Origin: an uncultured Bacteroidota bacterium
GTDB taxonomy: Bacteria; Bacteroidota; Bacteroidia; Chitinophagales; Chitinophagaceae
NCBI GenBank assembly: GCA_903905065.1
Contig: CAIVEW010000039.1
Coordinates: 62,001-126,000, forward strand
DNA length: 64,000 bases
Reading direction: 5' to 3'
Shown here: positions 1-64,000 of the stretch, piece by piece
How the letters are laid out: each line of letters opens with the position of its first letter
Numbering within the stretch: the stretch's first letter is position 1
The notes under the pieces: generated by a model
Told to the model about the DNA's origin: nothing
Databases searched by the model: none
The model's input: the letters and a program-made list of their open reading frames with translations, nothing else
Translations under genes and position numbers: made by a program

Positions 1-1047
1 GTCGATAGCTATTCTTGTTTTGAGGTAGTCGATGTCCATATCTTTTGCGAAGGTGAAACGACCGTTGGAAACGGGGTAGCCGTAGCCACGGAGTATGGAG
101 ATAAAATGCGGACTATTGAGCATGGCTGCGGTATAAATAAGGTCGCTCCGGGTGATCTCGTATTGCTGATCGAGGTGTACTTTGCTTTGGGCATAGCCGG
201 TGCTATTGCTGCTGGTGGTGGTCTCGGTGTTGCCTAGCACGGTAATGGACAGTTCATCGTTGAGGGATTTAATAAAGGATAGCTGCAGATTACCATCGCA
301 ATTGGTTTGCTTGCCATCTTTTATTTCAAAGTCGGCCTGGCGGGGAATCATCATGGAGAGAGAACTGCCGCTTTCATCGAGTATCTTTTTCAGTTCCAGT
401 TTTGTCTGCTCATCGTAAGAATCATATTTGATAACGCGCACGGGCTGGCCAAAGAGCTCGATATACTGGGCCCAGTCAGAAAGTCCGCCGCGCTTGTAGA
501 GGCAGTATGGTGCGCATTTGAGCAGGATGCCGAGGTCTTTATTGTCGCCCATTATCCAAATGTTCCGGAGCGAAGTATATGGTATCCCGTCGGTACCCGA
601 CTGTTCAAATGCTATGATGCCGAGTTCGGGCTTTATATGTTTTCGGGGTATGAGATCGAAAGCAAGCTCCTGGCCGGGAATAAATTCAATGCCGGATATG
701 CCCCATAATCTTGTTTCCATAATGGTACGCATGATGCCTCGGAAAGCCGTAGAATGGATCAGATCTTCCATTAACGAAGCCTTTTTTCCATCTGTTTCAA
801 AAGATATCTCTTTATTCAGAACGGCGTCAATACGCTTGGCAATGACACCAGAAAGATGGCCATCGAGAATGATGTCTTCGTAGAGATCGTAGAGCCGGGA
901 ACGATTTGGATAATAAACTGATTCGGCACTTATGAGGGCGCCACGCCATGTCAAAATATCCTTACGGCTGCGATCAACAGAGCGAATGTTCAACTCGTTA
1001 AGAATGAGTGGTTCGTGTTCATGTATTGTTTTGTGAGTTCTTACCAT
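1..1047 (-). CDS. Mu gp29-like phage portal protein (DUF935), partial
   Basis: The frame is open from an ATG at 1047 to the left edge (349 codons), so the C-terminus lies outside the window. The translation matches the DUF935/Mu gp29 portal family: an N-terminal helical part with YEDIILDGHLSGVIAKR, a central stretch ending in the ETRLWGISGIEF segment, and a later part with GLSDWAQYIELFGQPVRV. Portals of this family form the dodecameric ring at the capsid vertex through which the terminase pumps DNA. Full-length members are roughly 450-520 residues, so about three quarters is visible. It is transcribed in the same direction as the terminase genes further right and divergently from the membrane protein at 1128. 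The family call is from recognised sequence pattern, not from a search. Confidence 0.85.
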   Translation of the reverse strand, partial: MVRTHKTIHEHEPLILNELNIRSVDRSRKDILTWRGALISAESVYYPNRSRLYDLYEDIILDGHLSGVIAKRIDAVLNKEISFETDGKKASLMEDLIHSTAFRGIMRTIMETRLWGISGIEFIPGQELAFDLIPRKHIKPELGIIAFEQSGTDGIPYTSLRNIWIMGDNKDLGILLKCAPYCLYKRGGLSDWAQYIELFGQPVRVIKYDSYDEQTKLELKKILDESGSSLSMMIPRQADFEIKDGKQTNCDGNLQLSFIKSLNDELSITVLGNTETTTSSNSTGYAQSKVHLDQQYEITRSDLIYTAAMLNSPHFISILRGYGYPVSNGRFTFAKDMDIDYLKTRIAID

Positions 1048-1127
1048 AAAATTGTTTTGCGGCTATGAGGCATTATGATCGTGTAAAAAATTCTATCTTG
1101 TGGCTAATAAATAAAAGTGAATTTCAA

Positions 1128-1493
1128 ATGAGACGGTTAATCGCAGACGTATACAAAATCATGTTCAAGCTTACAGAGAGCAAGGTGATCTCTCTATTTA
1201 CGGCGCTGGCATACATTACTACCCTAAACGTACTGCTGATCTATGGTTTGGGGATATTGGCCGAAGGGTGGCTACCAACATCGTATGTACATATTGCATT
1301 CGCGTTTCCATATATCATCGGGGTTATAGCGGCAATGTTCGTTTTTAATTTTGTTATCATGTTGCCGCTACAAAATCTTTCGAGGAGCAAGGAAACGGGT
1401 GTGATGTATGTGCCCCTGATCGTTTACACCCTCGCGGCATTGGTATTATTTATTTACATAAAATATTTTTACCTGTACGTAGCCGAATTTTAG
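1128..1493 (+). CDS. Small polytopic membrane protein, paralogue 1
   Basis: Unrecognised 121-residue protein with three to four hydrophobic spans: near residues 18-46 (including a conserved AYITTLNVLLIYGLG stretch), 54-80 and 95-115. The ATG at 1128 was chosen because the protein then aligns from its first residue with the next gene (MRRLIADVYK versus MRSLIVAVYR); an earlier in-frame ATG at 1065 adds 21 unmatched residues. Both copies carry LNxxxIxGLGxLxEGWxPTSxVHxxFAFPYI. It lies inside the phage head-gene block but points the opposite way. Function is unknown; phage cargo or a host gene are both possible. Confidence 0.6.
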   Translation: MRRLIADVYKIMFKLTESKVISLFTALAYITTLNVLLIYGLGILAEGWLPTSYVHIAFAFPYIIGVIAAMFVFNFVIMLPLQNLSRSKETGVMYVPLIVYTLAALVLFIYIKYFYLYVAEF

Positions 1494-1572
1494 TCTTTGG
1501 CAGTTTTTGACGAATGTTTGCGGATAAGACGTTTAACGTGTTATCTTTATTAATCTATTACAAAACCAGAAA

Positions 1573-2043
1573 ATGAGAAGTTTAATAGTTGCCGTTTACC
1601 GTCTCGTCTATAACGTAACCCGGTTTAAAGTGTTCTCCGTCGTAATATCGGTGGCTTATATAACGCTGCTTAATATGGTGATGATCTTTGGGCTCGGGAT
1701 GCTTATGGAAGGCTGGATGCCTACATCTATTGTTCACAAATTATTTGCTTTCCCATACATCCTTTTTATTACTGCCTTAATGACTTACCTGATCATAAAG
1801 GCAACTCCTAAGCGGAAAGCTTTATCTAAGGATGCAAAAAAAGTGACCAAGTATACTGCAGTGCTCATTTATACAGGACTTTGCATACTGGTGCTTCTAT
1901 ACATTAAGTACAATGATAAGGTTTTTGTAGATCCCGCACCAAAACGCAAAAAATTCAAGAATCCAAAAAACGCATCTAACACCGAGAAGGCCCCCGTGAG
2001 ATTTATTGCGTATACCGACTACATTCAAAACGCTCGGGCCTAA
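1573..2043 (+). CDS. Small polytopic membrane protein, paralogue 2
   Basis: A 156-residue paralogue of the gene at 1128, in tandem with 79 bp between them. It shares the opening MR-LI-VYR and the GLGMLMEGWMPTSIVHKLFAFPYI core, with hydrophobic spans near residues 18-42, 52-78 and 95-118. It differs by a 40-residue lysine-rich hydrophilic C-terminal tail (PAPKRKKFKNPKN) that the first copy lacks. The divergence suggests an old duplication. No family was recognised. Membrane location is inferred from the spans only. Confidence 0.6.
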   Translation: MRSLIVAVYRLVYNVTRFKVFSVVISVAYITLLNMVMIFGLGMLMEGWMPTSIVHKLFAFPYILFITALMTYLIIKATPKRKALSKDAKKVTKYTAVLIYTGLCILVLLYIKYNDKVFVDPAPKRKKFKNPKNASNTEKAPVRFIAYTDYIQNARA

Positions 2044-2070
2044 CAGGTTCACCCCAAAGCAGCGCGTCAA

Positions 2071-2505
2071 TTAATAATAATTGTTTCGTTTTGGATTACT
2101 GCCCCAGGAAATGGAGTCGCCAAGAGGCGTTCCTTCGGTTGATGTGTCGAGATAAGGCCATCCCTGCGGTTGTGCCTGACCAGCCATGATATTTTTGAGT
2201 GCACTGATGGCATCCTGGTAGGCGGTGCGATAGGCAGCGTAGTCAATACCGGCGTTAGACAGGCGCAGCAGGTGCCAGCAAGCCAGATCCTTCACAAGCG
2301 ATTTGAGGTATTCATCAGTTATTGTGGGTGGCGTACTGTCTGTGCCAAAAAGCTGCGCGAGGTCGAACCGGGCGAGATACATTTTGGCTTCCTGTATCGC
2401 TGCGTTTATGGCACGATCAGTTATGGTGGTATCTGTGCGGGTGATCTCGGTGATGATCTCGGGATAAATGTTTGTGGCGAGATCGGAGGTGGTGATGATA
2501 GGCAT
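2071..2505 (-). CDS. Mu gp36-like phage protein (DUF1320)
   Basis: The 144-residue product resembles the DUF1320/Mu gp36 family: a short N-terminal ITTSDLATNIYPEII segment, then a helical region in which residues are assigned to a daily turnover of helices (INAAIQEAKMYLARFDL, DEYLKSLVKDLACWHLLRLS, YRTAYQDAISALKNIMAGQ) and a polar tail. Family members sit between capsid and tail genes and are thought to contribute to head completion or the head-tail connector. Here it lies between the portal and terminase genes and is read in the same direction. The gene starts at an ATG at 2505 and stops 1,024 bp upstream of the portal start, with the two divergent membrane genes in between. Confidence 0.7.
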   Translation of the reverse strand: MPIITTSDLATNIYPEIITEITRTDTTITDRAINAAIQEAKMYLARFDLAQLFGTDSTPPTITDEYLKSLVKDLACWHLLRLSNAGIDYAAYRTAYQDAISALKNIMAGQAQPQGWPYLDTSTEGTPLGDSISWGSNPKRNNYY

Positions 2506-2520
2506 GGCTATTGGGATAAG

Positions 2521-2580
2521 ACCTCTCCCCGCGAGCTACGCTCCTTCCCTGGCGGGAACCCCTAAAGGAGAGGGTGAGGC
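2521..2580. repeat. GC-rich palindromic intergenic repeat (CCC/GGG type)
   Basis: A pyrimidine-rich run (CCTCTCCCCGCGAG) is mirrored by CCCTAAAGGAGAGGG and forms an imperfect hairpin. Related units occur in several intergenic gaps of this window (about 3360-3420, 5050-5115, 5855-5892, 9181-9203, 14245-14275, 26764-26803) and never inside a convincing gene. They resemble the REP-like palindromes common in Bacteroidota genomes. Confidence 0.5.
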
Positions 2581-2697
2581 CGAGTAGTGTTATGTAAAGT
2601 TGATTTAGGTTGAAACTGGTGCGAGAAATTTCATGCAGAGGCCGCAAAGTTTACGCAAAGTGCGCAAAGCCTGTGCCCGCAAAATGTTAATGCACTA

Positions 2698-3240
2698 TTA
2701 GTCTTCGTCTTTGGATTTTTTCTTAGCGGGAGGATTTTCATCGGCATCGTCGTCGTCATCATCGCCTTTGGTTTTTTTGGCGGTGGCTTTTTTTGGGGTG
2801 GTCTTTTTGACATCACCATTATCTTCCTGTTCGATGTCGGAGGTTTCGCCGGTGGGTTTTATAGTGGTAATTTTTTTTAGCGCCCGGTCGTAGGTGATCT
2901 CATAGATATTGGTAGAGTTGTCGCCGACGTTTTCGCTTATGTAACCTATGAGGGTTTTAGCATCATCGCCGGCATCGTCGAGGGAGTCGACATAGGCTAC
3001 GATCTTTACGGTCATTTTACTGGCTTTCTGAAGGGCGGGGATCTTTTTACGCTCATCACCATATTCCTTCAGCGTGAGCATTTGCCTGCGGAATAAATTA
3101 TAGTCGACTTTCTGTTTTGAGACCAATTTCTTTTCGGCGGCGTTGTCCCTGAGGTCCTGTTTTCTCTCGGCTTTATCGTCCTGAGCGTGAGCGGTGATCG
3201 CGAAGGCGAGCAGGAAGAGGATGGTGAAGTATTTTTTCAT
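2698..3240 (-). CDS. Exported protein with Lys/Asp-rich C-terminal tail
   Basis: The ATG at 3240 opens a clear signal peptide (MKKYFTILFLLAFAITAHAQ, cleavage after Ala-Gln-like site), so this start is preferred over an upstream in-frame start at 3327. The mature part is about 110 residues of mixed helix/strand (KQDLRDNAAEKKL, MTVKIVAYVDSL, IGYISENVGD). It ends in a low-complexity tail: lysine/threonine-rich (KKTTPKKATAKK), a run of Asp, then a lysine-rich end. Periplasmic or outer-membrane location is inferred. It is encoded between phage head genes in the same direction but has no phage family resemblance, so it may be a cargo or host gene. Function unknown. Confidence 0.65.
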   Translation of the reverse strand: MKKYFTILFLLAFAITAHAQDDKAERKQDLRDNAAEKKLVSKQKVDYNLFRRQMLTLKEYGDERKKIPALQKASKMTVKIVAYVDSLDDAGDDAKTLIGYISENVGDNSTNIYEITYDRALKKITTIKPTGETSDIEQEDNGDVKKTTPKKATAKKTKGDDDDDDADENPPAKKKSKDED

Positions 3241-3333
3241 TTGTGTGCGGTTTCTACAATGTAAATTTATTGATTTTTGTTTGGTATTTGTTGCATTCAT
3301 TGAGTTGTGAAATCGCGAGTTAACCACCCCTGT

Positions 3334-3420
3334 CTACCGGCAGGCAGACCAGGCTGTCACCGGCTCCGGCCTCCCCTCCTAATGGTTCGGCGTCGCTCAC
3401 CACATGAGGGGAGGTGTAGC
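3334..3420. repeat. REP-like palindrome with CTACCGGCAGGCAG core
   Basis: Contains CTACCGGCAGGCAG (3334-3347) and a pair CCTCCCCTCCTAATGG/CATGAGGGGAGG that can fold. The CCGGCAGGCAGG core recurs at 5090-5109, 14342-14353 and 27724-27739, all intergenic, which marks it as a dispersed genomic repeat. Confidence 0.5.
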
Positions 3421-3445
3421 GCACGTCTTCACGAGCCCGCTAAAT

Positions 3446-4960
3446 TTATAATCGCCCTTTGCTTACTTGCCTTTTTGAGACGGAGATACCTTTGCCACCC
3501 TTTCTATCCAGTATTTCGTTGATCTTCCAGATGGCTCCTTCCACTGCGTCTGGGCCATCGTCGTGAGCGCGCGAGCCGGGGGCGAAGGCTAAGAACTGCT
3601 CTGCGAGGCGCAGCATATGTGGGTTATCCCGCTCGGCGGTATTAAAGTATAGCTGGCCATTGCGATGAAGTGGTTCCAGCAGGCTTTCGATACGCATGAA
3701 TTTATCCGGCTTGCGGCGGGTATCGCCGCGAATGGGTATGTTGCGGCCCGTGCGCTTGCCTGCATCGCCGACTTCCTTCACGATCACATCCTGCATGAAT
3801 GTTTCTTCCATGAGGTAGTAGCAGCATTCTATGCCAACCAGGTCCATGATGTGATAGTGCCAGCCGATCATTGCTGCAGTGGTGGCCTGCTCCAGAAAAC
3901 ATTTGATAATGTGAAATTCATTTTGCCATTTGCCCACGAGCACCGTGGCTTTATAATCGTTGGTGTCTTTATAAGAAGGGTCGGTGTAGCATACGAGGAG
4001 ATCATATTCACGTAGCTGCTGTGCGGGCTTGTATGCCATTGCTTTAAACACCGACCCTTCTGTAATGGGGTTGTTGAAATATTCTTTTTGCTGGGCAGCG
4101 TAACTCTTCTGGGCCAGTACCCGCTCAATGTCTTTCTCCGTATTCTTCTGTGGCCAGGAGGACTGGCCCATGGGATCGCGAATATTGATGACTTCGCTGT
4201 GGTCTGCAAGTTTTGTGGCACGCTCTACGCAACAATCTGCAGCGATTCGATTACCGCAAAAAATGATAGTGGTAGGAGATGATACAGAACGAGTGCCGAT
4301 GGCAGCTTCTTCGATCCATCGCCATTTTTTTGCGACGATCTCCGGATTGAGGCAATCGGCATCCGTGTCTACATCATCAAATAATAGTATGTCGGGGCGA
4401 GCTTCGCCATTTCTTGCACCACGGGGGCTCTGGCCCGCACCGAGCGCACGAAATGCAACTCCCTTTTCTGTAACAAATTCGCTTTCCTGCCACTTGCCGG
4501 GGTTTTGCTGCTTTCCATAGTCCTGGATCATCCGCTTGTTGTATTCAAGATTTGCCTTGTATGGCATTAGCAGGCGACATGCATTGTCAAGGCTATTGCT
4601 GATGAGCAGCACATAGCGTTTTAGTGCCCGGTCTCCCTCAATTGTTTTGTGCCCTACCAAGGTGAGGTAAAACACTTCCATCATTGTGCGTGTGCTTTTG
4701 GCAAGCTCACGGCTCCACATGCGTACTTCGTACCATTCTGAATTTTCCAGTATGCGCTTAGTGGCTTGCTTGTGAAAGACAGCCGGAGCCGCGTAGGCAT
4801 AGGCAGGGAAGTAATAATTGAACCATTTTTCGGGCTCCTTTTCCAGTTCCTCTTTCCTTATACGTCGCTCTTCTTTTGATTCGTTTGCCTGTACCTCGGT
4901 GGTTGCCATGATCATTTTGACATGACCGCCCCATCGGCTAATCCATTGTTTGTCTGTCAT
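3446..4960 (-). CDS. Phage terminase large subunit
   Basis: The 504-residue protein has the two-domain layout of DNA-packaging terminases. The ATPase half shows a Walker A-like SRELAKST at residues 83-90, a Walker B strand DILLFDDVD at 190-198, and a coupling-type strand TTIIFCGN at 230-237. The nuclease half shows the acidic motif CYTDPSYKDT at 324-333 and a C-terminal HDDGPDAVEG at 466-475, which supplies the metal-binding aspartates of the RNase H-like fold. It cuts and translocates phage DNA into proheads through the portal. All motifs look intact. It lies 193 bp downstream of the small subunit, in the same direction, with a repeat in the gap. Confidence 0.9.
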   Translation of the reverse strand: MTDKQWISRWGGHVKMIMATTEVQANESKEERRIRKEELEKEPEKWFNYYFPAYAYAAPAVFHKQATKRILENSEWYEVRMWSRELAKSTRTMMEVFYLTLVGHKTIEGDRALKRYVLLISNSLDNACRLLMPYKANLEYNKRMIQDYGKQQNPGKWQESEFVTEKGVAFRALGAGQSPRGARNGEARPDILLFDDVDTDADCLNPEIVAKKWRWIEEAAIGTRSVSSPTTIIFCGNRIAADCCVERATKLADHSEVINIRDPMGQSSWPQKNTEKDIERVLAQKSYAAQQKEYFNNPITEGSVFKAMAYKPAQQLREYDLLVCYTDPSYKDTNDYKATVLVGKWQNEFHIIKCFLEQATTAAMIGWHYHIMDLVGIECCYYLMEETFMQDVIVKEVGDAGKRTGRNIPIRGDTRRKPDKFMRIESLLEPLHRNGQLYFNTAERDNPHMLRLAEQFLAFAPGSRAHDDGPDAVEGAIWKINEILDRKGGKGISVSKRQVSKGRL

Positions 4961-5049
4961 GATTTAGTGTGTTTTACATCCCGCAAGAAAAAAACTCCCG
5001 CAAAGGCTGCCATGTATTGCATAAGAGTGCAAAGCGCGCGTGCTTACAT

Positions 5050-5115
5050 CCCCCTAGCCCCCTTCGCCAACGCACACAGCCTGCGCTAACCTGCCGGCAG
5101 GCAGGCAGGAGGGGG
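5050..5115. repeat. REP-like palindrome between terminase genes
   Basis: CCCCCTAGCCCCCTT on the left pairs with AGGAGGGGGAATT on the right. The loop side carries CCTGCCGGCAGGCAGGCAGG (5090-5109), the longest copy of this dispersed core in the window. It sits between the small and large terminase genes, suggesting an inserted mobile palindrome. Confidence 0.5.
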
Positions 5116-5153
5116 AATTCCCAGCGCGAGTGGTGTATAATTGAAACACGATA

Positions 5154-5615
5154 CTACATAATCTCTTTTGGCTGGGTGATGTCCTGCTCGCGGATAAAGA
5201 CATCGAAATGTGTTGTTACTTTCCTGGAAAGCTCGGGATCGCGGCGGAGGAGCCAGGTAGTAAACACTTCGGCCACCTGGACAATTGAGGATATACCCGT
5301 TTCAGATTCCAGGTTTTTTATTGCGGCCGTGTACTTGACTATCAGGTCTACATCTTTTAAATTGTCGAATGCCTGACCAGCCCCCGTGCGGCCAGTAACT
5401 GTTTCCAAAGCTTTGTAAAAGTAATCAAGCTGCATTGCTTTAGAAGTAAGCAAAGAGCGTTTTACCTCAGGCCAGCGGCCTTCCTGTACCCATGAACGTA
5501 CAATAACTTCATCTGCACTAACCTTTAGCGCAATATCCCGCACACTAATGTCCTCTTTAGTATATAGTGATCTTGCCCATTCTCTCTTCTGATCGTACGA
5601 CAATTCTCCTTTCAT
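5154..5615 (-). CDS. Phage terminase small subunit
   Basis: A 153-residue protein with an N-terminal helix-turn-helix: ISVRDIALKVSADEVIVRSWVQEGRW, about residues 23-48, typical of terminase small subunits that bind packaging sites. It is followed by long helices (ALETVTGRTGAGQAFDNLKDVDLIVKYTAAIKNLE) suited to oligomerisation. It precedes the large subunit in the same direction, the standard order. A DNA-binding transcription factor is the only obvious alternative, but position and length favour terminase. Confidence 0.75.
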   Translation of the reverse strand: MKGELSYDQKREWARSLYTKEDISVRDIALKVSADEVIVRSWVQEGRWPEVKRSLLTSKAMQLDYFYKALETVTGRTGAGQAFDNLKDVDLIVKYTAAIKNLESETGISSIVQVAEVFTTWLLRRDPELSRKVTTHFDVFIREQDITQPKEIM

Positions 5616-5931
5616 GGCCCAAAGTTGAACCGCATTTTCCAGAATAAAAATTCTGAGTTACATGATGCGCGTTAAAAGCAATATCATGTACCAAAAAGCG
5701 CTGCGTGATAAAAAAAAATTGTGTGGATAAAATGACCGAAACCGGTGAACATGGGTTGATTAAATATTTGGGTAATTCAGTTGTGGATAGCGGTGGGTAT
5801 AGGAGTCTAACGAATTAGCGTCTTTTATTTTGTTAGGATTATTTTTAATGAGACGCCTCACCCCGGCCCTCTCCAACGGAGAGGGAGATGTTATGTAATT
5901 CGGGTACAAAACTTCCATCTCTGTGAAATGA
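5616..5931. other. Intergenic gap between terminase and rhlE
   Basis: No convincing gene. It holds an A-run (about 5707-5718) and a palindromic repeat at about 5855-5892 (CCCTCTCCAACGGAGAGGG) just past the rhlE stop. A short open frame crossing this palindrome is not coding in character. Confidence 0.5.
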
Positions 5932-7134
5932 TTACCTTTTGAGGTTGCGGTGTTTTTTCTTTTTGGGCTTTTGGAATGACGCGGCACCAGGCGTTGGGGT
6001 GGGGCCGAATTCTGCCGGAACAACTGCTTTAGTAACCGGGTGACCAAGGAGCTTCTCGATCTTATCGAATTTGTATTGCTCTTTCTCCGTTATAAACGTA
6101 TACGCAGCACCTTTTGTAGAAGCGCGTGCTGTGCGGCCAATACGATGAATATAGTCTTCGCCATCATGTGGCACATCGAAGTTTATAACGAGGTCAATGT
6201 CTTCAATATCTATGCCGCGGCTGAGAATGTCTGTGGCTACTAATACTTTTAGCCGCTTACTTCTGAAATCGAGAAGCACCTGCTCCCGCTTTTCCTGATC
6301 AAGATCGGACTGGATCTGGTCGACAGAAAATTTCGCGCGCTTTAGTTCTTCCGTTAGTTTCTTAACACTCAATTTACTGGAACAGAAAACGAGGACACTA
6401 TCAAACTGCGACTGCTGCAAAACGTATTTTACCAAGGGTATCTTTTGTGCATCGTATACCAGGAATGCCTCCTGCTTTATCTGCTCCGGCGGCTTGGAAA
6501 TGGCGATATTGATCTCTACCGGCTTTTTCAATATAGTGTTGGCGAGCTTGCGAATGCCGGGTGGCATGGTTGCCGAGAACAAAAGATTCTGCCGTTCGGC
6601 GGGCATGTAAGATATGATCTTGATAATGTCATCATAGAAGCCCATGTCGAGCATACGGTCTGCTTCATCGAGAATGAGATAACGAAGGCCATCGAGCGGA
6701 ACGTAGCCCATATTGAGATGCGAAATCATGCGGCCGGGAGTGCAGATAACGATATCCACACCAGATGTCAGGGCCTTTTTTTCATTGGCAAACAGGGCGC
6801 CACCGGTGCCGCCATATACCGATATGAAGCTAATGGAAGTATAGTATGATATTCCCTCAAGCGCCTGGGTGATCTGAACAGCCAGCTCACGTGTGGGCAC
6901 AATGATCATTGCATTGATCTTGTGGCCTTCGTGATGCTCCGTGATGAGCTTATGTATGACTGGCAACAGGAACGCAGCGGTTTTACCGGTGCCTGTTTGT
7001 GCGGCTGCAATAATATCCCGGCCAGCAATAATGTGCGGTATCACCTGTTCCTGCACAGGTGTAGCCGTCTGATAACCCATGGCATCAATACCATCCATCA
7101 AGTCGTCGTCAAAACCAAATTCGTCGAAGTACAA
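5932..7134 (-). CDS. rhlE: DEAD-box ATP-dependent RNA helicase, RhlE type
   Basis: Both RecA-like helicase domains are complete. Visible motifs, in order, are: the Q motif (GYQTATPVQEQVIP), Walker A (AAQTGTGKT), PTRELAVQ, TPGR, DEAD (LDEADRML), SAT (LLFSATMP), then in domain two VLVFCSSK, VATDILSRGIDIE and the HRIGRTAR arginine-finger motif. The tail is lysine-rich (PKKKKHRNLKR), as usual for RNA binding. It unwinds short RNA duplexes in ribosome assembly or RNA turnover. There is no ATG at the front: the TTG at 7134 gives LYFDEFGF, which matches the usual family start; another TTG at 7173 would add 13 residues. It is a chromosomal gene located between the two halves of the phage block. Confidence 0.9.
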   Translation of the reverse strand: MYFDEFGFDDDLMDGIDAMGYQTATPVQEQVIPHIIAGRDIIAAAQTGTGKTAAFLLPVIHKLITEHHEGHKINAMIIVPTRELAVQITQALEGISYYTSISFISVYGGTGGALFANEKKALTSGVDIVICTPGRMISHLNMGYVPLDGLRYLILDEADRMLDMGFYDDIIKIISYMPAERQNLLFSATMPPGIRKLANTILKKPVEINIAISKPPEQIKQEAFLVYDAQKIPLVKYVLQQSQFDSVLVFCSSKLSVKKLTEELKRAKFSVDQIQSDLDQEKREQVLLDFRSKRLKVLVATDILSRGIDIEDIDLVINFDVPHDGEDYIHRIGRTARASTKGAAYTFITEKEQYKFDKIEKLLGHPVTKAVVPAEFGPTPTPGAASFQKPKKKKHRNLKR

Positions 7135-7316
7135 TGTGTATATTTTCACTAAAGATACGGAAGGTGTGGGCAATAAAGATTATTCGGGGGTGTATATGCT
7201 AGTGAAAGGCGAAAACTGGCATGCTTATTGTTAAAGTAATATTAAGACCCTAACCTTTTGACCCATGCGAACGTCTATATAAGAAATGCTATTGCACACC
7301 CTAAAAAACGAGTCTT

Positions 7317-7784
7317 ATGATATTCACTAGAACGCAGAAGTACCGGTCAACGACGCCCAGGGAAGCCCTCAAAACCCGCCTGATAGGGCATCATGTAAAA
7401 ATACACAACATGGATTTTGAGGTGGTTGAGAAAGAGCAATCACTTCGGATAATACCGCATGCTGAGCAGGCTGAGGGCATAAAAACACTACCGATCACCA
7501 AGGTGGAAATGAAGGAAGAAGGAAATAAAATGAACGTAGTGGTGACCTCTAAAATGCGCAAGCTGGACCTTGGCGGCCCTTTGCTCGTCATTATTTTCAG
7601 TTCGTTCCTGATAGCAGCATCGGTGATACTAATGCTGGTGGGCGGAGAACTAAAAATATCCTATGCCCTGCTGGGATTGGGTGTGGGGATACTCGTGCTG
7701 TTTTTTGTAAGGATGCAGATGGGGTACTACGATTACATTCGTAAGATACGCAACTATATAGAGAGCCAGATGGATTTCGCCTAA
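7317..7784 (+). CDS. Membrane protein with cytosolic N-terminal domain
   Basis: Unrecognised 155-residue protein. Residues 1-85 are soluble and beta-rich (HHVKIHNMDFEVVEK, SLRIIPHAEQ, KMNVVVTSKMRKLDL). Two adjacent membrane spans follow (about 88-108 and 112-132), then a short basic end. The ATG at 7317 follows directly on a spacer with AAAAAACGAG. It is divergent from rhlE and upstream of the capsid-protease gene, so its membership of the phage is uncertain; it reads like a host gene. Function unknown. Confidence 0.65.
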   Translation: MIFTRTQKYRSTTPREALKTRLIGHHVKIHNMDFEVVEKEQSLRIIPHAEQAEGIKTLPITKVEMKEEGNKMNVVVTSKMRKLDLGGPLLVIIFSSFLIAASVILMLVGGELKISYALLGLGVGILVLFFVRMQMGYYDYIRKIRNYIESQMDFA

Positions 7785-8198
7785 GAGTCGTGAGTTGTAA
7801 GTCGTAAGTTGTAAGTCCGCGAGCACCTGAACTGTAAGAGATATAAAGATGTTTGTGAATAGTGTGTGTGAATGAGTGAGTGTGGTTTGTGAGTTGTGTT
7901 GAATGATATTAGCCGTATTGTATGTTTCTTCGCTGGTGTTTTGCCCGGAAAGGAACATAAAATACGGCTAATATGTTTTTAAGAAGTGAATGAAAAGCTG
8001 CGAACATGGACTCGCAGAAAATACGAGGTACACGATACCTGTAGTGTAATAGAAACCAGTTCGTTAGCACTCAAAAAAGTTACATGATGTGCGATATGCG
8101 GCATATGGCGAGGCATATTTGTCACACCATAAAATCGTTTTTTGCGGAAGTGAAAAATGTGATTCACCTTTGTGCCACAAAACAACGATCTCCCTATC
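7785..8198. other. Intergenic gap with direct and inverted repeats
   Basis: No gene seen. It begins with tandem variants of GTCGTGAGTTGTAA / GTCGTAAGTTGTAA (7787-7820), a repeat type common between Bacteroidota genes. It then holds the long inverted repeat at 7906-7974 and a weakly structured stretch to the protease start. Confidence 0.5.
7906..7974. repeat. Perfect 14-bp inverted repeat with 41-nt loop
   Basis: ATATTAGCCGTATT (7906-7919) is exactly mirrored by AATACGGCTAATAT (7961-7974), followed by GTTTTT on the plus strand. The stem could be a rho-independent terminator for the gene at 7317, although the loop is long, or a binding site at the junction between chromosomal and phage genes. 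Confidence 0.55.
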
Positions 8199-9197
8199 AT
8201 GACAGAAAAATTCAAGAAAATAGACCGGCAATATGTGCTGTCGGACAGCACGGTAAATGAGTATGGGTTCCGGCTGCTTACTTCAGGATACCAGATAGAT
8301 TCCTTCCAGAAAAACCCAATTGGCTATTATATGCACCGCCGCGAAGACGGCATTGCTTTAAAATGGGATGACCTGCACATTGAAGACGATAAAATACTTG
8401 GTACGCCGGTCATCAATCTATCGAACGGGCGGGGCGAACAGACCTGCAACGAGGCGGAGAACGGATTTCTCAATGCCGCATCAGTCGGCCATATAGTGGT
8501 GCTGGAGTACAGCATGGACAAGGAAATGATGCTGCCCGGACAGACAGGCCCAACAATAACCAAGTGGTACAACAAAGAATGCAGCCTTGTGGACATACCC
8601 GGAAACCAAAATGCGTTAACCCTACTGTATGATGCGCAGGAAAATGAACTGAACCTCGCCGACCTGAACATCAACCTGCCACTGATAAACGTAGTGCAGC
8701 AAAACACATTAAGAGATCTATGCGCGGCGTTAAAGCTTGTCGAAGCTGATGAAAAAACCGTGGCCGTGGCTGTGCAGGAACTTGTGGCGAAAGTGGATAA
8801 CCTGGAACTGGAGAACAAATTGCTGCGTAGCGATAGACATGACCTACAGCAACAAATAGATGGGATAGGTAAAGTACGTACCCGTTTTGAAGTATCTGCA
8901 CTACTGGAGCGCGCACTGGAGGACAAAAAAATAACCATAGAGTTAAGAGAAAAACTCTCCAGCGACTATGCTGCCAACCCCGAAGGGCTGAAAGCACTAT
9001 TAGCTGCTATGCCTGCGTACCAATCTATAGCAGAGCTGCTTAAAAATAAACAGCAAGACCGAACAGAAGCTCAATGGCAGTGGGATGACTATGATAAAAA
9101 TGATCCCGCGGGAAAGAAGCTGAAAGAGTTGAGGGCGAATGACCCTGTGAGGTATAAGGAGTTGTTTGAGAAGAAGTTTAACCCCCTGACCCCCTAA
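8199..9197 (+). CDS. Phage head maturation protease/scaffold protein
   Basis: A 332-residue protein from the ATG at 8199; an in-frame GTG at 8172 would add 9 residues. The N-terminal half resembles prohead proteases, with a GFLNAASVGHIVV segment and a WYNKECSLVDIPGNQNA strand typical of that fold. The central part (from about residue 170) is a coiled coil (KVDNLELENKLLRSDRHDLQQQI) and the end is helical, as in scaffold domains fused to Mu-like protease I. Such proteins organise capsid assembly, then clear themselves by proteolysis. The catalytic Ser/His pair cannot be fixed without an alignment. It is 445 bp upstream of the major capsid gene, the usual order. Confidence 0.7.
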   Translation: MTEKFKKIDRQYVLSDSTVNEYGFRLLTSGYQIDSFQKNPIGYYMHRREDGIALKWDDLHIEDDKILGTPVINLSNGRGEQTCNEAENGFLNAASVGHIVVLEYSMDKEMMLPGQTGPTITKWYNKECSLVDIPGNQNALTLLYDAQENELNLADLNINLPLINVVQQNTLRDLCAALKLVEADEKTVAVAVQELVAKVDNLELENKLLRSDRHDLQQQIDGIGKVRTRFEVSALLERALEDKKITIELREKLSSDYAANPEGLKALLAAMPAYQSIAELLKNKQQDRTEAQWQWDDYDKNDPAGKKLKELRANDPVRYKELFEKKFNPLTP

Positions 9198-9642
9198 AGG
9201 GGAACCAAGCAAAGAGCTGCTTGCGGTTCTCATCTTTTGTTTTTGTCATCATCCATCTATTTTTTTTCGTTAGCGGAGGTGGGTTTTGTTCCTTCGTGTT
9301 GGATCTAAGCCGCAACGCCTCCCAATGGCAATCGGGGCTTGCGCCGGGGAACCAAGCAATGAGCTTTGTTCAGTGTTCGCCTCACTACTTTCTATCATCA
9401 TACTGATTTCTTAACCGGGCCGGTGGAGGTTTTTTGTTCCATAGCGTGTGTTTTCATGAGGTTTGCCCCTCTGCCGGTTCCGGTTACTTATCTATTCTAT
9501 ACCGCTAGTTAACAGTCCCACGCAACGAGTGTAAAAACTTCGCGTCCGCGATTTATCGTGCGCTGCAAACATGCATACAATCAAGTGTTTCCAACACTCT
9601 ATTTCAACAATAATTCTTAATCACCAAACAACAATTTAACCA
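9198..9642. other. Gap between protease and capsid genes
   Basis: No gene seen. It holds a repeat of GGGGAACCAAGCAA-GAGCT at about 9200-9217 and 9345-9364, a candidate hairpin at 9202-9229, and an AT-rich, purine-poor leader (CAACAATTTAACCA) immediately before the capsid ATG. The leader length suggests separate transcription of the highly expressed capsid gene. Confidence 0.5.
9202..9229 (+). terminator. Candidate hairpin terminator after protease gene
   Basis: GAACCAAGCA (9202-9211) pairs with TGCTT and GGTTC in 9218-9229, with a 2-nt bulge. A T-rich run (ATCTTTTGTTTTTG) follows. It could attenuate reading from the protease into the capsid gene. Confidence 0.4.
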
Positions 9643-10557
9643 ATGGCAATTCAAAAAGAGATCTGGGAAGATCACATCGAAGGCAATCTGTTTAAGAACA
9701 ATGAATTCCTGCTGGCATCAACAGATGCAGGACAGTATGTGCTACAAGGATCGGTGGTGCATATACCTCAAGCCGGGGCGATAGCAAACGTTGTAAAGAA
9801 CCGGTCGTCGCTGCCCGCAACTGTGGTACAGCGTGGCGATACGGACATCACGTATACCCTGGACGAATACACCACAGACCCGATTCTGATTCCGAACGCC
9901 GAGACGTTTGAGCTGAGCTATAACAAACGTGAAAGTGTACTTGGAGAGTACGAATCCTCATTGCGGCAAACCGTGGCAGACAATCTACTGATAGACTGGT
10001 CGCCTAGCGGCAGCACAGGCCTTGTGGTTCGCACAACCGGGGTATCTACCGCAACCACCCTGGCCGGCACTACGGGCAACAGAGCAAAGTTTACCGTGAA
10101 CGATCTAAAAAATGCCCAGTTGCAACTGAACAAACAAAATGTGCCCATGGAAGGCCGCTATGCGCTGATAAGTGCTGATATGTTCCAGCAGCTTACCGAT
10201 GATATGTCGGCCACACAATACCGGGATTTCAGCGCAGCATATGATGTGAAGGACGGTGTGCTGGGCCGACTGTTCGGCTTCAACATAATGATGCGTAGCA
10301 ACGTAGTTACGTACACTAATGATACAGCCCCGGTGGTAAACCCATATGGCGCAACGGCAGCCGCGACAGATAACGACGGCGTGCTATGCTGGCAGATAGG
10401 CGCAGTAGAGCGTGCATTGGGCGATATCAAATTTTTTGAGCGCGTGGGTGATCCCACTTATTACGGTGACGTTTACAGTGTAAGCGTACGCATGGGTGCG
10501 CGTCTGCGCCGCAGCGATGCCAAAGGAGTTGTGGCAATAGTGCAGGCAGCAGCTTAA
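9643..10557 (+). CDS. Phage major capsid protein
   Basis: A 304-residue protein in the position of the major head subunit, directly after the protease/scaffold gene. The pattern fits HK97-fold capsid proteins of Bacteroidota phages. An N-terminal arm (MAIQKEIWEDHIEGNLFKNNEFL) is followed by an E-loop-like strand pair (VVHIPQAGAIANVVKNRSSLPATV) and a central helix with LRQTVADNLLIDW. A P-domain-like KFTVNDLKNAQLQLNKQNVP precedes the late strands (GFNIMMRSNVV, and a final VSVRMGARLRR). No cleavage site is certain. It would form the icosahedral shell. Confidence 0.8.
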   Translation: MAIQKEIWEDHIEGNLFKNNEFLLASTDAGQYVLQGSVVHIPQAGAIANVVKNRSSLPATVVQRGDTDITYTLDEYTTDPILIPNAETFELSYNKRESVLGEYESSLRQTVADNLLIDWSPSGSTGLVVRTTGVSTATTLAGTTGNRAKFTVNDLKNAQLQLNKQNVPMEGRYALISADMFQQLTDDMSATQYRDFSAAYDVKDGVLGRLFGFNIMMRSNVVTYTNDTAPVVNPYGATAAATDNDGVLCWQIGAVERALGDIKFFERVGDPTYYGDVYSVSVRMGARLRRSDAKGVVAIVQAAA

Positions 10558-10559
10558 CA

Positions 10560-10740
10560 ATTCGGCAGTGAGACAATGTGCCAATAAGCAACGGAGGTAA
10601 CAATTCGACAATGAGACAATTCGACAATTCGACAATTTGCCAATGAGCAGCGCGAGATGCGGAGGTAAAAATTCGGCAATGAGGCAATTTGACAATGTGC
10701 CAATGGCGCAATATGTAATACGGCAATGTGCCGGTGAGCA
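10560..10740. repeat. Tandem degenerate GACAATTTGCCAATG-type repeats
   Basis: About ten imperfect copies of an 8-11 bp unit (ACAATTCG, ACAATGTGCC, ACAATTTGCCAATG) in direct orientation fill the gap after the capsid gene. Two copies of GGAGGTAA lie between them. Such arrays are frequent between Bacteroidota genes; a role in mRNA stability of the capsid message is possible. Confidence 0.65.
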
Positions 10741-10775
10741 GCAGCAGAAGTGAAAATGAAAAATGAAAGAAAAAT

Positions 10776-11036
10776 ATGCTTTCAGAGATCAAAATATGGA
10801 TACTCGTAGGGGTGGCGGGAATTATGGCAACGATACTTGGTTTTATAATCAAGGTGGTAACCGGGCAAGTGATAAAAAGGCTGGATGAGATAGTGCTGGA
10901 GCTGAAACAGCTAACCAATGCCACGACGATACAGGGACAGCAGATAAAGGGCCTGCAGGAGCAGGATGCCGTGATCCACCGCCGCCTCAACGAGCACTCC
11001 AGCCGCATACACGCATTGGAGATCAAAAACAATTAG
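10776..11036 (+). CDS. Small single-span membrane protein with coiled coil
   Basis: An 86-residue protein. One membrane span near residues 8-28 (ILVGVAGIMATILGFIIKVV) is followed by a coiled coil (LDEIVLELKQLTNATTIQGQQIKGLQEQ) and a basic end. The layout (one span, then a helical cytoplasmic tail) resembles holin-associated or Rz-like proteins. Its place just upstream of a lysis-type endolysin gene supports a lysis-accessory role, but this is inference; a tail-attachment helper is the alternative. Confidence 0.55.
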   Translation: MLSEIKIWILVGVAGIMATILGFIIKVVTGQVIKRLDEIVLELKQLTNATTIQGQQIKGLQEQDAVIHRRLNEHSSRIHALEIKNN

Positions 11037-11056
11037 AAACGACTAAAACAACAATC

Positions 11057-11490
11057 ATGTTCTGCACAAAAATGAAAAGCCAGATCAAAGCTTTGCTACG
11101 CGAATTTGACAACTATGTGGACGACCACATTGACATGGCGCTGAAAATAACAACAGCACTAAAGAACGTGCTTTCATCGCCTGTGGCAGATGTGCTGACG
11201 GCGATAATACCCGGAGATATATAGACGACACCATCAAGCAGGACCTGATAACGGCCCTGGGCAAAGCAATCGACGTGCTGACTATCGCGGACAACTGTAA
11301 GCAATACACAGATGTGAACGCCCTGCTGGTTTGCTTTGTTCAACAAGTGCAACAACGCGACCCGCAACTACAGGACGCCATACTGCAAAAACTAGCCAGC
11401 CTGCTAGCCGGCCACCTGGATGGACAGCGCTTAAAACAAAACCTGTATGACTTATATACACAAGGGAAGTATGCTGCTTCTAAGTCATAG
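11057..11490 (+). pseudogene. Frameshifted phage gene (two-part reading frame)
   Basis: From the ATG at 11057 the frame reads MFCTKMKSQIKALLREFDNY and runs 55 codons to a TAG at 11222-11224. The -1 frame then continues without a break as DDTIKQDLITALGKAIDVL to a stop at 11490. The break lies in GGAGATATATAGACGAC; removing one TA unit gives GAT ATA GAC GAC and restores a single product of about 144 residues. So a TA-dinucleotide expansion separates the halves. The restored product is helical and unrecognised. It sits between the small membrane protein and the endolysin, where phage structural or lysis-associated genes are expected. A sequencing error, a true mutation or phase variation are all possible. 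Confidence 0.6.
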
Positions 11491-11598
11491 GTCGTGAGTC
11501 CGCGATAGTATTTAGCAATACTATTTGGCAGACAGTCGAGGGTAGCCAATCATGTGCAATCCAAATTTTTTAACACCAACAATCAAAGTAAACAAATT

Positions 11599-12135
11599 AT
11601 GGCTTCTGTACACTCAAATATCCCTAACACTGAAACACTGGCGGCGGCAGCACTTCAGGCTGCTGAAAGCCAGCTAGGACAATGTGAAAAACCAAAAGGA
11701 AGCAATAGCGGTCCTATGGTAAACGAATACCTCCATGCGGTGGGCCTCGCGCCCGGATATGCCTGGTGCCAAGCTTTTGTGTACTGGAGCTACGCAACCG
11801 CCGCAAAAAAGCTGAACCTGGTGAACCCAGTTACGAAAACAGGGAGCGTACATGATTGCTGGAACCATAGCAGCACCAATTCTACCGTTACCAAAATACT
11901 AAAAGCAGATGTTGAACAGCACCCTGACCGTGTGCAACCCGGCGACCAGTTTGTCCTTTTATTCTCGGGCAATGCGGGGCACACGGGAATAGTAGAGAAA
12001 GTGGAAGGAACAATACTGCACACGATAGAAGGCAATAGCAATAATGACGGAAGCCGTGAAGGTTATGAAGTGGTGAGGCACCAGCGCAACATTACTGATA
12101 AGGCCCTTGCGGGATTCATGAGGTACGCCGTTTAG
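11599..12135 (+). CDS. CHAP-domain peptidoglycan hydrolase (endolysin)
   Basis: A 178-residue protein from the ATG at 11599. It carries the CHAP fold: catalytic Cys57 in YAWCQAFVYW, His128 in GNAGHTGIVEK, and the polar partner around Glu144-Asn146 (HTIEGNSNN). Such amidases/endopeptidases cut stem peptides of peptidoglycan. No signal peptide is seen, so it would need a holin or delivery through a tail. It follows the small membrane protein and precedes the sheath gene, an arrangement shared by Bacteroidota myophages. Length and residues are intact. Confidence 0.8.
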   Translation: MASVHSNIPNTETLAAAALQAAESQLGQCEKPKGSNSGPMVNEYLHAVGLAPGYAWCQAFVYWSYATAAKKLNLVNPVTKTGSVHDCWNHSSTNSTVTKILKADVEQHPDRVQPGDQFVLLFSGNAGHTGIVEKVEGTILHTIEGNSNNDGSREGYEVVRHQRNITDKALAGFMRYAV

Positions 12136-12203
12136 AATTGCAGAAAATTTAAAAATCCAAATTCAAAAAATCCAGGTAGTAATGACCTAAAACCAACTAT
12201 TTT

Positions 12204-12440
12204 ATGAAAGATGCAAAACAATATTTCGACAATCATGAAACGGTAGAAATACTGTACTTCACAAGCGACGGCCTGGCCTTTTTTGACGAGCAAAACGCGA
12301 CAAACCATGCCACTCAACTTGATGACAATACCATAAGCACAAAGACCCGAGCCGAGGTGGACAATGAACTGGCCAGCCTGGATGACGAAACATGGGACGG
12401 GGTGGAATATGATCCGCTGAATGAACCCGATGCGGAGTAG
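12204..12440 (+). CDS. Small acidic phage protein
   Basis: Unrecognised 78-residue protein, strongly acidic at the C-terminus (DNELASLDDETWDGVEYDPLNEPDAE). It begins MKDAKQYFDNHETVEILYFTSDG. It lies between the endolysin and sheath genes in the same direction with normal spacing, which supports it as a real phage gene. Similar short acidic proteins next to sheath genes occur in Bacteroidota phages, but no function is assigned. Confidence 0.5.
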   Translation: MKDAKQYFDNHETVEILYFTSDGLAFFDEQNATNHATQLDDNTISTKTRAEVDNELASLDDETWDGVEYDPLNEPDAE

Positions 12441-12557
12441 TGTGAAAGGCATCTCGCTAAGGCGCAAAGCCCGCAAATCACTCATTTTAATTTAAGGTCG
12501 CAAAGGGCGAGTGAAGTTTAATAATACAAAATCAGACAACCAAAAAATGATTTAAAC

Positions 12558-13739
12558 ATGGGTAGAGTAAATATATCGCTGGCTAATGGCCAGCTAGGAG
12601 GAACGATTCAAACAAATGATGGGATCACCGGGCTGGTGGTTACCGGGGTGAGCGAGTCTGGTGGTTACACCATAGGCACACCGATACTTGTGACCAGCAT
12701 GGCAGACGTCGCAACCGCCGGAATCACCGAGACGAACAATCCTTTTGCAATAAAGCAATTGCAGGAATTCTACGACGAAGCGGGGACGGGGGCACAGCTT
12801 TACGTGCTGCTGACACCCGCAACTATGACCATAGCCCAGATAGCAAGCGACAGGACCGCAGATGCGGCGAAAGCTCTACTGGATTTTGCAGCCGGCAAAA
12901 TAAAAGTGCTTGGATTGCTGAGCGATGACCTGGCAATCGCTGCGGCGGGAGGAACAATATCGGTAACAGGGGCACTGAATGATGATGTATATACAGCAGC
13001 CGCGAACATGGCTGTGTTGGCCCAGGCGTATTTCGTAGCGGAAAAACCCTTCAGGGCAATAATAGGCGGGACATCGTATAACGGCGTACCGGGAAGTCTT
13101 ACAGACGAAACCGACGGAACCACAAACAACAGAACGGCAATATTGATAGGAGACACTAATATCACTTACAGCAGTGCGTCTGCGTGTGTAGGACTGCTCC
13201 TGGGCGTTGTTTCTTCAATACCGGTGCAGCGAAAAATAAGCAGGGTGAGGACCGGAGCACTGACCAATATTAATGCCTATGCTGGTAGCGCTACGGTGGA
13301 AGCCACAGGTACCGATATGGAAGTGATCGCCAGAAAGGGGTACATAACTTTTACAACCTATCCGAATGTAAGCGGCTATTTCTTTAGCGGCGACCCTATG
13401 TGCACCGCAACCACTGATGACTACTGCATGCTGGCCCGCGGCAGAGTAATTGATAAGGCGCATATACTCGCGTATACCACTTTTGTGCAGGAGGTAGATG
13501 ATGAGGTGCCGGTGAATGCCGATGGTACGCTGGACTCCGGCTTTTGCAAGTGGCTGGAACAGCAGATCGTGAACCAGGTGAACAATACGATGACTGCCAA
13601 TAAAGAGATCAGTAATGTGAACTGCTTTATTGACCCCGCACAAAACATACTAAGCACCAACCAACTGAATGTAGTGCTGAAAATAACACCCGTGGGCTAT
13701 GCAACCGATATTGAGATAAGCCTGGGGTTTCAGCAGTAG
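12558..13739 (+). CDS. Contractile tail sheath protein (DUF2586-like)
   Basis: A 393-residue protein starting with a beta-rich N-terminal domain (RVNISLANGQLGGTIQTNDGITGLVVTG). It continues with a variable insert (TNNRTAILIGDTNITYSSA) and ends in the conserved sheath C-terminus with DKAHILAYTTFVQEVDDEVPVNADGTLD and a final strand KITPVGYATDIEISLGF. The C-terminal part donates strands to neighbouring subunits in the contractile sheath. Its presence shows that the tail is contractile (myovirus or injection-system type). The tube gene follows after 64 bp. Confidence 0.85.
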   Translation: MGRVNISLANGQLGGTIQTNDGITGLVVTGVSESGGYTIGTPILVTSMADVATAGITETNNPFAIKQLQEFYDEAGTGAQLYVLLTPATMTIAQIASDRTADAAKALLDFAAGKIKVLGLLSDDLAIAAAGGTISVTGALNDDVYTAAANMAVLAQAYFVAEKPFRAIIGGTSYNGVPGSLTDETDGTTNNRTAILIGDTNITYSSASACVGLLLGVVSSIPVQRKISRVRTGALTNINAYAGSATVEATGTDMEVIARKGYITFTTYPNVSGYFFSGDPMCTATTDDYCMLARGRVIDKAHILAYTTFVQEVDDEVPVNADGTLDSGFCKWLEQQIVNQVNNTMTANKEISNVNCFIDPAQNILSTNQLNVVLKITPVGYATDIEISLGFQQ

Positions 13740-13803
13740 TCTGAACCATGATTTGCCTGATTAAATGATCTACCTGATTTTTTTAACGCCAAAATTTTAG
13801 ACA

Positions 13804-14235
13804 ATGCCATCAATACCATTTTTTGATAGTAAGGATTGTGAGTGGGCGGATATGACCGTGATGTTTGCGGGATCGCCACTGACCAAGATACGCGGGGTGA
13901 AATATAAAGCCTCGAAAGAAAAACAATTGCTGCACAGCGCGGGCGATGAGCCTATAAGCATACAGAGCGGCAACCGCACTTATGAAGGCCAGATAAAAGT
14001 GCTGAAGGGTGCGATAGACGATATGAACCGGGCAGCAATAAGCGCCGGTGGTGATGACATCCTGGATATGCAGTTTGACATAGTGATCACCTACAAGCCC
14101 CAGGGAACAAGGCCATTACAGACAGATACTCTGGTGAGCGTGGAGGTGAAGGACTTTGAGAAGGGGTGGGACCAGGGCGCTAAGAATATGGATGTGACGC
14201 TGCCGATCGTGTTTATGAAGTTGATAACACAGTAA
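13804..14235 (+). CDS. Tail tube protein
   Basis: A 143-residue, beta-rich protein directly after the sheath gene, the usual order. It reads as a tube protein: FFDSKDCEWADMTVMFAGSPLTKIRGVKYKASKEKQLLHSAG, a Gly-rich turn with SGNRTYEGQIKVLKGAIDDMN, and a closing strand VTLPIVFMKLI. Such proteins stack as hexameric rings to form the inner tube through which DNA or proteins pass. No alternative role is apparent. Confidence 0.8.
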   Translation: MPSIPFFDSKDCEWADMTVMFAGSPLTKIRGVKYKASKEKQLLHSAGDEPISIQSGNRTYEGQIKVLKGAIDDMNRAAISAGGDDILDMQFDIVITYKPQGTRPLQTDTLVSVEVKDFEKGWDQGAKNMDVTLPIVFMKLITQ

Positions 14236-14391
14236 CCTTCACCCCTGCCTAACCCCCCAGCCCCCTGAAGGGGGAGTGCTTTTGAGCTAAGGGATTTAGC
14301 AAAGGATATCTATAGAACATTCTCCTGCGACTGATAAATTTCCGGCAGGCAGGAGAGCGATTTGAAATGAACGATCATTAAACAAACTTTT

Positions 14392-14709
14392 ATGAAGGAT
14401 AACAAACTAACGGGGCAGGCTACTGATGCCGAGATAGCTGAATGGAAGGCTAAGCACAAATATGGCATTTATGCGCTGGAGGCGGGCGGGCATGTGGGGT
14501 ATTTTAAAAACCCGGACAGGAACGAAATCAACTTTGCGATGAGCAAGGCCGACAATGATAGGGTGCTGAATGTGTTTGAAGGGCTTGCCAGCGTAACGTT
14601 CATCGGCGGCAGCAGAGAGTTGCTTGAAGATGATCAACTTTTTATAGGTATCTGCCAGGAGCTGAAGGTGAAACTGGAAGGTAAGCGGGCGAAACTGGTA
14701 AACTTATAG
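14392..14709 (+). CDS. Tail assembly chaperone, short form (G-like)
   Basis: A 105-residue protein following the tube gene, where contractile phages encode tail assembly chaperones. It begins MKDNKLTGQATDAEIAEWKAKHKYGIYALEAGGHVGYFKNPDRNEINFAMSKA; this segment is common in Bacteroidota phages. In such phages the short form is made by normal termination and a longer form by frameshift at its end. The -1 frame is open from 14685 and continues to 14864 (separate entry). The role is to bind and fold the tape-measure protein, yet no tape-measure gene follows here. Confidence 0.6.
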   Translation: MKDNKLTGQATDAEIAEWKAKHKYGIYALEAGGHVGYFKNPDRNEINFAMSKADNDRVLNVFEGLASVTFIGGSRELLEDDQLFIGICQELKVKLEGKRAKLVNL

Positions 14710-14864
14710 AGGAGTCGCGCGGGGGCCCGGCGCGCGATTCCTTTGGCTACCTTGAGACGCTGCTTGAGTACTACCTGCCGGGCCTTGACCACCGAGCACT
14801 TAGTGATGAGGCGTTTGCACAGAAGCTGGCACATTTGCAATACATCAGGAAACGGGATCGCTAA
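14685..14864 (+). CDS. Candidate -1 frame extension of tail chaperone (T-like)
   Basis: After the last -1-frame stop (TAA, 14682-14684) the -1 frame stays open to a TAA at 14862-14864. From just past the short form's TAG it reads EESRGGPARDSFGYLETLLEYYLPGLDHRAL and ends LAHLQYIRKRDR: 51 residues with coding character and no start codon of its own. It would be reached by a -1 shift near AAA CTG GTA AAC TTA TAG. No classical X-XXY-YYZ heptamer is present, so the shift site is uncertain. A mutation that broke a normal fusion is the alternative. Confidence 0.45.
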   Translation, partial: AGETGKLIEESRGGPARDSFGYLETLLEYYLPGLDHRALSDEAFAQKLAHLQYIRKRDR

Positions 14865-14913
14865 GATGTAGCAGAGCCTGGGATCTTGAGATATCCTGGC
14901 GTATTGCAAATGT
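14831..14913. repeat. Imperfect inverted repeat at the missing tape-measure site
   Basis: ACATTTGCAATACATCAGGA (14831-14850) is mirrored by TCCTGGCGTATTGCAAATGT (14894-14913), with 13 bp of perfect stem, two mismatches and 5 more paired bases. The left arm is the end of the chaperone extension; the right arm is non-coding. It may be the scar of a duplication or inversion, or a terminator without a T-run. Confidence 0.55.
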
Positions 14914-15060
14914 CCTTTGTTAACTGTTTCATTTTTTGTCAGTCGTGCATAAAATGGTATACCGATCAAAATCCTTGATGTGATCAATAAAAATTTCTAG
15001 GTGTACATAATGTGATGGCGTTTCCCATTTAATTTATCATGCAGCTGTTTTCTTATTATT

Positions 15061-15966
15061 CTAACCAGGAGACTGCATGCTTTTTTGAGGTTTGTATAAT
15101 GCAGTTGGCAACTCCCAATCCTTTATTTTACTTATGAACAATTTTTGGGTATAAATAATGTGCAGCCAATCGTTCTTTATGTAGCATTTTGCAAATAAAC
15201 TTTTTAGGTGCGGAAGCGGATAGTTGCCAGGAAAAAAAAGCCGTCCGCAATCAATGAACTTTACATAAAGCAGCAAAGTATCTCCATTGTATTTGGGTAC
15301 GCAGTCAAGATCAAGCTGGTTAATCATTACAGCAAACGGCACTTTTCCATTCAGCATATTTGGTACATCCATAATTCTCGATGTGGAGTCGATTAGAGGG
15401 GAATACCACTCTCCGATGAATTGTTGTTGTTGTGTTGTTACAGCAATTCCAGAAGGCACCCCCGTATATTTATACAAAATGGTGTCAAGTTCATACTGTT
15501 TAATATGCTCCTGGTACGTTTCGTGCGTATAGATAATGCGAAGTCTGCCCCTATCTAAGTAACACTTTGCAAACAGGCTGCCGAACAAGGGCATAGGCAC
15601 GTCACTTAACTCGCTATGAAAATTCCGATTCATATACATGAATATGGTATCCTGGCTGTACTTCGGCGTGCAGGTAAGCTCAACGTATCCATCCGAAACT
15701 ATAAAAAATCTCGCGCTATCATTTGTTATTAACAAACAATCAGACAACAGGCTGTCATCCAGCCAGTCTTTTCTTTCCCAATGGCCTAAGAAGTCGGCAG
15801 GTATAGATTTAGGTGCAGACGTAGGAACCGACACTACTGCATGATGGTGCTGTGTACAGGAGAACAGTGATATTAACACCACAGATACAATAACAGCTTT
15901 CAATTTGGGAAGGTTATTTAATTTCTGATGAATAAAACGCAGCTTAAAAATACTTAGTATAAACAT
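15061..15966 (-). CDS. Two-domain lipoprotein, immunity-like
   Basis: The 301-residue product has a lipoprotein signal ending in SLFSC (lipid-modified Cys37). It then carries two copies of one domain of about 105 residues: residues 58-165 and 180-295. Each copy ends in a motif of the form SLFAKCY-x(6)-L-x-I-x-YT-x(7)-(K/Q)-x-(Y/W)EL-x-T-x-LYK. A single-domain relative is encoded at 18008. It is divergent from a truncated lysozyme gene starting at 15983, with 16 bp between the starts. Anchoring in a membrane facing the periplasm and pairing with a peptidoglycan hydrolase suggest an immunity or inhibitor role. This is inference; no family was recognised. Confidence 0.65.
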   Translation of the reverse strand: MFILSIFKLRFIHQKLNNLPKLKAVIVSVVLISLFSCTQHHHAVVSVPTSAPKSIPADFLGHWERKDWLDDSLLSDCLLITNDSARFFIVSDGYVELTCTPKYSQDTIFMYMNRNFHSELSDVPMPLFGSLFAKCYLDRGRLRIIYTHETYQEHIKQYELDTILYKYTGVPSGIAVTTQQQQFIGEWYSPLIDSTSRIMDVPNMLNGKVPFAVMINQLDLDCVPKYNGDTLLLYVKFIDCGRLFFPGNYPLPHLKSLFAKCYIKNDWLHIIYTQKLFISKIKDWELPTALYKPQKSMQSPG

Positions 15967-15982
15967 TGTAAAAAATATTTGA

Positions 15983-16156
15983 ATGCCATCACTTGAATAT
16001 TATGAAACGTTACTGTCTAATCCGAATGTGCAAGCTTATTTGCATGTGATACGCTATGGGGAGGATGGACTAGGAGCAGATGGTTATCGAAAAATGATAG
16101 GCGGTACACTATTTAATGATTTTAGCCTACGTGACCGCTGTAATCATGCGGGCTAA
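15983..16156 (+). pseudogene. Truncated GH104-like lysozyme remnant
   Basis: From the ATG at 15983, 57 residues read MPSLEYYETLLSNPNVQAYLHVIRYGEDGLG and then GGTLFNDFSLRDRCNHAG, ending at 16156. It matches the first part of the intact lysozyme at 18458 (YYQNLLLNPNINAYLLTIRRGEG) and keeps the catalytic-position Glu27. It stops just before the second half of the fold, so it cannot be active. The stop overlaps the stop of the minus-strand gene at 16153 by four bases. It is the remains of a third effector gene whose partner (15061) is preserved. Confidence 0.65.
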
Positions 16157-16659
16157 TGCTCAGGATCGTTCGGGCACTGACAGCTCTGTCCTTTTTCATT
16201 GAGCAGAAATATGCCTTCTTTATGACGGTAAAGTCTCACCTGGGACAGCAGCCACCGGGATCTTTCAGAGAACAAGGAATCATTATTAGCAGACCTCACA
16301 GAAACCGAGGACTGCCAATATGGGTCATAAATCAGGTAGTAATAAACGTTGCAATCGTTTTTTCTTGTGCTGATGTAAAGGCTATCTTTTGTTTTGTGAT
16401 GGCCGTGACTAAAACATAAGTCTAAGCCAGCCTTCAATTCCATTTCGGGGGTACTAGGCTTGCCTCCTGCGGGGAACATACTCATGATGTCTCTTGAAAA
16501 GAGAGTAAAACGAAAAGTGTCTGTTTTACTGCACATTTCTGCCATTGTAAATGGCCATTGGTCTTTATAAAATTTGCACTTGTAACCTTTCAGGTGAATC
16601 TGTGCTTCGCAACTGAGCGAAATAATGATCTGCAATAAGCAAAGCAATAGGTTTTTCAT
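16153..16659 (-). CDS. Exported cysteine-rich protein, immunity-like
   Basis: A 168-residue protein with a signal peptide (MKNLLLCLLQIIISLSCEAQ), so periplasmic or exported; the Cys at residue 17 also allows a lipoprotein reading. The mature part has scattered cysteines (including Cys-Gln-Cys near the C-terminus) and is not similar to the 15061/18008 domain. It is divergent from the glucosaminidase-like gene at 16693, with 33 bp between the starts. That exact spacing recurs for the next pair. By position it is the partner of the glucosaminidase, plausibly protecting the producer's peptidoglycan. No family recognised. Confidence 0.6.
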   Translation of the reverse strand: MKNLLLCLLQIIISLSCEAQIHLKGYKCKFYKDQWPFTMAEMCSKTDTFRFTLFSRDIMSMFPAGGKPSTPEMELKAGLDLCFSHGHHKTKDSLYISTRKNDCNVYYYLIYDPYWQSSVSVRSANNDSLFSERSRWLLSQVRLYRHKEGIFLLNEKGQSCQCPNDPEH

Positions 16660-16692
16660 TTTAATATATTAAGGTAGTATAAAAACAGGACA

Positions 16693-17991
16693 ATGCCACG
16701 AAAAAAGAAAAAGAAATTATTGATTAGTTCGTCATTAAAACCAACAATTGATATATCCAAAGCATTAGAATTTAAAAAACACTTAATTGCTTATGGATAT
16801 AAAAAGCCTGCATTGGATTTTCTTTTGTATCAGGCAGCAAATGAAACGTTGGGATTTACTAGTCTAGTATCAAAAGATGATTTTAATTTTGGAGGTGTTA
16901 AGCATCAAAAAACGTTCAGCAAATCTGTGATGGGCAGTATAAAACATTCTGCACCAGCAAAAGAAGATGAAGGAAAAAGTATATCATATGGTTCCTACAA
17001 AAGTATAGATGATTTTATTGAACATTGGGAAAAGCAAGCACATCTTGGAGAAATGATACATGACAACAAGATTGGCCCACCAATTCAAGCCGATAATTTG
17101 AAAGAATATGTACATAGATTAGCTCTTAATCATTATTTCCAGACAACAGAAGAATTTTATTATTCATTAATGCTGGGTTCCTATCATAAATTATTGAAAG
17201 CAGGAATATTAGATGACCAACCAGCAGATCTGAAAAGCAAGTTTATTCCGGCAATATCAATTCCCAACATAAATTTTGCCGATGATCTTCGGATACCGGC
17301 ACTTACTATTGACACAGCAAAAAATATACAGACGTCAGTAAAAAAAATCCGCAGTAATAACAGCCCTTTATATCCTGCGAAATGGAAATTCGATGAAAAT
17401 AGCCGGGATAACGACAGTTCCATAATAGAGCGCAATAAAGAGCTTTTCGACCTTTTTAAAGTGGATCAGTATGGGCAGCCGTCTTTAAGAAATAGCAATG
17501 AGCAAATTAAAAATCCTGTCCTGGGCTATCCTGCCCTAAAAGATAATTGGATAAATCCGGAATCGCTACAGCTCCTTTCAAATGCTTTGCCAATACCTGG
17601 CGCCAGCGGTATAGGATTAGCGCAAAGCCAAGCAGCGCTTGATGCGGGTACGCTCTTTAATACAGATGAAATAAGCGGCGCGGATATGGACGGGAAATAC
17701 AGACCGCCGGGGAATTGGGGCGGCGATGTTTTTGGAGATGGGAACAACGATACGGGCATATCAACTGGAAGCTTTGCCAACCAAAATGATGAAACCGGAA
17801 GCAATATTCAAGCTGATGATCTAAGCGCTGCAGGAAGTAACCAAGGGCGAACAGTAAACATAAATCTCAACACGCCGCTGATCGGAAATTTTACAATAAA
17901 TACAAATGAGGGCAGGGGCGGAATAGCTGATCTGAGGTCAAACGTAGAGGATGCGCTGCTTGAAATTCTTAACAGTGCAAATGCAGCTTAG
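16693..17991 (+). CDS. Glucosaminidase-like tail effector with shared C-terminus
   Basis: A 432-residue protein in three parts. Residues 25-165 resemble the FlgJ/Bax-type N-acetylglucosaminidase fold: a helix with catalytic-position Glu51 in QAANETLGF, then DDFNFGGVK, then SISYGSYKSIDDFIEHW. A Ser/Asn-rich, proline-containing linker follows (about 180-380). The last 47 residues (RTVNINLNTPLIGNFTIN to ALLEILNSANA) are nearly identical in pattern to the C-terminus of the lysozyme at 18458. It has no signal peptide but has a lysine-rich start. It lies where the tape measure should be. Likely a peptidoglycan hydrolase carried by the tail, paired with 16153. Confidence 0.6.
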   Translation: MPRKKKKKLLISSSLKPTIDISKALEFKKHLIAYGYKKPALDFLLYQAANETLGFTSLVSKDDFNFGGVKHQKTFSKSVMGSIKHSAPAKEDEGKSISYGSYKSIDDFIEHWEKQAHLGEMIHDNKIGPPIQADNLKEYVHRLALNHYFQTTEEFYYSLMLGSYHKLLKAGILDDQPADLKSKFIPAISIPNINFADDLRIPALTIDTAKNIQTSVKKIRSNNSPLYPAKWKFDENSRDNDSSIIERNKELFDLFKVDQYGQPSLRNSNEQIKNPVLGYPALKDNWINPESLQLLSNALPIPGASGIGLAQSQAALDAGTLFNTDEISGADMDGKYRPPGNWGGDVFGDGNNDTGISTGSFANQNDETGSNIQADDLSAAGSNQGRTVNINLNTPLIGNFTINTNEGRGGIADLRSNVEDALLEILNSANAA

Positions 17992-18007
17992 TTGTTACAG
18001 AAAAAAA

Positions 18008-18424
18008 TTATTCATGTTTATACACAATGGTAGATAACCCCCAAGCTTTAATGTGATCCTTGAAATCCTTTTGTGTATATACTATCCGCAATCCTTGTTT
18101 CACAATGTAGCACTTTGCAAAAAGGCTGTTTGTACGTGGAGGGTAATAAGTTGGTCCCCAGAAACCGCGGCCTGCATCATGAGCAATAACATATAAATAC
18201 AAAGTGTCACCCCTGAAAACATTTTTACAATCAAGGCCAAGCTGATCGTTAACATCAAATATAGTAGTTTCCTTAATTGTCAGGATCGTGTTGGAAAGAT
18301 TCTCCTCGCAATCTACTGTTCTATACCATTTGCCTTTGAATTTATCAGGTATTGTTCCGCTGAATGAAGTCAGCACAAGAAGAGATACAATTAACAAGCA
18401 AAAAAATGAAATTCTTTTTTTCAT
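18008..18424 (-). CDS. Exported single-domain immunity-like protein
   Basis: From the ATG at 18424, 138 residues: a signal peptide (MKKRISFFCLLIVSLLVLTSFS) then one copy of the domain found twice in the 15061 lipoprotein. The shared end reads SLFAKCYIVKQGLRIVYTQKDFKDHIKAWGL. An upstream start at 18466 would overlap the neighbouring start and adds 14 residues before the signal. It is divergent from the lysozyme at 18458 with 33 bp between the starts. Since the same domain also accompanies the truncated lysozyme, the domain probably tracks GH104-type enzymes and may inhibit them. Confidence 0.65.
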   Translation of the reverse strand: MKKRISFFCLLIVSLLVLTSFSGTIPDKFKGKWYRTVDCEENLSNTILTIKETTIFDVNDQLGLDCKNVFRGDTLYLYVIAHDAGRGFWGPTYYPPRTNSLFAKCYIVKQGLRIVYTQKDFKDHIKAWGLSTIVYKHE

Positions 18425-18457
18425 AAGGTAACAGATCTTTCTGCAAAATAATAGTAT

Positions 18458-19792
18458 ATGTCCCATAAAAAAAAGCCTTTACCAAAGAAGAACAATATAC
18501 CAATTAAGAACTCAGCGTATTATCAAAATCTGCTGCTGAACCCTAATATAAATGCATATCTTCTGACGATAAGAAGGGGCGAGGGCACTCTAGGTGATAA
18601 TGGCTATTATAAAACATTTGGTGGTGGTTCGATCAGCACGCTTGATGTTAGGCCGGCGCATAAGATATATAAAGCCGTACACAAGCATAAACCGAAGTCA
18701 ATGTTCGATACGGTCAAGGTTGACACACTATATTCATCAGCAGTTGGAGCATTCCAATTCCTGAATTCGGATACGCACCCATATTGGGACGAACAAGCAG
18801 ATGCATTTGGTTGGGATGATATATTGCCTGTTCACCAGGAAATCGGAGCACTACATAAAATAGACGAGCGACATGCTATACAAGATATAATGGGTGGCGA
18901 TATAGTTTCGGCCATATCTAAAACGGGTAGCGTATGGGCATCTTTACCAGGTTCCAACTATCATCAGCCAACTCAAAAGCTTAACGAGGCCCTGGCGTTT
19001 TATCAAGCCAGCGGCGGGGCTCTGAACGGAGTTGGACAGAATGTGGTCGTGCCTGCATTAGTAAATCTTACGAAAAGAACAAAACACGGCAATCCCAAAG
19101 CAGGCAACAACAATGTAAGCCGCGAACAATCACTATGGAATATACCTCAAACGGAGACTGCTGGCCAAAATTTACAGTCAAGGATTAATAGCGCTGGTAA
19201 AATAAGTGGCATAGAAAAGCCCCAAAAAGCCGCAACAAGCGGTGTCCATGGCAACAACATGGATTCAATAACGGCTATGAATAAGCGCTTCTTTGAACTG
19301 TTCGAGATGAACTACCCGGATCAATCACTACTACCAATAAAATCTGTTGAGGATAAAAAAAACAAGCTTTTCGATTGCCTGGCGATGAAAACTACATTTG
19401 CAAACCCAGGATTGCAAAACTTCCAATTATCAGCCACACCCTTACTGGACACCAGTGCCATGATCTCCAGATACTCTGAGAACTGCGTTAATGCAGGTCA
19501 AAAATTAATTCCCGTAATGCAAATCGAAAATCCCGCTTTTCGGTATGGAAATCATGATAACGTGCCAAGGTTACGGGCAAATAGTCACTATGAAGAAGAT
19601 AGCAGTGAAAATAGCTCTGCAAACCAGCACCTGGCGGGCACAAGCCGAACACTAAACATACATTTCAACACTCCTTTTATTGGAGATTTTACAATAAATG
19701 CCACCGATACAAGCAATGGTATAACAGATCTTAAATCATACGTAGAAGAAGCGCTGCTTGAGATTCTTAACAGTGCAAATGCAATACAATAA
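18458..19792 (+). CDS. Lambda-R/GH104-like lysozyme effector with shared C-terminus
   Basis: A 444-residue protein. Residues 25-175 follow the lambda R lytic transglycosylase pattern: catalytic-position Glu42 in RRGEGTLGDNGY, a VGAFQFL segment at about 96-102, then VHQEIGALHKI and SVWASLPGSNYHQ at 158-170. A linker region with low similarity to known domains follows. The final 48 residues (RTLNIHFNTPFIGDFTIN to LLEILNSANAIQ) match the glucosaminidase tail. The stop is 2 bp before the next baseplate gene. It would cleave glycan strands; the shared tail may be the part that docks to the phage tail. Partner: 18008. Confidence 0.7.
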   Translation: MSHKKKPLPKKNNIPIKNSAYYQNLLLNPNINAYLLTIRRGEGTLGDNGYYKTFGGGSISTLDVRPAHKIYKAVHKHKPKSMFDTVKVDTLYSSAVGAFQFLNSDTHPYWDEQADAFGWDDILPVHQEIGALHKIDERHAIQDIMGGDIVSAISKTGSVWASLPGSNYHQPTQKLNEALAFYQASGGALNGVGQNVVVPALVNLTKRTKHGNPKAGNNNVSREQSLWNIPQTETAGQNLQSRINSAGKISGIEKPQKAATSGVHGNNMDSITAMNKRFFELFEMNYPDQSLLPIKSVEDKKNKLFDCLAMKTTFANPGLQNFQLSATPLLDTSAMISRYSENCVNAGQKLIPVMQIENPAFRYGNHDNVPRLRANSHYEEDSSENSSANQHLAGTSRTLNIHFNTPFIGDFTINATDTSNGITDLKSYVEEALLEILNSANAIQ

Positions 19793-19794
19793 TC

Positions 19795-20463
19795 ATGGCG
19801 GAAATAACATTCAGTTTAGCGGATCTTTTTGAACAAACGTTCGGGTATAAGACCCAGGCATTTGACCCTAAGTTCAATACAGTGGTTGGGGAAAACTCAC
19901 TATCGCCGGGGAGAAAGGAAAACGGCGCGCAAGGCTCACCTTACTATTCTTCTGATGCTTTGGGCCGTGAATATCATATGCCGGTTACCATCACTTATCA
20001 GGATGCATCGCAGAGTAATGGGTTAATAACCGGAGCTGGTGGCAGTTCCGACCAGGGCAGTACCGGAGGACTCAGTAAGTGGGACCTACCCTACCCGATA
20101 ATATCTATAACCAGCAGAAAGACGATAGTGGAAACACCACTTACCGGACGCAGGGGCACGGTGAAAGAACTCATCAATATACAAGATTACGAAATCACTG
20201 TAAAGGGATTCATAATCGGCAATACCAATGAATTTCCGGAAACTGATGTAACCACATTGCGTACGATCTACGAACAAAATGTGGCACTATCTATTCAATG
20301 CCCGCTCACAGATATTTTCCTGCTACGGCCAGACAGGAGCGGCAGCGACCAGGTGGTGATCCGGGAACTATCATTTCCGGCGATAAGCGGAATAAAGAAT
20401 GTGCGGCCATACCAGCTTCGCATGGTGAGCGATGAACCTTTTAACCTGGTAACTATTTCCTGA
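19795..20463 (+). CDS. Baseplate-associated phage protein (DUF6046-like)
   Basis: A 222-residue protein. It is like the DUF6046 proteins that follow the tape measure in Bacteroidota contractile phages. It has an N-terminal helix (MAEITFSLADLFEQTFGYKTQAFDP), a segment LGREYHMPVTITYQ and a central ISITSRKTIVETPLTGRRGTVKELI-type strand pair, with IQDYEITVKGFIIG after it. It is adjacent (2 bp) to the lysozyme gene and upstream of the hub gene. It is presumably a tail-tip or baseplate wedge component; the exact role is unassigned. Confidence 0.65.
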   Translation: MAEITFSLADLFEQTFGYKTQAFDPKFNTVVGENSLSPGRKENGAQGSPYYSSDALGREYHMPVTITYQDASQSNGLITGAGGSSDQGSTGGLSKWDLPYPIISITSRKTIVETPLTGRRGTVKELINIQDYEITVKGFIIGNTNEFPETDVTTLRTIYEQNVALSIQCPLTDIFLLRPDRSGSDQVVIRELSFPAISGIKNVRPYQLRMVSDEPFNLVTIS

Positions 20464-20500
20464 AGCATTTCCAGATGACTTTTATTCACGAAAAAGAGAA

Positions 20501-21535
20501 ATGATGTTTGTTTTAAGCAGTGATATAACTATTGGCAATTTCCGGTTTGGCGGGGAGCATGAAGTGAGGATAAAACGGAGCCTGTACAGCATAGCCGATA
20601 CCGCAGTCATAAGGATCCCGTCCATTGCAAAGGTTGTTACCGGGAATAATACACAACCGGGAGTTGTCACAACCGGGAAACAGTTCAGCGATGGAGATCC
20701 CGTTATTATCAAACTGGGTTACGATGCTGACTTACAAACAGAATTCGTAGGTTTTGTGAAGCGCCGCAACGTGGATATGCCGCTAACGATAGAATGTGAG
20801 GGGTATAGCTGGTTGCTGAGAAGAAACAATCTAGACATTTTCGAAAAGTCGATAACCATAAAAGACTTGCTGCTGAAGGCTGTTGCCGGCATAGACAAGA
20901 ATTATGAAATCAAGGTGCAATGTACAGTTGATTACACGCTTGAAAATGTTTATATACCAAACGCGAGGGGTTTTGATATAATAAACAGCATCTTACAATA
21001 CACAGATGGAGCCCTGAATTGCTGCTTCATACAGCCAGATACTTTATGGTGCGGACTGGTGTTTACACCCTACGCTAACGGAAATGATGTTTTTGAATTA
21101 GGCAAGGTCAATTACAAACTGGGATACAATGTTGTAAAAAATAATACCTTAAAAGAGCGCCTTACTGAAAACGACCCCGCGAAGGTGACCTACAGTACGC
21201 GGCTCTCTACCGGCGATAAAGTATCTCAGAGTTCAGACGTTTTTACGGATTTTGTGCGTACCCACAATAAGATCCTAACCCAGGTGAAGGACGCAACGAC
21301 ATTGACTCAACTAGCAAATGAAAAAGCCTACAAATTAAATTACTCCGGCTATGAGGGAAGTATCCACGCGTTCCTTCAACCCTACGTAACGCCCGGGTAC
21401 CAAGCATACGTAACAGACGAGCAATATCCTGAAAGAAATGGCAGCTACCTGATAGAGGGTACTGAAGTGCGTTTCGGGATGAATGGAGCGCGTAGATTAG
21501 TGGAAATAGGCGTTATGGCAGGCTTCGCAAAATAA
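20501..21535 (+). CDS. Baseplate hub protein (late control D-like)
   Basis: A 344-residue protein of the gpD/gp27 hub class. It starts with a beta domain (FRFGGEHEVRIKRSLYSIADTAVIRIPS), then LGYDADLQTEFVGFVKRRNVDMPLTIECEGYSWLLRRN, with a later PGYQAYVTDEQYPERNGSYLIEGTEVRFG segment typical of the closing tower. Hub trimers sit at the centre of the baseplate and hold the spike. The start is at 20501 (ATG ATG), in the same operon as its neighbours (7 bp from the next gene). Confidence 0.75.
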   Translation: MMFVLSSDITIGNFRFGGEHEVRIKRSLYSIADTAVIRIPSIAKVVTGNNTQPGVVTTGKQFSDGDPVIIKLGYDADLQTEFVGFVKRRNVDMPLTIECEGYSWLLRRNNLDIFEKSITIKDLLLKAVAGIDKNYEIKVQCTVDYTLENVYIPNARGFDIINSILQYTDGALNCCFIQPDTLWCGLVFTPYANGNDVFELGKVNYKLGYNVVKNNTLKERLTENDPAKVTYSTRLSTGDKVSQSSDVFTDFVRTHNKILTQVKDATTLTQLANEKAYKLNYSGYEGSIHAFLQPYVTPGYQAYVTDEQYPERNGSYLIEGTEVRFGMNGARRLVEIGVMAGFAK

Positions 21536-21542
21536 TAAGAGA

Positions 21543-22103
21543 ATGAGCAGGAACACAGCAAAAATAAAAGCGGGATTAAGGGCTCTTACTGACAAGCCGT
21601 ATGAGATCATTAGCGGCACCGTGGTCGATGGTAGTGTGGACACTAGCGAATATACCTTTAGCGTACAGCCCACTGATGCCAGCCTGCCTATAGAAGGCGT
21701 GCTGCTGAGTACGATCAGCAACGGCAATGGCGCCATACTTATACCAAAGGACAACAGCAACGTGATCATCGGCACTATAGATGGGCCAGGCGCCTGGTCG
21801 CTGATCAAAGCAAATGAATTGGAAAAGGCTATTGTAACCATAGGGAACGTGCAGTATGAAATGGACGATACACAGGTGAATATTAAGAATGGTGAAGTTG
21901 TGCTCAATCTTGGCACCAGTGTATTCAAGATGAGTACAAGCAACGAGAGCTTATTTGGCATCCTGAGCGATCTTTTAAACGGCCTGGCATCGCTGGAGGT
22001 GGCCACCGTAGTCGGAGGAAGCCCTGTCACAAGCTCTGTTCCGATTAATGCAACCACTTTTGTTAATCTGCAGACTAGACTGAGCAATCTACTAAGCGCA
22101 TAA
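21543..22103 (+). CDS. Baseplate spike-type protein (gpV-like)
   Basis: A 186-residue, beta-rich protein in the position of the puncturing spike, 7 bp after the hub. It contains a short OB-like part (GTVVDGSVDTSEYTFSVQPTD, GNGAILIPKDNSNVIIGTIDGPG) and a repetitive strand region (NVQYEMDDTQVNIKNGEVVLNLG). There is no clear apical HxH iron-binding end, so the spike may be short or the tip may come from another protein. The role is inferred from order and strand pattern. Confidence 0.5.
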   Translation: MSRNTAKIKAGLRALTDKPYEIISGTVVDGSVDTSEYTFSVQPTDASLPIEGVLLSTISNGNGAILIPKDNSNVIIGTIDGPGAWSLIKANELEKAIVTIGNVQYEMDDTQVNIKNGEVVLNLGTSVFKMSTSNESLFGILSDLLNGLASLEVATVVGGSPVTSSVPINATTFVNLQTRLSNLLSA

Positions 22104-22114
22104 ATATTAAAACG

Positions 22115-22414
22115 ATGGCAAGACAAATGATGGATGTAGCATTGAGCGAGACCGAAGATATTTCAATAAGCAACGGCGACTTTGTTGCAGTGGAAAGCAC
22201 AGCTCAGCATCAACGGCAACTGATTTTGAATAACAAGGGTGATTTTAAGCAGAACCCTAATTCCTGCGTCGGAGCGTTCGACTACCTGGATGACGACACC
22301 CATGCAGACCTCATGCGCGCAATAAGCATAGAGTTCACAAAAGACGGTATGGATGTAGTCAGTGTACAATTAACGCCCGATGGAATAATTAAAACAGACG
22401 CCTATTATAAATAG
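22115..22414 (+). CDS. Baseplate wedge protein (gp25/gpW-like)
   Basis: A 99-residue protein with the size and layout of gp25/gpW-family wedge components: an opening beta segment ISISNGDFVAVESTAQHQRQLILNNKGDFKQNP and a strand end VSVQLTPDGIIKTDAYYK. It occupies the gp25 position after the spike gene. It should help connect the baseplate to the sheath. The family assignment is tentative. Confidence 0.5.
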   Translation: MARQMMDVALSETEDISISNGDFVAVESTAQHQRQLILNNKGDFKQNPNSCVGAFDYLDDDTHADLMRAISIEFTKDGMDVVSVQLTPDGIIKTDAYYK

Positions 22415-22484
22415 CAGACGCGATTTTAAAAAAGATTTACTGACCGAGGGATGAGCTGTACTCATACCTCACAATTAGTGGAAA

Positions 22485-23771
22485 ATGGCGACAACATATA
22501 CAGTAAAACCAAATCAAAGTTTGTGCGATGTTATCGTACAAGCAACAGGGTCCCTGGAAAGCGGAATGCAATTTTGCCGGGATAATAATCTGAGCATAAC
22601 CATGGTACCTGATGCCGGGATAGTATATGCGGTAAGCGATGCAGTCGTGGCATTGCAGGACAACAGTATATTGCAGCAATTTTCTCAAAATGGAGTTACG
22701 GTTGGCACGCTGGATGCAACGATCACACCGCCACCACCACATGTTTACAGCAGGGTCTTGACAATAGATCATACACAATGCGGTCACGCCGACAGTGTTT
22801 ACTTCCCCGTACTGGTAAGCGTATCTGATACTTCGCTTAAGACTATTGGAAACGGTGGGCACGTATGCAGCGGTGATGGAAGCGACATCTTATTCTTCAA
22901 AGATGCAGGAGAAGTCAGTAAGCTGAATTGGGAGATAGAACTTTACGACGGTACCGCCGGAATACTCATAGCATGGGTGCTGCTGCCGATAGTGAGTTGC
23001 ACCACCGATACCAACTTCTACATGCAATACGGCGATCCCGGTATCAGTAGCTTTGAGGGTGGTAGTGCGGGCAGTGTATGGAACAGTAATTACATAGCGG
23101 TATATCACCTCGGCAGTACGCTGACGGCAGACGCCACCGCACACGGCCAGGATTTGAACAATGTAAACTCCGTTACAAAGGTTACCGGAAAGATCGGCGA
23201 TGGCGCGCACTTCTCCTCAGCTTTATTTCAATCTCTGCTACGCGATTATGTTCCTGGTCTGCCACAGGGGCCCGCTGAACGAAGTATGACTTGTTGGTTC
23301 CAGATGGCTGCCAACCAATCTCAGGAGTTCTTCGGATATGGTGATAACCGTGGCCTTGGTTATTATAGCCGTTTTGCATTTTATTATACCGGAAGCAATG
23401 TTCTTTGTGTCGAGGTATCCGGCGCATCGTCAAGTTTCCCCTGGGTTTATGACACTAACTGGCACAAAATGACCGCTGTGCTGCCGGCAGGAGCCACCGA
23501 CTTGAACCAGGTACTCATATACTTTGATGGCGTATTGCAAACTGTGACTATGTCGCCCTCAAGCGCCATACTGCTTACCAGTAATGAACAACTGGCACTC
23601 GGGCAAATACCAACATATTATCTGGATACATTTTTCAGCGGGACACTAGATGAAGTGCGGATCATGGACAAGGGTATATCGGCGGACTGGGAAATAACTG
23701 AATACAATAACCAGAACAATCCGGGCGATATAGGCGCAAGCGGATTTATTACCTATGGTAGCGAATACTAA
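22485..23771 (+). CDS. Tail protein with LysM-like and LamG-like domains
   Basis: A 428-residue protein. Residues 1-80 match a small LysM/gpX-like domain frequent at tail proteins of Bacteroidota phages (TYTVKPNQSLCDVIVQATGSLE). Residues about 100-190 resemble DUF2341 (YFPVLVSVSDTSL to FYMQYGDPG). Residues about 195-428 form a LamG/concanavalin-like sandwich (WNSNYIAVYHLG, GKIGDGAHFSS, SMTCWFQM, FFSGTLDEVRIMDKG). LamG domains bind glycans, so this is a candidate receptor-binding protein. It is located between wedge and gpJ-like genes. Confidence 0.6.
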   Translation: MATTYTVKPNQSLCDVIVQATGSLESGMQFCRDNNLSITMVPDAGIVYAVSDAVVALQDNSILQQFSQNGVTVGTLDATITPPPPHVYSRVLTIDHTQCGHADSVYFPVLVSVSDTSLKTIGNGGHVCSGDGSDILFFKDAGEVSKLNWEIELYDGTAGILIAWVLLPIVSCTTDTNFYMQYGDPGISSFEGGSAGSVWNSNYIAVYHLGSTLTADATAHGQDLNNVNSVTKVTGKIGDGAHFSSALFQSLLRDYVPGLPQGPAERSMTCWFQMAANQSQEFFGYGDNRGLGYYSRFAFYYTGSNVLCVEVSGASSSFPWVYDTNWHKMTAVLPAGATDLNQVLIYFDGVLQTVTMSPSSAILLTSNEQLALGQIPTYYLDTFFSGTLDEVRIMDKGISADWEITEYNNQNNPGDIGASGFITYGSEY

Positions 23772-23830
23772 AAACGCTTTTCACCCGGGCAACTAAACAA
23801 ACGTTTTTTCTAAAATTTCAATGATTTTTT

Positions 23831-24661
23831 ATGGCTAGGAGTATAGCACAAATTCAGGCGGCATTGGTAGCGCAGGTGCAAAGCGACCCCACACTCGGAC
23901 CACTGCTTACCAGCACGAGTGTGGTGGCAATCTGGAACTTATGGACTTACGTAGTGGCCGTGTGCCAATGGACACTGGAGAATTTATTTGACGCGCATAA
24001 AGATGAAGTGACAGGAATTATAGCCACCCAAAAACCGCACAGCTTGCAATGGTATGTAACTATGGCAAAGGCTTTTCAATTCGGTGTTGCGCTACCTCCC
24101 GACAGCGATATGTATACAGTAGTCCCGCCCGCCGACTCAACGGTGTTGATCATAAGCAATGCTGCTGCAATCGAACTGGTCAACCTCGTCAGGATAAAAG
24201 TGGCAAAAATGGTCAGTGGGAGTTTAGCTCCATTAAGCTCGATCGAGTTGACAGCATTTACAGCCTATATGGCAAAGATAAAGGATGCAGGTGTTCGCCT
24301 GCAATGTACAAGCAGCATCGCGGATACATTTCAGCCCACAATAGCCATATATTATGACCCCCTGGTACTGAAGAACGACGGAAGCAGAATAGACGGCACA
24401 GCCACGACGCCGGTGAAGGATGCAGTTAACGCCTTTCTCGATACGCTTCCGTTCAATGGAGTATTTATTCTGAACAATTTTATCGCGGCAATGCAAGCAG
24501 TGCCCGGCGTAATAATCGCTGACGTACAAAGTGTTCAAGCCTTCTACGGGAGCGTTCCGCCCGAAGTAATAGCTGTGCAATATACCCCGGACGCTGGCTA
24601 TATGGCGCTCGATACGACTTGGTTTGGCGGACACATAAATTATGTGGCATATAGCGCTTAG
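23831..24661 (+). CDS. Baseplate J-like protein
   Basis: A 276-residue protein in the gpJ position (after the wedge and LamG genes). The start MARSIAQIQAALVAQVQSDPTLGPLL and the central ATQKPHSLQWYVTMAKAFQFG are typical of baseplate J-type proteins of Bacteroidota contractile phages. Domain 2 has FQPTIAIYYDPLVLKNDG. The wedge role (linking hub to fibres) is inferred. The gene is intact, with no repeated residues or breaks. Confidence 0.65.
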   Translation: MARSIAQIQAALVAQVQSDPTLGPLLTSTSVVAIWNLWTYVVAVCQWTLENLFDAHKDEVTGIIATQKPHSLQWYVTMAKAFQFGVALPPDSDMYTVVPPADSTVLIISNAAAIELVNLVRIKVAKMVSGSLAPLSSIELTAFTAYMAKIKDAGVRLQCTSSIADTFQPTIAIYYDPLVLKNDGSRIDGTATTPVKDAVNAFLDTLPFNGVFILNNFIAAMQAVPGVIIADVQSVQAFYGSVPPEVIAVQYTPDAGYMALDTTWFGGHINYVAYSA

Positions 24662-24707
24662 CATAGAACGCTGATCCCTTTTGATTTTTGACTTTTGAAT
24701 TTGCAAT

Positions 24708-25235
24708 ATGAGTGTATTTGATGTTGATTTTAGCAGCGCGGGATTACCGAAGTATTTAACGCCCGTTAGGCTGCGGCTTTCAAAAATGCTGGCTTGGTTG
24801 CAGGCGTTGGTGAGCCCGGTTAATTACCTGTATGGTTTGTTTGGCGCAAACCGCGCAAATGACTTGTATGATCTGTCTCACAATGGCCAGGTTTGTTATC
24901 TGCAGGCCGCACTGAATGATGTTTTTGATAACATAAGCCGACGCATATTTATTGTCGACGGGCCATATGTGGACCCCGATTTCATCTACCAGGTAATTGA
25001 AGCCAAACCCTTGCCAATAGATTTGAACAGCGAGATCGGTAGTGGTGTCATACCAGTGCCAGACCCCGTGCCGCTATACACCAGCGCGGAAACCTACTTG
25101 CTGGGGGTGCAGTTTATCGTGGTTGTGCTACACACGGTAGCTAGCTCACCCACATATGATATAAACAGGTTGCGCGCAATAGTGGACAAATATCGGTTGG
25201 CAGGCAAAAATAACTATTCCGTTATAGTTGTCTGA
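24708..25235 (+). CDS. Tail protein, gpI-like
   Basis: A 175-residue protein following the gpJ-like gene. It starts MSVFDVDFSSAGLPKYLTPVRLRLSKMLAWLQALVSPVNYLYGLF, a common opening for this class in Bacteroidota phages. It then has YDLSHNGQVCYLQAALNDVFDNISRRIFI. It ends in a short strand (KNNYSVIVV). Position and opening suggest a wedge or fibre-connecting protein. Confidence 0.55.
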   Translation: MSVFDVDFSSAGLPKYLTPVRLRLSKMLAWLQALVSPVNYLYGLFGANRANDLYDLSHNGQVCYLQAALNDVFDNISRRIFIVDGPYVDPDFIYQVIEAKPLPIDLNSEIGSGVIPVPDPVPLYTSAETYLLGVQFIVVVLHTVASSPTYDINRLRAIVDKYRLAGKNNYSVIVV

Positions 25236-25317
25236 AACCGCCGCCCTTTAAAGAGGAGCGTTTTTTGGTTAAGACATTATGCTGTAGAGTATTACCTGAA
25301 CATATAAAAACAATTTC

Positions 25318-26169
25318 ATGAAAAGTATTGATTTTACAAAGCCTAGTGGCTTTCCGCTGACACAAGACCAGCTGGGCTATATGCAAACCGCATATACAGA
25401 ATGTCTTAACGCCCTCGTAGCAATAGGCGGCAGCGGACCTTTCGCCATCAGTGGATGCGTAGTCACTAAAACACTGGTCAGCGGAACGACATTCAACTAT
25501 TCCGTAACCGCAGGCTGGGTATACTACAACGGCAGTATGATACGAGTTCCTGCGACAAGCCTTACCGGGATAGATGAAAGCGTCAATGCAGCGTATATGC
25601 TGGTGACGCCTACTGCTGCGCCGCTCTCATTTTATAACGGCAGTAATCCCAATGTGATCCTGGACAGCAGTATAAGCCTCGTTGCGCAAGTGATAGGCAC
25701 TGCCGACGATAGTACACATTTCTTGTTGAGTGAGTTGATACCCTTTGGCGTTAGCTTCGGTAATAATAATAAGGAAAGCGCCTGGAACACTTTGATCGTA
25801 AACACTGCACCTGCTGATGGTGGCGTAACCGGCAACATTTATTACAAGAAGAACTTCCTCACAAATACACTGCAGTTGAGAGGTTTTTTAAGCGCTAACA
25901 ATGCTCAGAATTTCGCGGCATCGCCTGCAAGTCTGTATCCTTTGATGTGTACTTTACCTACTGGGTATTGGCCAGCCAATCCTTCCGCGTTTTTTATGGC
26001 TAACAAATTTTTCGCGACTCAGATATTAGATGATACAGGCATTGACTATATCAGAAATGTTGAATGTAGCGTTAACGTGGCCGGACAGCTATTAATAAGA
26101 TGGATAAGGCCAAACATATCAATTACAGGATATAGTATTGAGTTCAATACAATAATACCACTGGATTGA
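25318..26169 (+). CDS. Putative tail fibre protein
   Basis: A 283-residue protein, last gene of the phage block. The start MKSIDFTKPSGFPLTQDQLGYMQTAYTECLNALVAIGG is typical of fibre/structural proteins next to gpI. The rest is strand-rich with low-complexity turns (TTFNYSVTAGWVYYNGSMIRVP) and a cysteine-containing end. The stop lies 6 bp before the mreD stop on the opposite strand. No tail-fibre chaperone gene follows. The fibre call rests on position and composition. Confidence 0.45.
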   Translation: MKSIDFTKPSGFPLTQDQLGYMQTAYTECLNALVAIGGSGPFAISGCVVTKTLVSGTTFNYSVTAGWVYYNGSMIRVPATSLTGIDESVNAAYMLVTPTAAPLSFYNGSNPNVILDSSISLVAQVIGTADDSTHFLLSELIPFGVSFGNNNKESAWNTLIVNTAPADGGVTGNIYYKKNFLTNTLQLRGFLSANNAQNFAASPASLYPLMCTLPTGYWPANPSAFFMANKFFATQILDDTGIDYIRNVECSVNVAGQLLIRWIRPNISITGYSIEFNTIIPLD

Positions 26170-26175
26170 TGATCC

Positions 26176-26721
26176 CTATACCCTTGACGCACTCTGCCTC
26201 GTAAAAAGAAGGAGATACACAATAATAAAGAGCATGGAGGTCAGCGATGAAGCAATTATTTTCAGCAACAGGAAGCCAAAGTTCGAAAAATTCCAAAGTT
26301 CTATCGAGAAGAAGACAAAGTGGTGCAGCACAATTAAAAACGCACTGTATACCAGGAAGGGCATCCAGCCCATGCTTCTTATAGATGGGTGCTGGCCATC
26401 ATATTCTGAGAGATTACGTGGCAGTAATGCGCTCAGCACATTGGTCCGGAGGTAAGCAATAACAACAGTTGCAAAGGCATGCATCCCGGCAGTATTCATA
26501 AAAGAATCAACTGTCAGGCCTAGCCCAAAACCCATAAGCAACAACGCCCATACCGGAGTTTCGAAGGGAAGAAGAAGAATGAACAATGGGTAAACATAGG
26601 GGATGAATACCGGGAAACCGGCAGGCTCGCTCCACCAGCGCAGCGTGATCTTATTGAGGATCAGCACCTGCAGCAGGATGATAATGCAGAAACGTAAAAT
26701 ATTTTTTAAGTAAACGTTCAT
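26176..26721 (-). CDS. mreD: Rod shape-determining protein MreD
   Basis: A 181-residue polytopic membrane protein with five to six spans, last gene of the mreB-mreC-mreD order. It has the typical pattern ILRFCIIILLQVLILNKI at the N-terminus, PYVYPLFILLLPFETP, and a long C-terminal hydrophobic span. MreD anchors the elongasome with MreC and RodA. The end is convergent with the phage fibre gene, 6 bp away, so the phage block abuts the cell-shape operon directly. Confidence 0.85.
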   Translation of the reverse strand: MNVYLKNILRFCIIILLQVLILNKITLRWWSEPAGFPVFIPYVYPLFILLLPFETPVWALLLMGFGLGLTVDSFMNTAGMHAFATVVIAYLRTNVLSALLPRNLSEYDGQHPSIRSMGWMPFLVYSAFLIVLHHFVFFSIELWNFSNFGFLLLKIIASSLTSMLFIIVYLLLFTRQSASRV

Positions 26722-26763
26722 TTCTTTCCTTTTTTGTCATCCTGAGCGAAGTCGAAGGATCAT

Positions 26764-26803
26764 TCGACCTCACCCTCCCCTTGGGGGAGGGCCGGGGAGA
26801 GGC
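26764..26803. repeat. GC-rich palindrome between mreD and mreC
   Basis: CCTCACCCTCCCCTTGG and GGGAGGGCCGGGGAGAGG form an imperfect hairpin in the mreC-mreD gap. It belongs to the same dispersed class as the units at 2521 and 14245. Confidence 0.5.
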
Positions 26804-26805
26804 CA

Positions 26806-27660
26806 CTACTTTTTAGCCGACGAATCTTCCACGATCTTTTTTTCTATTACCATCTTATTTTCGATCACATAAACATACTGCAGATTATGGAAGTTCGTTG
26901 ACGATTGCAGGTAAATCAGTTGCATCGCATTCTTTTTCACTACAACTGTTTTCAGCACAGTACCTATCAATATATCGGGAGAAAAAATAGAGAAGATCGC
27001 AGTATAAACTGAATCTCCTTTTTTCACTTTTACTTGCTGCGGCACATCCGTCATTACCAGTACATCCGGTTGCTTCTCATCCCATATTATGTATCCGTTC
27101 GTTCCGTCTTTCAGCTTCGCGCTTACTTTTTGCTTGGAGCTTAGTATAGAGAGCACGCTCGCAAAATGAGCGGATACATGTTCCACGCGGCCCACAATTC
27201 CGGTACCCGAAATTACTGCCATGTTTTTGCTTATGCCATCCTTAGATCCCCTGTTTATGGTAATGTAGTTATCGCTGGCGTTCGTGGAGTTATTAATAAC
27301 CCTGGCTGTACGGTACAAATAGTCGGCAAACTTCACGATGTGTGTGGACGAATCTGTAGGATATAATTTACGATGCACCACGCTGTCTTTCAATGTATCT
27401 ACACTGTGCAGTTGGTCTATCTCGTTCCTGAGCCGTGCATTTTCATTTACAAGGCTATCGTTCATTTTCCGCAATCCGAAGTAGTAAACCACGTCGCTTT
27501 GCTTCTTATATACAAGCCCGGATACCATGTTGGCCGAGCTAATGATGTCATTACCCTGCAGCGTATTAGTATGCTCTATAAGTATCACGCATACTATTTC
27601 CAGGATCAGAAATAATATGAGGTTAAAAAAGCGCCGTACAAAGAGTATGAAATTGCGCAC
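26806..27660 (-). CDS. mreC: Rod shape-determining protein MreC
   Basis: A 284-residue protein with an N-terminal membrane span (residues 9-30). A coiled coil follows (NDSLVNENARLRNEIDQLHS), then two beta domains with the MreC signature segments TARVINNSTNASDNYITINRGSKDGISKNMAVI and VGRVEHVSAHFASVLSI. It acts outside the inner membrane, linking MreB/MreD to penicillin-binding proteins. It is 84 bp upstream of mreD and 212 bp downstream of mreB. Confidence 0.9.
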   Translation of the reverse strand: MRNFILFVRRFFNLILFLILEIVCVILIEHTNTLQGNDIISSANMVSGLVYKKQSDVVYYFGLRKMNDSLVNENARLRNEIDQLHSVDTLKDSVVHRKLYPTDSSTHIVKFADYLYRTARVINNSTNASDNYITINRGSKDGISKNMAVISGTGIVGRVEHVSAHFASVLSILSSKQKVSAKLKDGTNGYIIWDEKQPDVLVMTDVPQQVKVKKGDSVYTAIFSIFSPDILIGTVLKTVVVKKNAMQLIYLQSSTNFHNLQYVYVIENKMVIEKKIVEDSSAKK

Positions 27661-27723
27661 TTTTTATTTGGAATTTGGTAGTTCGGCTTCGCTCACTATG
27701 ACAAAATGGAATTGGGAACCTTG

Positions 27724-27746
27724 CCTACCGGCAGGCAGGTTAGGAT
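27724..27746. repeat. CCTACCGGCAGGCAGG repeat between mreC and mreB
   Basis: Another copy of the dispersed GGCAGGCAGG palindrome core, in the mreB-mreC spacer. Confidence 0.5.
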
Positions 27747-27872
27747 GAAGACTTAATTTTTGCAGCATCATATCTGACTTGATTTTTCTCCGTATTTATG
27801 CGTAATTACTGAAAATGGCGCTCGTTCAAAACAATCCAAACTACTAATTACAAATTCCCAATTCCACAAAAA

Positions 27873-28904
27873 TTACTTCATTAAAAAAGGCATTCTCGCA
27901 ATGTTCTTAAGTGCCATGCCTGTGCCACGCACTACTGCACGAAGAGGATCATCTGCCACATGCACCGGTAACTTTATTTTGTGCGAAATACGTTTGTCCA
28001 GTCCACGCAGCAATGCCCCGCCACCGGTCAGGTAAAGCCCACGGCGATAAATATCAGCGGCAAGCTCGGGAGGTGTGCTTTCCAGCGCCTTTAAGATAGC
28101 TTCTTCTATTTTGAAGATCGATTTATCCAGCGCTTCCGCCACTTCCTGGTAGGACACCATGATCTGCTTTGGAATACCGGTTACCAGGTCGCGGCCGTTT
28201 ACAGCAATATCATCAGGTGGGTTGTCCAGTTCCTTTAGTGCAGAACCCACATGTATCTTTATTTGTTCTGCAGTACGCTCACCTATCATCAGGCTGTGAT
28301 AGCGGCGCATGGCCTCCATAATGTCCCCGGTAAATTCATCCCCAGCAATACGAATGGATTGGTCGCATACAATACCTGCAAGTGCGATCACAGAAATGCC
28401 TGTGGTGCCACCGCCAATATCAATGATCATATTGCCGGTCGGTTCCTCCACGTCTATACCTATACCCAGGGCTGCAGCCATAGGCTCATGTATCATATAC
28501 ACCTCTTTGGCACCTGCCTGTTCTGCCGAATCGCGCACTGCCCTTTTTTCAACTTCGGTAATGCTCGATGGGATACAGATCACCATACGCCAACTTGGAG
28601 GGAACATTGGTTTTTTGGGATAAACCAATTTTATCATCTCCCTCAACATCCCTTCAGCAGCATTAAAGTCAGCAATTACACCATCTTTAAGCGGCCGTAT
28701 TGTTTTGAGATTCTCGTGGGTTTTTTCATGCATCATCATGGCCTTCTTGCCCACAGCTACAATTTTGTTTGTAGTCCGGTCAATAGCTACTATTGATGGT
28801 TCATCCACCACCACCTGGTCGTTATGTATGATAAGCGTATTGGCAGTGCCAAGATCTATTGCGATTTCCTGTGTAAGAAACTTAAAAAAGCCTAAAAAAC
28901 TCAT
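27873..28904 (-). CDS. mreB: Rod shape-determining protein MreB (actin-like)
   Basis: A 343-residue actin-fold ATPase. Visible motifs: phosphate-1 DLGTANTLI (near 17-25), phosphate-2 IIDIGGGTTGISVIAL, and the adenosine motif LTGGGALLRGLDKRIS. It polymerises under the inner membrane and guides cell-wall synthesis along the long axis. It is the first gene of the mreBCD cluster, reading away from carB. All key residues look intact. Confidence 0.95.
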   Translation of the reverse strand: MSFLGFFKFLTQEIAIDLGTANTLIIHNDQVVVDEPSIVAIDRTTNKIVAVGKKAMMMHEKTHENLKTIRPLKDGVIADFNAAEGMLREMIKLVYPKKPMFPPSWRMVICIPSSITEVEKRAVRDSAEQAGAKEVYMIHEPMAAALGIGIDVEEPTGNMIIDIGGGTTGISVIALAGIVCDQSIRIAGDEFTGDIMEAMRRYHSLMIGERTAEQIKIHVGSALKELDNPPDDIAVNGRDLVTGIPKQIMVSYQEVAEALDKSIFKIEEAILKALESTPPELAADIYRRGLYLTGGGALLRGLDKRISHKIKLPVHVADDPLRAVVRGTGMALKNIARMPFLMK

Positions 28905-29215
28905 TATGGCGGTAATTTTATAATAATCGCAAAAATGCGAAAAAAGTAATACAGTTTAGGATAGTTTTATCCTGTTCGGCAAAATTATGCAAATAATTAT
29001 CCCCGAACGGGTAATTTGTAAGATATATGTGCAAAACGCTACAGCAATTAGACACTTTTAACATATGAGCGATGCTGTGCGACATATGGAGCAAGCACGT
29101 AATGTAAAATCCAATCACTATTTTTTTATACTTTTGCGCCTCGGGCGTTGAGCCCGATTTCCATATCTGCTCATCGCGTCTTTGATTGTTTAATTTTTTA
29201 ATTTCTAATTTCAGA
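28905..29215. other. Divergent spacer between mreB and carB
   Basis: About 310 bp without a gene, AT-rich, holding the promoters of mreB (minus) and carB (plus). A candidate -7 box for carB is at 29129-29136. A TTGTTTAATTTTTTAATTTC stretch lies directly before the carB ATG. Confidence 0.5.
29129..29136 (+). promoter_or_regulatory. Candidate Bacteroidota -7 box for carB
   Basis: TACTTTTG fits the TAnnTTTG -7 consensus of the major Bacteroidota sigma factor, about 80 bp upstream of the carB ATG. No convincing -33 TTTG lies at the right distance, so confidence is low. Confidence 0.35.
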
Positions 29216-32062
29216 ATGCCACGCGATCTTTCTATTAAAAGTGTCCTTATCATCGGTTCTGGTCCCATTATTATCGGGCAGGCTTGCGAGTTCGACTATT
29301 CCGGCACACAAGCTGCCCGCAGCCTTCGGGAAGAAGGGGTAAAGGTGATACTGATAAATTCTAACCCTGCCACCATAATGACCGATCCGATGATGGCAGA
29401 CCGGGTCTATCTGCTGCCGCTGACTGTGGAAAGCATAGAGCAGATACTGGAAGAGAATGAAATAGATGCCGTGCTGCCAACAATGGGTGGACAAACAGCG
29501 CTAAACCTTGCCAAAGAAGCAGACGAACTGGGTGTGTGGGAGCGCTTTAATGTGAAGCTCATAGGCGTGGATATAAAAGCAATAGACAAGGCGGAGGATC
29601 GCGAGCTGTTCCGCAAATGGATGATACAATTAGGTGTTCCGGTCGCAGAGGCCAGAACAGCTAATTCATTATTGGAGGGAAAGGAGTTTGCGCAGCAGAT
29701 AGGGTTGCCTATTGTTATCCGCCCATCATTCACATTAGGTGGTTCGGGTGGCGGCATTGTGATGCATAAAGATGAACTCGACGGGGCACTGGAGCGTGGC
29801 CTTACGGCATCGCCTATGCACGAAGTACTGGTAGAAAGAGCAGTATTGGGATGGAAGGAATTTGAATTGGAACTGCTTCGCGATATGAATGACAACGTGG
29901 TGATCATTTGTACCGTCGAGAATTTTGACCCTATGGGCATTCATACGGGCGATAGCATCACCGTTGCACCTGCGATGACACTGAGTGATACTGCTTTCCA
30001 GTTGATGCGCAACACAGCGATAATGATGATGCGCGACCTGGGCAACTTCGCTGGTGGCTGTAATGTGCAGTTCGCCCTGAACCCCGAAACTGAGGAGATC
30101 ATTGCTATAGAAATAAATCCACGCGTGAGTCGTTCGTCAGCGCTCGCATCAAAAGCTACTGGATACCCTATCGCCAAGATAGCTGCAAAACTGGCTATAG
30201 GATATACGCTTGACGAATTAAAAAACCAGATCACACAGACTACTTCAGCTTATTTTGAGCCAGCGCTCGATTATGTGATCGTGAAAATGCCGCGCTGGAA
30301 TTTTGATAAGTTCAAAGGTGCGGATGACACCCTAGGACTGCAAATGAAATCTGTGGGTGAAGTAATGGCTATCGGCCGCACCTTCCCCGAAGCGCTTCAA
30401 AAAGCCTGTCAGAGCCTGGAAAACAATGCGACAGGCTTATCGTTTATCAGCACCAGCCGCCTGCGGCCGGAAGAGCTGATAGATACACTGAAGCGGCCTA
30501 CATGGGACCGCATATTCCGCATCAAGGAAGCAATGGCGGCTGGCGTATCCATAAAAACAATAAGGGAACTAACACAAATAGACCGGTGGTTTTTGTACCA
30601 GATACAGGATATCGTAAACCTGGAAACAGAGATACGCAAATACAAGCACCTCGAAAAACTTCCGGAAGATCTGCTGCGCCAGGCAAAGCAAATGGGATTT
30701 GGAGATGAGCAGATTGCAGAACTGGTAAAAGATTGTACCGAAGAAGAAGTATATGAGCATAGAAAAGCTCTGGGTATTACCCGTGTTTTCAAAATGGTGG
30801 ACACCTGCAGTGCGGAGTTTGAAGCAAAAACGCCGTACTTCTATAGCACTTTTGAGCAACGTCCCGTTTCGTCGCCCTTAGAAGTTTCTAACGAGAGTAA
30901 AGTATCGGAAAAGAAAAAAATCATAGTGCTTGGCTCTGGGCCAAACCGCATAGGCCAGGGTATTGAATTTGATTATTGCTGTACGCACGGGCTCATGGCC
31001 ATCAGGGAATGCGGTTACGAATCTATAATGGTAAACTGTAACCCGGAAACAGTATCCACCGATTTTGACATAGCAGATAAGCTGTATTTTGAACCGGTCT
31101 ACTGGGAGCATTTGTGGGAGATCATAGAACATGAAAAGCCGGATGGCGTTATCGTTCAGCTTGGCGGCCAAACAGCCCTGAAGTTGGCAAAGCGCCTTCA
31201 TGAAAAAGGAATAAAGATCATAGGCACGTCGTTTGACAACATGGATATTGCCGAAGACCGCGGCCGCTTTAGCGACACACTTAAAGAACTGGGTATCCCC
31301 TATCCCAATTATGGCACGGCATATACTACAGACGAGGCCATAGAAGTGGCGAAGGAAGTTGGTTATCCCGTGTTAGTGCGCCCCTCATACGTTCTTGGCG
31401 GCCAACGCATGCGGATAGTTATCAATGATGAGGAGCTGGAAAAAAGCGTAGTAAGCCTGCTCAAGCACCTTCCCGGGAATAAGATCCTCATCGATCATTT
31501 CTTGGATCGCTGCCAGGAAGCGGAAGTAGATGCGATATGCGACGGTGAAACGGTGCATATCATGGGCATTATGGAGCATATAGAACCGGCAGGCATCCAC
31601 AGCGGTGATAGCCACGCCGTCTTGCCGGCTTTCAACCTTACCCCCCTGATCGTTGATGAAATGGCCGATATTGCCAAAAAGATCGCGTTGCGCCTCAACA
31701 TAAAAGGGCTGATAAACATACAGTATGCGATTAAAGATGGTAAAGTATTTGTGATAGAAGCTAATCCACGTGCCAGCCGCACTACGCCGTTCATTGCTAA
31801 GGCATATGGTATCCCTTATCTCAATATAGCTACGAAGGTGATGCTGGGCGAGATGAAACTAAAAGGTCTGAAGCTGGTGCAAAAACTGGAAGGCTTCGCG
31901 GTAAAAGAACCCGTATTCAGCTTTAATAAATTTCCCAACGTAAACAAGGAACTGGGGCCGGAAATGAAAAGCACCGGAGAGGCCATCAGGTTCATAAAAA
32001 ACCTGCGCGATCCCTGGTTTAGAAATCTGTACAAAGAGCGCAGCATGCACCTGAGTAAGTAA
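29216..32062 (+). CDS. carB: Carbamoyl-phosphate synthase large subunit
   Basis: A 948-residue protein from the ATG at 29216 (an earlier frame start at 29186 lacks family support). Two homologous ATP-grasp synthetase units are seen, opening with [17 protein letters not shown] and [17 protein letters not shown]. Each has its own ATP-grasp core ([33 protein letters not shown]). It makes carbamoyl phosphate from bicarbonate, ammonia (via CarA) and 2 ATP for pyrimidine and arginine synthesis. The protein ends at MHLSK, right after the second unit, so the C-terminal MGS-like allosteric domain (about 130 residues in E. coli) is absent, as I recall for several Bacteroidota. No carA gene is adjacent. 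Confidence 0.95.
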
Positions 32063-32123
32063 AATGTTATTCTGCTATTCCGTTATACGTAGATTTTACA
32101 TACATTCGCAAAAAATAATTTTT

Positions 32124-33281
32124 ATGAAAAAACTTATACTACCTGTTGTTGCATTACTATTGGCTGCTGATACTAACGCCCAGATTACGCTGAATTCCAG
32201 CAGTTATCCTACTTCTGTATTTGGTACGGACAGTTTGAAAGTCACTGTTGCCGCGTCCTCCTTTCCTTCGTTTGCTGCTGCGGCAAATGGCTCATGGGAT
32301 CTGAGCACCGTTACGGACTCTACACCAGTATTGTATGCATATCGCGTCCCAACTACTACATACCAATTTGCAGACAGCAATTTTTACAGCCTATCTTCCT
32401 ACAGCTATCAGGGCAATGTGCAATCGTCTATAGTTAGCACTGGACTTTTGGAATATGGTGTTAACGTGCAGCAGGCCGGATACAGCCTCACGGCAGTTAC
32501 GTTTGGAGCAAGTGACAGCTTAATAATACCAACTCAGAGCAAACTGTATTCTTCACCGCGTACCAAAATTGCCTTCCCAGCTACTTATCATTCGTCATGG
32601 GCGTCTACTTACAACTTTGATTTTGATTTTGTTTTGTCGGTTGCAATTGCTGGTTTAGCTGACTCCCCTGGGGTTGTACGTGCTTACACAATAGAGAAAG
32701 ACTCCGTAATCGGTTGGGGCAAGATGAGAGTAAAGACCATAGCTGGCACACCCTCCAGCTGGTTCGATGTTTTACAGGTACAGACAAAAACTACAACTGT
32801 TGATAGTTTCTTTATTGGCGATGCACCAGCGTCCGGCACTTTGCTGAGTGCTTTAGGTGTTACCCAAGGTCAGGTAACAACTACTTATGAGCAAAACTAT
32901 TACCGCCCTGAAGAAGTTACAGCTTTTGCAAACGTTCAGTTTACCGATAGCACATACACTACACCAACCCAGGCAACAACGCATACACAGCGCACGGTGA
33001 ATCTTGGCGTAGCTGAAGCTGGCACAGGTGCCAACGTGAGTATCTATCCTAACCCGGTTAATGGTGGGGAGCTTACCATCACCCTGCCAGCAATGGCCGG
33101 CGTATGGAGCTATGAGCTTATAGATATGAGCGGCAAGACAGTTGCAGCAGAATCGCTCACAGTATCGGGCAACGTTGGTCACATGGCGATCCCTACTTCC
33201 GTGGCTCCGGGCATCTGTTATATCCGTTTGACCAATAACGGAAAGCAAGTTTCTGTAAAGGCACTAGATATAGTGAAATAA
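32124..33281 (+). CDS. Type IX-secreted protein with Por-type C-terminal domain
   Basis: A 385-residue protein from the ATG at 32124 with a signal peptide (MKKLILPVVALLLAADTNAQ). The middle region is strand-rich and Ser/Thr-rich, with no enzyme motif recognised. The last 80 residues form a type IX sorting domain: VSIYPNPVNGGELTI, WSYELIDMSGKTV, and ICYIRLTNNGKQVSVKALDIVK. Such domains direct export across the outer membrane and attachment to the cell surface. A terminator follows at 33300. Function of the passenger part is unknown. Confidence 0.8.
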   Translation: MKKLILPVVALLLAADTNAQITLNSSSYPTSVFGTDSLKVTVAASSFPSFAAAANGSWDLSTVTDSTPVLYAYRVPTTTYQFADSNFYSLSSYSYQGNVQSSIVSTGLLEYGVNVQQAGYSLTAVTFGASDSLIIPTQSKLYSSPRTKIAFPATYHSSWASTYNFDFDFVLSVAIAGLADSPGVVRAYTIEKDSVIGWGKMRVKTIAGTPSSWFDVLQVQTKTTTVDSFFIGDAPASGTLLSALGVTQGQVTTTYEQNYYRPEEVTAFANVQFTDSTYTTPTQATTHTQRTVNLGVAEAGTGANVSIYPNPVNGGELTITLPAMAGVWSYELIDMSGKTVAAESLTVSGNVGHMAIPTSVAPGICYIRLTNNGKQVSVKALDIVK

Positions 33282-33299
33282 TTCAGCCAAATAAAACGC

Positions 33300-33331
33300 G
33301 AAAGGCTGCCCCCGGGTGGCCTTTCTTTTTT
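33300..33331 (+). terminator. Rho-independent terminator
   Basis: GAAAGGC and GCCTTTC pair around an inner CCC/GGG, followed by TTTTTT. It ends the type IX-secreted protein transcript. Confidence 0.7.
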
Positions 33332-33366
33332 ATATTGTATCCTTAAATCCACATTGTTTTCGTTTT

Positions 33367-34797
33367 ATGGATGTTAGCCAGCAGTCATTAAAAGGTGCAG
33401 CCAAAGTTGGGCTGGGAGCGATGCTGGCGCTGTTTGTGATGTCAATAATCTTTTATAAAGAGCGAATTTTATTTTCTGACAGTGCTTTTTATACGTTTAA
33501 CATGATAAATGGTAAAGCATTTAGCATTGAGCACAACAGATATGGCTCGTTTATCACACAAGTGCTGCCCTGGATTGCTGTTAAAGCCAATTTGTCCCTA
33601 AGAACTATTTTGATATGTTACTCTGTTAGTTTCTATTTATTCTTTACATGTGCGGCATTCGTTGTGGTATATATGTGCAAGCAGTATGGTCTTGCATTGC
33701 TAATGATACTCTATTATTTCCTGTTTGTTAGTGAATCATATATATATGACAGTGAAACTATGCAGGCGGCAACATGGATGTTCCTGCTTTTTGCCGTGAC
33801 GGCCCGATTGGGTCACAGGAAGGCAACTGTTCCTTTGCTTCTGATCCCTTTTGCAGTACTGGCTTTCCTGACTTTTTCCACCCATTTTATCGTAATTATT
33901 CCAACGCTGTTTTTATGGATCTACTTCATCCTTGAGAAAAGAAACTGGCCATTCACCAACAGAATTTCCATACTTCTTAGCTGCGCACTTTTTGGAGTTA
34001 TCGGGCTAAAATTTCTAATGCCCTCTTCGTCCTACGACAGCGAGCACTTACGCGGGATCACCCATTTTTCTTTACAAGATATTCTGAATTCATTCACATG
34101 CCCTGAAGTAAAAGTGTTCCTGTCACGTTGCCTTACTAACTACTGGCCCGGTACACTGATTTTTATCGTTGGGATGGCTCAGCTGATAATTGAAAAACGA
34201 AAAATATTAGCATTATGGACGTTAATTTCTGTCGTCGGATACATCATACTTATGGGCCTTACTTACGGAGGTCTTGATGGTACCACCTTATTGTTTCATA
34301 TCGAAAGTGAATGGTCTTGTATAGGTATTATTGCCGCTACGCCCTTTGTCTTTGCATTTTTGCCGAGGATCAAATCTTCAATTGCTGTAGGACTGGTTGC
34401 CGGAATATTTGTTATAAGGCTGGCGTACATTATTTCGTTCCTGCCGCCTTTTACTGCCCGGATCAATATGAGTGAGCAGATATTAACGCAGATGCGAAAA
34501 AAGGGAATTAAAAAACTGGCGCTATATAACGATGCACACCTTTTGTCTGTCTCAAAACTGTATTGGGGGTTACCTTTTGAAAGCATGATGTTATCTTCCA
34601 TGAAGGGAGACAAGCCGCAACTGACATTTCTTTTCGTTAACCCGGATGACAAGCGGGTTTTAGAGCTTTTAAAAAATCCTGCGCTCTTCTATGACGCATT
34701 TTCCGGGTCTCCGTGCAATCTTTTAAATAATGAATACTTCCAGGTGGACGCCACCCAGCCTTACCAGGTAATGACCTATGCGGAGCTTTTAAAATAA
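33367..34797 (+). CDS. Polytopic membrane protein, glycosyltransferase-like
   Basis: A 476-residue protein from the ATG at 33367, with about ten hydrophobic spans. The pattern (a short N-terminal span, acidic residues in the first loop such as DSAFYTFNM, then long span series) is reminiscent of dolichyl-phosphate-sugar-dependent GT-C membrane transferases, but no diagnostic motif was found. The C-terminal 110 residues are soluble. Placed alone between a terminator and the thioesterase gene. Function is unassigned. Confidence 0.55.
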   Translation: MDVSQQSLKGAAKVGLGAMLALFVMSIIFYKERILFSDSAFYTFNMINGKAFSIEHNRYGSFITQVLPWIAVKANLSLRTILICYSVSFYLFFTCAAFVVVYMCKQYGLALLMILYYFLFVSESYIYDSETMQAATWMFLLFAVTARLGHRKATVPLLLIPFAVLAFLTFSTHFIVIIPTLFLWIYFILEKRNWPFTNRISILLSCALFGVIGLKFLMPSSSYDSEHLRGITHFSLQDILNSFTCPEVKVFLSRCLTNYWPGTLIFIVGMAQLIIEKRKILALWTLISVVGYIILMGLTYGGLDGTTLLFHIESEWSCIGIIAATPFVFAFLPRIKSSIAVGLVAGIFVIRLAYIISFLPPFTARINMSEQILTQMRKKGIKKLALYNDAHLLSVSKLYWGLPFESMMLSSMKGDKPQLTFLFVNPDDKRVLELLKNPALFYDAFSGSPCNLLNNEYFQVDATQPYQVMTYAELLK

Positions 34798-34851
34798 TCG
34801 CCTGCAAAACCTGATATTGCTGTAATTTTCCCTTTTAAAACGCGAATCAAA

Positions 34852-35364
34852 ATGCAAACGAAAAAACCACAGGATACATTTGTGATCATGTCTGAGCTGG
34901 TGCTACCAAATGATACCAACACATTGGGCAACCTCATGGGCGGTAAGCTTATGCACTGGATGGACATCGCAGCCGCTATCGCCTCACAAAAACATTGTAA
35001 CTGCCCGGTAGTGACCGCCTCTGTTGACAACATTTCTTTTACACAGCCGATAAGATTAGGCAACCTGCTGACCATAGAAGCCAAGTTGACTCGGTCGTTC
35101 AACACATCTATGGAAATCTATCTCCGCGTGTGGGGTGAGGACCTCACTGCCCAGTACAAATATCTCTCTAACGAGGCCTATATGACCTTTGTAGCCCTTG
35201 ACCCGCACGGGAAGCCACGTAAGGTGCCCGAGCTGGTGCCGGATACTGACCTGGAGAAAAAAATGTTTGAGGGAGCACTACGCCGTCGGCAGCTAAGGCT
35301 GATACTCGGGGGCAAAATGAAAACCGAGGATGCTGGTGAGTTGCGCGCCCTCTTTATTAAGTAG
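34852..35364 (+). CDS. Acyl-CoA thioesterase, hotdog fold (YciA type)
   Basis: A 170-residue hotdog protein. The signature is GNLMGGKLMHWMDIAAAIASQKHC with the typical Asp/His pair, followed by TASVDNISFTQPIRLGNLLTIEAKL and MEIYLRVWGEDL. These enzymes hydrolyse acyl-CoA esters and act as dimers or hexamers in the cytoplasm. The family is clear; substrate range is not. It lies 38 bp before the M16 gene and may be cotranscribed. Confidence 0.85.
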   Translation: MQTKKPQDTFVIMSELVLPNDTNTLGNLMGGKLMHWMDIAAAIASQKHCNCPVVTASVDNISFTQPIRLGNLLTIEAKLTRSFNTSMEIYLRVWGEDLTAQYKYLSNEAYMTFVALDPHGKPRKVPELVPDTDLEKKMFEGALRRRQLRLILGGKMKTEDAGELRALFIK

Positions 35365-35402
35365 TAACTTTATTGAACAATAGAACTGCTAAAAAGCAAA
35401 TA

Positions 35403-36686
35403 ATGGTCCTAGACAGAAAAAAATCACCGGATACGCATGATGCAGTGGAGTTTGACTACAAGCTGCCACCTATACAAACAGAAAAACTAGAAAATGGCCT
35501 GATGCTTTATTGGCTGGATGCTGGTGTGCAAGACGTGGCACAAATAGACTGGGTTTTTCCGGCGGGATTGTGGTATGAGCAGAAACCTTCCGTGGCGCAG
35601 GCTGCCGCAGGGCTGCTGAAAAACGGCACCTCCAAATACACCGCCGAACAAATACACGAAGCACTTGAATTTTATGGTGCACAACTGAAAGTGAGCGCCG
35701 GCAACGACTATGCAACTGTTACGCTTTACGCACTGACCAAACATTTGCCTGAACTGTTACCAATGATCCGTGAGATCATAACAGATGCTATCTTCCCGGA
35801 GGAGGAAGTAGAGATACATAAGCACAACGCGATACAAAAACTGCTGGTAAACCTACGCCAGTGCGAGTTTGTAGCTAACCAGCAAATTGATGCCATGCTT
35901 TTTGGGCCATCTCACCCATATGGCCGCTACAGCAGGAAGGAAAATATAGAGGCGATCACACGCGAGGACCTTGTTGCTTTTTATCGGGCGCATTATAACC
36001 TGGCGCATGTACGCATGTTCATGGCCGGAAAGGTAGGTGCACACGAGGTGAAGTGCGTCAACGATGTTTTCGGTAATGTGGCTTTGGACCCCGCCGAGAT
36101 CAAAAAAGACGCTTTTGCGATACAGTCCGCGACTGACAAATCACTTAGAGTAAACAATGACCCGAATGGCGTGCAGGGCGCTATAAGGATAGGCAGGCAG
36201 TTCCCGAACCGCCATCATCCTGACTATTCACCAATGGTTGTGCTGAATACATTGTTTGGCGGCTATTTCGGGTCGCGGCTGATGAGCAATATACGGGAGG
36301 AAAAAGGGTTCACCTATGGCATCTACAGTTCCCTATCACCGGATATTAACGGTGGTTCATTTATTATTCATACCGAAACGGGACGCGCCGTGGTTGATGC
36401 AGCTATAAAAGAGGTTTATCATGAAATGGAAACGCTTTGTAACGAACCGGCCCCTGACGACGAGCTATTGCTGGTAAAGAACTACCTGCTCGGTGGGCTG
36501 CTTGGTGACCTGGATGGGCCGTTCTCCATACTACAGCGTTGGCGCACCCTCATCCTGAACGGGTTTACAGAGGAGTATTTCAACAATAATATTAACATCT
36601 ACAAGACTGTCACTGCGAAAGAACTTCAATTGCTGGCGCAAAAATATTTCAGCAAAGGCGACTTTTACGAAGTGGTTGTGATCTAA
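35403..36686 (+). CDS. M16-family (insulinase-like) protein, inactive type
   Basis: A 427-residue protein of the M16 fold: an N-terminal domain with VFPAGLWYEQKPSVAQAAAGLLKNGTSKYT, and a second domain with GRQFPNRHHPDYSPMVVLNTLFGGYFGSRLMSNIREEKGFTYGIYS, which carries the arginine/tyrosine substrate-binding segment. The zinc site HxxEH of the first domain is replaced by AQAAAG, so it should be catalytically inactive. Such subunits pair with an active partner, typically encoded nearby; none is seen here. The ATG at 35403 was chosen over a TTG at 35373. Confidence 0.75.
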   Translation: MVLDRKKSPDTHDAVEFDYKLPPIQTEKLENGLMLYWLDAGVQDVAQIDWVFPAGLWYEQKPSVAQAAAGLLKNGTSKYTAEQIHEALEFYGAQLKVSAGNDYATVTLYALTKHLPELLPMIREIITDAIFPEEEVEIHKHNAIQKLLVNLRQCEFVANQQIDAMLFGPSHPYGRYSRKENIEAITREDLVAFYRAHYNLAHVRMFMAGKVGAHEVKCVNDVFGNVALDPAEIKKDAFAIQSATDKSLRVNNDPNGVQGAIRIGRQFPNRHHPDYSPMVVLNTLFGGYFGSRLMSNIREEKGFTYGIYSSLSPDINGGSFIIHTETGRAVVDAAIKEVYHEMETLCNEPAPDDELLLVKNYLLGGLLGDLDGPFSILQRWRTLILNGFTEEYFNNNINIYKTVTAKELQLLAQKYFSKGDFYEVVVI

Positions 36687-36727
36687 AAGAATCAGGGCTA
36701 ACCGTGGAGGTTAGCCCTGATTCTTTT
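36685..36727. terminator. Strong bidirectional terminator
   Basis: AAAAGAATCAGGGCTAACC is perfectly mirrored by GGTTAGCCCTGATTCTTTT around a 5-base loop (GTGGA). T-runs lie at both ends, so it can end both the M16 transcript and the minus-strand gene at 36757. Confidence 0.9.
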
Positions 36728-36756
36728 GCTGCGACACGTGCCGCGAATATTGCTTA

Positions 36757-37410
36757 CTATTCTTCTGTTTTCTTTTTCTTGGGAGCGGCTTTCTTAGCTG
36801 GCTTTTCTTCACCTTCTGCTGATTCTTCGCCTTCCGCCTTTTTCTTTTTGGCTACTTTCTTAGGCTTTTCCTCAGCGACAGCTGCGTCATCACCTTCACT
36901 CTTCTTTGCTTTCGCTTTCTTCGCCGGCTTTTCTTCAGCTACTGCGGGAGCTGCTGCTTCTGCAACCGCAACTTCAGCAACAGGTTCAGCCTGATCTTCG
37001 GCTGCGGGCGCTTCTTCCGCCGGGAAACGGAGGAGATCGTTCGCTTTGAGGATCTCGTACCATTTCAGCATTTTCTTCATATCGCTTACATATACGCGCT
37101 CCTGGTCGAACTCAGGAAATATGGAAGTGAAATAGGTTTTTATGGCATTGTTGTCTGTGCTTTTTGCATCAGCGGGAGGCACGCTGGCTTCATGTTCCAG
37201 CATCTTCTCGAAGACATTGTGCAGGCGCACATTGTCACCGGTAGTGTATACTTCTATGCTCTCCAGCGGAGTTACATTATGCTGGCGCGCAGAAATGAAC
37301 TTGGTTGTTTTGTCTGCCACGTTGCGCACTATCGCGCCATCGCTCTTTGTGGTCAGTAATTGGTAAAGCCCGCCGAGGCCCGTAACTGCTACTATTTCTC
37401 TGTATTCCAT
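36757..37410 (-). CDS. DUF5606 domain protein with Lys/Ala/Glu-rich tail
   Basis: A 217-residue protein from the ATG at 37410 (TATTCCAT on plus). The N-terminal 130 residues match DUF5606, a Bacteroidota-specific domain: MEYREIVAVTGLGGLYQLLTTKSDGAIVR and ESIEVYTTGDNVRLHNVF. The rest is a low-complexity tail of repeated KPAKKAKAKK / AEEKPKK units, resembling histone-like tails and possibly nucleic-acid binding. Upstream in-frame starts would add an implausible extension. The function is unknown. Confidence 0.75.
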   Translation of the reverse strand: MEYREIVAVTGLGGLYQLLTTKSDGAIVRNVADKTTKFISARQHNVTPLESIEVYTTGDNVRLHNVFEKMLEHEASVPPADAKSTDNNAIKTYFTSIFPEFDQERVYVSDMKKMLKWYEILKANDLLRFPAEEAPAAEDQAEPVAEVAVAEAAAPAVAEEKPAKKAKAKKSEGDDAAVAEEKPKKVAKKKKAEGEESAEGEEKPAKKAAPKKKKTEE

Positions 37411-37554
37411 AATCCGTATTAAAGGGGAGCAAAAATAGGTTAAAAAGTTAAAAGGATACGCTGTTAACAAATAAAAGCTAATAACATTTTATATATCCCG
37501 GATTTTTTTGTTGTCGTTTCTGTGGGTGGGGTAAGATTATTATATATTTGCCCT

Positions 37555-38091
37555 ATGATTCTTTCTGATTCCCGCATACTTGAAGAAATAGAAAAAGGCA
37601 CTATTGTCATAGAGCCCTACGACCGGAAAAACCTTGGTTCCAACTCCTATGATGTGCACCTGGGCAAGTACCTGGCCATGTATGATGACGCGATGCTAGA
37701 TGCCAAGAAACACAACACAATTTCTCATTTCGAGATACCGGAAGAAGGCTATGTGCTGCTGCCGGGCAATCTATACCTGGGTGTTACCGATGAATATACG
37801 GAGACACATGCTCACATACCCTTCCTGGAAGGAAAGTCCTCAACAGGCAGGCTGGGGATAGATATACATGCGACTGCAGGCAAGGGCGATGTGGGCTTCT
37901 GCAACGCCTGGACGCTGGAAATATCCTGTGTAATGCCGGTGAAGGTTTATGCCGGAATGCCTATTGGCCAGCTTATCTACTTCCCGGCAGAGGGTGAGGT
38001 GATCAACAAGTACAATAAGAAAGAGGGCGCTAAGTATACTGGCCGCACTAATAAGCCAGTGGAAAGTATGATGTGGAAGAATAAGTTTTAA
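37555..38091 (+). CDS. dcd: dCTP deaminase
   Basis: A 178-residue protein from the ATG at 37555. It carries the dCTP deaminase/dUTPase trimer fold: MILSDSRILEEIEKGTIVIEPYDRKNLGSNSYDVHLG, then ETHAHIPFLEGKSSTGRLGIDIHATAGKGDVGF with the catalytic Glu, and SCVMPVKVYAGMPIGQLIYF. It converts dCTP to dUTP for thymidylate synthesis. A TATATTTG (-7-like box) lies at 37543-37550, only 4 nt before the ATG, compatible with a very short leader. Confidence 0.9.
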   Translation: MILSDSRILEEIEKGTIVIEPYDRKNLGSNSYDVHLGKYLAMYDDAMLDAKKHNTISHFEIPEEGYVLLPGNLYLGVTDEYTETHAHIPFLEGKSSTGRLGIDIHATAGKGDVGFCNAWTLEISCVMPVKVYAGMPIGQLIYFPAEGEVINKYNKKEGAKYTGRTNKPVESMMWKNKF

Positions 38092-38524
38092 CTCTATGGC
38101 GAGCGAGTGGAATCTCGCTCTACGAAGCCACTTTTTAGCTTATTGTCGCGGTTGCACACAAAGCGAAAACTCTCATATCCTGTCCATGTTACCTTACTTT
38201 TCTTTTGCTTCGCCGAAAAGAAAAGTAACAAAAGTAAAGGCGAGTTTTGGCCAAAGGCTCCGCCGGCCAAAACATAGCTCTACGCTGCTGTCTCACAGCA
38301 TCTGTCATCGATATGGCGCTGAAATTCTGCCTATCCTTGCTGCTATTGAACTATTCAATTGTATCAACTTCAACACCGGATTAAATTACAGAATTCATTT
38401 CTACGACAGCCTTAAGGCGCCATCATAGGCTCAACTTCGTCTCAACTATTATCAATAGTGTTTTGAAAGTCCATCTGCCTCAGACTCTTTGCGTCGGCGC
38501 AATTTTAAAATACCCGGTTTTGTA
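38092..38524. other. Intergenic region with three hairpins
   Basis: No convincing gene. A GAGCGAG/CTCGCTC hairpin (38101-38120) directly after dcd is a likely terminator. A Bacteroidota-type repeat pair follows at 38194-38273. The remainder to the LEA gene is unstructured. Confidence 0.55.
38194..38273. repeat. Double hairpin intergenic repeat
   Basis: TTACTTTTCTTTT mirrors AAAAGAAAAGTAA (38194-38228, 13 bp, loop GCTTCGCCG), then GTTTTGGCC mirrors GGCCAAAAC (38244-38273). I recognise this double hairpin as a type that recurs between genes in many Bacteroidota genomes. Confidence 0.65.
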
Positions 38525-38980
38525 CTACCATTTCAGGCTGGAGCGGATGTCTTGTTTGCCTTCGTAGTTGACGGGAACTTTTATGTATATGCCGCGGCGG
38601 CCGGCCCTTATGGTGCCTGCCAGTTTTATGTCAACATCGCTTTTCAGCAACATTTGCAAGGCATTAGGGAGCACATTTTTCATATCTACATTGAGGGTTA
38701 CGGGCAGTAAAAACGTATCCAGGCCGGGAACGGAGCACTGGTTGTTGACGCACATTTTCCCTAGCAGGGTACCATTAATGAACACATCTACGTCTGCATT
38801 TTTCAATTTCATGCTGTAGCTGTTGGGGTTGTACATACGGATATCAAGGCTTACACCGGATTGCTGCAAGCCTGCATTTTGCAGTTTGAAGTGCTGAATA
38901 TCCTTATATACAAGTTCCTTTGGCTGCCTGCATGAACAGACCAACAGTACTAATAAGAGTGAAAGGGTGCCGATCTTCAT
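38525..38980 (-). CDS. LEA-type (water stress/hypersensitive response) lipoprotein
   Basis: A 151-residue protein with a lipoprotein signal (LLLVLLVCSC) and one LEA type 2 (WHy-like) domain: LQQSGVSLDIRMYNPNSYSMKLKNADVDVFINGTLLGKM. This beta-sandwich is used for anchoring or stress functions in bacteria. It is monocistronic on the minus strand. A related LEA-like domain is encoded at 61472 in the virus-like element. Confidence 0.7.
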   Translation of the reverse strand: MKIGTLSLLLVLLVCSCRQPKELVYKDIQHFKLQNAGLQQSGVSLDIRMYNPNSYSMKLKNADVDVFINGTLLGKMCVNNQCSVPGLDTFLLPVTLNVDMKNVLPNALQMLLKSDVDIKLAGTIRAGRRGIYIKVPVNYEGKQDIRSSLKW

Positions 38981-39470
38981 CAGAATCTTTTTATAATGTT
39001 ATGCCCGAATTTGTGCTTCTTGCTGCCATGTCCCATTTCTAACGAATTTTTTCGGTGCTTATATGGGGCGTTTATTTCGGGTGGTGTTTCGTTTTTTATT
39101 ACGTTTATTTATAATTTCCCACTGTTACCCATCTTAACCTCAGATTAGCCGTGATTTACTGATTTACCGTTTCCTGATCGATGTTACTTCATGCCTCATC
39201 ACACCCCATCGCGCCTCATTTTCAAAATTTTTTAATCGGCATACATATTTTTTATGGAACGATAAAGAAACGGCCAAATCCAGCACAAAGATACCGAGCA
39301 ATATAATAGATGCCAAGACGATTTGATTATGGGGGTTAAGGGTTTGGCTATAGTGTATTATTGATGAATTCGGACGCAACAACTAGATGTCATTTTCAAT
39401 AACTTTACAATACGAAGTTTTCAAAAAGCCCAAACAAAGGTGTGGCATTTTAATACCTCAAGAAAAACTC
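38981..39470. other. Intergenic region without a convincing gene
   Basis: About 490 bp, AT-rich. A short minus-strand frame (39164-39382) has one hydrophobic stretch but no start support and is not called. No strong hairpin was seen. Confidence 0.45.
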
Positions 39471-39656
39471 ATGAAAAATGTGACTGTTAAAACCATTAGA
39501 AAAATATTAGGGTTCACAATACTCATGATCATTCTGCTTTGGGGGAGGGTCATAGTGAGTATAGTAGAAGCTCATGCATGGGTGGGTGTAGTTCTCTTGC
39601 TATGTGCAGTGGCTTATGTACTGTGGGGTATGTTTTGGAGCGGAGAGAAAGCCTAA
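39471..39656 (+). CDS. Small two-span membrane protein
   Basis: A 61-residue protein from the ATG at 39471 (MKNVTVKTIRKILGF). Two hydrophobic spans: ILMIILLWGRVIVSIV and WVGVVLLLCAVAYVLWGMFW. An earlier ATG at 39387 would add 28 residues with no supporting features. Function unknown; a host gene by composition. Confidence 0.5.
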   Translation: MKNVTVKTIRKILGFTILMIILLWGRVIVSIVEAHAWVGVVLLLCAVAYVLWGMFWSGEKA

Positions 39657-39698
39657 ACCTTGTAGGTAGAAGAGTCGTTGAGAAAAAAGAAATTCTAA

Positions 39699-39821
39699 AT
39701 GGCTAAGAAATACAGGCAGGAAATAGCTGCTATCTTGTTTGTTGCGTGTGTCGCGCTGCTGTATTCGGCGGTTAAAATGTCTGCGGGAAAACCATGGGGC
39801 AATCGCTCGGGAAACCCCTAA
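39699..39821 (+). CDS. 40-residue single-span membrane peptide
   Basis: ATG at 39699 followed by MAKKYRQEIAAILFVACVAL and ending GNRSGNP. One hydrophobic span near residues 9-24. The upstream GAGAAAAAAGAAATTC gives a weak ribosome site. It lies 42 bp after the previous small membrane protein and may be cotranscribed. Low support. Confidence 0.4.
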   Translation: MAKKYRQEIAAILFVACVALLYSAVKMSAGKPWGNRSGNP

Positions 39822-39853
39822 TTGCGGAGTGTGATCTATTCAGCATTGTTACT

Positions 39854-40093
39854 ATGAAAGACAATAGATTTCTCAGCTCCGGCTGCTCCCTCACCCGGTC
39901 TATGGCCGTAATCGGCACAAAGTGGAAGCCCATCATTGTGTATGTGCTGCAGGACTAGAGTGGATTTTTTGTTTCGTCTCGGCAATTAAGAGTATTAGTA
40001 GCAACTACTAGCACCTTAAAGCATTTTGTGCCCCAGACAGGAAAGTTATCGAACCAATTGATGGAAATTTTGAAGAAGCTTTATGCACTCTAG
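39854..40093 (+). pseudogene. Remnant of an HxlR-family regulator
   Basis: ATG at 39854 gives MKDNRFLSSGCSLTRSMAVIGTKWKPIIVYVLQD, which is the opening of HxlR regulators (C-P/S-L-T-R, then V-I-G-x-K-W-K-P-I-I). A TAG at 39956-39958 interrupts it. The same frame continues to 40093 with SSRQLRVLVATTS and KLSNQLMEILKKL, weakly resembling the rest of the winged helix. A full member is about 110 residues, so it is degraded. It marks the boundary to the accessory region. Confidence 0.5.
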
Positions 40094-40164
40094 CTTTAAT
40101 ATATAAAACTAAACCTTCACCAAATTCATCTGGCTTTCAAAAACCAAATAAAAATATTTTAGGA

Positions 40165-41139
40165 CTACGTAACAGCATATCTTTTGGCAATAGGGGCTAT
40201 CAATGTTTCAACTATTGAGATATTTATCGGTCGCCTACCATTTCCATTATCTTTACCATGCTGCAATAATTTACTAAGAATTTCAAATAAGTCCTTATCA
40301 TTAATTTTGAAGTCTTCAAAACAGATACAACCAATTGGCAAATTACCTTGAAGAATATACCAAAATAATTTTCCTAATTGAAATATATCTGAAGCTTCAT
40401 CTATTATACAATCAAAAGTAAATTCCGGTTTGTTTTTATCCTCCGTTAGAAGTTTATTCATAGCTTCCGGTGTTTCCCATCCGAAAGCTCCAATTCTTTG
40501 ATCTTTATCAAGTGCTAAATCGTCCTCGTCTTTGTATCGTATAAGCCCTAAATCTCCAACTTTGCACTCTTCTCCAAACATAAAAATATTGTCATGCTTA
40601 ATATCCCTGTGGTATATTTTTATATTATGTAGCTGCTTTATTCCTTCTAAAATGCTTTGAAACAAGAATATTTTCTGCTGAATCGTTTTCTTTTCAATTA
40701 AATAATCATTAAGATCAGAATTTGCTTTCTCCATAGTGTAAAATGGAAATAATTTATCCTCAATTGCTATTTCGCCGTAATTTATCAATTTAACAACGTT
40801 GGTTAGTTTACTTTGATTTGCCCTTTTTAGTGCTAATATTTCTCTTCTAAATCTATGTCTCCTGTTATCAATAAACTTAGAATATGGACCATTAGATGCG
40901 AATTTTGAAATTTTTATAATATACTGTTCGGGTTCATAATCGTCGCTCTCCTCTACACTTGTTGGTTGAATTATGAAAACATTTGAATTTCCTCCCCTAT
41001 TACCTGGAGTTCCTTTAAGATATTTCATTTCGAACTCAATTCCATCAATACTTATAATATTGTAGTAGGAATCAATATCTAATCTGATTTTATTATCAGA
41101 AATAAGGGTAATTTTCTTTGAAGTTTTTACTAACATCAT
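40165..41139 (-). CDS. Hanks-type protein kinase
   Basis: A 324-residue kinase. Catalytic lysine Lys76 in YIIKISKF, the HRD motif at 177-179 (HRDIKHDN), DLG at 196-198 (metal binding, DLG instead of DFG), and activation/APE-like GAFGWETPEA at 217-226. No membrane span or sensor domain: an N-terminal beta part (residues 1-75) precedes the kinase fold. It is 12 bp downstream of the DUF262 gene, so the two are likely cotranscribed. Together they resemble two-gene defence modules. The target is unknown. Confidence 0.8.
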   Translation of the reverse strand: MMLVKTSKKITLISDNKIRLDIDSYYNIISIDGIEFEMKYLKGTPGNRGGNSNVFIIQPTSVEESDDYEPEQYIIKISKFASNGPYSKFIDNRRHRFRREILALKRANQSKLTNVVKLINYGEIAIEDKLFPFYTMEKANSDLNDYLIEKKTIQQKIFLFQSILEGIKQLHNIKIYHRDIKHDNIFMFGEECKVGDLGLIRYKDEDDLALDKDQRIGAFGWETPEAMNKLLTEDKNKPEFTFDCIIDEASDIFQLGKLFWYILQGNLPIGCICFEDFKINDKDLFEILSKLLQHGKDNGNGRRPINISIVETLIAPIAKRYAVT

Positions 41140-41151
41140 ATCAGCTTTGAA

Positions 41152-42255
41152 CTATGAGTTGAAGGATATACTTGGCTTTAATGATTTAAGTCTATTCAAA
41201 TCAATTGTATGGTAAACACCATAAGCTTTCAATTCAGAGTCGAGCATATTGTAAAATGTCAGTATGTCTTTTTGTGTTGAATTAGGGCTTTGATTTTCAT
41301 TTAAAAATAAAGCTTCTAAAAAATTTTGTCTTTCCTGTCTTGCACTTTTTGAATTGGATTGCGTAATACAATTACGAGCATAGTTTTGAAATGACAGGCA
41401 TTCATCATTTGAAGGTGAAATGTCTCCTCCAACCAATACGAGGATTTGATAAAAATGAGAAAGAAAGACTGGATTTAAATCAAAATCATTTAAAAAACCA
41501 AATACTGTATAGAAGTCATTACGTTGTTTGTATCTCGTTTTTTTTATGGGGAATAATCGATTTAGAGAAAAAATATTATCCGAGGTAGCCTTAAACTTAG
41601 CCAATAAAGCATTGTATTCCGTTTCAGTTATATCTTGTTCAAAAGTTCTATCAACTCTTTCTTTCTTATCAGTTATACCATCTTTTATTCTAACAATTAT
41701 TTCCGAAACGAAATCCATATCGTTCATTCTCTTTAGCACAGTATCAGTAAATAGACCTAAATTTTGGAAATTTTCATAAGCGTTGCAATCGTTAATAAGT
41801 TTCAGGAATTTCGTATCATAATATTCAGCCTTTTTTATCTCAGGTCTATTTAAATGAACTCCTGCACTGTTTACTAACCCATAAAACTCCTCAATAGACA
41901 AGTCTCCAGGTTCAATTTCTTCTACAATTATTACAGGAATAGTAAAATTTTCAAAATTTGGAAAGTCCTGTTTTGCATATAATTTACCTTCAAAATTTGA
42001 GAAATCCTGATTTAAAAAACCTAATATAGTTCTTGTTCGTTGCTGCCCGTCAACTACTTCAAATTTGCCAGGAGATTTTTCAAGAAGGAATATATTTGGG
42101 ATTGGATAATTTTTAACGATAGATTCAATCAAAATCCTTTGATCCTCTAATGACCAAATAAATCTACGCTGATAAGGCGGATTAATATTAAGATTCCCAT
42201 CTTTGTGTACACCAACTAATTTGGAAATTGTCCATTGTTCATTTCTAAACTTCAT
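41152..42255 (-). CDS. DUF262 (GmrSD/ParB-like) protein
   Basis: A 367-residue protein with the DUF262 signature: PPYQRRFIWSLEDQRILIESIVKNYPIP near 26-53, and VDGQQRTRTI at 68-77 (the DGQQR motif of ParB/Srx-like nucleotide-binding domains). No C-terminal HNH (DUF1524) motif is seen, unlike full-length GmrSD-type nucleases. DUF262 proteins occur in restriction of modified DNA and in other phage defence modules. It is first in an operon with a protein kinase. The pairing is unusual among described systems known to me. Confidence 0.8.
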   Translation of the reverse strand: MKFRNEQWTISKLVGVHKDGNLNINPPYQRRFIWSLEDQRILIESIVKNYPIPNIFLLEKSPGKFEVVDGQQRTRTILGFLNQDFSNFEGKLYAKQDFPNFENFTIPVIIVEEIEPGDLSIEEFYGLVNSAGVHLNRPEIKKAEYYDTKFLKLINDCNAYENFQNLGLFTDTVLKRMNDMDFVSEIIVRIKDGITDKKERVDRTFEQDITETEYNALLAKFKATSDNIFSLNRLFPIKKTRYKQRNDFYTVFGFLNDFDLNPVFLSHFYQILVLVGGDISPSNDECLSFQNYARNCITQSNSKSARQERQNFLEALFLNENQSPNSTQKDILTFYNMLDSELKAYGVYHTIDLNRLKSLKPSISFNS

Positions 42256-42351
42256 AAGCTTTGGTTTAACTTTCTGCTGTCAATAAAAAATTATTTGGAG
42301 AAGGGGATACGATAATCCGTCAAAATTATAAAAATTAATCACTTCAGGTCA

Positions 42352-42386
42352 ACAAAAACAAAAAGCCAGCCTGAGAACAGGCCAGC
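42352..42386 (-). terminator. Terminator of the minus-strand gene at 42458
   Basis: On the minus strand an imperfect stem (GCTGGCCTG / CAGGCTGGC) is followed by TTTTTGTTTTTGTT. It ends transcription from the 42697-42458 pair before the DUF262 promoter. Confidence 0.6.
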
Positions 42387-42457
42387 CCCTATAAACCCTA
42401 TCACCATGAAAACTCAATAAATCCTTTAAATATCGAAACAATCAACTTGTTTAAAGC

Positions 42458-42670
42458 CTACTTTCCAATACAATCCTCAGCCCAATCTGAGTCCCAGATT
42501 GTATCTAGTAAGCCACTTTGACAGGCTTGCTCAGCATTTTTCCTTACATCATCTTCCTTAGTGTCACTCGGAAAATTCTTAGAATATTTATTCCCATCAA
42601 CGAGAATATTATACCGCCAAAATTTCCCAATACCATAACGACACATCAATTCTACATTGCAATTTGCCAT
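42458..42670 (-). CDS. Small cysteine-containing protein
   Basis: A 70-residue protein with five cysteines (MANCNVELMCRYGIGKFWRY, then QACQSG, DCIGK). It lies 26 bp downstream of the secreted tail-collar gene in the same direction and may be cotranscribed. No signal peptide is seen. No family recognised; a partner of the upstream gene is possible. Confidence 0.4.
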   Translation of the reverse strand: MANCNVELMCRYGIGKFWRYNILVDGNKYSKNFPSDTKEDDVRKNAEQACQSGLLDTIWDSDWAEDCIGK

Positions 42671-42696
42671 AACACTTTGGAGTATACTTAAAATAA

Positions 42697-43947
42697 CTAA
42701 TTAATTTTTATATAATAATAAACAGAAATATTCCTTGGTCGTGTTTCAGCCCCCCCATAAGAGTAGTCTTCGTAGGTTTCAGGCTTATGACAATCGCTCC
42801 CTTCATTGCCGCCGGCAATAAAAGTGTTACAAATGCTACTTCCTCCAAGAGAAGGTTTCATATTATGGTGATGCCTTTTAACTTGGTCAGTCTGCAACGT
42901 ATTCGCACGACGTCCACTTCCATCAGGATCCTGCTGTTGGGTACTAACATTCGGAACGTCCATTAATCCAAAGTCATTCAAGCCTCTTAAAAACACGCCT
43001 CTTAAATCAGGGACATTATTTGCATATTGACCATACAAAGAACCAACCACACTTCGACCGTCTGCTGGAGCCCATTTACATCTCGCTCTATCTTGATAAT
43101 TTAGTACAGAAGGTAAGCTATTTGCCTGACAAAAAATATTCCAGGGAAGAACACTTGCAACAATTGTTCCAACCGGAGAATTATTTGCCGGATTTTCTAA
43201 TGGAATACCTGGAATGTATATTGGATCAGTTTCGTATTCACTAACATTTACTCTAACACTCACATCTTTATGAGGATCAGTAATTCTAAATTTACATGTA
43301 TACGAACTTTGACCCGAAATAGTTCTATTTTCAGTTAAATCTCCACCACTTTGCTGCTCTGCATTTATTGAGACAATTGAAGTGATACGTTCAATATCTC
43401 GTGTATTTTTGTGTTTCCAAGTTAAAGTAACGGTAAATTCACTGCCGCTGATTTCTTTATTTAATAGGATCACATCAGCATTAGAACAGTGAATTCTATA
43501 GCATTCGACCCATGCAGCCATTAAATCTTTTGATGTTATTTTTTGGGAAATAAATTTATAGTCAGATTGAGCAATATCTTGATTAAGTGAATAATATTGC
43601 TTCATGCTCTCAAATTTGGTTCTTTTTGCAGATTCAGACATGTCGCCTGAAAAAAAACCGCTGTACGCCAAATATGCTGCACCTGTTTCGACTGAAGATT
43701 CTTTCCTCCATTCATCTGTTGCCCAATATGTATATTCATGGGTAAAAACAATTTTTAGAGCAGATTTGTAATCAGAGCCGCTTGAAAGTCTGTAATCGTC
43801 ACGTACACCATCTTTTAGAGCATTATCGCATGAGCATTCGTCTTGAACTAAAGTCTGAATTCTGTTAGATGGTTTTACTTGACCAAATATTGGTGTAATC
43901 CATACCACCAAAATAAATGTTACAAATAGTATAATTGCGTTTTTCAT
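42697..43947 (-). CDS. Secreted protein with phage tail-collar C-terminal domain
   Basis: A 416-residue protein. Residues 1-22 are a signal peptide (AIILFVTFILVVWITPIFG). Residues 23-260 are unrecognised and cysteine-containing. Residues about 265-416 follow the phage tail-collar/receptor-tip pattern: PVGTIVASVLPW, WAPADGRSVVGSLYGQYANNVPDLRGVFLRGLNDFG, and the closing ETRPRNISVYYYIKI. Such domains occur in tail fibres; a secreted version outside any tail operon is unusual. Possible roles: surface adhesin or decoy. Composition is AT-rich like its neighbours. Confidence 0.65.
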   Translation of the reverse strand: MKNAIILFVTFILVVWITPIFGQVKPSNRIQTLVQDECSCDNALKDGVRDDYRLSSGSDYKSALKIVFTHEYTYWATDEWRKESSVETGAAYLAYSGFFSGDMSESAKRTKFESMKQYYSLNQDIAQSDYKFISQKITSKDLMAAWVECYRIHCSNADVILLNKEISGSEFTVTLTWKHKNTRDIERITSIVSINAEQQSGGDLTENRTISGQSSYTCKFRITDPHKDVSVRVNVSEYETDPIYIPGIPLENPANNSPVGTIVASVLPWNIFCQANSLPSVLNYQDRARCKWAPADGRSVVGSLYGQYANNVPDLRGVFLRGLNDFGLMDVPNVSTQQQDPDGSGRRANTLQTDQVKRHHHNMKPSLGGSSICNTFIAGGNEGSDCHKPETYEDYSYGGAETRPRNISVYYYIKIN

Positions 43948-44090
43948 TTTGTGTTGTTTTAGATGGTTATTAATGGAAGCAAATATTGCACCAATGTACT
44001 AAAAATGTTGAAACGGAAATATTTTTCTGTTAATCGAAATTCTATGATCATTTTCTAAAAGCTTAATTGTTACCATTGAACTTCGTAATT

Positions 44091-45545
44091 TTAAAAAATC
44101 TGAATTTCACCTCCCTGATTAAATCTGCCATACTGCACCGCCTTTCCCTTTTCCGGCACCTCAATCACACTATCCACATCATGTTGAAAGGTATTTTCTC
44201 CCCTGAATTTCCCTTCTTTGGTACTTTGGAAAACATAAATAAATGACTTCTCCGGATACATGGCTTTTAGCCTGTTTAAATCTTCCGGTTTTAACCCAAG
44301 CCTATTAACACTATCAAAGAAAATGAAGTCATACAGGGCTAAACTGCTGGGCAAAGAAGACGCCACATACAGGTTGGGGTGCTTAACTTCTTTATCATTC
44401 AGCTTATCCTGCAATGTTTTGTCCAAGCCTTCCTCTTTGGCAATATAAAGCACCTTCCCATGATTGCGGGCTAGGTACCCGGCAAAGTCCACACACAAAT
44501 AAGATTTACCCATTTTAGGCTTGCCAAATACCATTACTGTAAAGTTTGCTGACGGATCTCCGATTAGTTGTAACCATTTGCCCTTAAAGCCAAGAGTTTT
44601 AAATCTCATGTTGGCAAAATCCATACTGTTCATAATAACCGGCTGCTCACTTATGTCCTCGTCATCACCGTCAAAGCCATTGAGGTTATGACAGGCACAA
44701 CCAAGTATTCCCTGAAGTCCGCTCAAAGTGTTTTTCTCTATTTGCAATACTTTTACCGCTTTTTCTGAAAGGAAATTTTCAAGGTTCTTTTTTATTTCGT
44801 GTAGCTCAACTATGTAAGGGTCGCTATCATTAATAGTTCTTTTCTCATAAGCATGGTTGATCTGCCCAAGTAGGAGCTTTGCTTTCTCCTTCATGCCGGG
44901 TTTACCGTTCAGGTTGATGTAACGCTTGATAAAGCTAACGGATGGCAACACTTTTTCCCCATCTGCTATTCCCTTTAGCATATCATGGGTTTCAGGTTTT
45001 AATTCCAACGCTATTTTAGCTCCCATTGAATTGTAGGTATCAATAAGCCTGTCCTGAATGTATTGGATTTGTTCAGCGTACTGAGATGTTTTGCGTATTT
45101 TCTTTTCAATGATAGCTTTTTGCAGGCTATTGATAAACCTCAACAATTCTTCTTTTGTTTTGGTTTTACCGTCAAGATTTACAAAACGCCTGATAAAACG
45201 CAGTTCTTCGGGTATTCGTTCTACCAAATGCGGCTCATGCTCATTATGCCTATGCGCTGGAGTATGAGCATGTTTTGCTTCCTTTATTTTTTTGCCTCCC
45301 CCTTCCTTATGTTTGGCATGTGGCTTTGCGGCATCGGCTTTTTTATTCTTGCCAACAAATTCATTCAGCTTTTCAAAATAGGTGTCTATGGTTTTTTTGA
45401 TCGTTTCGCTGGAATGATAGTTGTCCCAATGAGAGCCATTGTTCGTTACTTTCTTTACAAACTCATGCCCTTTCCGCAGTGCTTCAGGAAGTTTTGAAAA
45501 ATCTATTGTCGAAATAATGTCGTGGTAATTCTGATGTGTAATCAT
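44091..45545 (-). CDS. RecA-like ATPase of the virus-like element
   Basis: A 484-residue protein, last gene of the minus-strand cluster. Residues 1-140 are basic, with a His/Lys-rich linker (HAKHKEGGGKKIKEAKHAHTPAHR). A central part has two similar helical repeats (IPEELRFIRRFVNLDGKTKTKEELLRFINSL and a later FIKRYINLNGKPGMKEKAKLLL). The C-terminal ATPase shows Walker A VFGKPKMGKSYLC near 342-354 and Walker B YDFIFFDS near 406-413, in RadA/DnaB-like order. It is not of the FtsK/HerA packaging type. Its role may be helicase loading, recombination or packaging; it follows the helicase by 9 bp. Confidence 0.65.
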   Translation of the reverse strand: MITHQNYHDIISTIDFSKLPEALRKGHEFVKKVTNNGSHWDNYHSSETIKKTIDTYFEKLNEFVGKNKKADAAKPHAKHKEGGGKKIKEAKHAHTPAHRHNEHEPHLVERIPEELRFIRRFVNLDGKTKTKEELLRFINSLQKAIIEKKIRKTSQYAEQIQYIQDRLIDTYNSMGAKIALELKPETHDMLKGIADGEKVLPSVSFIKRYINLNGKPGMKEKAKLLLGQINHAYEKRTINDSDPYIVELHEIKKNLENFLSEKAVKVLQIEKNTLSGLQGILGCACHNLNGFDGDDEDISEQPVIMNSMDFANMRFKTLGFKGKWLQLIGDPSANFTVMVFGKPKMGKSYLCVDFAGYLARNHGKVLYIAKEEGLDKTLQDKLNDKEVKHPNLYVASSLPSSLALYDFIFFDSVNRLGLKPEDLNRLKAMYPEKSFIYVFQSTKEGKFRGENTFQHDVDSVIEVPEKGKAVQYGRFNQGGEIQIF

Positions 45546-45554
45546 AATGTTATT

Positions 45555-48500
45555 TTAAGCTGCCAGTAATTCAAGTTCCAATGAAAGCGCTTCCGCTTCG
45601 AGTTCTAATAATGAGATGATGTTATCCGGTTTGTCATGCTTTTCAGAGATAGGCTCAGGAATATCAATCTTTTTACGGCTGCTATACCTGTGATTGCTTT
45701 TCTCTATATCCCTGAACTGTGCAGAATTGAGGCTAACGGCGCAACTGTGGTTGTTTTGCAATATCTCGACAAGCTGGCTAATTTTACTACCGTCAACCAA
45801 TGCCACCATCTTATCCGATACCTTTTCAAAGTTATTTCTCTCTACTACCTCCAATAACTGTTTATCAAGGTATATATCCCCGCCTTTAGCCCGTGAAGCT
45901 GGCACAATCACTCTGAAATAGTTGCCCTGCCTGAAAAATGATATACCGTTATTGGTTACGATATGACCGCTATTAACCAATGACTTAATGAGAGGTAATG
46001 CTTTTATAATAGGCACAACCACTTTATCCTGTACCAGTTCGCCCGGATTCCAGTTCTCCGGCATGAGAATACCCTTAACTGTCTTTCCTTCTATGGTTGT
46101 ATAGCTAACAAGCTTGCCTTTAAAATCGCTGAAAGCCTGCAATAAGTTCCCCGTTATCGTATGCCTGATCTTCCGGTCAACATAGTTCTGCTTCGTATAT
46201 TCCTCCCATAGCGTAAGCAGGGTTTCTTTATCGGTCTGCTCTACATCAGAACTTGCACCTATAATTGCCATTACATCTTCTGAATACGAAGCCGGGATGG
46301 ATAGGTATTTGCTGCTGTTGGCAATGGCAAACCTTAGCTTAATCAGCGAAGGGGCATAGGGGTTTTTCTTTTTCTTGTCTATGCTGTAACCTATAAAAAC
46401 CGATGGAACCAGTTCATTGCCGGAAGAAAACGTTTCAATCGGATATTTAAGGTTTCTGCCAATGTGGAAGAACTTGAATATCTTTTCAAGGTATTGCTTC
46501 CTGTTGTTTGCTTTCACCCTGATTATATTCAATTGCCCGTCCTTAGCGGTTAGCAATTCATTCTCCCGTTCCTTGATTGCTGCAAGCCTTTCTTGTTGAC
46601 CTGCTATTTTCTGTATCTTTTTTTCGGACGGCACATTACGGATCAGGTCATCATATTTTTCGGTTACTTCCTGTTGTTCTGCCGATAACCTGCGCTGGCT
46701 ATCCTGCCCGTATTCGGCGATTAATTCCTGCTGTAGAATAATAGCATCCTTGTCTTTCAGGGATTCATTGAGCAAATTGTTCAACTCAATTTTGGTAAAT
46801 GGCTTTTTCAGCACATTCGCCCTGATTGTTTCCAAAATACTATCTTCGCCAAATGCACTATCTGAGCCTTTACCCATTTTGACAATGCGGGAACTGATGG
46901 TTTCCGCATCCAGATTCATCGCTTCCACCTCAAGGTCATATTCGCCAACCTGTCGTAAATACGCCTCATAATCAATATACCGCTCCGCCACTTCGACATA
47001 AAAATCATGTTGCATTTTAGTTGATAATACAGCTACACGCCCGCTTACCTTATGGGCTGCATCCTCAATTGGTGTTCCACCTGCATCCCCGCTATCGGCT
47101 TTACTATCGTTTAATTTCAATGGGTCATCCAATAAGTCGTTTATATCGGGGTTCTCAACCAAATACTCCTTTACGATCTTATCACCATACTTATTGAGAA
47201 AGTCCGGCACGTCCAAAATCTTAGTGGATTGCTTTTGATTGGAAGTAGTATTTGCATCCAATGACTTCAGTTTTTTCTGCAACATCATCATTAAACGCTT
47301 TTCGGCTGGAATGGCTGAAGTAACATAGTCATAAATAGGTTTCAGGATTTGCCCGGTGCGGTTAATGCGCCCTCTTTTCTGTACTTCCGTATTAATATCC
47401 AGTTCAGCCTGCAACACTATCATTACCCTTTGCTTTACCTGCGAAGCGGGTACTTTAGCAGTGGGTATAGCATGAGCGGAAGCTCCTGTACTCCCGGATT
47501 GGTTAATCATCAAAACATCAACCTCATTATTATTGAACTTTCGGAAAGCATCATTGGTATTTATCTTTTTACGGGGCATTACCAATGCTTTGCTGCCTTT
47601 ATGGTTCATCTGCAATTCATATTTGCGCCCGGTTACCTCTGCTACCGTATATCCGGCATCCTGCAATTTTTTTATGATAACATCTATCGGGGAGATAGTT
47701 ATACCAGTCGCAACTGAACGGATACGCTCGTAAATCCGGTTGTATTCTGTCTGCGCTTCCGGCGGCAGTTCGCTAATTTCAAACTTTTTATAGATAGAAT
47801 TGCCATCAACATCCTTTTCAGTATAGCGGAGGATACCATCCAAGCCACGCTTTAAAACCTCTGTAAAGTCTGCATTAATCGTATCACCGTCTGATACTGG
47901 CAAACCGCGTTCATTCTCTAAGGTTTCAATAAAGCTGCCCATTGTAGATGCAAAAGCAATAACAGGCTTTTTGCCTTCCTGCAAACGCATGATTGCTCTT
48001 TCGGCTACCGCCTCTGCTTTCAGGCTGAACAGCATCTGGTTGATAACCTGGAATACTTTGGAGAAATAAGGCTGGTTGTCAACTCCTGCTTGTGATGTAC
48101 CTTCCCTTACCCCTACTTCTTTTCCTTCTGCTACGGCTATCTTATCTAATTCCTCCACAATCTCGTTGACATGCTTTCCCTGAAAAGCAATTATATCCCG
48201 AAGTATTTCGGTTATGTTGTCAGCAATTGCTCTGTGTTCTTCTGCTTTATCATCAAGGTTTATATAATTAACTTCTACACCTTCAAAGCTGCGTTCCCTG
48301 CGTAACATCTGCCCCTCGGCTACCAATTGGGAAGAAAGGACTTCTTGCAGAGCTACACCACCCCTTGTAATAGATTCCACCAATTCATCCTTACTCATAT
48401 TACAATCTGCAATAGCAGTCTTCATGGCATAAATGGGCATATTATCCGGTCTTTTGGCGAATGTTGCCGATAAAAACACCACCCCTTTTGTATTGCGGAC

Positions 48501-50243
48501 AGCACCCTGTAAAAATTCCCCTGTGTTGGAAGAACCGGAACTGTTGTGCGCTTCATCCATGATAAATATGTTCCCTTCGGCAATGGCTTGCAGGAATAAA
48601 GGTTTTTCCGGTTTCTTTTCAGGGCTGTTGAATTGGGAGTAAGTACCCAAAACAAAATCATACTTAGCCGGAATTTCCCTTGCTTTAAATACTGCCTGCT
48701 GCTCTGTTATTGCAGGAGCGGAATAAATCACATTGCCATCCTCGTCCTTAATATCCGTTTTTGTATCCTTACTGTTTACAATAAAGGGTTTCAAATGCCC
48801 TGAACCTATGGCGAATAAGTCCCGGTATATATCCGAGAACAGATTGGCTTTTTCCGTAAGAAATACAGGCTTTAAGCCCTGACAGACTGCATATCGTATC
48901 ATGGAGGCTGCTATACGCCCCTTGCCTATGCCTGTCTGGTCCCCAATAATCATCCCCTGCCCCCTTGCTTCAATATTATAGATTGCCATTGCCACCGCAT
49001 CTATCTGCTCGGCTGAAAGGGCTTTACACAAGGAGGTACGGCTTGGAAATTGAAGCCTGTGGAGAACAAAGTTGTCTATGTCCCCGCCAACTTCCTGCTT
49101 TATCAGTTCAATGGCTGATTGGGTTTCAAAAGACATGCTGTCTGGCACCTGTGTATTGAGTATCACACAACTTTCGGATGCAGGCATGTAGGGAGCGCCT
49201 AAGCCGTTTACCTCTATCCCGAACATCCGCTGCAATGCTAATGCTTCCTGCTCCAGTTGATTCATTGGTGTTGCCACAATTTTGTGATTAAATAAAACGG
49301 ATGAGCCAACCGCAGATACTACTCTCGTATATAGCTGCTCAAACGTTGTAATTACATTATCCGTTTCGGGATTTTTAACGGGGGCGGCTCCCTGTGGCTT
49401 TTCCTTCCTGCCGTTTATGAGAATGAGCCGTACGTCAAAAGATGTCCCCTGTCTTGAATACAATTTATGCCCGTCAATTTGCAACACATCTGCTACATGA
49501 TAACGGCTATACAAATAATTAAAGAATATCCTGTTCTTGCCTGCCTGTATCCTGCCTTTACTGTCCCATTGTGTATGTCCGCCAATGATTATTGCTGCTC
49601 TTCCATCACTTACCATTGTTTCCAACGCCCTCAAAGCCATAAGGTGATCCAGCGTGTCTATTTTAAACGTATCGAACATTACGGGCTTATCCAGCTTGCC
49701 AAATGGAGGGTTAGTAATCACCGCTGCAAAATGGTTTTGCACGTCAAAAAATGGTTTTGTACCATCCCTCTGCCAAACATTGGCGAAACCCTGTTTTTTC
49801 AGATTGCTGTTACGGAGATTATCTATTTCGTTGACATAAATCCTTTCAGGATTGCCTGCAACGGTCAAAAGACCGTTTCCGGCTGAAGGTTCAAAACCAT
49901 ATCCGCCTTTTACCTGCAATTTGTCCAACTCACAAAAAACACCCGCCAGATAACCTATCGGCGCAGGTGTGGAGTATTGCTGCAATAAAATAGACTGGCT
50001 GGTACGGTGAGAAAGGTTAACCTGGTTCTGATACAATTCAACAATTTTGTCGAATTTTTCCTTCACTAAACCTTCCCCATGCGCTATTTTTCTTGCCTGC
50101 TTTACAATTGCCAGTTCAGTCAGTTCCTTTATTTCCGTTTTATCGGTAATGCCGTAAGTTGCGGCCAGCTTCTCAATGGAGGTCTTGTTGTGCTTCTTTT
50201 TCAGCATCAACTCAGCTTCTACCGCAAATACAAAAGCACTCAT
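45555..50243 (-). CDS. N6-methylase/strawberry-notch-like helicase fusion
   Basis: A 1562-residue protein. An N-terminal adenine-methylase-like domain has EPSAGNGLL near residue 115 and TNPPFG near 176. The helicase part has GDQTGIGKGR (Walker A, near 438), a DEAH motif MDEAHNSSG near 562, LSATF, and in the second domain QKRGRINRTGQ near 955. This order (methylase, strawberry-notch N, helicase C) is found in phages and plasmids, where it is thought to aid replication or to protect the element's DNA. Residues 1070-1560 contain no recognised domain. Methylation and unwinding are both inferred. Confidence 0.8.
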   Translation of the reverse strand: MSAFVFAVEAELMLKKKHNKTSIEKLAATYGITDKTEIKELTELAIVKQARKIAHGEGLVKEKFDKIVELYQNQVNLSHRTSQSILLQQYSTPAPIGYLAGVFCELDKLQVKGGYGFEPSAGNGLLTVAGNPERIYVNEIDNLRNSNLKKQGFANVWQRDGTKPFFDVQNHFAAVITNPPFGKLDKPVMFDTFKIDTLDHLMALRALETMVSDGRAAIIIGGHTQWDSKGRIQAGKNRIFFNYLYSRYHVADVLQIDGHKLYSRQGTSFDVRLILINGRKEKPQGAAPVKNPETDNVITTFEQLYTRVVSAVGSSVLFNHKIVATPMNQLEQEALALQRMFGIEVNGLGAPYMPASESCVILNTQVPDSMSFETQSAIELIKQEVGGDIDNFVLHRLQFPSRTSLCKALSAEQIDAVAMAIYNIEARGQGMIIGDQTGIGKGRIAASMIRYAVCQGLKPVFLTEKANLFSDIYRDLFAIGSGHLKPFIVNSKDTKTDIKDEDGNVIYSAPAITEQQAVFKAREIPAKYDFVLGTYSQFNSPEKKPEKPLFLQAIAEGNIFIMDEAHNSSGSSNTGEFLQGAVRNTKGVVFLSATFAKRPDNMPIYAMKTAIADCNMSKDELVESITRGGVALQEVLSSQLVAEGQMLRRERSFEGVEVNYINLDDKAEEHRAIADNITEILRDIIAFQGKHVNEIVEELDKIAVAEGKEVGVREGTSQAGVDNQPYFSKVFQVINQMLFSLKAEAVAERAIMRLQEGKKPVIAFASTMGSFIETLENERGLPVSDGDTINADFTEVLKRGLDGILRYTEKDVDGNSIYKKFEISELPPEAQTEYNRIYERIRSVATGITISPIDVIIKKLQDAGYTVAEVTGRKYELQMNHKGSKALVMPRKKINTNDAFRKFNNNEVDVLMINQSGSTGASAHAIPTAKVPASQVKQRVMIVLQAELDINTEVQKRGRINRTGQILKPIYDYVTSAIPAEKRLMMMLQKKLKSLDANTTSNQKQSTKILDVPDFLNKYGDKIVKEYLVENPDINDLLDDPLKLNDSKADSGDAGGTPIEDAAHKVSGRVAVLSTKMQHDFYVEVAERYIDYEAYLRQVGEYDLEVEAMNLDAETISSRIVKMGKGSDSAFGEDSILETIRANVLKKPFTKIELNNLLNESLKDKDAIILQQELIAEYGQDSQRRLSAEQQEVTEKYDDLIRNVPSEKKIQKIAGQQERLAAIKERENELLTAKDGQLNIIRVKANNRKQYLEKIFKFFHIGRNLKYPIETFSSGNELVPSVFIGYSIDKKKKNPYAPSLIKLRFAIANSSKYLSIPASYSEDVMAIIGASSDVEQTDKETLLTLWEEYTKQNYVDRKIRHTITGNLLQAFSDFKGKLVSYTTIEGKTVKGILMPENWNPGELVQDKVVVPIIKALPLIKSLVNSGHIVTNNGISFFRQGNYFRVIVPASRAKGGDIYLDKQLLEVVERNNFEKVSDKMVALVDGSKISQLVEILQNNHSCAVSLNSAQFRDIEKSNHRYSSRKKIDIPEPISEKHDKPDNIISLLELEAEALSLELELLAA

Positions 50244-50310
50244 ATTCGATTACTATTTGAATGATTTATTTAAAGACAGGTATGGCTTGCGCCATACCTG
50301 TCAATGAAAA

Positions 50311-51129
50311 TTAGGCTGCAACGGGTACAGCTACCAGCGGTAAATAGTTCAGGTTATACCTGTCATCCCAGATATTTGTGAACTGCTGATTGCCATTTGC
50401 CCACTCATAGGTATAAACACCGCCTCTTCCGGCTGTTACCCTTTGAATAGCCCATACCGGATCTAAAGTTGCCGGGCCAGCGGGTGTAGCAGAAACCGCA
50501 AAACCATTATAAACAACCATAGGTACAGATTCATCAATACGCGTAGGGTATTTAAGATTGTTGTTATTTCCACTTAGCGATACATTGATTTGGTTAAGCA
50601 CCTTGGTCATATTGGTAAGCAGGTCAGCCTGCGCTGTACCGTTACTTGCAATTTCATCATGGATGAGTTGCAATTCTACGGCAGGGCTGGAGTTAGTTAT
50701 GATCTGACCCAGCGCATCCACACTTAGCTTTACCGCCGCAAGGTTTTGTGTTTGCGCATCACCAGAGACTGCCACTTGTTGCGTCAGGGCATCGACACTT
50801 GCTTTTACGTTATTGATACCATCCGTCTTTGAGTTACCACTCGTTTGGAGGAGCTTAACAATCGGGGATAAATCTACTGCACCCTGTGAGCCATCAAGCA
50901 TTTCCTTGATTGCATCCCTAAGCGCAAAAGCATCCGCTAAACCTGCCGGAACGGTAACATCGGCATGTTTAATGTAAATATGCCTTAACGCTCCTTCGCC
51001 AATGTCAATGCGCACCATTTCATTTTTAACGGTGTCAATGGTCTTGATCTGTATTTTGCTGATAAGCAAGGGTGTGCCATCGTTGATCACCCTGATACAT
51101 GAATTGTCGTTGATAATCTGTGTTTCCAT
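50311..51129 (-). CDS. Virion-type protein with helical repeats
   Basis: A 272-residue protein. The N-terminal part (NDNSCIRVINDGTPLLISKIQIKTIDTVKNEMVRIDIGEG, then HIYIKHADVTVPAGLADAFALRDAIKEML) is a beta-plus-helix module I associate with structural proteins of Bacteroidota phages. Residues 95-180 are heptad-like (NNVKASVDALTQQVAVSGDAQTQNLAAVKLSVDALGQII). The C-terminal 70 residues are a compact beta domain (YNGFAVSATPAGPATLDPVWAIQRV). It could be a spike or fibre. Order of domains, not homology search, is the evidence. Confidence 0.5.
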   Translation of the reverse strand: METQIINDNSCIRVINDGTPLLISKIQIKTIDTVKNEMVRIDIGEGALRHIYIKHADVTVPAGLADAFALRDAIKEMLDGSQGAVDLSPIVKLLQTSGNSKTDGINNVKASVDALTQQVAVSGDAQTQNLAAVKLSVDALGQIITNSSPAVELQLIHDEIASNGTAQADLLTNMTKVLNQINVSLSGNNNNLKYPTRIDESVPMVVYNGFAVSATPAGPATLDPVWAIQRVTAGRGGVYTYEWANGNQQFTNIWDDRYNLNYLPLVAVPVAA

Positions 51130-51157
51130 ACTTTTCTTTCTTTTTTGTTTTTCTTGT

Positions 51158-51331
51158 TTACTTTTTGTCGTTCTTTTTAACCTGGTCTGCTATCCCTTCA
51201 CCGATCAGAGAGCCAACAAAACCGCCAAGCATAACAAGGGGTGCAGCATCTTTACCGGCTGCCTTTGCGTACCAATAGGCGACAAGTGAAGTAAGCAATG
51301 TTGCAGACGAAATAATTGTCTTCTCTTTCAT
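51158..51331 (-). CDS. Small Gly-rich membrane protein (57 residues)
   Basis: ATG at 51331: MKEKTIISSATLLTSLVAYW, then PLVMLGGFVGSLIGEGIADQ and a basic end KKNDKK. Two hydrophobic stretches, the second with a GG-GxxxG packing pattern. It sits between two genes of the cluster in the same direction with consistent short spacing, which supports it as real. It may be a virion or membrane-associated protein. Confidence 0.6.
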   Translation of the reverse strand: MKEKTIISSATLLTSLVAYWYAKAAGKDAAPLVMLGGFVGSLIGEGIADQVKKNDKK

Positions 51332-51362
51332 GTGGTTTTTTACCTCCTTTTTCGTTTTTGTA

Positions 51363-52016
51363 TTAGTGATGTAATAAGCTGTATGTTGCTATCCCGGTAA
51401 GAATAAATGCACCTGCCGATAAGAGCTTGTTCTTAATCTTAAAACCTTTTAGCTGCTTCTCAAACAGTAGATTTTGACCGGATAGTACATCCTGTTGCGC
51501 AAGGCTTTTATCGAATGATAACTTAAGGGCGTTATACTGTTCCTGCTGTAAGTCGATTGTGCTATCTTTATTATTTACCTGCGCCTGAAGTGTTATGGTC
51601 AGTTTATCCCACAGGCTATCCTTTTCATTTGATGAGGCAATTAAGCCCTGTACGGTAGCGTTAATACTGTCACATTCCGCAAGTTTTACCGCTGTATCGG
51701 TAGCATGGTCGGCATGGGCTATTAATGTGTCCACCAATTCCAGCAAAACTTTATTATCCTGTTTTGCTTTCTGCAATTCAGATTTTGTATTGCCAACCTT
51801 GTGTTCCAATGACACATTGGTCTGTACAAGAGAATCTACTTTGCCTTGAAAATGTGCTTCAACGGCAACACTTACATTTTTAATATCTGCCGGAGAGGAA
51901 AGTGTTGCTGCATAAGCTGGCTTTTGTGGGCTTTGTTTGCCGTTAAAGAACATGGAGCCTGAAATACCTGCGAAGAGCCCAAGTATAAAAATTGTTAGTT
52001 TTAATTTTAGTTGCAT
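51363..52016 (-). CDS. Membrane-anchored coiled-coil protein
   Basis: A 217-residue protein: an N-terminal span (LTIFILGLFAGISGSMFFNG), a long coiled coil (VSLEHKVGNTKSELQKAKQDNKVLLELVDTLIAH onwards to about 185) and a C-terminal hydrophobic span (LLSAGAFILTGIATYSLLHH). No family recognised. Such layouts occur among internal-membrane and spanin-like proteins of membrane-containing phages. It belongs to the tight minus-strand cluster. Confidence 0.55.
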   Translation of the reverse strand: MQLKLKLTIFILGLFAGISGSMFFNGKQSPQKPAYAATLSSPADIKNVSVAVEAHFQGKVDSLVQTNVSLEHKVGNTKSELQKAKQDNKVLLELVDTLIAHADHATDTAVKLAECDSINATVQGLIASSNEKDSLWDKLTITLQAQVNNKDSTIDLQQEQYNALKLSFDKSLAQQDVLSGQNLLFEKQLKGFKIKNKLLSAGAFILTGIATYSLLHH

Positions 52017-52084
52017 TGTTTTTGATTTTAATGATGAATAAAAAAGTGATAGGGTTTATGGTTGAGTGTTACTGTGAACAGCCA

Positions 52085-52318
52085 CTACTGCGGATCTGTG
52101 CTTTGCTGTATGCCTTTCTTCTCAAAAGTGTACCCGAAGCATCCGGCGGCTATAAGGCTTCCGAAAGTGTAAAACATAAATTCCGGCACATCTTTGCCCC
52201 AAAACTGTTTTGCTATCCAGCTAACGAGTAATGCCACAAGCAATATGCCGATTACCAATTCCCTCATACTGTAGCTACCCAATTTGTCCATGAGCAACTG
52301 TTGAATAAACTGTTTCAT
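52085..52318 (-). CDS. Small membrane protein (77 residues)
   Basis: A 77-residue protein: an amphipathic N-terminus (MKQFIQQLLMDKLGSYSMRE), one span (LVIGILLVALLVSWIAKQFWG) and a second weaker one (FMFYTFGSLIAAGCFGYTF). Holin-like size and topology. Its position beside peptidoglycan-active genes makes a lysis role plausible, but this is inference. Confidence 0.5.
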   Translation of the reverse strand: MKQFIQQLLMDKLGSYSMRELVIGILLVALLVSWIAKQFWGKDVPEFMFYTFGSLIAAGCFGYTFEKKGIQQSTDPQ

Positions 52319-52403
52319 TTTCTTTGTTTAAAAGTTTAATTAATTGATACGTTAATAGTCCAAGTGCTGCGCTGATAATGAATACATCAATGATCGGATG
52401 CTT
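52275..52403 (-). other. Possible non-ATG membrane peptide frame
   Basis: A frame following the stop of the gene at 52404 without an ATG: residues IIDVFIISAALGLLTYQLIK form a clean membrane span, then it overlaps the start of the 52085 gene in another frame. ATT/ATC would have to initiate. Low support, kept because the span is cleaner than expected by chance. Confidence 0.2.
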
Positions 52404-52994
52404 TCAGGCTGCCCTACTGAGTAGGGATGTTTCATGCAGCAGGGTGTAGGTAAAGCCGTTTCCGTAAAGCTGTTTATGACGTTGACATAATTCCATAAAG
52501 GCATTGAAGTCATTGGCATTGGCAAATACCTGGCATCCTGCGGAAAATTTGTCGATGTACTTTGTTGTTCCTTCCTGCAATGCCCTGTGAATGTTGATAC
52601 CGAACTGCCCCGTATCTTCTTTGCCGCTAAAGTCAAGCTTGCCATCCCGTTTAACATCCCTGATTACGGTTACAGGGTTTCTCTGCACAAGGGCAGTGTA
52701 CTTATTCCGGTGTAATCCTATCATGTGTGAATTGAGGTATTGACCAGCTTTCAATATCGCAGTGCCTTGCGGATTAAGTGGATTTTTCAGCCAATAGGTT
52801 CCCGGATCGGTTGTTGCTTCGTAACTGTGCAGTTGCCAATTGCCTTGCTCATCTTTGTAAATGACATTTATGGTGTCATTAAACACATTGGGGATTATAC
52901 TGTCGCTTCTTAATCCGACAATGTTTAGTTCAAACGGGCGTGTAAATAGCCTGTAGCCTTGCGCCATCAGCGCAGCTATTAGTTTTTCTTTCAT
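52404..52994 (-). CDS. Peptidoglycan-active protein with YkuD-like motif
   Basis: A 196-residue protein. The C-terminal half contains INIHRA, then KFSAGCQVFANANDFNAFM, resembling the SxGC catalytic motif of L,D-transpeptidase-like (YkuD) folds, with His (IHRA) upstream. No signal peptide. Such genes are common beside lysis genes in Bacteroidota phages and are presumably cell-wall active. The exact reaction is unknown; family assignment is tentative. Confidence 0.5.
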   Translation of the reverse strand: MKEKLIAALMAQGYRLFTRPFELNIVGLRSDSIIPNVFNDTINVIYKDEQGNWQLHSYEATTDPGTYWLKNPLNPQGTAILKAGQYLNSHMIGLHRNKYTALVQRNPVTVIRDVKRDGKLDFSGKEDTGQFGINIHRALQEGTTKYIDKFSAGCQVFANANDFNAFMELCQRHKQLYGNGFTYTLLHETSLLSRAA

Positions 52995-53048
52995 CTTAAA
53001 GTTGATTGATTAAATAATGAACTGTATCATTTTTCTCACTCCTGTCAT

Positions 53049-53459
53049 TCAGGCCGCATCTTGCAGGAAAGCAGGTATGTAGTCATTGAGCCATGCTTTC
53101 AGGTCAAAACCGGGATTGGCGTACCCATATACATATAGCTTGTCCGCACTGATAATTTCCGCTTCGTCGAATTTTTCCGTCAATACGAGCAGTGTATTAA
53201 ACAGGGTTTCATTCTGCTGTTCAGTACGGTTGTCCACATGCCTGCCATGCTTATCCAGCCCACCCAACCATGCAATTTCAACCGTGAAGTCTGTTGGAAG
53301 CATGGGTTTCAGGTTAATCAGCCTGCCGTTGCGGGTGATCAGGAAATGAAAGGGCAGCTTGTCTATTTCCCTTAGCATCATATCCGGCCTTGAACTTGTG
53401 CTGTGTACCACTATGTACCGCACATCGGTGTCTTGTTTTACGTTTCGCTTGTTATACAT
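53049..53459 (-). CDS. Degenerate amidase-2-like protein
   Basis: A 136-residue protein of the N-acetylmuramoyl-L-alanine amidase 2 (T7 lysozyme) fold: YIVVHSTSS with His19, FHFLITRNGRLI, and NPGFDLKAWLNDYIP. The usual later zinc ligands are not there: the GHRD segment is ISADK and the ACPSFD segment is ANPGFD. One ligand (His19) remains, so catalysis by the normal mechanism is unlikely. It may bind peptidoglycan or a partner. It is 1 bp from the next gene start. Confidence 0.6.
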   Translation of the reverse strand: MYNKRNVKQDTDVRYIVVHSTSSRPDMMLREIDKLPFHFLITRNGRLINLKPMLPTDFTVEIAWLGGLDKHGRHVDNRTEQQNETLFNTLLVLTEKFDEAEIISADKLYVYGYANPGFDLKAWLNDYIPAFLQDAA

Positions 53460-53460
53460 A

Positions 53461-54504
53461 TCAGAGATATTTTACAGATTGTGTTTTAACTAAAAAGTAT
53501 TTGTTGTTGTTTTCAAAAAGGGTGAAGTCTAATCTTTGGGTTACTTCATTGCCAAGTACCATCATGGCAGGAACTTGTACGCTTTCCGTTGCGCTGATCC
53601 AGACAGTTGCAGGCTCTTTGGTTACTATTGGTTTACCATCAAATCCGGCAAGGCTCCATTTATTGCCATCGTATTGCAGTCCCATGCGGATGAATTCCAT
53701 CCTTATTTTCTGCTTCTGGTCTTCGCTGCTGAAACTGCTGAGTAGCCCGTTTACCAATGTTTGCCTTACGCCATGCAGCCTTTGTTGCAAAAAGGCATTG
53801 CTTACCTGTTGGTAATCGTCCTTGTTCCCGATGTTCTTGAGCAGGTTGATAACGCTATTGAAATTTTTGGAAGTTGCGGCACTGTTCAGCTTTTGGGCAA
53901 GGCTTGATAAGGATGACTTATCTGTCCCTCCTTGCGTAATCACGTTAAACGTGCTTTCGCTGATAATGGTTGGCAATCCATTTTTCTTTAAAGCGTTTAG
54001 GGTTTCCGTGCCAAAGTCTCCGTCCGCACCATATCTTGGCAAAACTCCGCTTCCATACTTGCTGATCAGGGCTTGCTGCAACTGCTTTACATTATCGCCC
54101 TTGCTGCCTTTCTTTAATGGAAAACCATTGCTTGAACCGGATGAAGTGCTTTTAGTTTTGGTGCTGCTTGTCCCCGGCGTATCAACTGGCGGAACATAGG
54201 GCGTATCCACAGGCGCTTTGTGATGCGTGGTATCCGAAGGGCTTGGGTTTGTACTCGGATGAATCTTAAGCAGTTCATTGTCCAGGTTGTCGCTTTTGGC
54301 TTCCTTCTTCTTCTTGTAATACTGCCAGCCGAAATAGCCCAATACGCCTGTAGCACCTATTGTCAGCGTAGCCAGCAATATTTTGCCCGCATTGCTTTTG
54401 GCTGGCTGGTTGAGCTGCCATTGGACGGTATCAGGCGCATTACGGGGCTTTTTTACCCTGCTTTTACTGACAGGTTTCTGATTTGTCTTTGTTTTCGCTT
54501 TCAT
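53461..54504 (-). CDS. Membrane-anchored peptidoglycan-binding protein
   Basis: A 347-residue protein. A basic N-terminus (KAKTKTNQKPVSKSRVKKPR), one span (residues 41-61, ILLATLTIGATGVLGYFGWQ), a Ser/Pro/Thr linker and a peptidoglycan-binding domain 1 near 130-180 (KKGSKGDNVKQLQQALISKYG, DGDFGTETLNALKK). The C-terminal half is helical then beta-rich. PG-binding repeats let virion or lysis proteins dock to the wall. Same architecture class as its neighbours: one span plus an outer domain. Confidence 0.65.
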   Translation of the reverse strand: MKAKTKTNQKPVSKSRVKKPRNAPDTVQWQLNQPAKSNAGKILLATLTIGATGVLGYFGWQYYKKKKEAKSDNLDNELLKIHPSTNPSPSDTTHHKAPVDTPYVPPVDTPGTSSTKTKSTSSGSSNGFPLKKGSKGDNVKQLQQALISKYGSGVLPRYGADGDFGTETLNALKKNGLPTIISESTFNVITQGGTDKSSLSSLAQKLNSAATSKNFNSVINLLKNIGNKDDYQQVSNAFLQQRLHGVRQTLVNGLLSSFSSEDQKQKIRMEFIRMGLQYDGNKWSLAGFDGKPIVTKEPATVWISATESVQVPAMMVLGNEVTQRLDFTLFENNNKYFLVKTQSVKYL

Positions 54505-54508
54505 TTGT

Positions 54509-55219
54509 TTAATTTTTTGGTTTGCTGCTTATGATCTTCATCATCGGGTCGTATTCCCAGAATTCAAGCTCGCTTTTCAGGTCTGTTATCAGGTCATTCC
54601 CATAGATCGATTTATACACTACCCCTACCTGATCAAAAACTTCCTGTGTGGGTATTTCCAGAAAAACAGCCTTAATCGCTTGCTCGTCTGTACCGGGAAA
54701 AGGACCGTAGGTGATATCAAAAGCGGCTTTTAACCTTTTTGCCCATGATTGCAATTGCCCCGTTGTCAGCGATTGTTGTTTGGAATTGCTTGTTTCCGGT
54801 TTTGAAGAAACGATGTACAGCATCTCATCGTACTCGCTGCTTTTCAAATCCTTCTGCATATCCCCCAGCAAGCTGCTGTTGTACAGTCGTTGATAAGAAG
54901 CCATAACCTTCCGAAACTCGCTTTTAGTCGGTATGTCCCTTAATGCCTGCCTGAGCGCATCCTTATTTGTTCCTGGCCAGCCGTCGTTGTGAAACGCCAT
55001 TTTTATTTGTTTGGCATAGGTCGGTACGCTCCCTTCCTCCAACGTTTTTTTTTGTTCGTTTTTTGCAACGGCTTTTCTAACAATATTTCTGCCAATCAGG
55101 AAAGCTCCCCCTACTACGATAACGCCCAGCAACGAATACTGAATTTTCTCCTTCAGTGTAAATCCCTGATCCACCTGAACGATTCCCGTTTGGTAACCAT
55201 CGTTGTATCCGTAGTTCAT
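54509..55219 (-). CDS. Membrane-anchored protein with two annexin-like repeats
   Basis: A 236-residue protein. One span at residues 28-45 (YSLLGVIVVGGAFLIGRN). Two similar 70-75-residue helical repeats follow (66-140 and 158-234). Each has GT(N/D)(K/E)xAxxxxxxxIPTxxxF then YxxxY-(N/G)-x-x-L-x-x-D-(M/L)-(Q/K)-x-(D/E)-L. The second (GTDEQAIKAVF to GNDLITDLKSEL) closely follows the annexin repeat consensus, including the GTDE and DLKSEL signatures. Annexin repeats bind membranes with calcium; a membrane-contact role in the virion or envelope is possible. Confidence 0.6.
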   Translation of the reverse strand: MNYGYNDGYQTGIVQVDQGFTLKEKIQYSLLGVIVVGGAFLIGRNIVRKAVAKNEQKKTLEEGSVPTYAKQIKMAFHNDGWPGTNKDALRQALRDIPTKSEFRKVMASYQRLYNSSLLGDMQKDLKSSEYDEMLYIVSSKPETSNSKQQSLTTGQLQSWAKRLKAAFDITYGPFPGTDEQAIKAVFLEIPTQEVFDQVGVVYKSIYGNDLITDLKSELEFWEYDPMMKIISSKPKN

Positions 55220-55240
55220 GTTTCGTTGCTCAATTGTTGT

Positions 55241-55423
55241 TTATACGCCTAAGTATTTCTTAGCCAGGGCTGTTTTAACCGGGTCGTTTGCCACCACATG
55301 CGCCAGCTTTTTCAACTCTTTTGTCGAGAGTTTGCTTGCCAATACAGTCAAAGCATCAACCTTTTCATTTACCGCATTTTGTTCCTTTCCGGTAATGGTG
55401 AGTGTCTTGCTAAATTTGTCCAT
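55241..55423 (-). CDS. Small helical protein (60 residues)
   Basis: ATG at 55423 (MDKFSKTLTITGKEQNAVNEK) gives 60 residues, 1 bp after the stop of the next upstream gene, which matches the tight packing of this cluster. An earlier start at 55459 would overlap it by 35 bp. Two amphipathic helices (EKVDALTVLASKLSTKELKKL, DPVKTALAKKYLGV). Function unknown. Confidence 0.55.
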   Translation of the reverse strand: MDKFSKTLTITGKEQNAVNEKVDALTVLASKLSTKELKKLAHVVANDPVKTALAKKYLGV

Positions 55424-55424
55424 G

Positions 55425-56276
55425 TTAGTTTTCAATTTGTACGTTAAGTAATTCCGCAACCGGGATTAACTGTCCGGGATTTTGCATCAGCTTGATGATA
55501 ACCTGATTCATTACCGGCAGTTGTTCCGGCGTGAATGCTTTTTCCATTTGCTGAATGCTCTTTAATATCAGCAATTGCATTTCTGTAAGTTCCGGTTGAG
55601 GACTGGCGGGTTGCTCCTGAACGGTAACCTCGCAATCCGGTTCAGGTTCGTTTTGTGGAGGCAAGGCAGGCTGATCCATTTCACTTATTGCTCCTAATAT
55701 GCCGGACAGTTGCGCCGCAAAAGGTGACTTCTTGGCATTTTTGTTAATGGTAAACTTCAATAGTTCCGCTCCCACTTCCAACAGGTTTACATCCTTCATC
55801 TGAAACCTATTAGCTTTTATATGCTCCAGTTCCTCCTTGAGTATTTCAACATACTCCTCGGCTTCATCCAGTTTCTCCTGCGTCTCCGCAAGTTTTTCCT
55901 TGGTTGTCTTCAGTTGGTAGTCCTTATCCTTCTCATCCATTTTTTGCTGAATGATCGTATCTATTTCTCCGAGACTTCCCAAACTGTTCTGTGGCTGCGC
56001 CGGGATAACATTCTCCTGATTTAATGCGAAGGAATAGCGGGTATTGCGGTTAGTCTTATCCCCGTCATAGATAAGTATGCTCAGGTTGCGGGTTGTATCC
56101 CTTATCTCCTGTTCATAGTCATCAAATTCACTTACCTCATTGGTACGGGATACTACCTTAAACCCATCTATGATTACCTCATAGTCTCTCGCCCTTCCTT
56201 TATCGGCTTCCCTTTGCAGGTATCTTTTCAGGCTGTCAACCTTATGCTGGTCGTATCTTTCTTCTAATAGTGGCAT
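55425..56276 (-). CDS. Coiled-coil structural protein
   Basis: A 283-residue protein. The first 100 residues are mixed beta (DYEVIIDGFKVVSRTNEVSEFDDYEQEIRDTTRNLSILIYDG). Residues 110-165 form a strong coiled coil (DKDYQLKTTKEKLAETQEKLDEAEEYVEILKEELEHIKA). A proline-rich linker (PALPPQNEPEPD) and a helical end follow. It resembles phage-type structural or assembly proteins but no family is recognised. In operon with tight spacing on both sides. Confidence 0.5.
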   Translation of the reverse strand: MPLLEERYDQHKVDSLKRYLQREADKGRARDYEVIIDGFKVVSRTNEVSEFDDYEQEIRDTTRNLSILIYDGDKTNRNTRYSFALNQENVIPAQPQNSLGSLGEIDTIIQQKMDEKDKDYQLKTTKEKLAETQEKLDEAEEYVEILKEELEHIKANRFQMKDVNLLEVGAELLKFTINKNAKKSPFAAQLSGILGAISEMDQPALPPQNEPEPDCEVTVQEQPASPQPELTEMQLLILKSIQQMEKAFTPEQLPVMNQVIIKLMQNPGQLIPVAELLNVQIEN

Positions 56277-56277
56277 T

Positions 56278-56595
56278 TTATTTTGTTTTAAAAATTACTT
56301 GTATCATTTGCACTTGCTGTGGTATCGGGCTGTAATTGGTAAGCAGTACTGTTCCTTTATGCTCATACTGTAGTTCATTGGTCGAAAACTCCGCTACATC
56401 GAATATGCCCATGTCGCTTTGAATACGAATGTTCTCTTTGGGTTCAGCCAGTATTAATAGCTGTCTGTTTGCATCCATTTTTCGTACTTCCTTTGGTGCT
56501 AATACCAGGTGGCGGAAACGGATATGATAGTTGTCTCCATGACCTAACTCCCTCATTCTGCGTCTGATGTATTCATTTGCCAGTTCCGGTGTCAT
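56278..56595 (-). CDS. Small beta-rich protein (capsid-module candidate)
   Basis: A 105-residue protein. An N-terminal helix (TPELANEYIRRRMREL) is followed by alternating strands (NYHIRFRHLVLAPKEVR, QLLILAEPKENIRIQSDMGIFDV, YEHKGTVLLTNYSPIPQQVQMIQVIFK). The strand order and length suit a small jelly-roll or vertex protein. No family found. Adjacent to two further beta-rich genes (56599 and 57074), which may form a minor capsid set. Confidence 0.5.
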   Translation of the reverse strand: MTPELANEYIRRRMRELGHGDNYHIRFRHLVLAPKEVRKMDANRQLLILAEPKENIRIQSDMGIFDVAEFSTNELQYEHKGTVLLTNYSPIPQQVQMIQVIFKTK

Positions 56596-56598
56596 AAT

Positions 56599-57072
56599 TT
56601 ACTGTTTAACGGTTTCTTTAACTTTTGTCCAAAGGCATAACGAAATGGTATAGGAAACATCCTGATTCATTTCTTTTCCGAGCAGGTCTTCATAGCATCC
56701 GTACAGAGTGTAGCTGTCCATTGCCTCTATCGCTGGTATGGGTTTGTAGTCATTCTCGTAATAAGGTGATACGAACAGGCTAACCACATCACCACTCACA
56801 TCTGTATATCCGGGTAATAGTGATTCTACTTGCGTGTTACCATAGGTTATGAGCGAATGATAATGCAGATCGGCGGTGTTCCCGGATTGCAGTTTTAATG
56901 TCCCTGCTATGTTTTTACTCCTTAACCGCCTGATGTTTATTATACGGCTGATTCCCACAATGGAAGCCTCGGTATCGAAAAGAAGTGTTACATCCTTCGG
57001 GATATTCACCTCAAAAAATTTCAATTCGCCTTTCTTGCTTACCGGAATTTCTATGATTATGCTTGTTACCAT
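56599..57072 (-). CDS. Beta-rich virion-type protein (157 residues)
   Basis: Mostly strands: MVTSIIIEIPVSKKGELKFFEVNIPKDVTLLF, then NIAGTLKLQSGN and SYTISLCLWTKVKETV. No signal peptide or span. The gene overlaps no neighbour and lies 1 bp from 57074. By composition and context it is a candidate minor capsid or vertex protein. Unrecognised. Confidence 0.45.
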   Translation of the reverse strand: MVTSIIIEIPVSKKGELKFFEVNIPKDVTLLFDTEASIVGISRIINIRRLRSKNIAGTLKLQSGNTADLHYHSLITYGNTQVESLLPGYTDVSGDVVSLFVSPYYENDYKPIPAIEAMDSYTLYGCYEDLLGKEMNQDVSYTISLCLWTKVKETVKQ

Positions 57073-57073
57073 C

Positions 57074-57487
57074 TTAATTGTCTTTCAGTATGCAATCGAG
57101 TGTTACCAATATCCAGTAGGGTTCAAACGGAGCCAATGTGTCCGATGTGTCCTTGTATTCAACCTTTACTATGCCATTGCCAACCGGGATTTTTCCACCC
57201 CTGCGTAAAAACCTTTTATGAGCTTCCATACTCGGCAGGTGAAATAGTCTCTTACTCAAAAAACCTTCCGGTACTATTTCCTGCCTGTTGATTTCTATTC
57301 TTTGTGAGCCTCTCTGAACAAGCAGTCTTTCCCTGTTGGAATCAAGGGCTATGCCTGTAACAAAGCCTATGGTCTTATCCAGTTCGTAGCTGACCGTATA
57401 TACTTTATCAGGGTCGGTTACGTTGATAAGAAACCACTTGTAAAGAATCCCGCTAATCGGTATTTCGTGATTTGTATTGTTTTCCAT
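57074..57487 (-). CDS. Beta-rich virion-type protein (137 residues)
   Basis: MENNTNHEIPISGILYKWFLINVTDPDKVYTVSY opens a strand-rich fold; ending strand PYWILVTLDCILKD. No membrane span. It lies 15 bp downstream of the GH104 lysozyme and precedes the other two beta-rich genes. Unrecognised; possible capsid component. Confidence 0.45.
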   Translation of the reverse strand: MENNTNHEIPISGILYKWFLINVTDPDKVYTVSYELDKTIGFVTGIALDSNRERLLVQRGSQRIEINRQEIVPEGFLSKRLFHLPSMEAHKRFLRRGGKIPVGNGIVKVEYKDTSDTLAPFEPYWILVTLDCILKDN

Positions 57488-57502
57488 TTTGTTCTGTTTT
57501 AT

Positions 57503-58057
57503 TCAGGCAGCCATTAGTCCGCCTGCTTTCTGATATACCTGTGTCAGCAACTCAATACTTCTCTCCCCTTGTCCGTATCCAGCCCCCGGAAATGATGCCC
57601 ATTCTTTCCGGCATTTGTCAATGGCTGTTTCAAATCTTCCTGCAAGCACGTCTTCCAATGCCCCCCGCCTGCTAATTAGCTCTATGGCTGCCCTGTCCTG
57701 GCTCAGTGGAGAAAAATCCGTTAGCCCGAGTGTTTGTGCTACAGTCGTCCATGTGCTGTACAGCATTTGGTAGGCTCCTGCTGCCGTGCTGGTGATCCCT
57801 CCCCGTGTAACCGCTATATTTGGATGCCAGCTATAACTTGAGAATAACTGCCCACCGTAAAGGGTTTTGTAGGCATTTTTCCCATAAGTACCTTCCGCAT
57901 ATTGTATCATGGTTAAAAAGGCTCTCAGGTTGGCATACGGGTTTCGCTTTATACTGCTTGTTTGTGCTTTCAGCTTGCTTGAAAACAATATCACGAGCGC
58001 AGGGGCGGCAATTCCGGCAAGGATATATTTCCAGTGTGTTCTTAACAGGTCGGTCAT
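57503..58057 (-). CDS. Membrane-anchored GH104 lysozyme (lambda R-like)
   Basis: A 184-residue protein. One N-terminal span (residues 11-27, YILAGIAAPALVILFSS) followed by the lambda R fold: catalytic Glu55 in IQYAEGTYGK, GGQLFSSYSWHP, STAAGAYQML, LGLTDFSPLSQDRAAIELI, and SFPGAGYGQGERSIELL. All core motifs of the GH104 lytic transglycosylase are intact. It cuts glycan strands. In membrane-containing phages such enzymes are carried in the virion for entry or act at lysis. It resembles the tail effector at 18458 only in this domain. Confidence 0.85.
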   Translation of the reverse strand: MTDLLRTHWKYILAGIAAPALVILFSSKLKAQTSSIKRNPYANLRAFLTMIQYAEGTYGKNAYKTLYGGQLFSSYSWHPNIAVTRGGITSTAAGAYQMLYSTWTTVAQTLGLTDFSPLSQDRAAIELISRRGALEDVLAGRFETAIDKCRKEWASFPGAGYGQGERSIELLTQVYQKAGGLMAA

Positions 58058-58136
58058 AACGCTTGCTTTTAAATTCGGGATAGAAAAAGGGAGTAGCTAC
58101 CATTGCAGCGATAGCTACAACCCTGATGTCCCAATC

Positions 58137-58853
58137 TTACGGCGTGGTTATTGTCCCGTGCAATCCCGCATACACGTAAGTATTTGCCTGTATTCCGCTG
58201 TTCGTACCAAGCTGAAGTGTCAGCTCTATCATCACATCATCGGTTATCAGGCGTGGGTTAGATAACTTATAATATCCTATCGGCCTTGTGTGGTTATTGG
58301 CTGTTTTGAATATGTAGCAGTTTGTTTCCGGCATGATCTGCTTTTTGTTGGCCTTCAGGTCAATTTCACCGGATACAATAGCCGGGAAGTTTTCAATCCC
58401 GTCAAACTTTGTAGCCATGATGCTGTCTTTTGTAGCATCTGCTGAGATACCGGCAAGCAGGATAATACCGCTACAAAGAAAGACCTGGTTCTTCTGAAGC
58501 TTTGCCCCGGAAATATTGGTAAGGCCAATCTCCTTTGTATCCTGTGTCTCAAACATTTTTATTGTTTTTGAGTTCACAAGTTTTGTGGCATAGATAATGG
58601 TATCGGCAAGCCGCAGGTCTCCTTTCACCAACGATTCCTTGATATTGGGAGGCAGTTCACCGAAGTGCTTTTCCATTTCAGCACGTGATCCCCGGCTTGG
58701 TGCGCCAGTATTGGCAAGCTTATTAACGGTCTTTTGCCGTTTAACAGGGTTCATCCTGCGTAATGCTCCAAGCAGTTCATCGCCATCCATGCCGTCAATG
58801 CCGAGCAATGCGCCCTGATTGTTGTACTCTTCAACTCCTTCAAATTCGTACAT
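58137..58853 (-). CDS. Candidate major capsid protein of a tailless virus
   Basis: A 238-residue protein. The first 70 residues are helical/basic (LLGALRRMNPVKRQKTVNKL, Gly-Asp-rich). Residues 85-238 are a series of about ten strands (KTIKMFETQDTKEIGLTNIS, NQVFLCSGIILLAGIS, NFPAIVSGEIDLKANKKQI, CYIFKTANNHTRPIGYYKLS, DDVMIELTLQLGTNSG, NTYVYAGLHGTI). This suits a single jelly-roll of the kind seen in capsids of tailless phages. It has no membrane span and would be the most abundant product. It rests on secondary-structure reasoning only. Confidence 0.5.
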   Translation of the reverse strand: MYEFEGVEEYNNQGALLGIDGMDGDELLGALRRMNPVKRQKTVNKLANTGAPSRGSRAEMEKHFGELPPNIKESLVKGDLRLADTIIYATKLVNSKTIKMFETQDTKEIGLTNISGAKLQKNQVFLCSGIILLAGISADATKDSIMATKFDGIENFPAIVSGEIDLKANKKQIMPETNCYIFKTANNHTRPIGYYKLSNPRLITDDVMIELTLQLGTNSGIQANTYVYAGLHGTITTP

Positions 58854-58923
58854 AATTGTTCTGTTTTTTGGTTTTTAAATTGATTGTTTTGTGTTTTTGA
58901 TTTGTTCCTGTTCTGTCGTTTTG

Positions 58924-59595
58924 TTAGAGATTGAAATCTGAAGCGTCCACGAGGGATAAATCACCCATTTCCCCGAAATTGCCCATCTCACCAATTTCTT
59001 CCATATTCCCCATGCCTATCCCGTTCATCTGCATGTGTGCCATACCGCTTTCCTCGATTTGTTGTTCAATACTGTCCAATGCGGATAGGTCATGGTCGGA
59101 ACGAGCTGCCAGTCTGTCGTTGGGATAGTTAAAGAATTGCAGCTCTCCGAATCCGGATGTTTCTTCTTTTCCTTTTGCTGCGTTGGCGTTCCCTTTGTGC
59201 AGCACTTTGTCCAGGTATAGTTTTTCGGCGAAATTGTCCTTGTAGGCGGTCATGCGGTCCTTAATGGATTGCATATCCATTCCGTCCATCCCCTGTACTG
59301 TTTTGGATTGCTGGAAGCCATTTGCCGCCATCATGCCGATACCAAGTAAGGTTGCCAGCCTGTTGCCCATGTAATGCCCTGTACCTGTAACGCCTATGCC
59401 AACTATCAGGGAAGGTTTACCAATTGCCGCACCGATCAAGCCACCTCCAACCACACCCACAAGTATGTCTTTCCCGGTTTCCAGCAATGAATTTTTAACG
59501 TCCCCCTTTGTTTCAAGCCTGTGTGTTATGTTATCAAGGATGTTCTTTTTTGCATCCTTTTTGGCATAACTGTTTCCTTTTTTCTTTTTTGCCAT
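58924..59595 (-). CDS. Gly-rich membrane protein
   Basis: A 223-residue protein. A basic N-terminus (AKKKKGNSYAKKDAKKN), then adjacent hydrophobic Gly-rich spans (ILVGVVGGGLIGAAIG, SLIVGIGVTGTGHYMG, LLGIGMMAANG) and an acidic, Met/Gly-rich C-terminus (MNGIGMGNMEEIGEMGNFGEMG). The double-span layout with glycine zippers suits insertion into an internal virion membrane. It is adjacent to the capsid candidate. No family recognised. Confidence 0.55.
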   Translation of the reverse strand: MAKKKKGNSYAKKDAKKNILDNITHRLETKGDVKNSLLETGKDILVGVVGGGLIGAAIGKPSLIVGIGVTGTGHYMGNRLATLLGIGMMAANGFQQSKTVQGMDGMDMQSIKDRMTAYKDNFAEKLYLDKVLHKGNANAAKGKEETSGFGELQFFNYPNDRLAARSDHDLSALDSIEQQIEESGMAHMQMNGIGMGNMEEIGEMGNFGEMGDLSLVDASDFNL

Positions 59596-59623
59596 AATTT
59601 TTGATTTTGTTGTTTCCTGTTGT

Positions 59624-61468
59624 TTATAAAAGTGCCTTGGATTTTACCTTGGTGTGCTTTTTTGATGTACGGTGATGGTTTTTGTGCTTGTGGTGCGGTG
59701 TGCCGTGCATCGGTTTTGAATGCGGTGATGCTGACGGGACTGGATGAGCCTGCATAGCTTTTGCCGCTATCGCAATTATTCCCAATCCCGCTACTCCGAT
59801 ACCTGCCGGTACAATCCATTTTTTGTTCTTGTTCCAAAAACCTTCTTTAGGGGTATCATCGGAACCGCCTCCCGAACCACCATCACCACCTCCAGCATCA
59901 GATTGCTTTGCAGGAGTTTCCGGGCTGCCACCGCCATCACCTCCACCACCGCCAGAAGAACCACCAGAAGAACCACCACCTGAACTGCTGCTCTTACTCA
60001 ATTCGGTTGTGCCGCCGCCGCCACTACCTCCCGAATTATCATCTCCGCCACCACCGGATGGTGTTGTTCCTCCACCTGCGTCTGCTGAAGGATCTGTTGA
60101 ATCCTTACCTCCGGCGGGTATTTCCTTTTCTGCATCTGCATTGGCTTTTTCGTCAAAGTCTTTTGACCCTGCGCCCTTGCCGTGAAAAATGTCTCCTATC
60201 TTTTTTAAGGTCGAAGCGATAGCGGCAATTACACCTGATGCCGCAGTAATCATAGCCATTGATACAGGCTCACCAAGTTCACCGAGCGAATTCACATCGT
60301 TTTCCGAAAAGAATAGCTCATCTCCCAATAATTGCCGCAACGGGGTATGCTTATTGATAGAGTTTATCGGATGATGGGGGTGCATCGGACTTAAACCGTG
60401 ATGCGGGTGCATTCCATGTTTGTGATTCATTCCGTAATGGTGATAGCCGTCCCTGTGTTCATGCAGGCTGCCAAATCCTTCCAGCCCATGTACTGCATGG
60501 TCTTTATTGCCTTTGCCCTGAATGATGGCCTTTTTGAAATTGGCAGTCTTGCCACCGGCACCGTAAAAGATTTTTTCAAGTTTCTCCCTTGCCTGCACCA
60601 GCCTTTTCCACCTGTCCAGGTCAACTCCTTTGGCTTTCGCCTGTTCTGCTGTCATGTAGCTCCAGCGCAGCCGCTTGGCAATGTTGCCTATATTCAGCTT
60701 CATTGATGCCAGCACGCCATTCCGAAGTGCTACCGTAGCGGGGTTTAGCTTGTTCACCACATTGAGGACTTTTTTCAGGTCAAGTTTTTTTAAGCCTTTT
60801 CCGATTTTTTTGAAAAATCCGCCGCCCTTCTTTTTGTTTTTCTTTCCGAACAACTGTCCCAATTCTGCCATCTCATCCGAGCCGTCCAGCAGGTAATTGT
60901 CGTTGCCGATGTTGTCTAATCCGTTTAAATACTGTAAATCCATTGGATAGTCTTTTTTTTCACTGTATGGTACTTCATAATCGAATTTGTCTGTTACGCA
61001 GTCCAAAATCACCTGTTTGCTATTGGGCAGTAGCGCAATGGGGTAGATGTGTTGGAAATAGTCCCTGCTATACTTTGTTATCCGCAGCTTATGCCTGATG
61101 CCCAGGTTAGTCAGAATGCTGCTGATAAATGTTGTGTAGCAATCGCAATCCACCCCGCTTCTGCGGTCATGCCATGATCTCGCCGGGCTTCTTATTTGCT
61201 CATATCCGTCCTTGTCTTTCCGGTAGGCGATATGGTTGTACACAAAATGCCAGATATTGCGGCAGGTCTCATAATCGTTACGGCCTCTCAGAACATTGGC
61301 AACGCCCTTGGTATGGTTGAGTGTTTTATGTACAACCTGTGGTATAAATGCCACTGTATCGCCTACGCCTGCGTTCTTTTGTACCGTATGAGTATCTACG
61401 TTTGCCTTTGGAAACAAATGGTCATATTGCATCCCGCTTTTTATGTTCCTGTGTTTTCTTGCTTCCAT
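59624..61468 (-). CDS. Transglutaminase-like protein with Gly-rich region and C-terminal span
   Basis: A 614-residue protein. Residues 60-165 carry the transglutaminase/Cys-protease triad: Cys110 (or Cys108) in GVDCDCYTTFISS, His140 in YFQHIYPIALL, and Asp156/160 in LDCVTDKFDY. Residues 190-300 are Lys-rich helices, then a His/Gly region. Residues 465-560 are a Ser/Gly-rich low-complexity stretch, followed by one span (WIVPAGIGVAGLGIIAIAAKAM) and a His/Lys-rich end. Such proteases may process virion proteins or cross-link them. Its reaction here is unproven. Confidence 0.7.
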   Translation of the reverse strand: MEARKHRNIKSGMQYDHLFPKANVDTHTVQKNAGVGDTVAFIPQVVHKTLNHTKGVANVLRGRNDYETCRNIWHFVYNHIAYRKDKDGYEQIRSPARSWHDRRSGVDCDCYTTFISSILTNLGIRHKLRITKYSRDYFQHIYPIALLPNSKQVILDCVTDKFDYEVPYSEKKDYPMDLQYLNGLDNIGNDNYLLDGSDEMAELGQLFGKKNKKKGGGFFKKIGKGLKKLDLKKVLNVVNKLNPATVALRNGVLASMKLNIGNIAKRLRWSYMTAEQAKAKGVDLDRWKRLVQAREKLEKIFYGAGGKTANFKKAIIQGKGNKDHAVHGLEGFGSLHEHRDGYHHYGMNHKHGMHPHHGLSPMHPHHPINSINKHTPLRQLLGDELFFSENDVNSLGELGEPVSMAMITAASGVIAAIASTLKKIGDIFHGKGAGSKDFDEKANADAEKEIPAGGKDSTDPSADAGGGTTPSGGGGDDNSGGSGGGGTTELSKSSSSGGGSSGGSSGGGGGDGGGSPETPAKQSDAGGGDGGSGGGSDDTPKEGFWNKNKKWIVPAGIGVAGLGIIAIAAKAMQAHPVPSASPHSKPMHGTPHHKHKNHHRTSKKHTKVKSKALL

Positions 61469-61471
61469 GCT

Positions 61472-61954
61472 TTACTTTTTAATTGTCAAATCCTGTTTGT
61501 GTTCATAAGCAACTTGTGTCCAGCCTAAGTCAACTGTTGTTATTACGCCTACTGTGAAAACGATAGACTGTTTATTCATAAGCGACTTAACCATGTCATA
61601 GACTACCGAGAAAAAACTGAGTACCGGAATTTTTACCATCATATCCTTTATCAGCACTTGACCGTATGCCGGAATTTTGATGTCCTTGTTGATGACCTGT
61701 GAGCTGCCTACTAAAATGTTTTTGTGCGTTAGCTCGATAAAGGGATACTTTATTCTGAAGCTGGCTCCCGTTGGGTTTTTAAGTAGTGCGTCCACCTTTA
61801 TGGTCAATCCGTCAAGGCTTAACTGATAGATACTGGCATTGGGGATTACCTGCAATTGTACCTGCGCCCTGTTTATTCTGTTTAGGTAGGCTATGGTTGC
61901 AATCGCACCTATTCCAATAACTGATCCGGCAATTATCTTGTTCGTTAAACTCAT
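61472..61954 (-). CDS. Membrane-anchored LEA-type protein
   Basis: A 160-residue protein. One N-terminal span (IIAGSVIGIGAIATIAYLN) and a LEA type 2-like beta-sandwich (QVQLQVIPNASIYQLSLDGLTIKVDALLKNPTGASFRIKYPFIEL). Same fold class as the lipoprotein at 38525. Its start codon overlaps the end of the next upstream gene by 4 bp (ATGA), so translation is coupled. Role in the element is unknown. Confidence 0.65.
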   Translation of the reverse strand: MSLTNKIIAGSVIGIGAIATIAYLNRINRAQVQLQVIPNASIYQLSLDGLTIKVDALLKNPTGASFRIKYPFIELTHKNILVGSSQVINKDIKIPAYGQVLIKDMMVKIPVLSFFSVVYDMVKSLMNKQSIVFTVGVITTVDLGWTQVAYEHKQDLTIKK

Positions 61955-62136
61955 TGGTTTTTAGCTTTTCTTTTTCTGTCCAAATAGTCGGCTGTTATTT
62001 TATAACCAAGCCATATTGCGCCCCCTAAAAAGGCTTTTAACCCATAATCCAGCAAACCATTGACATCCACATTTGCAAGAAGGATAGTGCCGGTAAGCAT
62101 TACGTTACTGAAGTTTGAAGTGTCTGTTTTCATCAT
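61951..62136 (-). CDS. Small one-span membrane protein
   Basis: ATG at 62136 gives 61 residues (MMKTDTSNFSNVMLTGTILL) with one span (LKAFLGGAIWLGYKITADYL) and a basic end (DRKRKAKNQ). A longer frame from 62262 would translate the 62201-62250 repeats as coding sequence, which I judge unlikely. It is coupled to the LEA-type gene downstream through an ATGA overlap. Confidence 0.5.
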   Translation of the reverse strand: MMKTDTSNFSNVMLTGTILLANVDVNGLLDYGLKAFLGGAIWLGYKITADYLDRKRKAKNQ

Positions 62137-62200
62137 TTTTTCGATGTTTTCGGAAACAAAGGTATTATCGTCATTAGGGGGTACTTTCCAGGTTTGCGTT

Positions 62201-62250
62201 GAGTTATGCTGAGTTGTGCAGAACATTGTCAAGTTGTGCAGAACATTGAT
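62201..62250. repeat. Direct repeats AGTTGTGCAGAACATTG, 20-bp period
   Basis: AGTTGTGCAGAACATTG occurs at 62212-62228 and 62232-62248 exactly 20 bp apart, preceded by a degenerate GAGTTATGCT at 62201. Related 10-bp units occur at 63091-63240. They lie between the small HTH gene and the one-span gene of the cluster, suggesting an operator or replication iteron set. Confidence 0.65.
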
Positions 62251-62258
62251 TCTTTGTG

Positions 62259-62480
62259 TCACGCATCTAACTCTATTTCGGCTGGTAAACCGAGTTTTCC
62301 AATGATAAATTTGACCTGGCTGATGTTAAAATAACGGCCCTGTTTAACGCCTATTTCCTGCTCGAATGGCTTCAGCCATTTTTTGAATGTCCGGTCGCAA
62401 ACATCATAGAGTGTTGCAAGTTCCACGACTGAATAAGGAAGGAGTTTTACCTTCCCATTTCTAATGATAGATTGTGCCAT
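62259..62480 (-). CDS. Small helix-turn-helix protein
   Basis: A 73-residue protein with a MerR/excisionase-like helix-turn-helix: VVELATLYDVCDRTFKKWLKPFEQEIGVKQGRYFNISQVKFII. It probably binds DNA; the direct repeats immediately downstream and upstream of the neighbouring gene are candidate sites. It could regulate the cluster or help replication/excision. It lies 5 bp after the upstream gene. Confidence 0.6.
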   Translation of the reverse strand: MAQSIIRNGKVKLLPYSVVELATLYDVCDRTFKKWLKPFEQEIGVKQGRYFNISQVKFIIGKLGLPAEIELDA

Positions 62481-62485
62481 ACTGA

Positions 62486-63028
62486 TTAATTGATAGGGTT
62501 AAGAATTTGGGAATAGATGATTGAGTAGTAAAAAATATGGATAAGTCCATACTCTTTAAGTTGCAGTAATTTCTTCCGGCAGGTAATGAAGATTTTGTTG
62601 GAAGGTTTACTTGTATATTGCCAATAGGATTGCGCTAAAGCTTGTATCCCCTCATGATAATTGGGAATTTCCTGCCTTTTGTTTTGCAGCTTATAATACC
62701 ATGACAAAGTTCCTGTAAAGCCATATTGAAAGTTTTTGTTAAACCAAATAGAGGGGTGTGGTAAGTACCTTGATTTTTCAAATGAGAGGTAGCGGTTTGT
62801 GAGAATGACCCGTTCACAAAAAGCGGTAAATGCTTTTTGCTGGTCATTGCTTAACAGGAAATATTCAGCTATTTCCTGTTTAACCCGATCAATTTCTTTC
62901 GGGTAAAAATGTTGCTCCTGCCACAAGGCTGCGTAAGCAAACTGCCACGCTGCATTAGTTAGTATTTCAACAGGGGGGACTTTCTTTGACTTGTTCTTTT
63001 GTTCCGATTTTAATGCTATCTGTGTCAT
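62486..63028 (-). CDS. First gene of the virus-like cluster, unknown
   Basis: A 180-residue protein from the ATG at 63028 (MTQIALKSEQKNKSKK), with AAAGGAT just upstream; a TTG at 63049 would add 7 residues. The N-terminus is basic, followed by helices rich in aromatic residues (AAWQFAYAALWQEQHFYPKEIDRVKQEIAEYFL) and a C-terminal strand part. No family recognised. Placed first behind the 63091-63240 repeats, it may be a replication or regulatory protein. Confidence 0.55.
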   Translation of the reverse strand: MTQIALKSEQKNKSKKVPPVEILTNAAWQFAYAALWQEQHFYPKEIDRVKQEIAEYFLLSNDQQKAFTAFCERVILTNRYLSFEKSRYLPHPSIWFNKNFQYGFTGTLSWYYKLQNKRQEIPNYHEGIQALAQSYWQYTSKPSNKIFITCRKKLLQLKEYGLIHIFYYSIIYSQILNPIN

Positions 63029-63090
63029 ATCCTTTGATTTCGGACACAAAGGTGAAACAGCTTAAAATACTCGTTTCCGGGTTTGGGTTA

Positions 63091-63240
63091 AGTTGTGCGG
63101 AGTTGTGATGAACAATTCCTAACAATGTAAAAAATGGATGAGTTATGTTGAATTATGCTGGAATTGTCGAGATCAGCAATGTTTAATCCGAATTGTTCTT
63201 AATTGTTCCAAGTTATTCCGACAAATGCCCGTAAAGCAAG
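63091..63240. repeat. 10-bp-phased degenerate repeats
   Basis: Read in consecutive decamers from 63091, units are AGTTGTGCGG, AGTTGTGATG, (AACAATTCCT, AACAATGTAA, AAAATGGATG), AGTTATGTTG, AATTATGCTG, GAATTGTCGA, (two poor units), AATTGTTCTT, AATTGTTCCA, AGTTATTCCG. Most start with (A/G)(A/G)TT(G/A)T. A 10-bp period places sites on the same helical face. Likely a protein-binding array for the cluster's HTH protein or an origin. Confidence 0.6.
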
Positions 63241-63256
63241 GTGTCAAAACAAACCA

Positions 63257-63296
63257 GGACGAGACGAGGACGAGACAAAACTAGTCGATCACTAGT
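63257..63296. repeat. GGACGAGAC tandem and ACTAGT palindrome
   Basis: GGACGAGAC at 63257-63265 and 63268-63276, then ACTAGTCGATCACTAGT (63280-63296), a 6-bp inverted repeat around CGATC. Possible element end or attachment site; no matching copy was found at the other end of the cluster. Confidence 0.4.
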
Positions 63297-63495
63297 TAAA
63301 ATGTATTCAGAGACTATTTGACTTGTTATCAAATCAGATTGAAAAAGAATCGAAATCATTCAAATTATTATCAAAAAGTGGTCGTTGCTATTTAAATTCA
63401 GAATGTTTCTGTAGGAAAAAGTAAATATCCATTGTTTACTATTACATTTAGACCATAAATTTCAACCAATAAATTTGGCTTTTAAAATTCAATAA

Positions 63496-64000
63496 ATGCT
63501 TACTGAAGTCGATTGGTCAGAAGATAGAGCATACAGTACCGGAAGTGATTGTGAACCGTTCCAATTTTATTTGGACGGCTTATGTAATAGTAAAAGTTTA
63601 GACTTATTGTTAGGCTATTTTAGTTCCGCTGCTATCAACGTTCTTTCTCTTGGTTTTGCAAGTTTTCTTTATTCTGGAGGCAAGATGAGACTTGTCGTAA
63701 ATAATGTTCTTTCTCAAGAGGATAGAGATGCAATAAAAGCATCTCAGGAAGGTAGTTTCTCGAATACAGCAATTGACTTAACTGATATTAAGCAATTAAA
63801 AAGATCATTGGATGATTATGGAAAACATTTTTTCGAATGTCTTTCGTGGCTTTTTGCAAAAAATAAAATCGAACTAAAAATTATTCGTCCCAAACGAGGT
63901 AAAGGAATTGCTCATTATAAGTCAGGAGTGTTTACAGATGGACAAGATTATGTTGGTTTTAAAGCTTCCTGCAATTTTACTGCTTTTGGTTTATTGGAAA
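63496..64000 (+). CDS. Phospholipase D-like protein (defence helicase type), partial
   Basis: ATG at 63496 opens a frame that stays open to the right edge (168 codons). The translation starts MLTEVDWSEDRAYSTGSDCE, with SLDLLLGYFSSAAINVLSLGFASFLYSGGKMRLVVNN, typical of PLD-domain N-termini of defence helicases. The PLD-like HxK motif is IAHYKSGVFTDG (His, Lys, Asp) followed by a Ser-Asn pair (FKASCNFTAFG). Such PLD-helicase proteins occur in phage defence and restriction modules. The remaining helicase part, if any, is outside the window. Confidence 0.7.
   Translation, partial: MLTEVDWSEDRAYSTGSDCEPFQFYLDGLCNSKSLDLLLGYFSSAAINVLSLGFASFLYSGGKMRLVVNNVLSQEDRDAIKASQEGSFSNTAIDLTDIKQLKRSLDDYGKHFFECLSWLFAKNKIELKIIRPKRGKGIAHYKSGVFTDGQDYVGFKASCNFTAFGLLE

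Follow-up and report, generated by a model that had tools for sequence, protein, structure and literature searches.

Why would a phage tail operon carry cell-wall hydrolases that each face a divergent gene for an exported protein? The question is raised by positions 15061-19792 of the window, the whole 64,000-nucleotide stretch of a Chitinophagaceae contig analysed here. A first-pass annotation had proposed that the contractile tail delivers these enzymes to rivals while the exported partners protect the producer, and we followed up that proposal by comparison with related loci.

Three divergent gene pairs in the tail operon

Re-checking of the open reading frames recovered three divergent pairs with the coordinates and strands first annotated (Table 1), one of the enzymes being truncated. 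The gaps of 16, 33 and 33 bp within pairs 1 to 3 were borne out, the third only if an internal ATG is used as the start of the enzyme; its longest open reading frame, from 18466, gives a 9 bp overlap instead. Divergent enzyme/partner pairs were found again in related loci, and the pairing thus exceeds chance. The region, here called the slot, is A+T-rich: 2-kb windows between 15 and 20 kb have a GC content of 38-41%, compared with 48% for 13-15 kb and 46% for 20-22 kb.

The third plus-strand product is a lambda-type lysozyme by its match to PDB 1am7 and retains the Glu of a GEGT segment, which we take to be the catalytic residue, as we take GH104 to be the family name; the truncated frame is the head of such a lysozyme. 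The second, glucosaminidase-like protein scored 19.1 bits against a PF01832 cut-off of 30.2 and thus is not assigned to the GH73-type glucosaminidases. Of four relatives tested, two passed this cut-off (L006, 30.7 bits; P0015, 34.9 bits) and two did not (L020 and L042). It had no match among solved structures at E≤1.

The partners do look exported, as had been claimed: signal-peptide-like N-termini were read by eye in all of them, that of the gene at 15061 being lipoprotein-like. None of the three window partners matched a Pfam family at E≤1. A further partner of related loci, S, is a membrane protein with 2-3 hydrophobic segments in 8/8 cases and a SHOCT domain in both copies tested by Pfam.

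Table 1. Features of the window discussed in the text, with the matches behind their labels
Feature	Position	Strand	Evidence
Mu-type portal protein, 81 bp beyond left end of window	1..1047	-	Pfam Portal_Mu E 4e-63 on L143:1420-2547
Mu gp36-like head-tail adaptor	2071..2505	-	Pfam E 2e-7; phrog E 9.6e-12
Terminase large subunit	3446..4960	-	phrog E 3.7e-69
Terminase small subunit-like	5154..5615	-	phrogs E 3.8e-19 (DNA binding protein), 2.4e-4 (terminase small subunit)
Head maturation protease, Mu-like I	8172..9197	+	Pfam Mu-like_Pro E 1e-4, below cut-off; phrogs head maturation protease E 7.4e-4
Major capsid protein	9643..10557	+	phrog E 1.5e-33
CHAP-domain lysin	11554..12135	+	Pfam E 3.1e-9
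Tail sheath, DUF2586	12558..13739	+	Pfam E 6.7e-53; phrog tail sheath
Tail tube, label by position	13804..14235	+	phrog tail protein E 3.1e-9; stronger phrog_9206 (E 1.1e-22) labelled major head protein
Conserved gene before slot	14392..14709	+	phrog_19076, unknown function; no Pfam match
Pair 1, partner A2, two-domain exported lipoprotein-like, family A	15061..15966	-	family A match E 4e-99; alignment
Pair 1, truncated GH104 lysozyme head, 57 aa	15983..16156	+	class M match E 4e-22; alignment
Pair 2, partner B, exported, restricted family	16153..16659	-	8 proteins including itself at E≤1e-3 in a word-limited protein database search; alignment
Pair 2, tape-measure-slot protein, glucosaminidase-like N-terminus (16801-17031), shared C-terminal motif (17842-17986)	16693..17991	+	Pfam E 0.0021
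Pair 3, partner A, exported small beta-barrel-like protein, family A	18008..18424	-	AlphaFold2 mean pLDDT 83.7; family A alignment
Pair 3, tape-measure-slot protein, GH104 lysozyme N-terminus (18551-19027), shared C-terminal motif (19640-19790)	18458..19792	+	PDB 1am7 E 5.8e-12
Recently exchanged tract (partner A, lysozyme, start of DUF6046)	18100..20100		97.5-100% identical to G004, 200-bp windows
DUF6046 baseplate hub, directly after slot	19795..20463	+	Pfam E 1.9e-28; phrog baseplate hub E 1.5e-14
Baseplate hub	20501..21535	+	phrog E 2.2e-47
Host mreD, conserved right flank	26176..26721	-	label by reading of sequence

A probable vertically inherited particle

Head, packaging and tail genes surround the slot. 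The labels tube, spike, gp25 and BaseJ are our own, based in part on position, and by its position the conserved gene before the slot is presumably a tail assembly chaperone. Of 35 genus genomes, 31 have the large terminase gene terL, and an alignment of 15 of its sequences shows segments without any variation. A homologue of mreD adjoins the tail locus at 23 of the 26 assessable places in the genus; the other three (L068-L070) represent a more distant phage type located elsewhere, not beside mreD, with TMP_3 slot proteins, two of them above the cut-off. Distances of the particle genes correlate with those of gyrB (sheath, r 0.76; DUF6046, 0.70; hub, 0.70; baseplate gene, 0.66; protease, 0.62; terL, 0.62; major capsid protein, 0.49) about as well as do those of mreD, an ordinary host gene (r 0.69), and dN/dS of the particle genes between two species is 0.011-0.104. 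No integrase or repressor was noticed among the open reading frames read by eye, and none was returned by the Pfam scans. The packaging genes, which adjoin the tail locus in the window genome, lie 19-124 kb from it in 6 genomes, and these separated loci suggest that a particle would hold no more than some of its own genes.

Judged from these comparisons, the element is probably a vertically inherited, domesticated particle and not an ordinary prophage. Vertical descent of phage structural genes along with the host is one trait of a gene transfer agent (GTA), and the distant packaging genes are likewise a GTA-like feature. A plain prophage is made less likely by the single site that the locus occupies on most chromosomes of the genus, by its tracking of the host tree and by the distant packaging genes of 6 genomes.

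Predicted hydrolases in the position of the tape measure protein

By gene order and C-terminal homology, the window enzymes occupy the position of the tape measure protein (TMP) of related phages. Of 11 more distant loci tested, 10 have a slot protein that matches Pfam TMP_3 at E≤0.01, in 7 cases above the cut-off, and L040 is the one without such a match; the slot protein of L009 matches PhageMin_Tail. Neither family was matched by any of the 12 domesticated-type slot proteins tested, nor by any protein when the window's own genome was searched for both. The enzymes thus share slot position and C-terminus with TMPs, yet are not filed as TMP family members because they lack the family domain.

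The C-terminal ~50 residues of the enzymes match the end of the related-phage TMP. A motif model of this region matches 36/36 slots, partly by construction since it was built from 35 of them; the independent tests are the window lysozyme as single query and the TMPs not used in the model. With the lysozyme as the only query, 20 of the 60 listed genomes, its own among them, gave a match to the C-terminal region, and its last 60 residues alone matched two TMPs, that of L041 (E 7.5e-7) and that of L077 (E 3.7e-7). The model likewise matched TMPs outside its training set (L070, E 6e-11; L041, 2e-7; L077, 2e-6); the TMP end of L009 gave a weak match (E 0.0043), and for several other TMPs the match was not significant.

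Enzymes and partners co-vary

The N-terminal part of the slot protein is polymorphic across the 36 slots, window included, and among these slots enzyme and partner were found to co-vary by class, as the proposal predicts. Partner A accompanies the GH104 lysozyme in 5/5 slots, partner B the glucosaminidase-like enzyme in 4/4, and partner S occurs solely with the hydrophobic class (8/8). All eight slots with a predicted-active hydrolase have the partner gene of that enzyme, one of them broken, against none of the 13 complete slots that are catalytically dead or of the 'other' class (Fisher p 4.9e-6, a value that ignores kinship and leaves out the hydrophobic slots). By alignment, a GH104 homologue that has lost its Glu has no partner beside it. 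Six of the 14 hydrophobic-class slots are without S, including one with a different lipoprotein gene and one cut by the contig end. A pore-forming role for the hydrophobic class was considered and dropped, because the range of its hydropathy maxima (1.29-2.01) is not separate from that of the other classes (0.62-1.79).

The number of independent gains is small: by parsimony, class M (GH104) and partner A change 3 times each. Sign tests of M/A and G/B have 2 to 3 supported pairs, which puts 0.05 out of reach, and the median p for P/S is 0.0625. Slot class changes 13 times on the tree, and since 13 or fewer changes occurred in 2/200 shuffles there is some tie, a loose one, between class and tree.

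Partners were not found without enzymes in most relatives, an outcome that would have spoken against the pairing; across the genus, strong A and B matches lie in the slot or in the slot fragment of G008. Two of the six slots with partner B are without its enzyme. In G023 the partner A gene has two stops beside an intact lysozyme, and in G008 the lysozyme next to partner A is reduced to a head of 111 aa. Weak homologues outside the slot number six for A and four for B. Read by eye, most of the distant genes resembling A or B at other chromosomal places have no neighbouring hydrolase.

Exchange and decay of cassettes

Between the window and G004, dS is 0.011 for partner A and 0.021 for the lysozyme, compared with 0.52-2.31 for the other particle genes, gyrB and mreD, DUF6046 being an exception at 0.18. 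On these values, a cassette of lysozyme and partner has passed recently between the two species. In addition, G004 retains A', B and a split A2 next to enzyme remnants, and G024 retains partner B without its enzyme. The effector/immunity reading of the first-pass annotation is thus partly supported, by co-variation, partner-only remnants and a pair moved as a unit, and a plain prophage setting is made less likely.

Discussion

Our computations support domestication, a TMP slot with a shared C-terminus, polymorphism, pairing and one cassette transfer. We think it somewhat probable that the slot hydrolases are delivered into rivals and that the cognate exported partners protect kin. Under this explanation, these Chitinophagaceae bacteria would encode a contractile phage-like particle, domesticated and passed on vertically, whose tape-measure-slot proteins sit inside the tail tube, held to the hub by the conserved C-terminal motif. 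The swappable N-terminal half, a peptidoglycan hydrolase or a hydrophobic domain, would be ejected into the periplasm of the struck cell and damage it, while the divergent gene of the cassette would supply an exported cognate partner that neutralises the enzyme in producing cells and their kin. Lineages may swap cassettes by recombination, and decayed cassettes would leave partner-only remnants. Lumen loading, ejection, inhibition and the killing of non-kin are steps that we infer, and the putative effector-immunity pairing is at present a proposal from genomics.

The same particle could serve DNA delivery. The hydrolases might merely open a hole for DNA, with partners that guard producers from lysis from without or choose DNA recipients, and killing would then not be the function. 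Capsid, portal and terminase genes are indeed retained with the tail, terL in most genomes, and phage TMPs with hydrolase domains that aid entry are known as virion-associated lysins (PMC6116005). However, the swapping of enzyme types and the partner-only remnants are not readily explained by an entry enzyme, and a partner that blocked it would presumably halt DNA transfer to kin; we regard this account as unlikely, if the most serious of the competitors.

Protection might also be aimed at incoming phages. PMC7677548 describes T4 Spackle, which acts in the periplasm as an inhibitor of the gp5 tail lysozyme, and by that precedent partners that look exported and follow enzyme class could block the tail lysozyme of related phages, the slot enzyme being an ordinary tail lysin; related copies do exist at other sites (L068-L070). 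The genus-wide locus nevertheless gives no sign of mobility, with its mreD site, its far-off packaging genes in 6 genomes and no integrase or repressor noticed among the frames read by eye or in the Pfam scans, which makes such superinfection exclusion improbable. Least credible of all is a hitch-hiking origin of the minus-strand genes, as passengers or host-envelope genes with no relation to the slot: distant A- and B-like genes, mostly without an adjoining hydrolase, would suit it, but class-specific pairing, the missing partner at the Glu-less lysozyme and the co-transfer of one pair argue against it.

Returning to delivered, cognately neutralised hydrolases, a bolder synthesis can be offered only tentatively, and we rather doubt it in full: a GTA-like, head-bearing contractile particle of Bacteroidota whose tape-measure slot is a platform for polymorphic toxins, with an exchangeable toxin at the N-terminus, a docking motif at the C-terminus and a divergent immunity gene that marks kin. 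Particles of a single type could then be lethal to non-kin and also carry DNA, perhaps their own cassettes, between kin. If true, toxins that can be swapped would travel in the phage tape measure slot, a means of delivery not met in the literature searched, and Bacteroidota would possess a heritable particle with head and tail that can be set beside gene transfer agents. The purpose of such costly particles would become directly testable, be it kin discrimination with killing, the transfer of DNA, or a combination of the two. The literature matches listed included neither a tape-measure toxin accompanied by an immunity gene nor a gene transfer agent from Bacteroidota, and the available part of PMC9662315 does not contain 'bacteroid'; neither absence is thereby proven.

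Antibacterial T6SS and CDI systems carry swappable effectors beside cognate immunity genes, and the likeness extends to orphan partners and to peptidoglycan hydrolases with exported partners, whereas here the carrier would be a phage tape-measure-slot protein whose variable part is N-terminal and conserved part C-terminal. PBSX-type defective prophages and tailocins are likewise inherited phage-derived particles that could kill relatives; the present locus would differ in its candidate effector/partner cassettes in the tape-measure slot and its retained head and packaging genes. Judging by titles cited in PMC6116005, the TMPs of TM4, T5 and phiIPLA35 also place a peptidoglycan hydrolase on the TMP-position protein; here, in contrast, enzyme class varies within one genus, each class has its own divergent partner and no TMP family domain is left. 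Spackle and gp5 of T4 are similar in arrangement, a periplasmic protein being paired with a phage tail lysozyme, but the pairs reported here are divergent, polymorphic and inside a vertically inherited element. Finally, RcGTA, BaGTA and BhGTA/VSH-1 share with this predicted particle the descent of phage head and tail genes along the host lineage, and differ from it in that the present one combines a DUF2586 contractile sheath, a Bacteroidota host and a polymorphic tape-measure slot with exported partners.

Enzyme and partner genes in the tape measure slot

The first-pass annotation proposed that the tail locus of the window holds three divergent pairs of plus-strand hydrolase and minus-strand exported-protein genes, and their positions are borne out by the coordinates and strands of the window ORFs. 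These pairs fill the tape measure protein (TMP) slot.

Features of the window
Feature	Position	Remarks
Two small membrane-protein-like genes	1065-2043	opposite strand, inside packaging module; also in several relatives
DEAD-box helicase	5932-7173	host-like; between packaging and capsid operons
Gene bounding the slot genes	14392-14709
Partner, family A	15061	two-domain copy
First enzyme		57-aa head of a GH104 protein
Partner, family B	16153	separate family
Glucosaminidase-like enzyme	16693-17991	intact; Pfam E 0.0021, below cut-off
Partner, family A	18008	same family as 15061
Lambda-type lysozyme	18458-19792	intact; PDB 1am7 E 5.8e-12
DUF6046 (baseplate hub)	19795	bounds the slot genes
Second element	44091-62262	minus strand; includes a 1562-aa protein
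GH104-like lysozyme of second element	57503-58057	small; similar lysozymes in several genus genomes

We compared 36 slots (the window, 24 further genus genomes, six other genome contigs and five viral contigs), assigning classes by iterative profile searches seeded from the window and the loci L005 and L006. GH104 enzymes keeping their Glu were found in five slots, with the window slot additionally carrying a glucosaminidase-like enzyme. The glucosaminidase-like class, assigned by profile search, with the Glu check covering GH104, occupied four slots (the window and L006 among them), the hydrophobic class 14 (L006 among them), a GH104 homologue with its Glu lost one, and proteins of none of these three classes 14. 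Exported A partners stood in all five GH104 slots and in no other, exported B partners in 4/4 glucosaminidase-like slots and in two without that enzyme (L073, L050), and membrane S partners in eight of the 14 hydrophobic slots and nowhere else. A cognate partner gene lay beside a predicted-active hydrolase in 8/8 slots (broken by stops in L057), as against a partner gene in 0/13 complete 'other' or dead slots; this contrast omits two slots cut by contig ends and the hydrophobic slots, and minus-strand ORFs of L039 (96 aa) and L051 (90 aa) were not scored as partners. Parsimony gave three origins each for the GH104 class, A partners and the glucosaminidase-like class, two for B, ten for the hydrophobic class and seven for S; with few independent origins, the Fisher value for the contrast overstates independence. 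The hydrophobic-class slot of L053 has a unique lipoprotein-like partner in place of S. At L049 and L051 the slot ORF ends short of the C-terminal motif, found instead in a following frame (real or an assembly error).

Among the 35 genus genomes searched, strong A matches (E below 1e-30) fell in the slots of G000, G004, G003, G013 and G023, and in G008 on a 4-kb contig with the pre-slot gene and a 111-aa GH104 head. Strong B matches (E below 1e-70) fell in the slots of G016, G004, G006, G000 and G024, and weak matches elsewhere numbered six for A and four for B. A distant partner-A-like exported gene (L145, L148) lies in a chromosomal neighbourhood common to G010 and G029. By eye, a partner-A-like stretch opens a longer protein at L149 and adjoins other genes at L150, which also holds a look-alike of window 44091-45545.

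Relation to tape measure proteins

Judged from sequence, the window-type slot proteins are TMP-slot proteins with replaced N-termini, a reading based on their TMP-like C-terminus, their slot position and the lack of a TMP family match. The main slot protein matched Pfam TMP_3 (E<=0.01) in 10/11 more distant loci tested, seven above cut-off, with no Pfam match in the remaining one (L040), and the 927-aa slot protein of L009 matched PhageMin_Tail. None of 12 tested slot proteins of domesticated type matched a TMP family, and neither TMP_3 nor PhageMin_Tail was found across the window's whole genome. The part common to slot proteins and TMPs is the C-terminus: the last 60 residues of the window lysozyme matched the L077 and L041 TMPs at E 3.7e-7 and 7.5e-7, respectively. 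The C-terminal motif model also matched the TMP of L070 (E 6e-11) and weakly that of L009 (E 0.0043), with no significant match to others tested. Used alone as the query, the window lysozyme picked up the C-terminus in 20 genomes, its own included, among the 60 listed.

Inheritance and exchange

The particle is probably a domesticated, vertically inherited one. Counting a few copies of more distant type, DUF6046 was found in 28/35 genus genomes (23/25 of good quality), terL in 31/35 (24/25) and the major capsid protein (MCP) gene in 28/35 (22/25); across the order sample, DUF6046 occurred in 27/396 genomes, own included. DUF6046 has 31 places in the genus, and at 23 of them the host gene mreD adjoins the locus. 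Three places, all of distant type, have room but no mreD (G012:C67, G009:C37, G027:C41), and five were unjudged owing to contig ends (G023, G006, two in G022) or a weak match (G033); 23/26 is the fair count, since the 'domesticated type' was partly recognised by its mreD site. Three more distant phage copies (L068, L069, L070), with TMP_3 slot proteins, do not adjoin mreD. Correlations with gyrB distances were 0.76 for sheath, 0.70 for hub and for DUF6046, 0.66 for a baseplate gene, 0.62 for protease, 0.62 for terL (14 genomes; sequences available from 15/25) and 0.49 for MCP (3/2000 permutations). The host gene mreD gave r 0.69, and the fit of the particle genes to gyrB was about as good.

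Between the window and G004, dS was 0.011 for partner A and 0.021 for the lysozyme, intermediate for partner A2 (0.11) and DUF6046 (0.18), and 0.85 for gyrB, 0.81 for terL, 1.28 for MCP, 1.35 for sheath and 0.93 for mreD. Identity fell from 97.5-100% across the tract 18.1-20.1 kb to 74-80% beyond 21.1 kb, and this pattern points to exchange of the partner A and lysozyme cassette. Particle genes had dN/dS of 0.011-0.104, and A, A2 and the lysozyme 0.27-0.43, with few changes underlying. G004 retains an A-family partner (A'), B and a split A2 alongside enzyme remnants.

In six genomes (G000, G004, G016, G013, G006, G028) terL lies close to the capsid gene, and in six (G034, G009, G011, G024, G029, G002) 19-124 kb away on the same contig; in most others the two are on different contigs, which may reflect assembly breaks. 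Tail terminator, portal, gp36, terL and terS were all present in 7/8 packaging loci examined apart from the capsid locus. G026 has two terL matches (C52, C125), and its C52 locus (L138), the eighth of this set, showed terL but no other gene of the module. The ORFs inspected by eye and the proteins put through Pfam scans gave no sign of an integrase, repressor or replication gene.

Comparison with known systems

In the literature searched, we found no system combining a tail-lysozyme inhibitor, a TMP hydrolase and a vertically inherited particle. Parallels to the separate parts have been described: T4 Spackle is an inhibitor of a tail lysozyme (PMC7677548), hydrolases can be carried by TMPs (PMC6116005), and GTAs are phage-derived particles that are vertically transmitted (PMC9662315).
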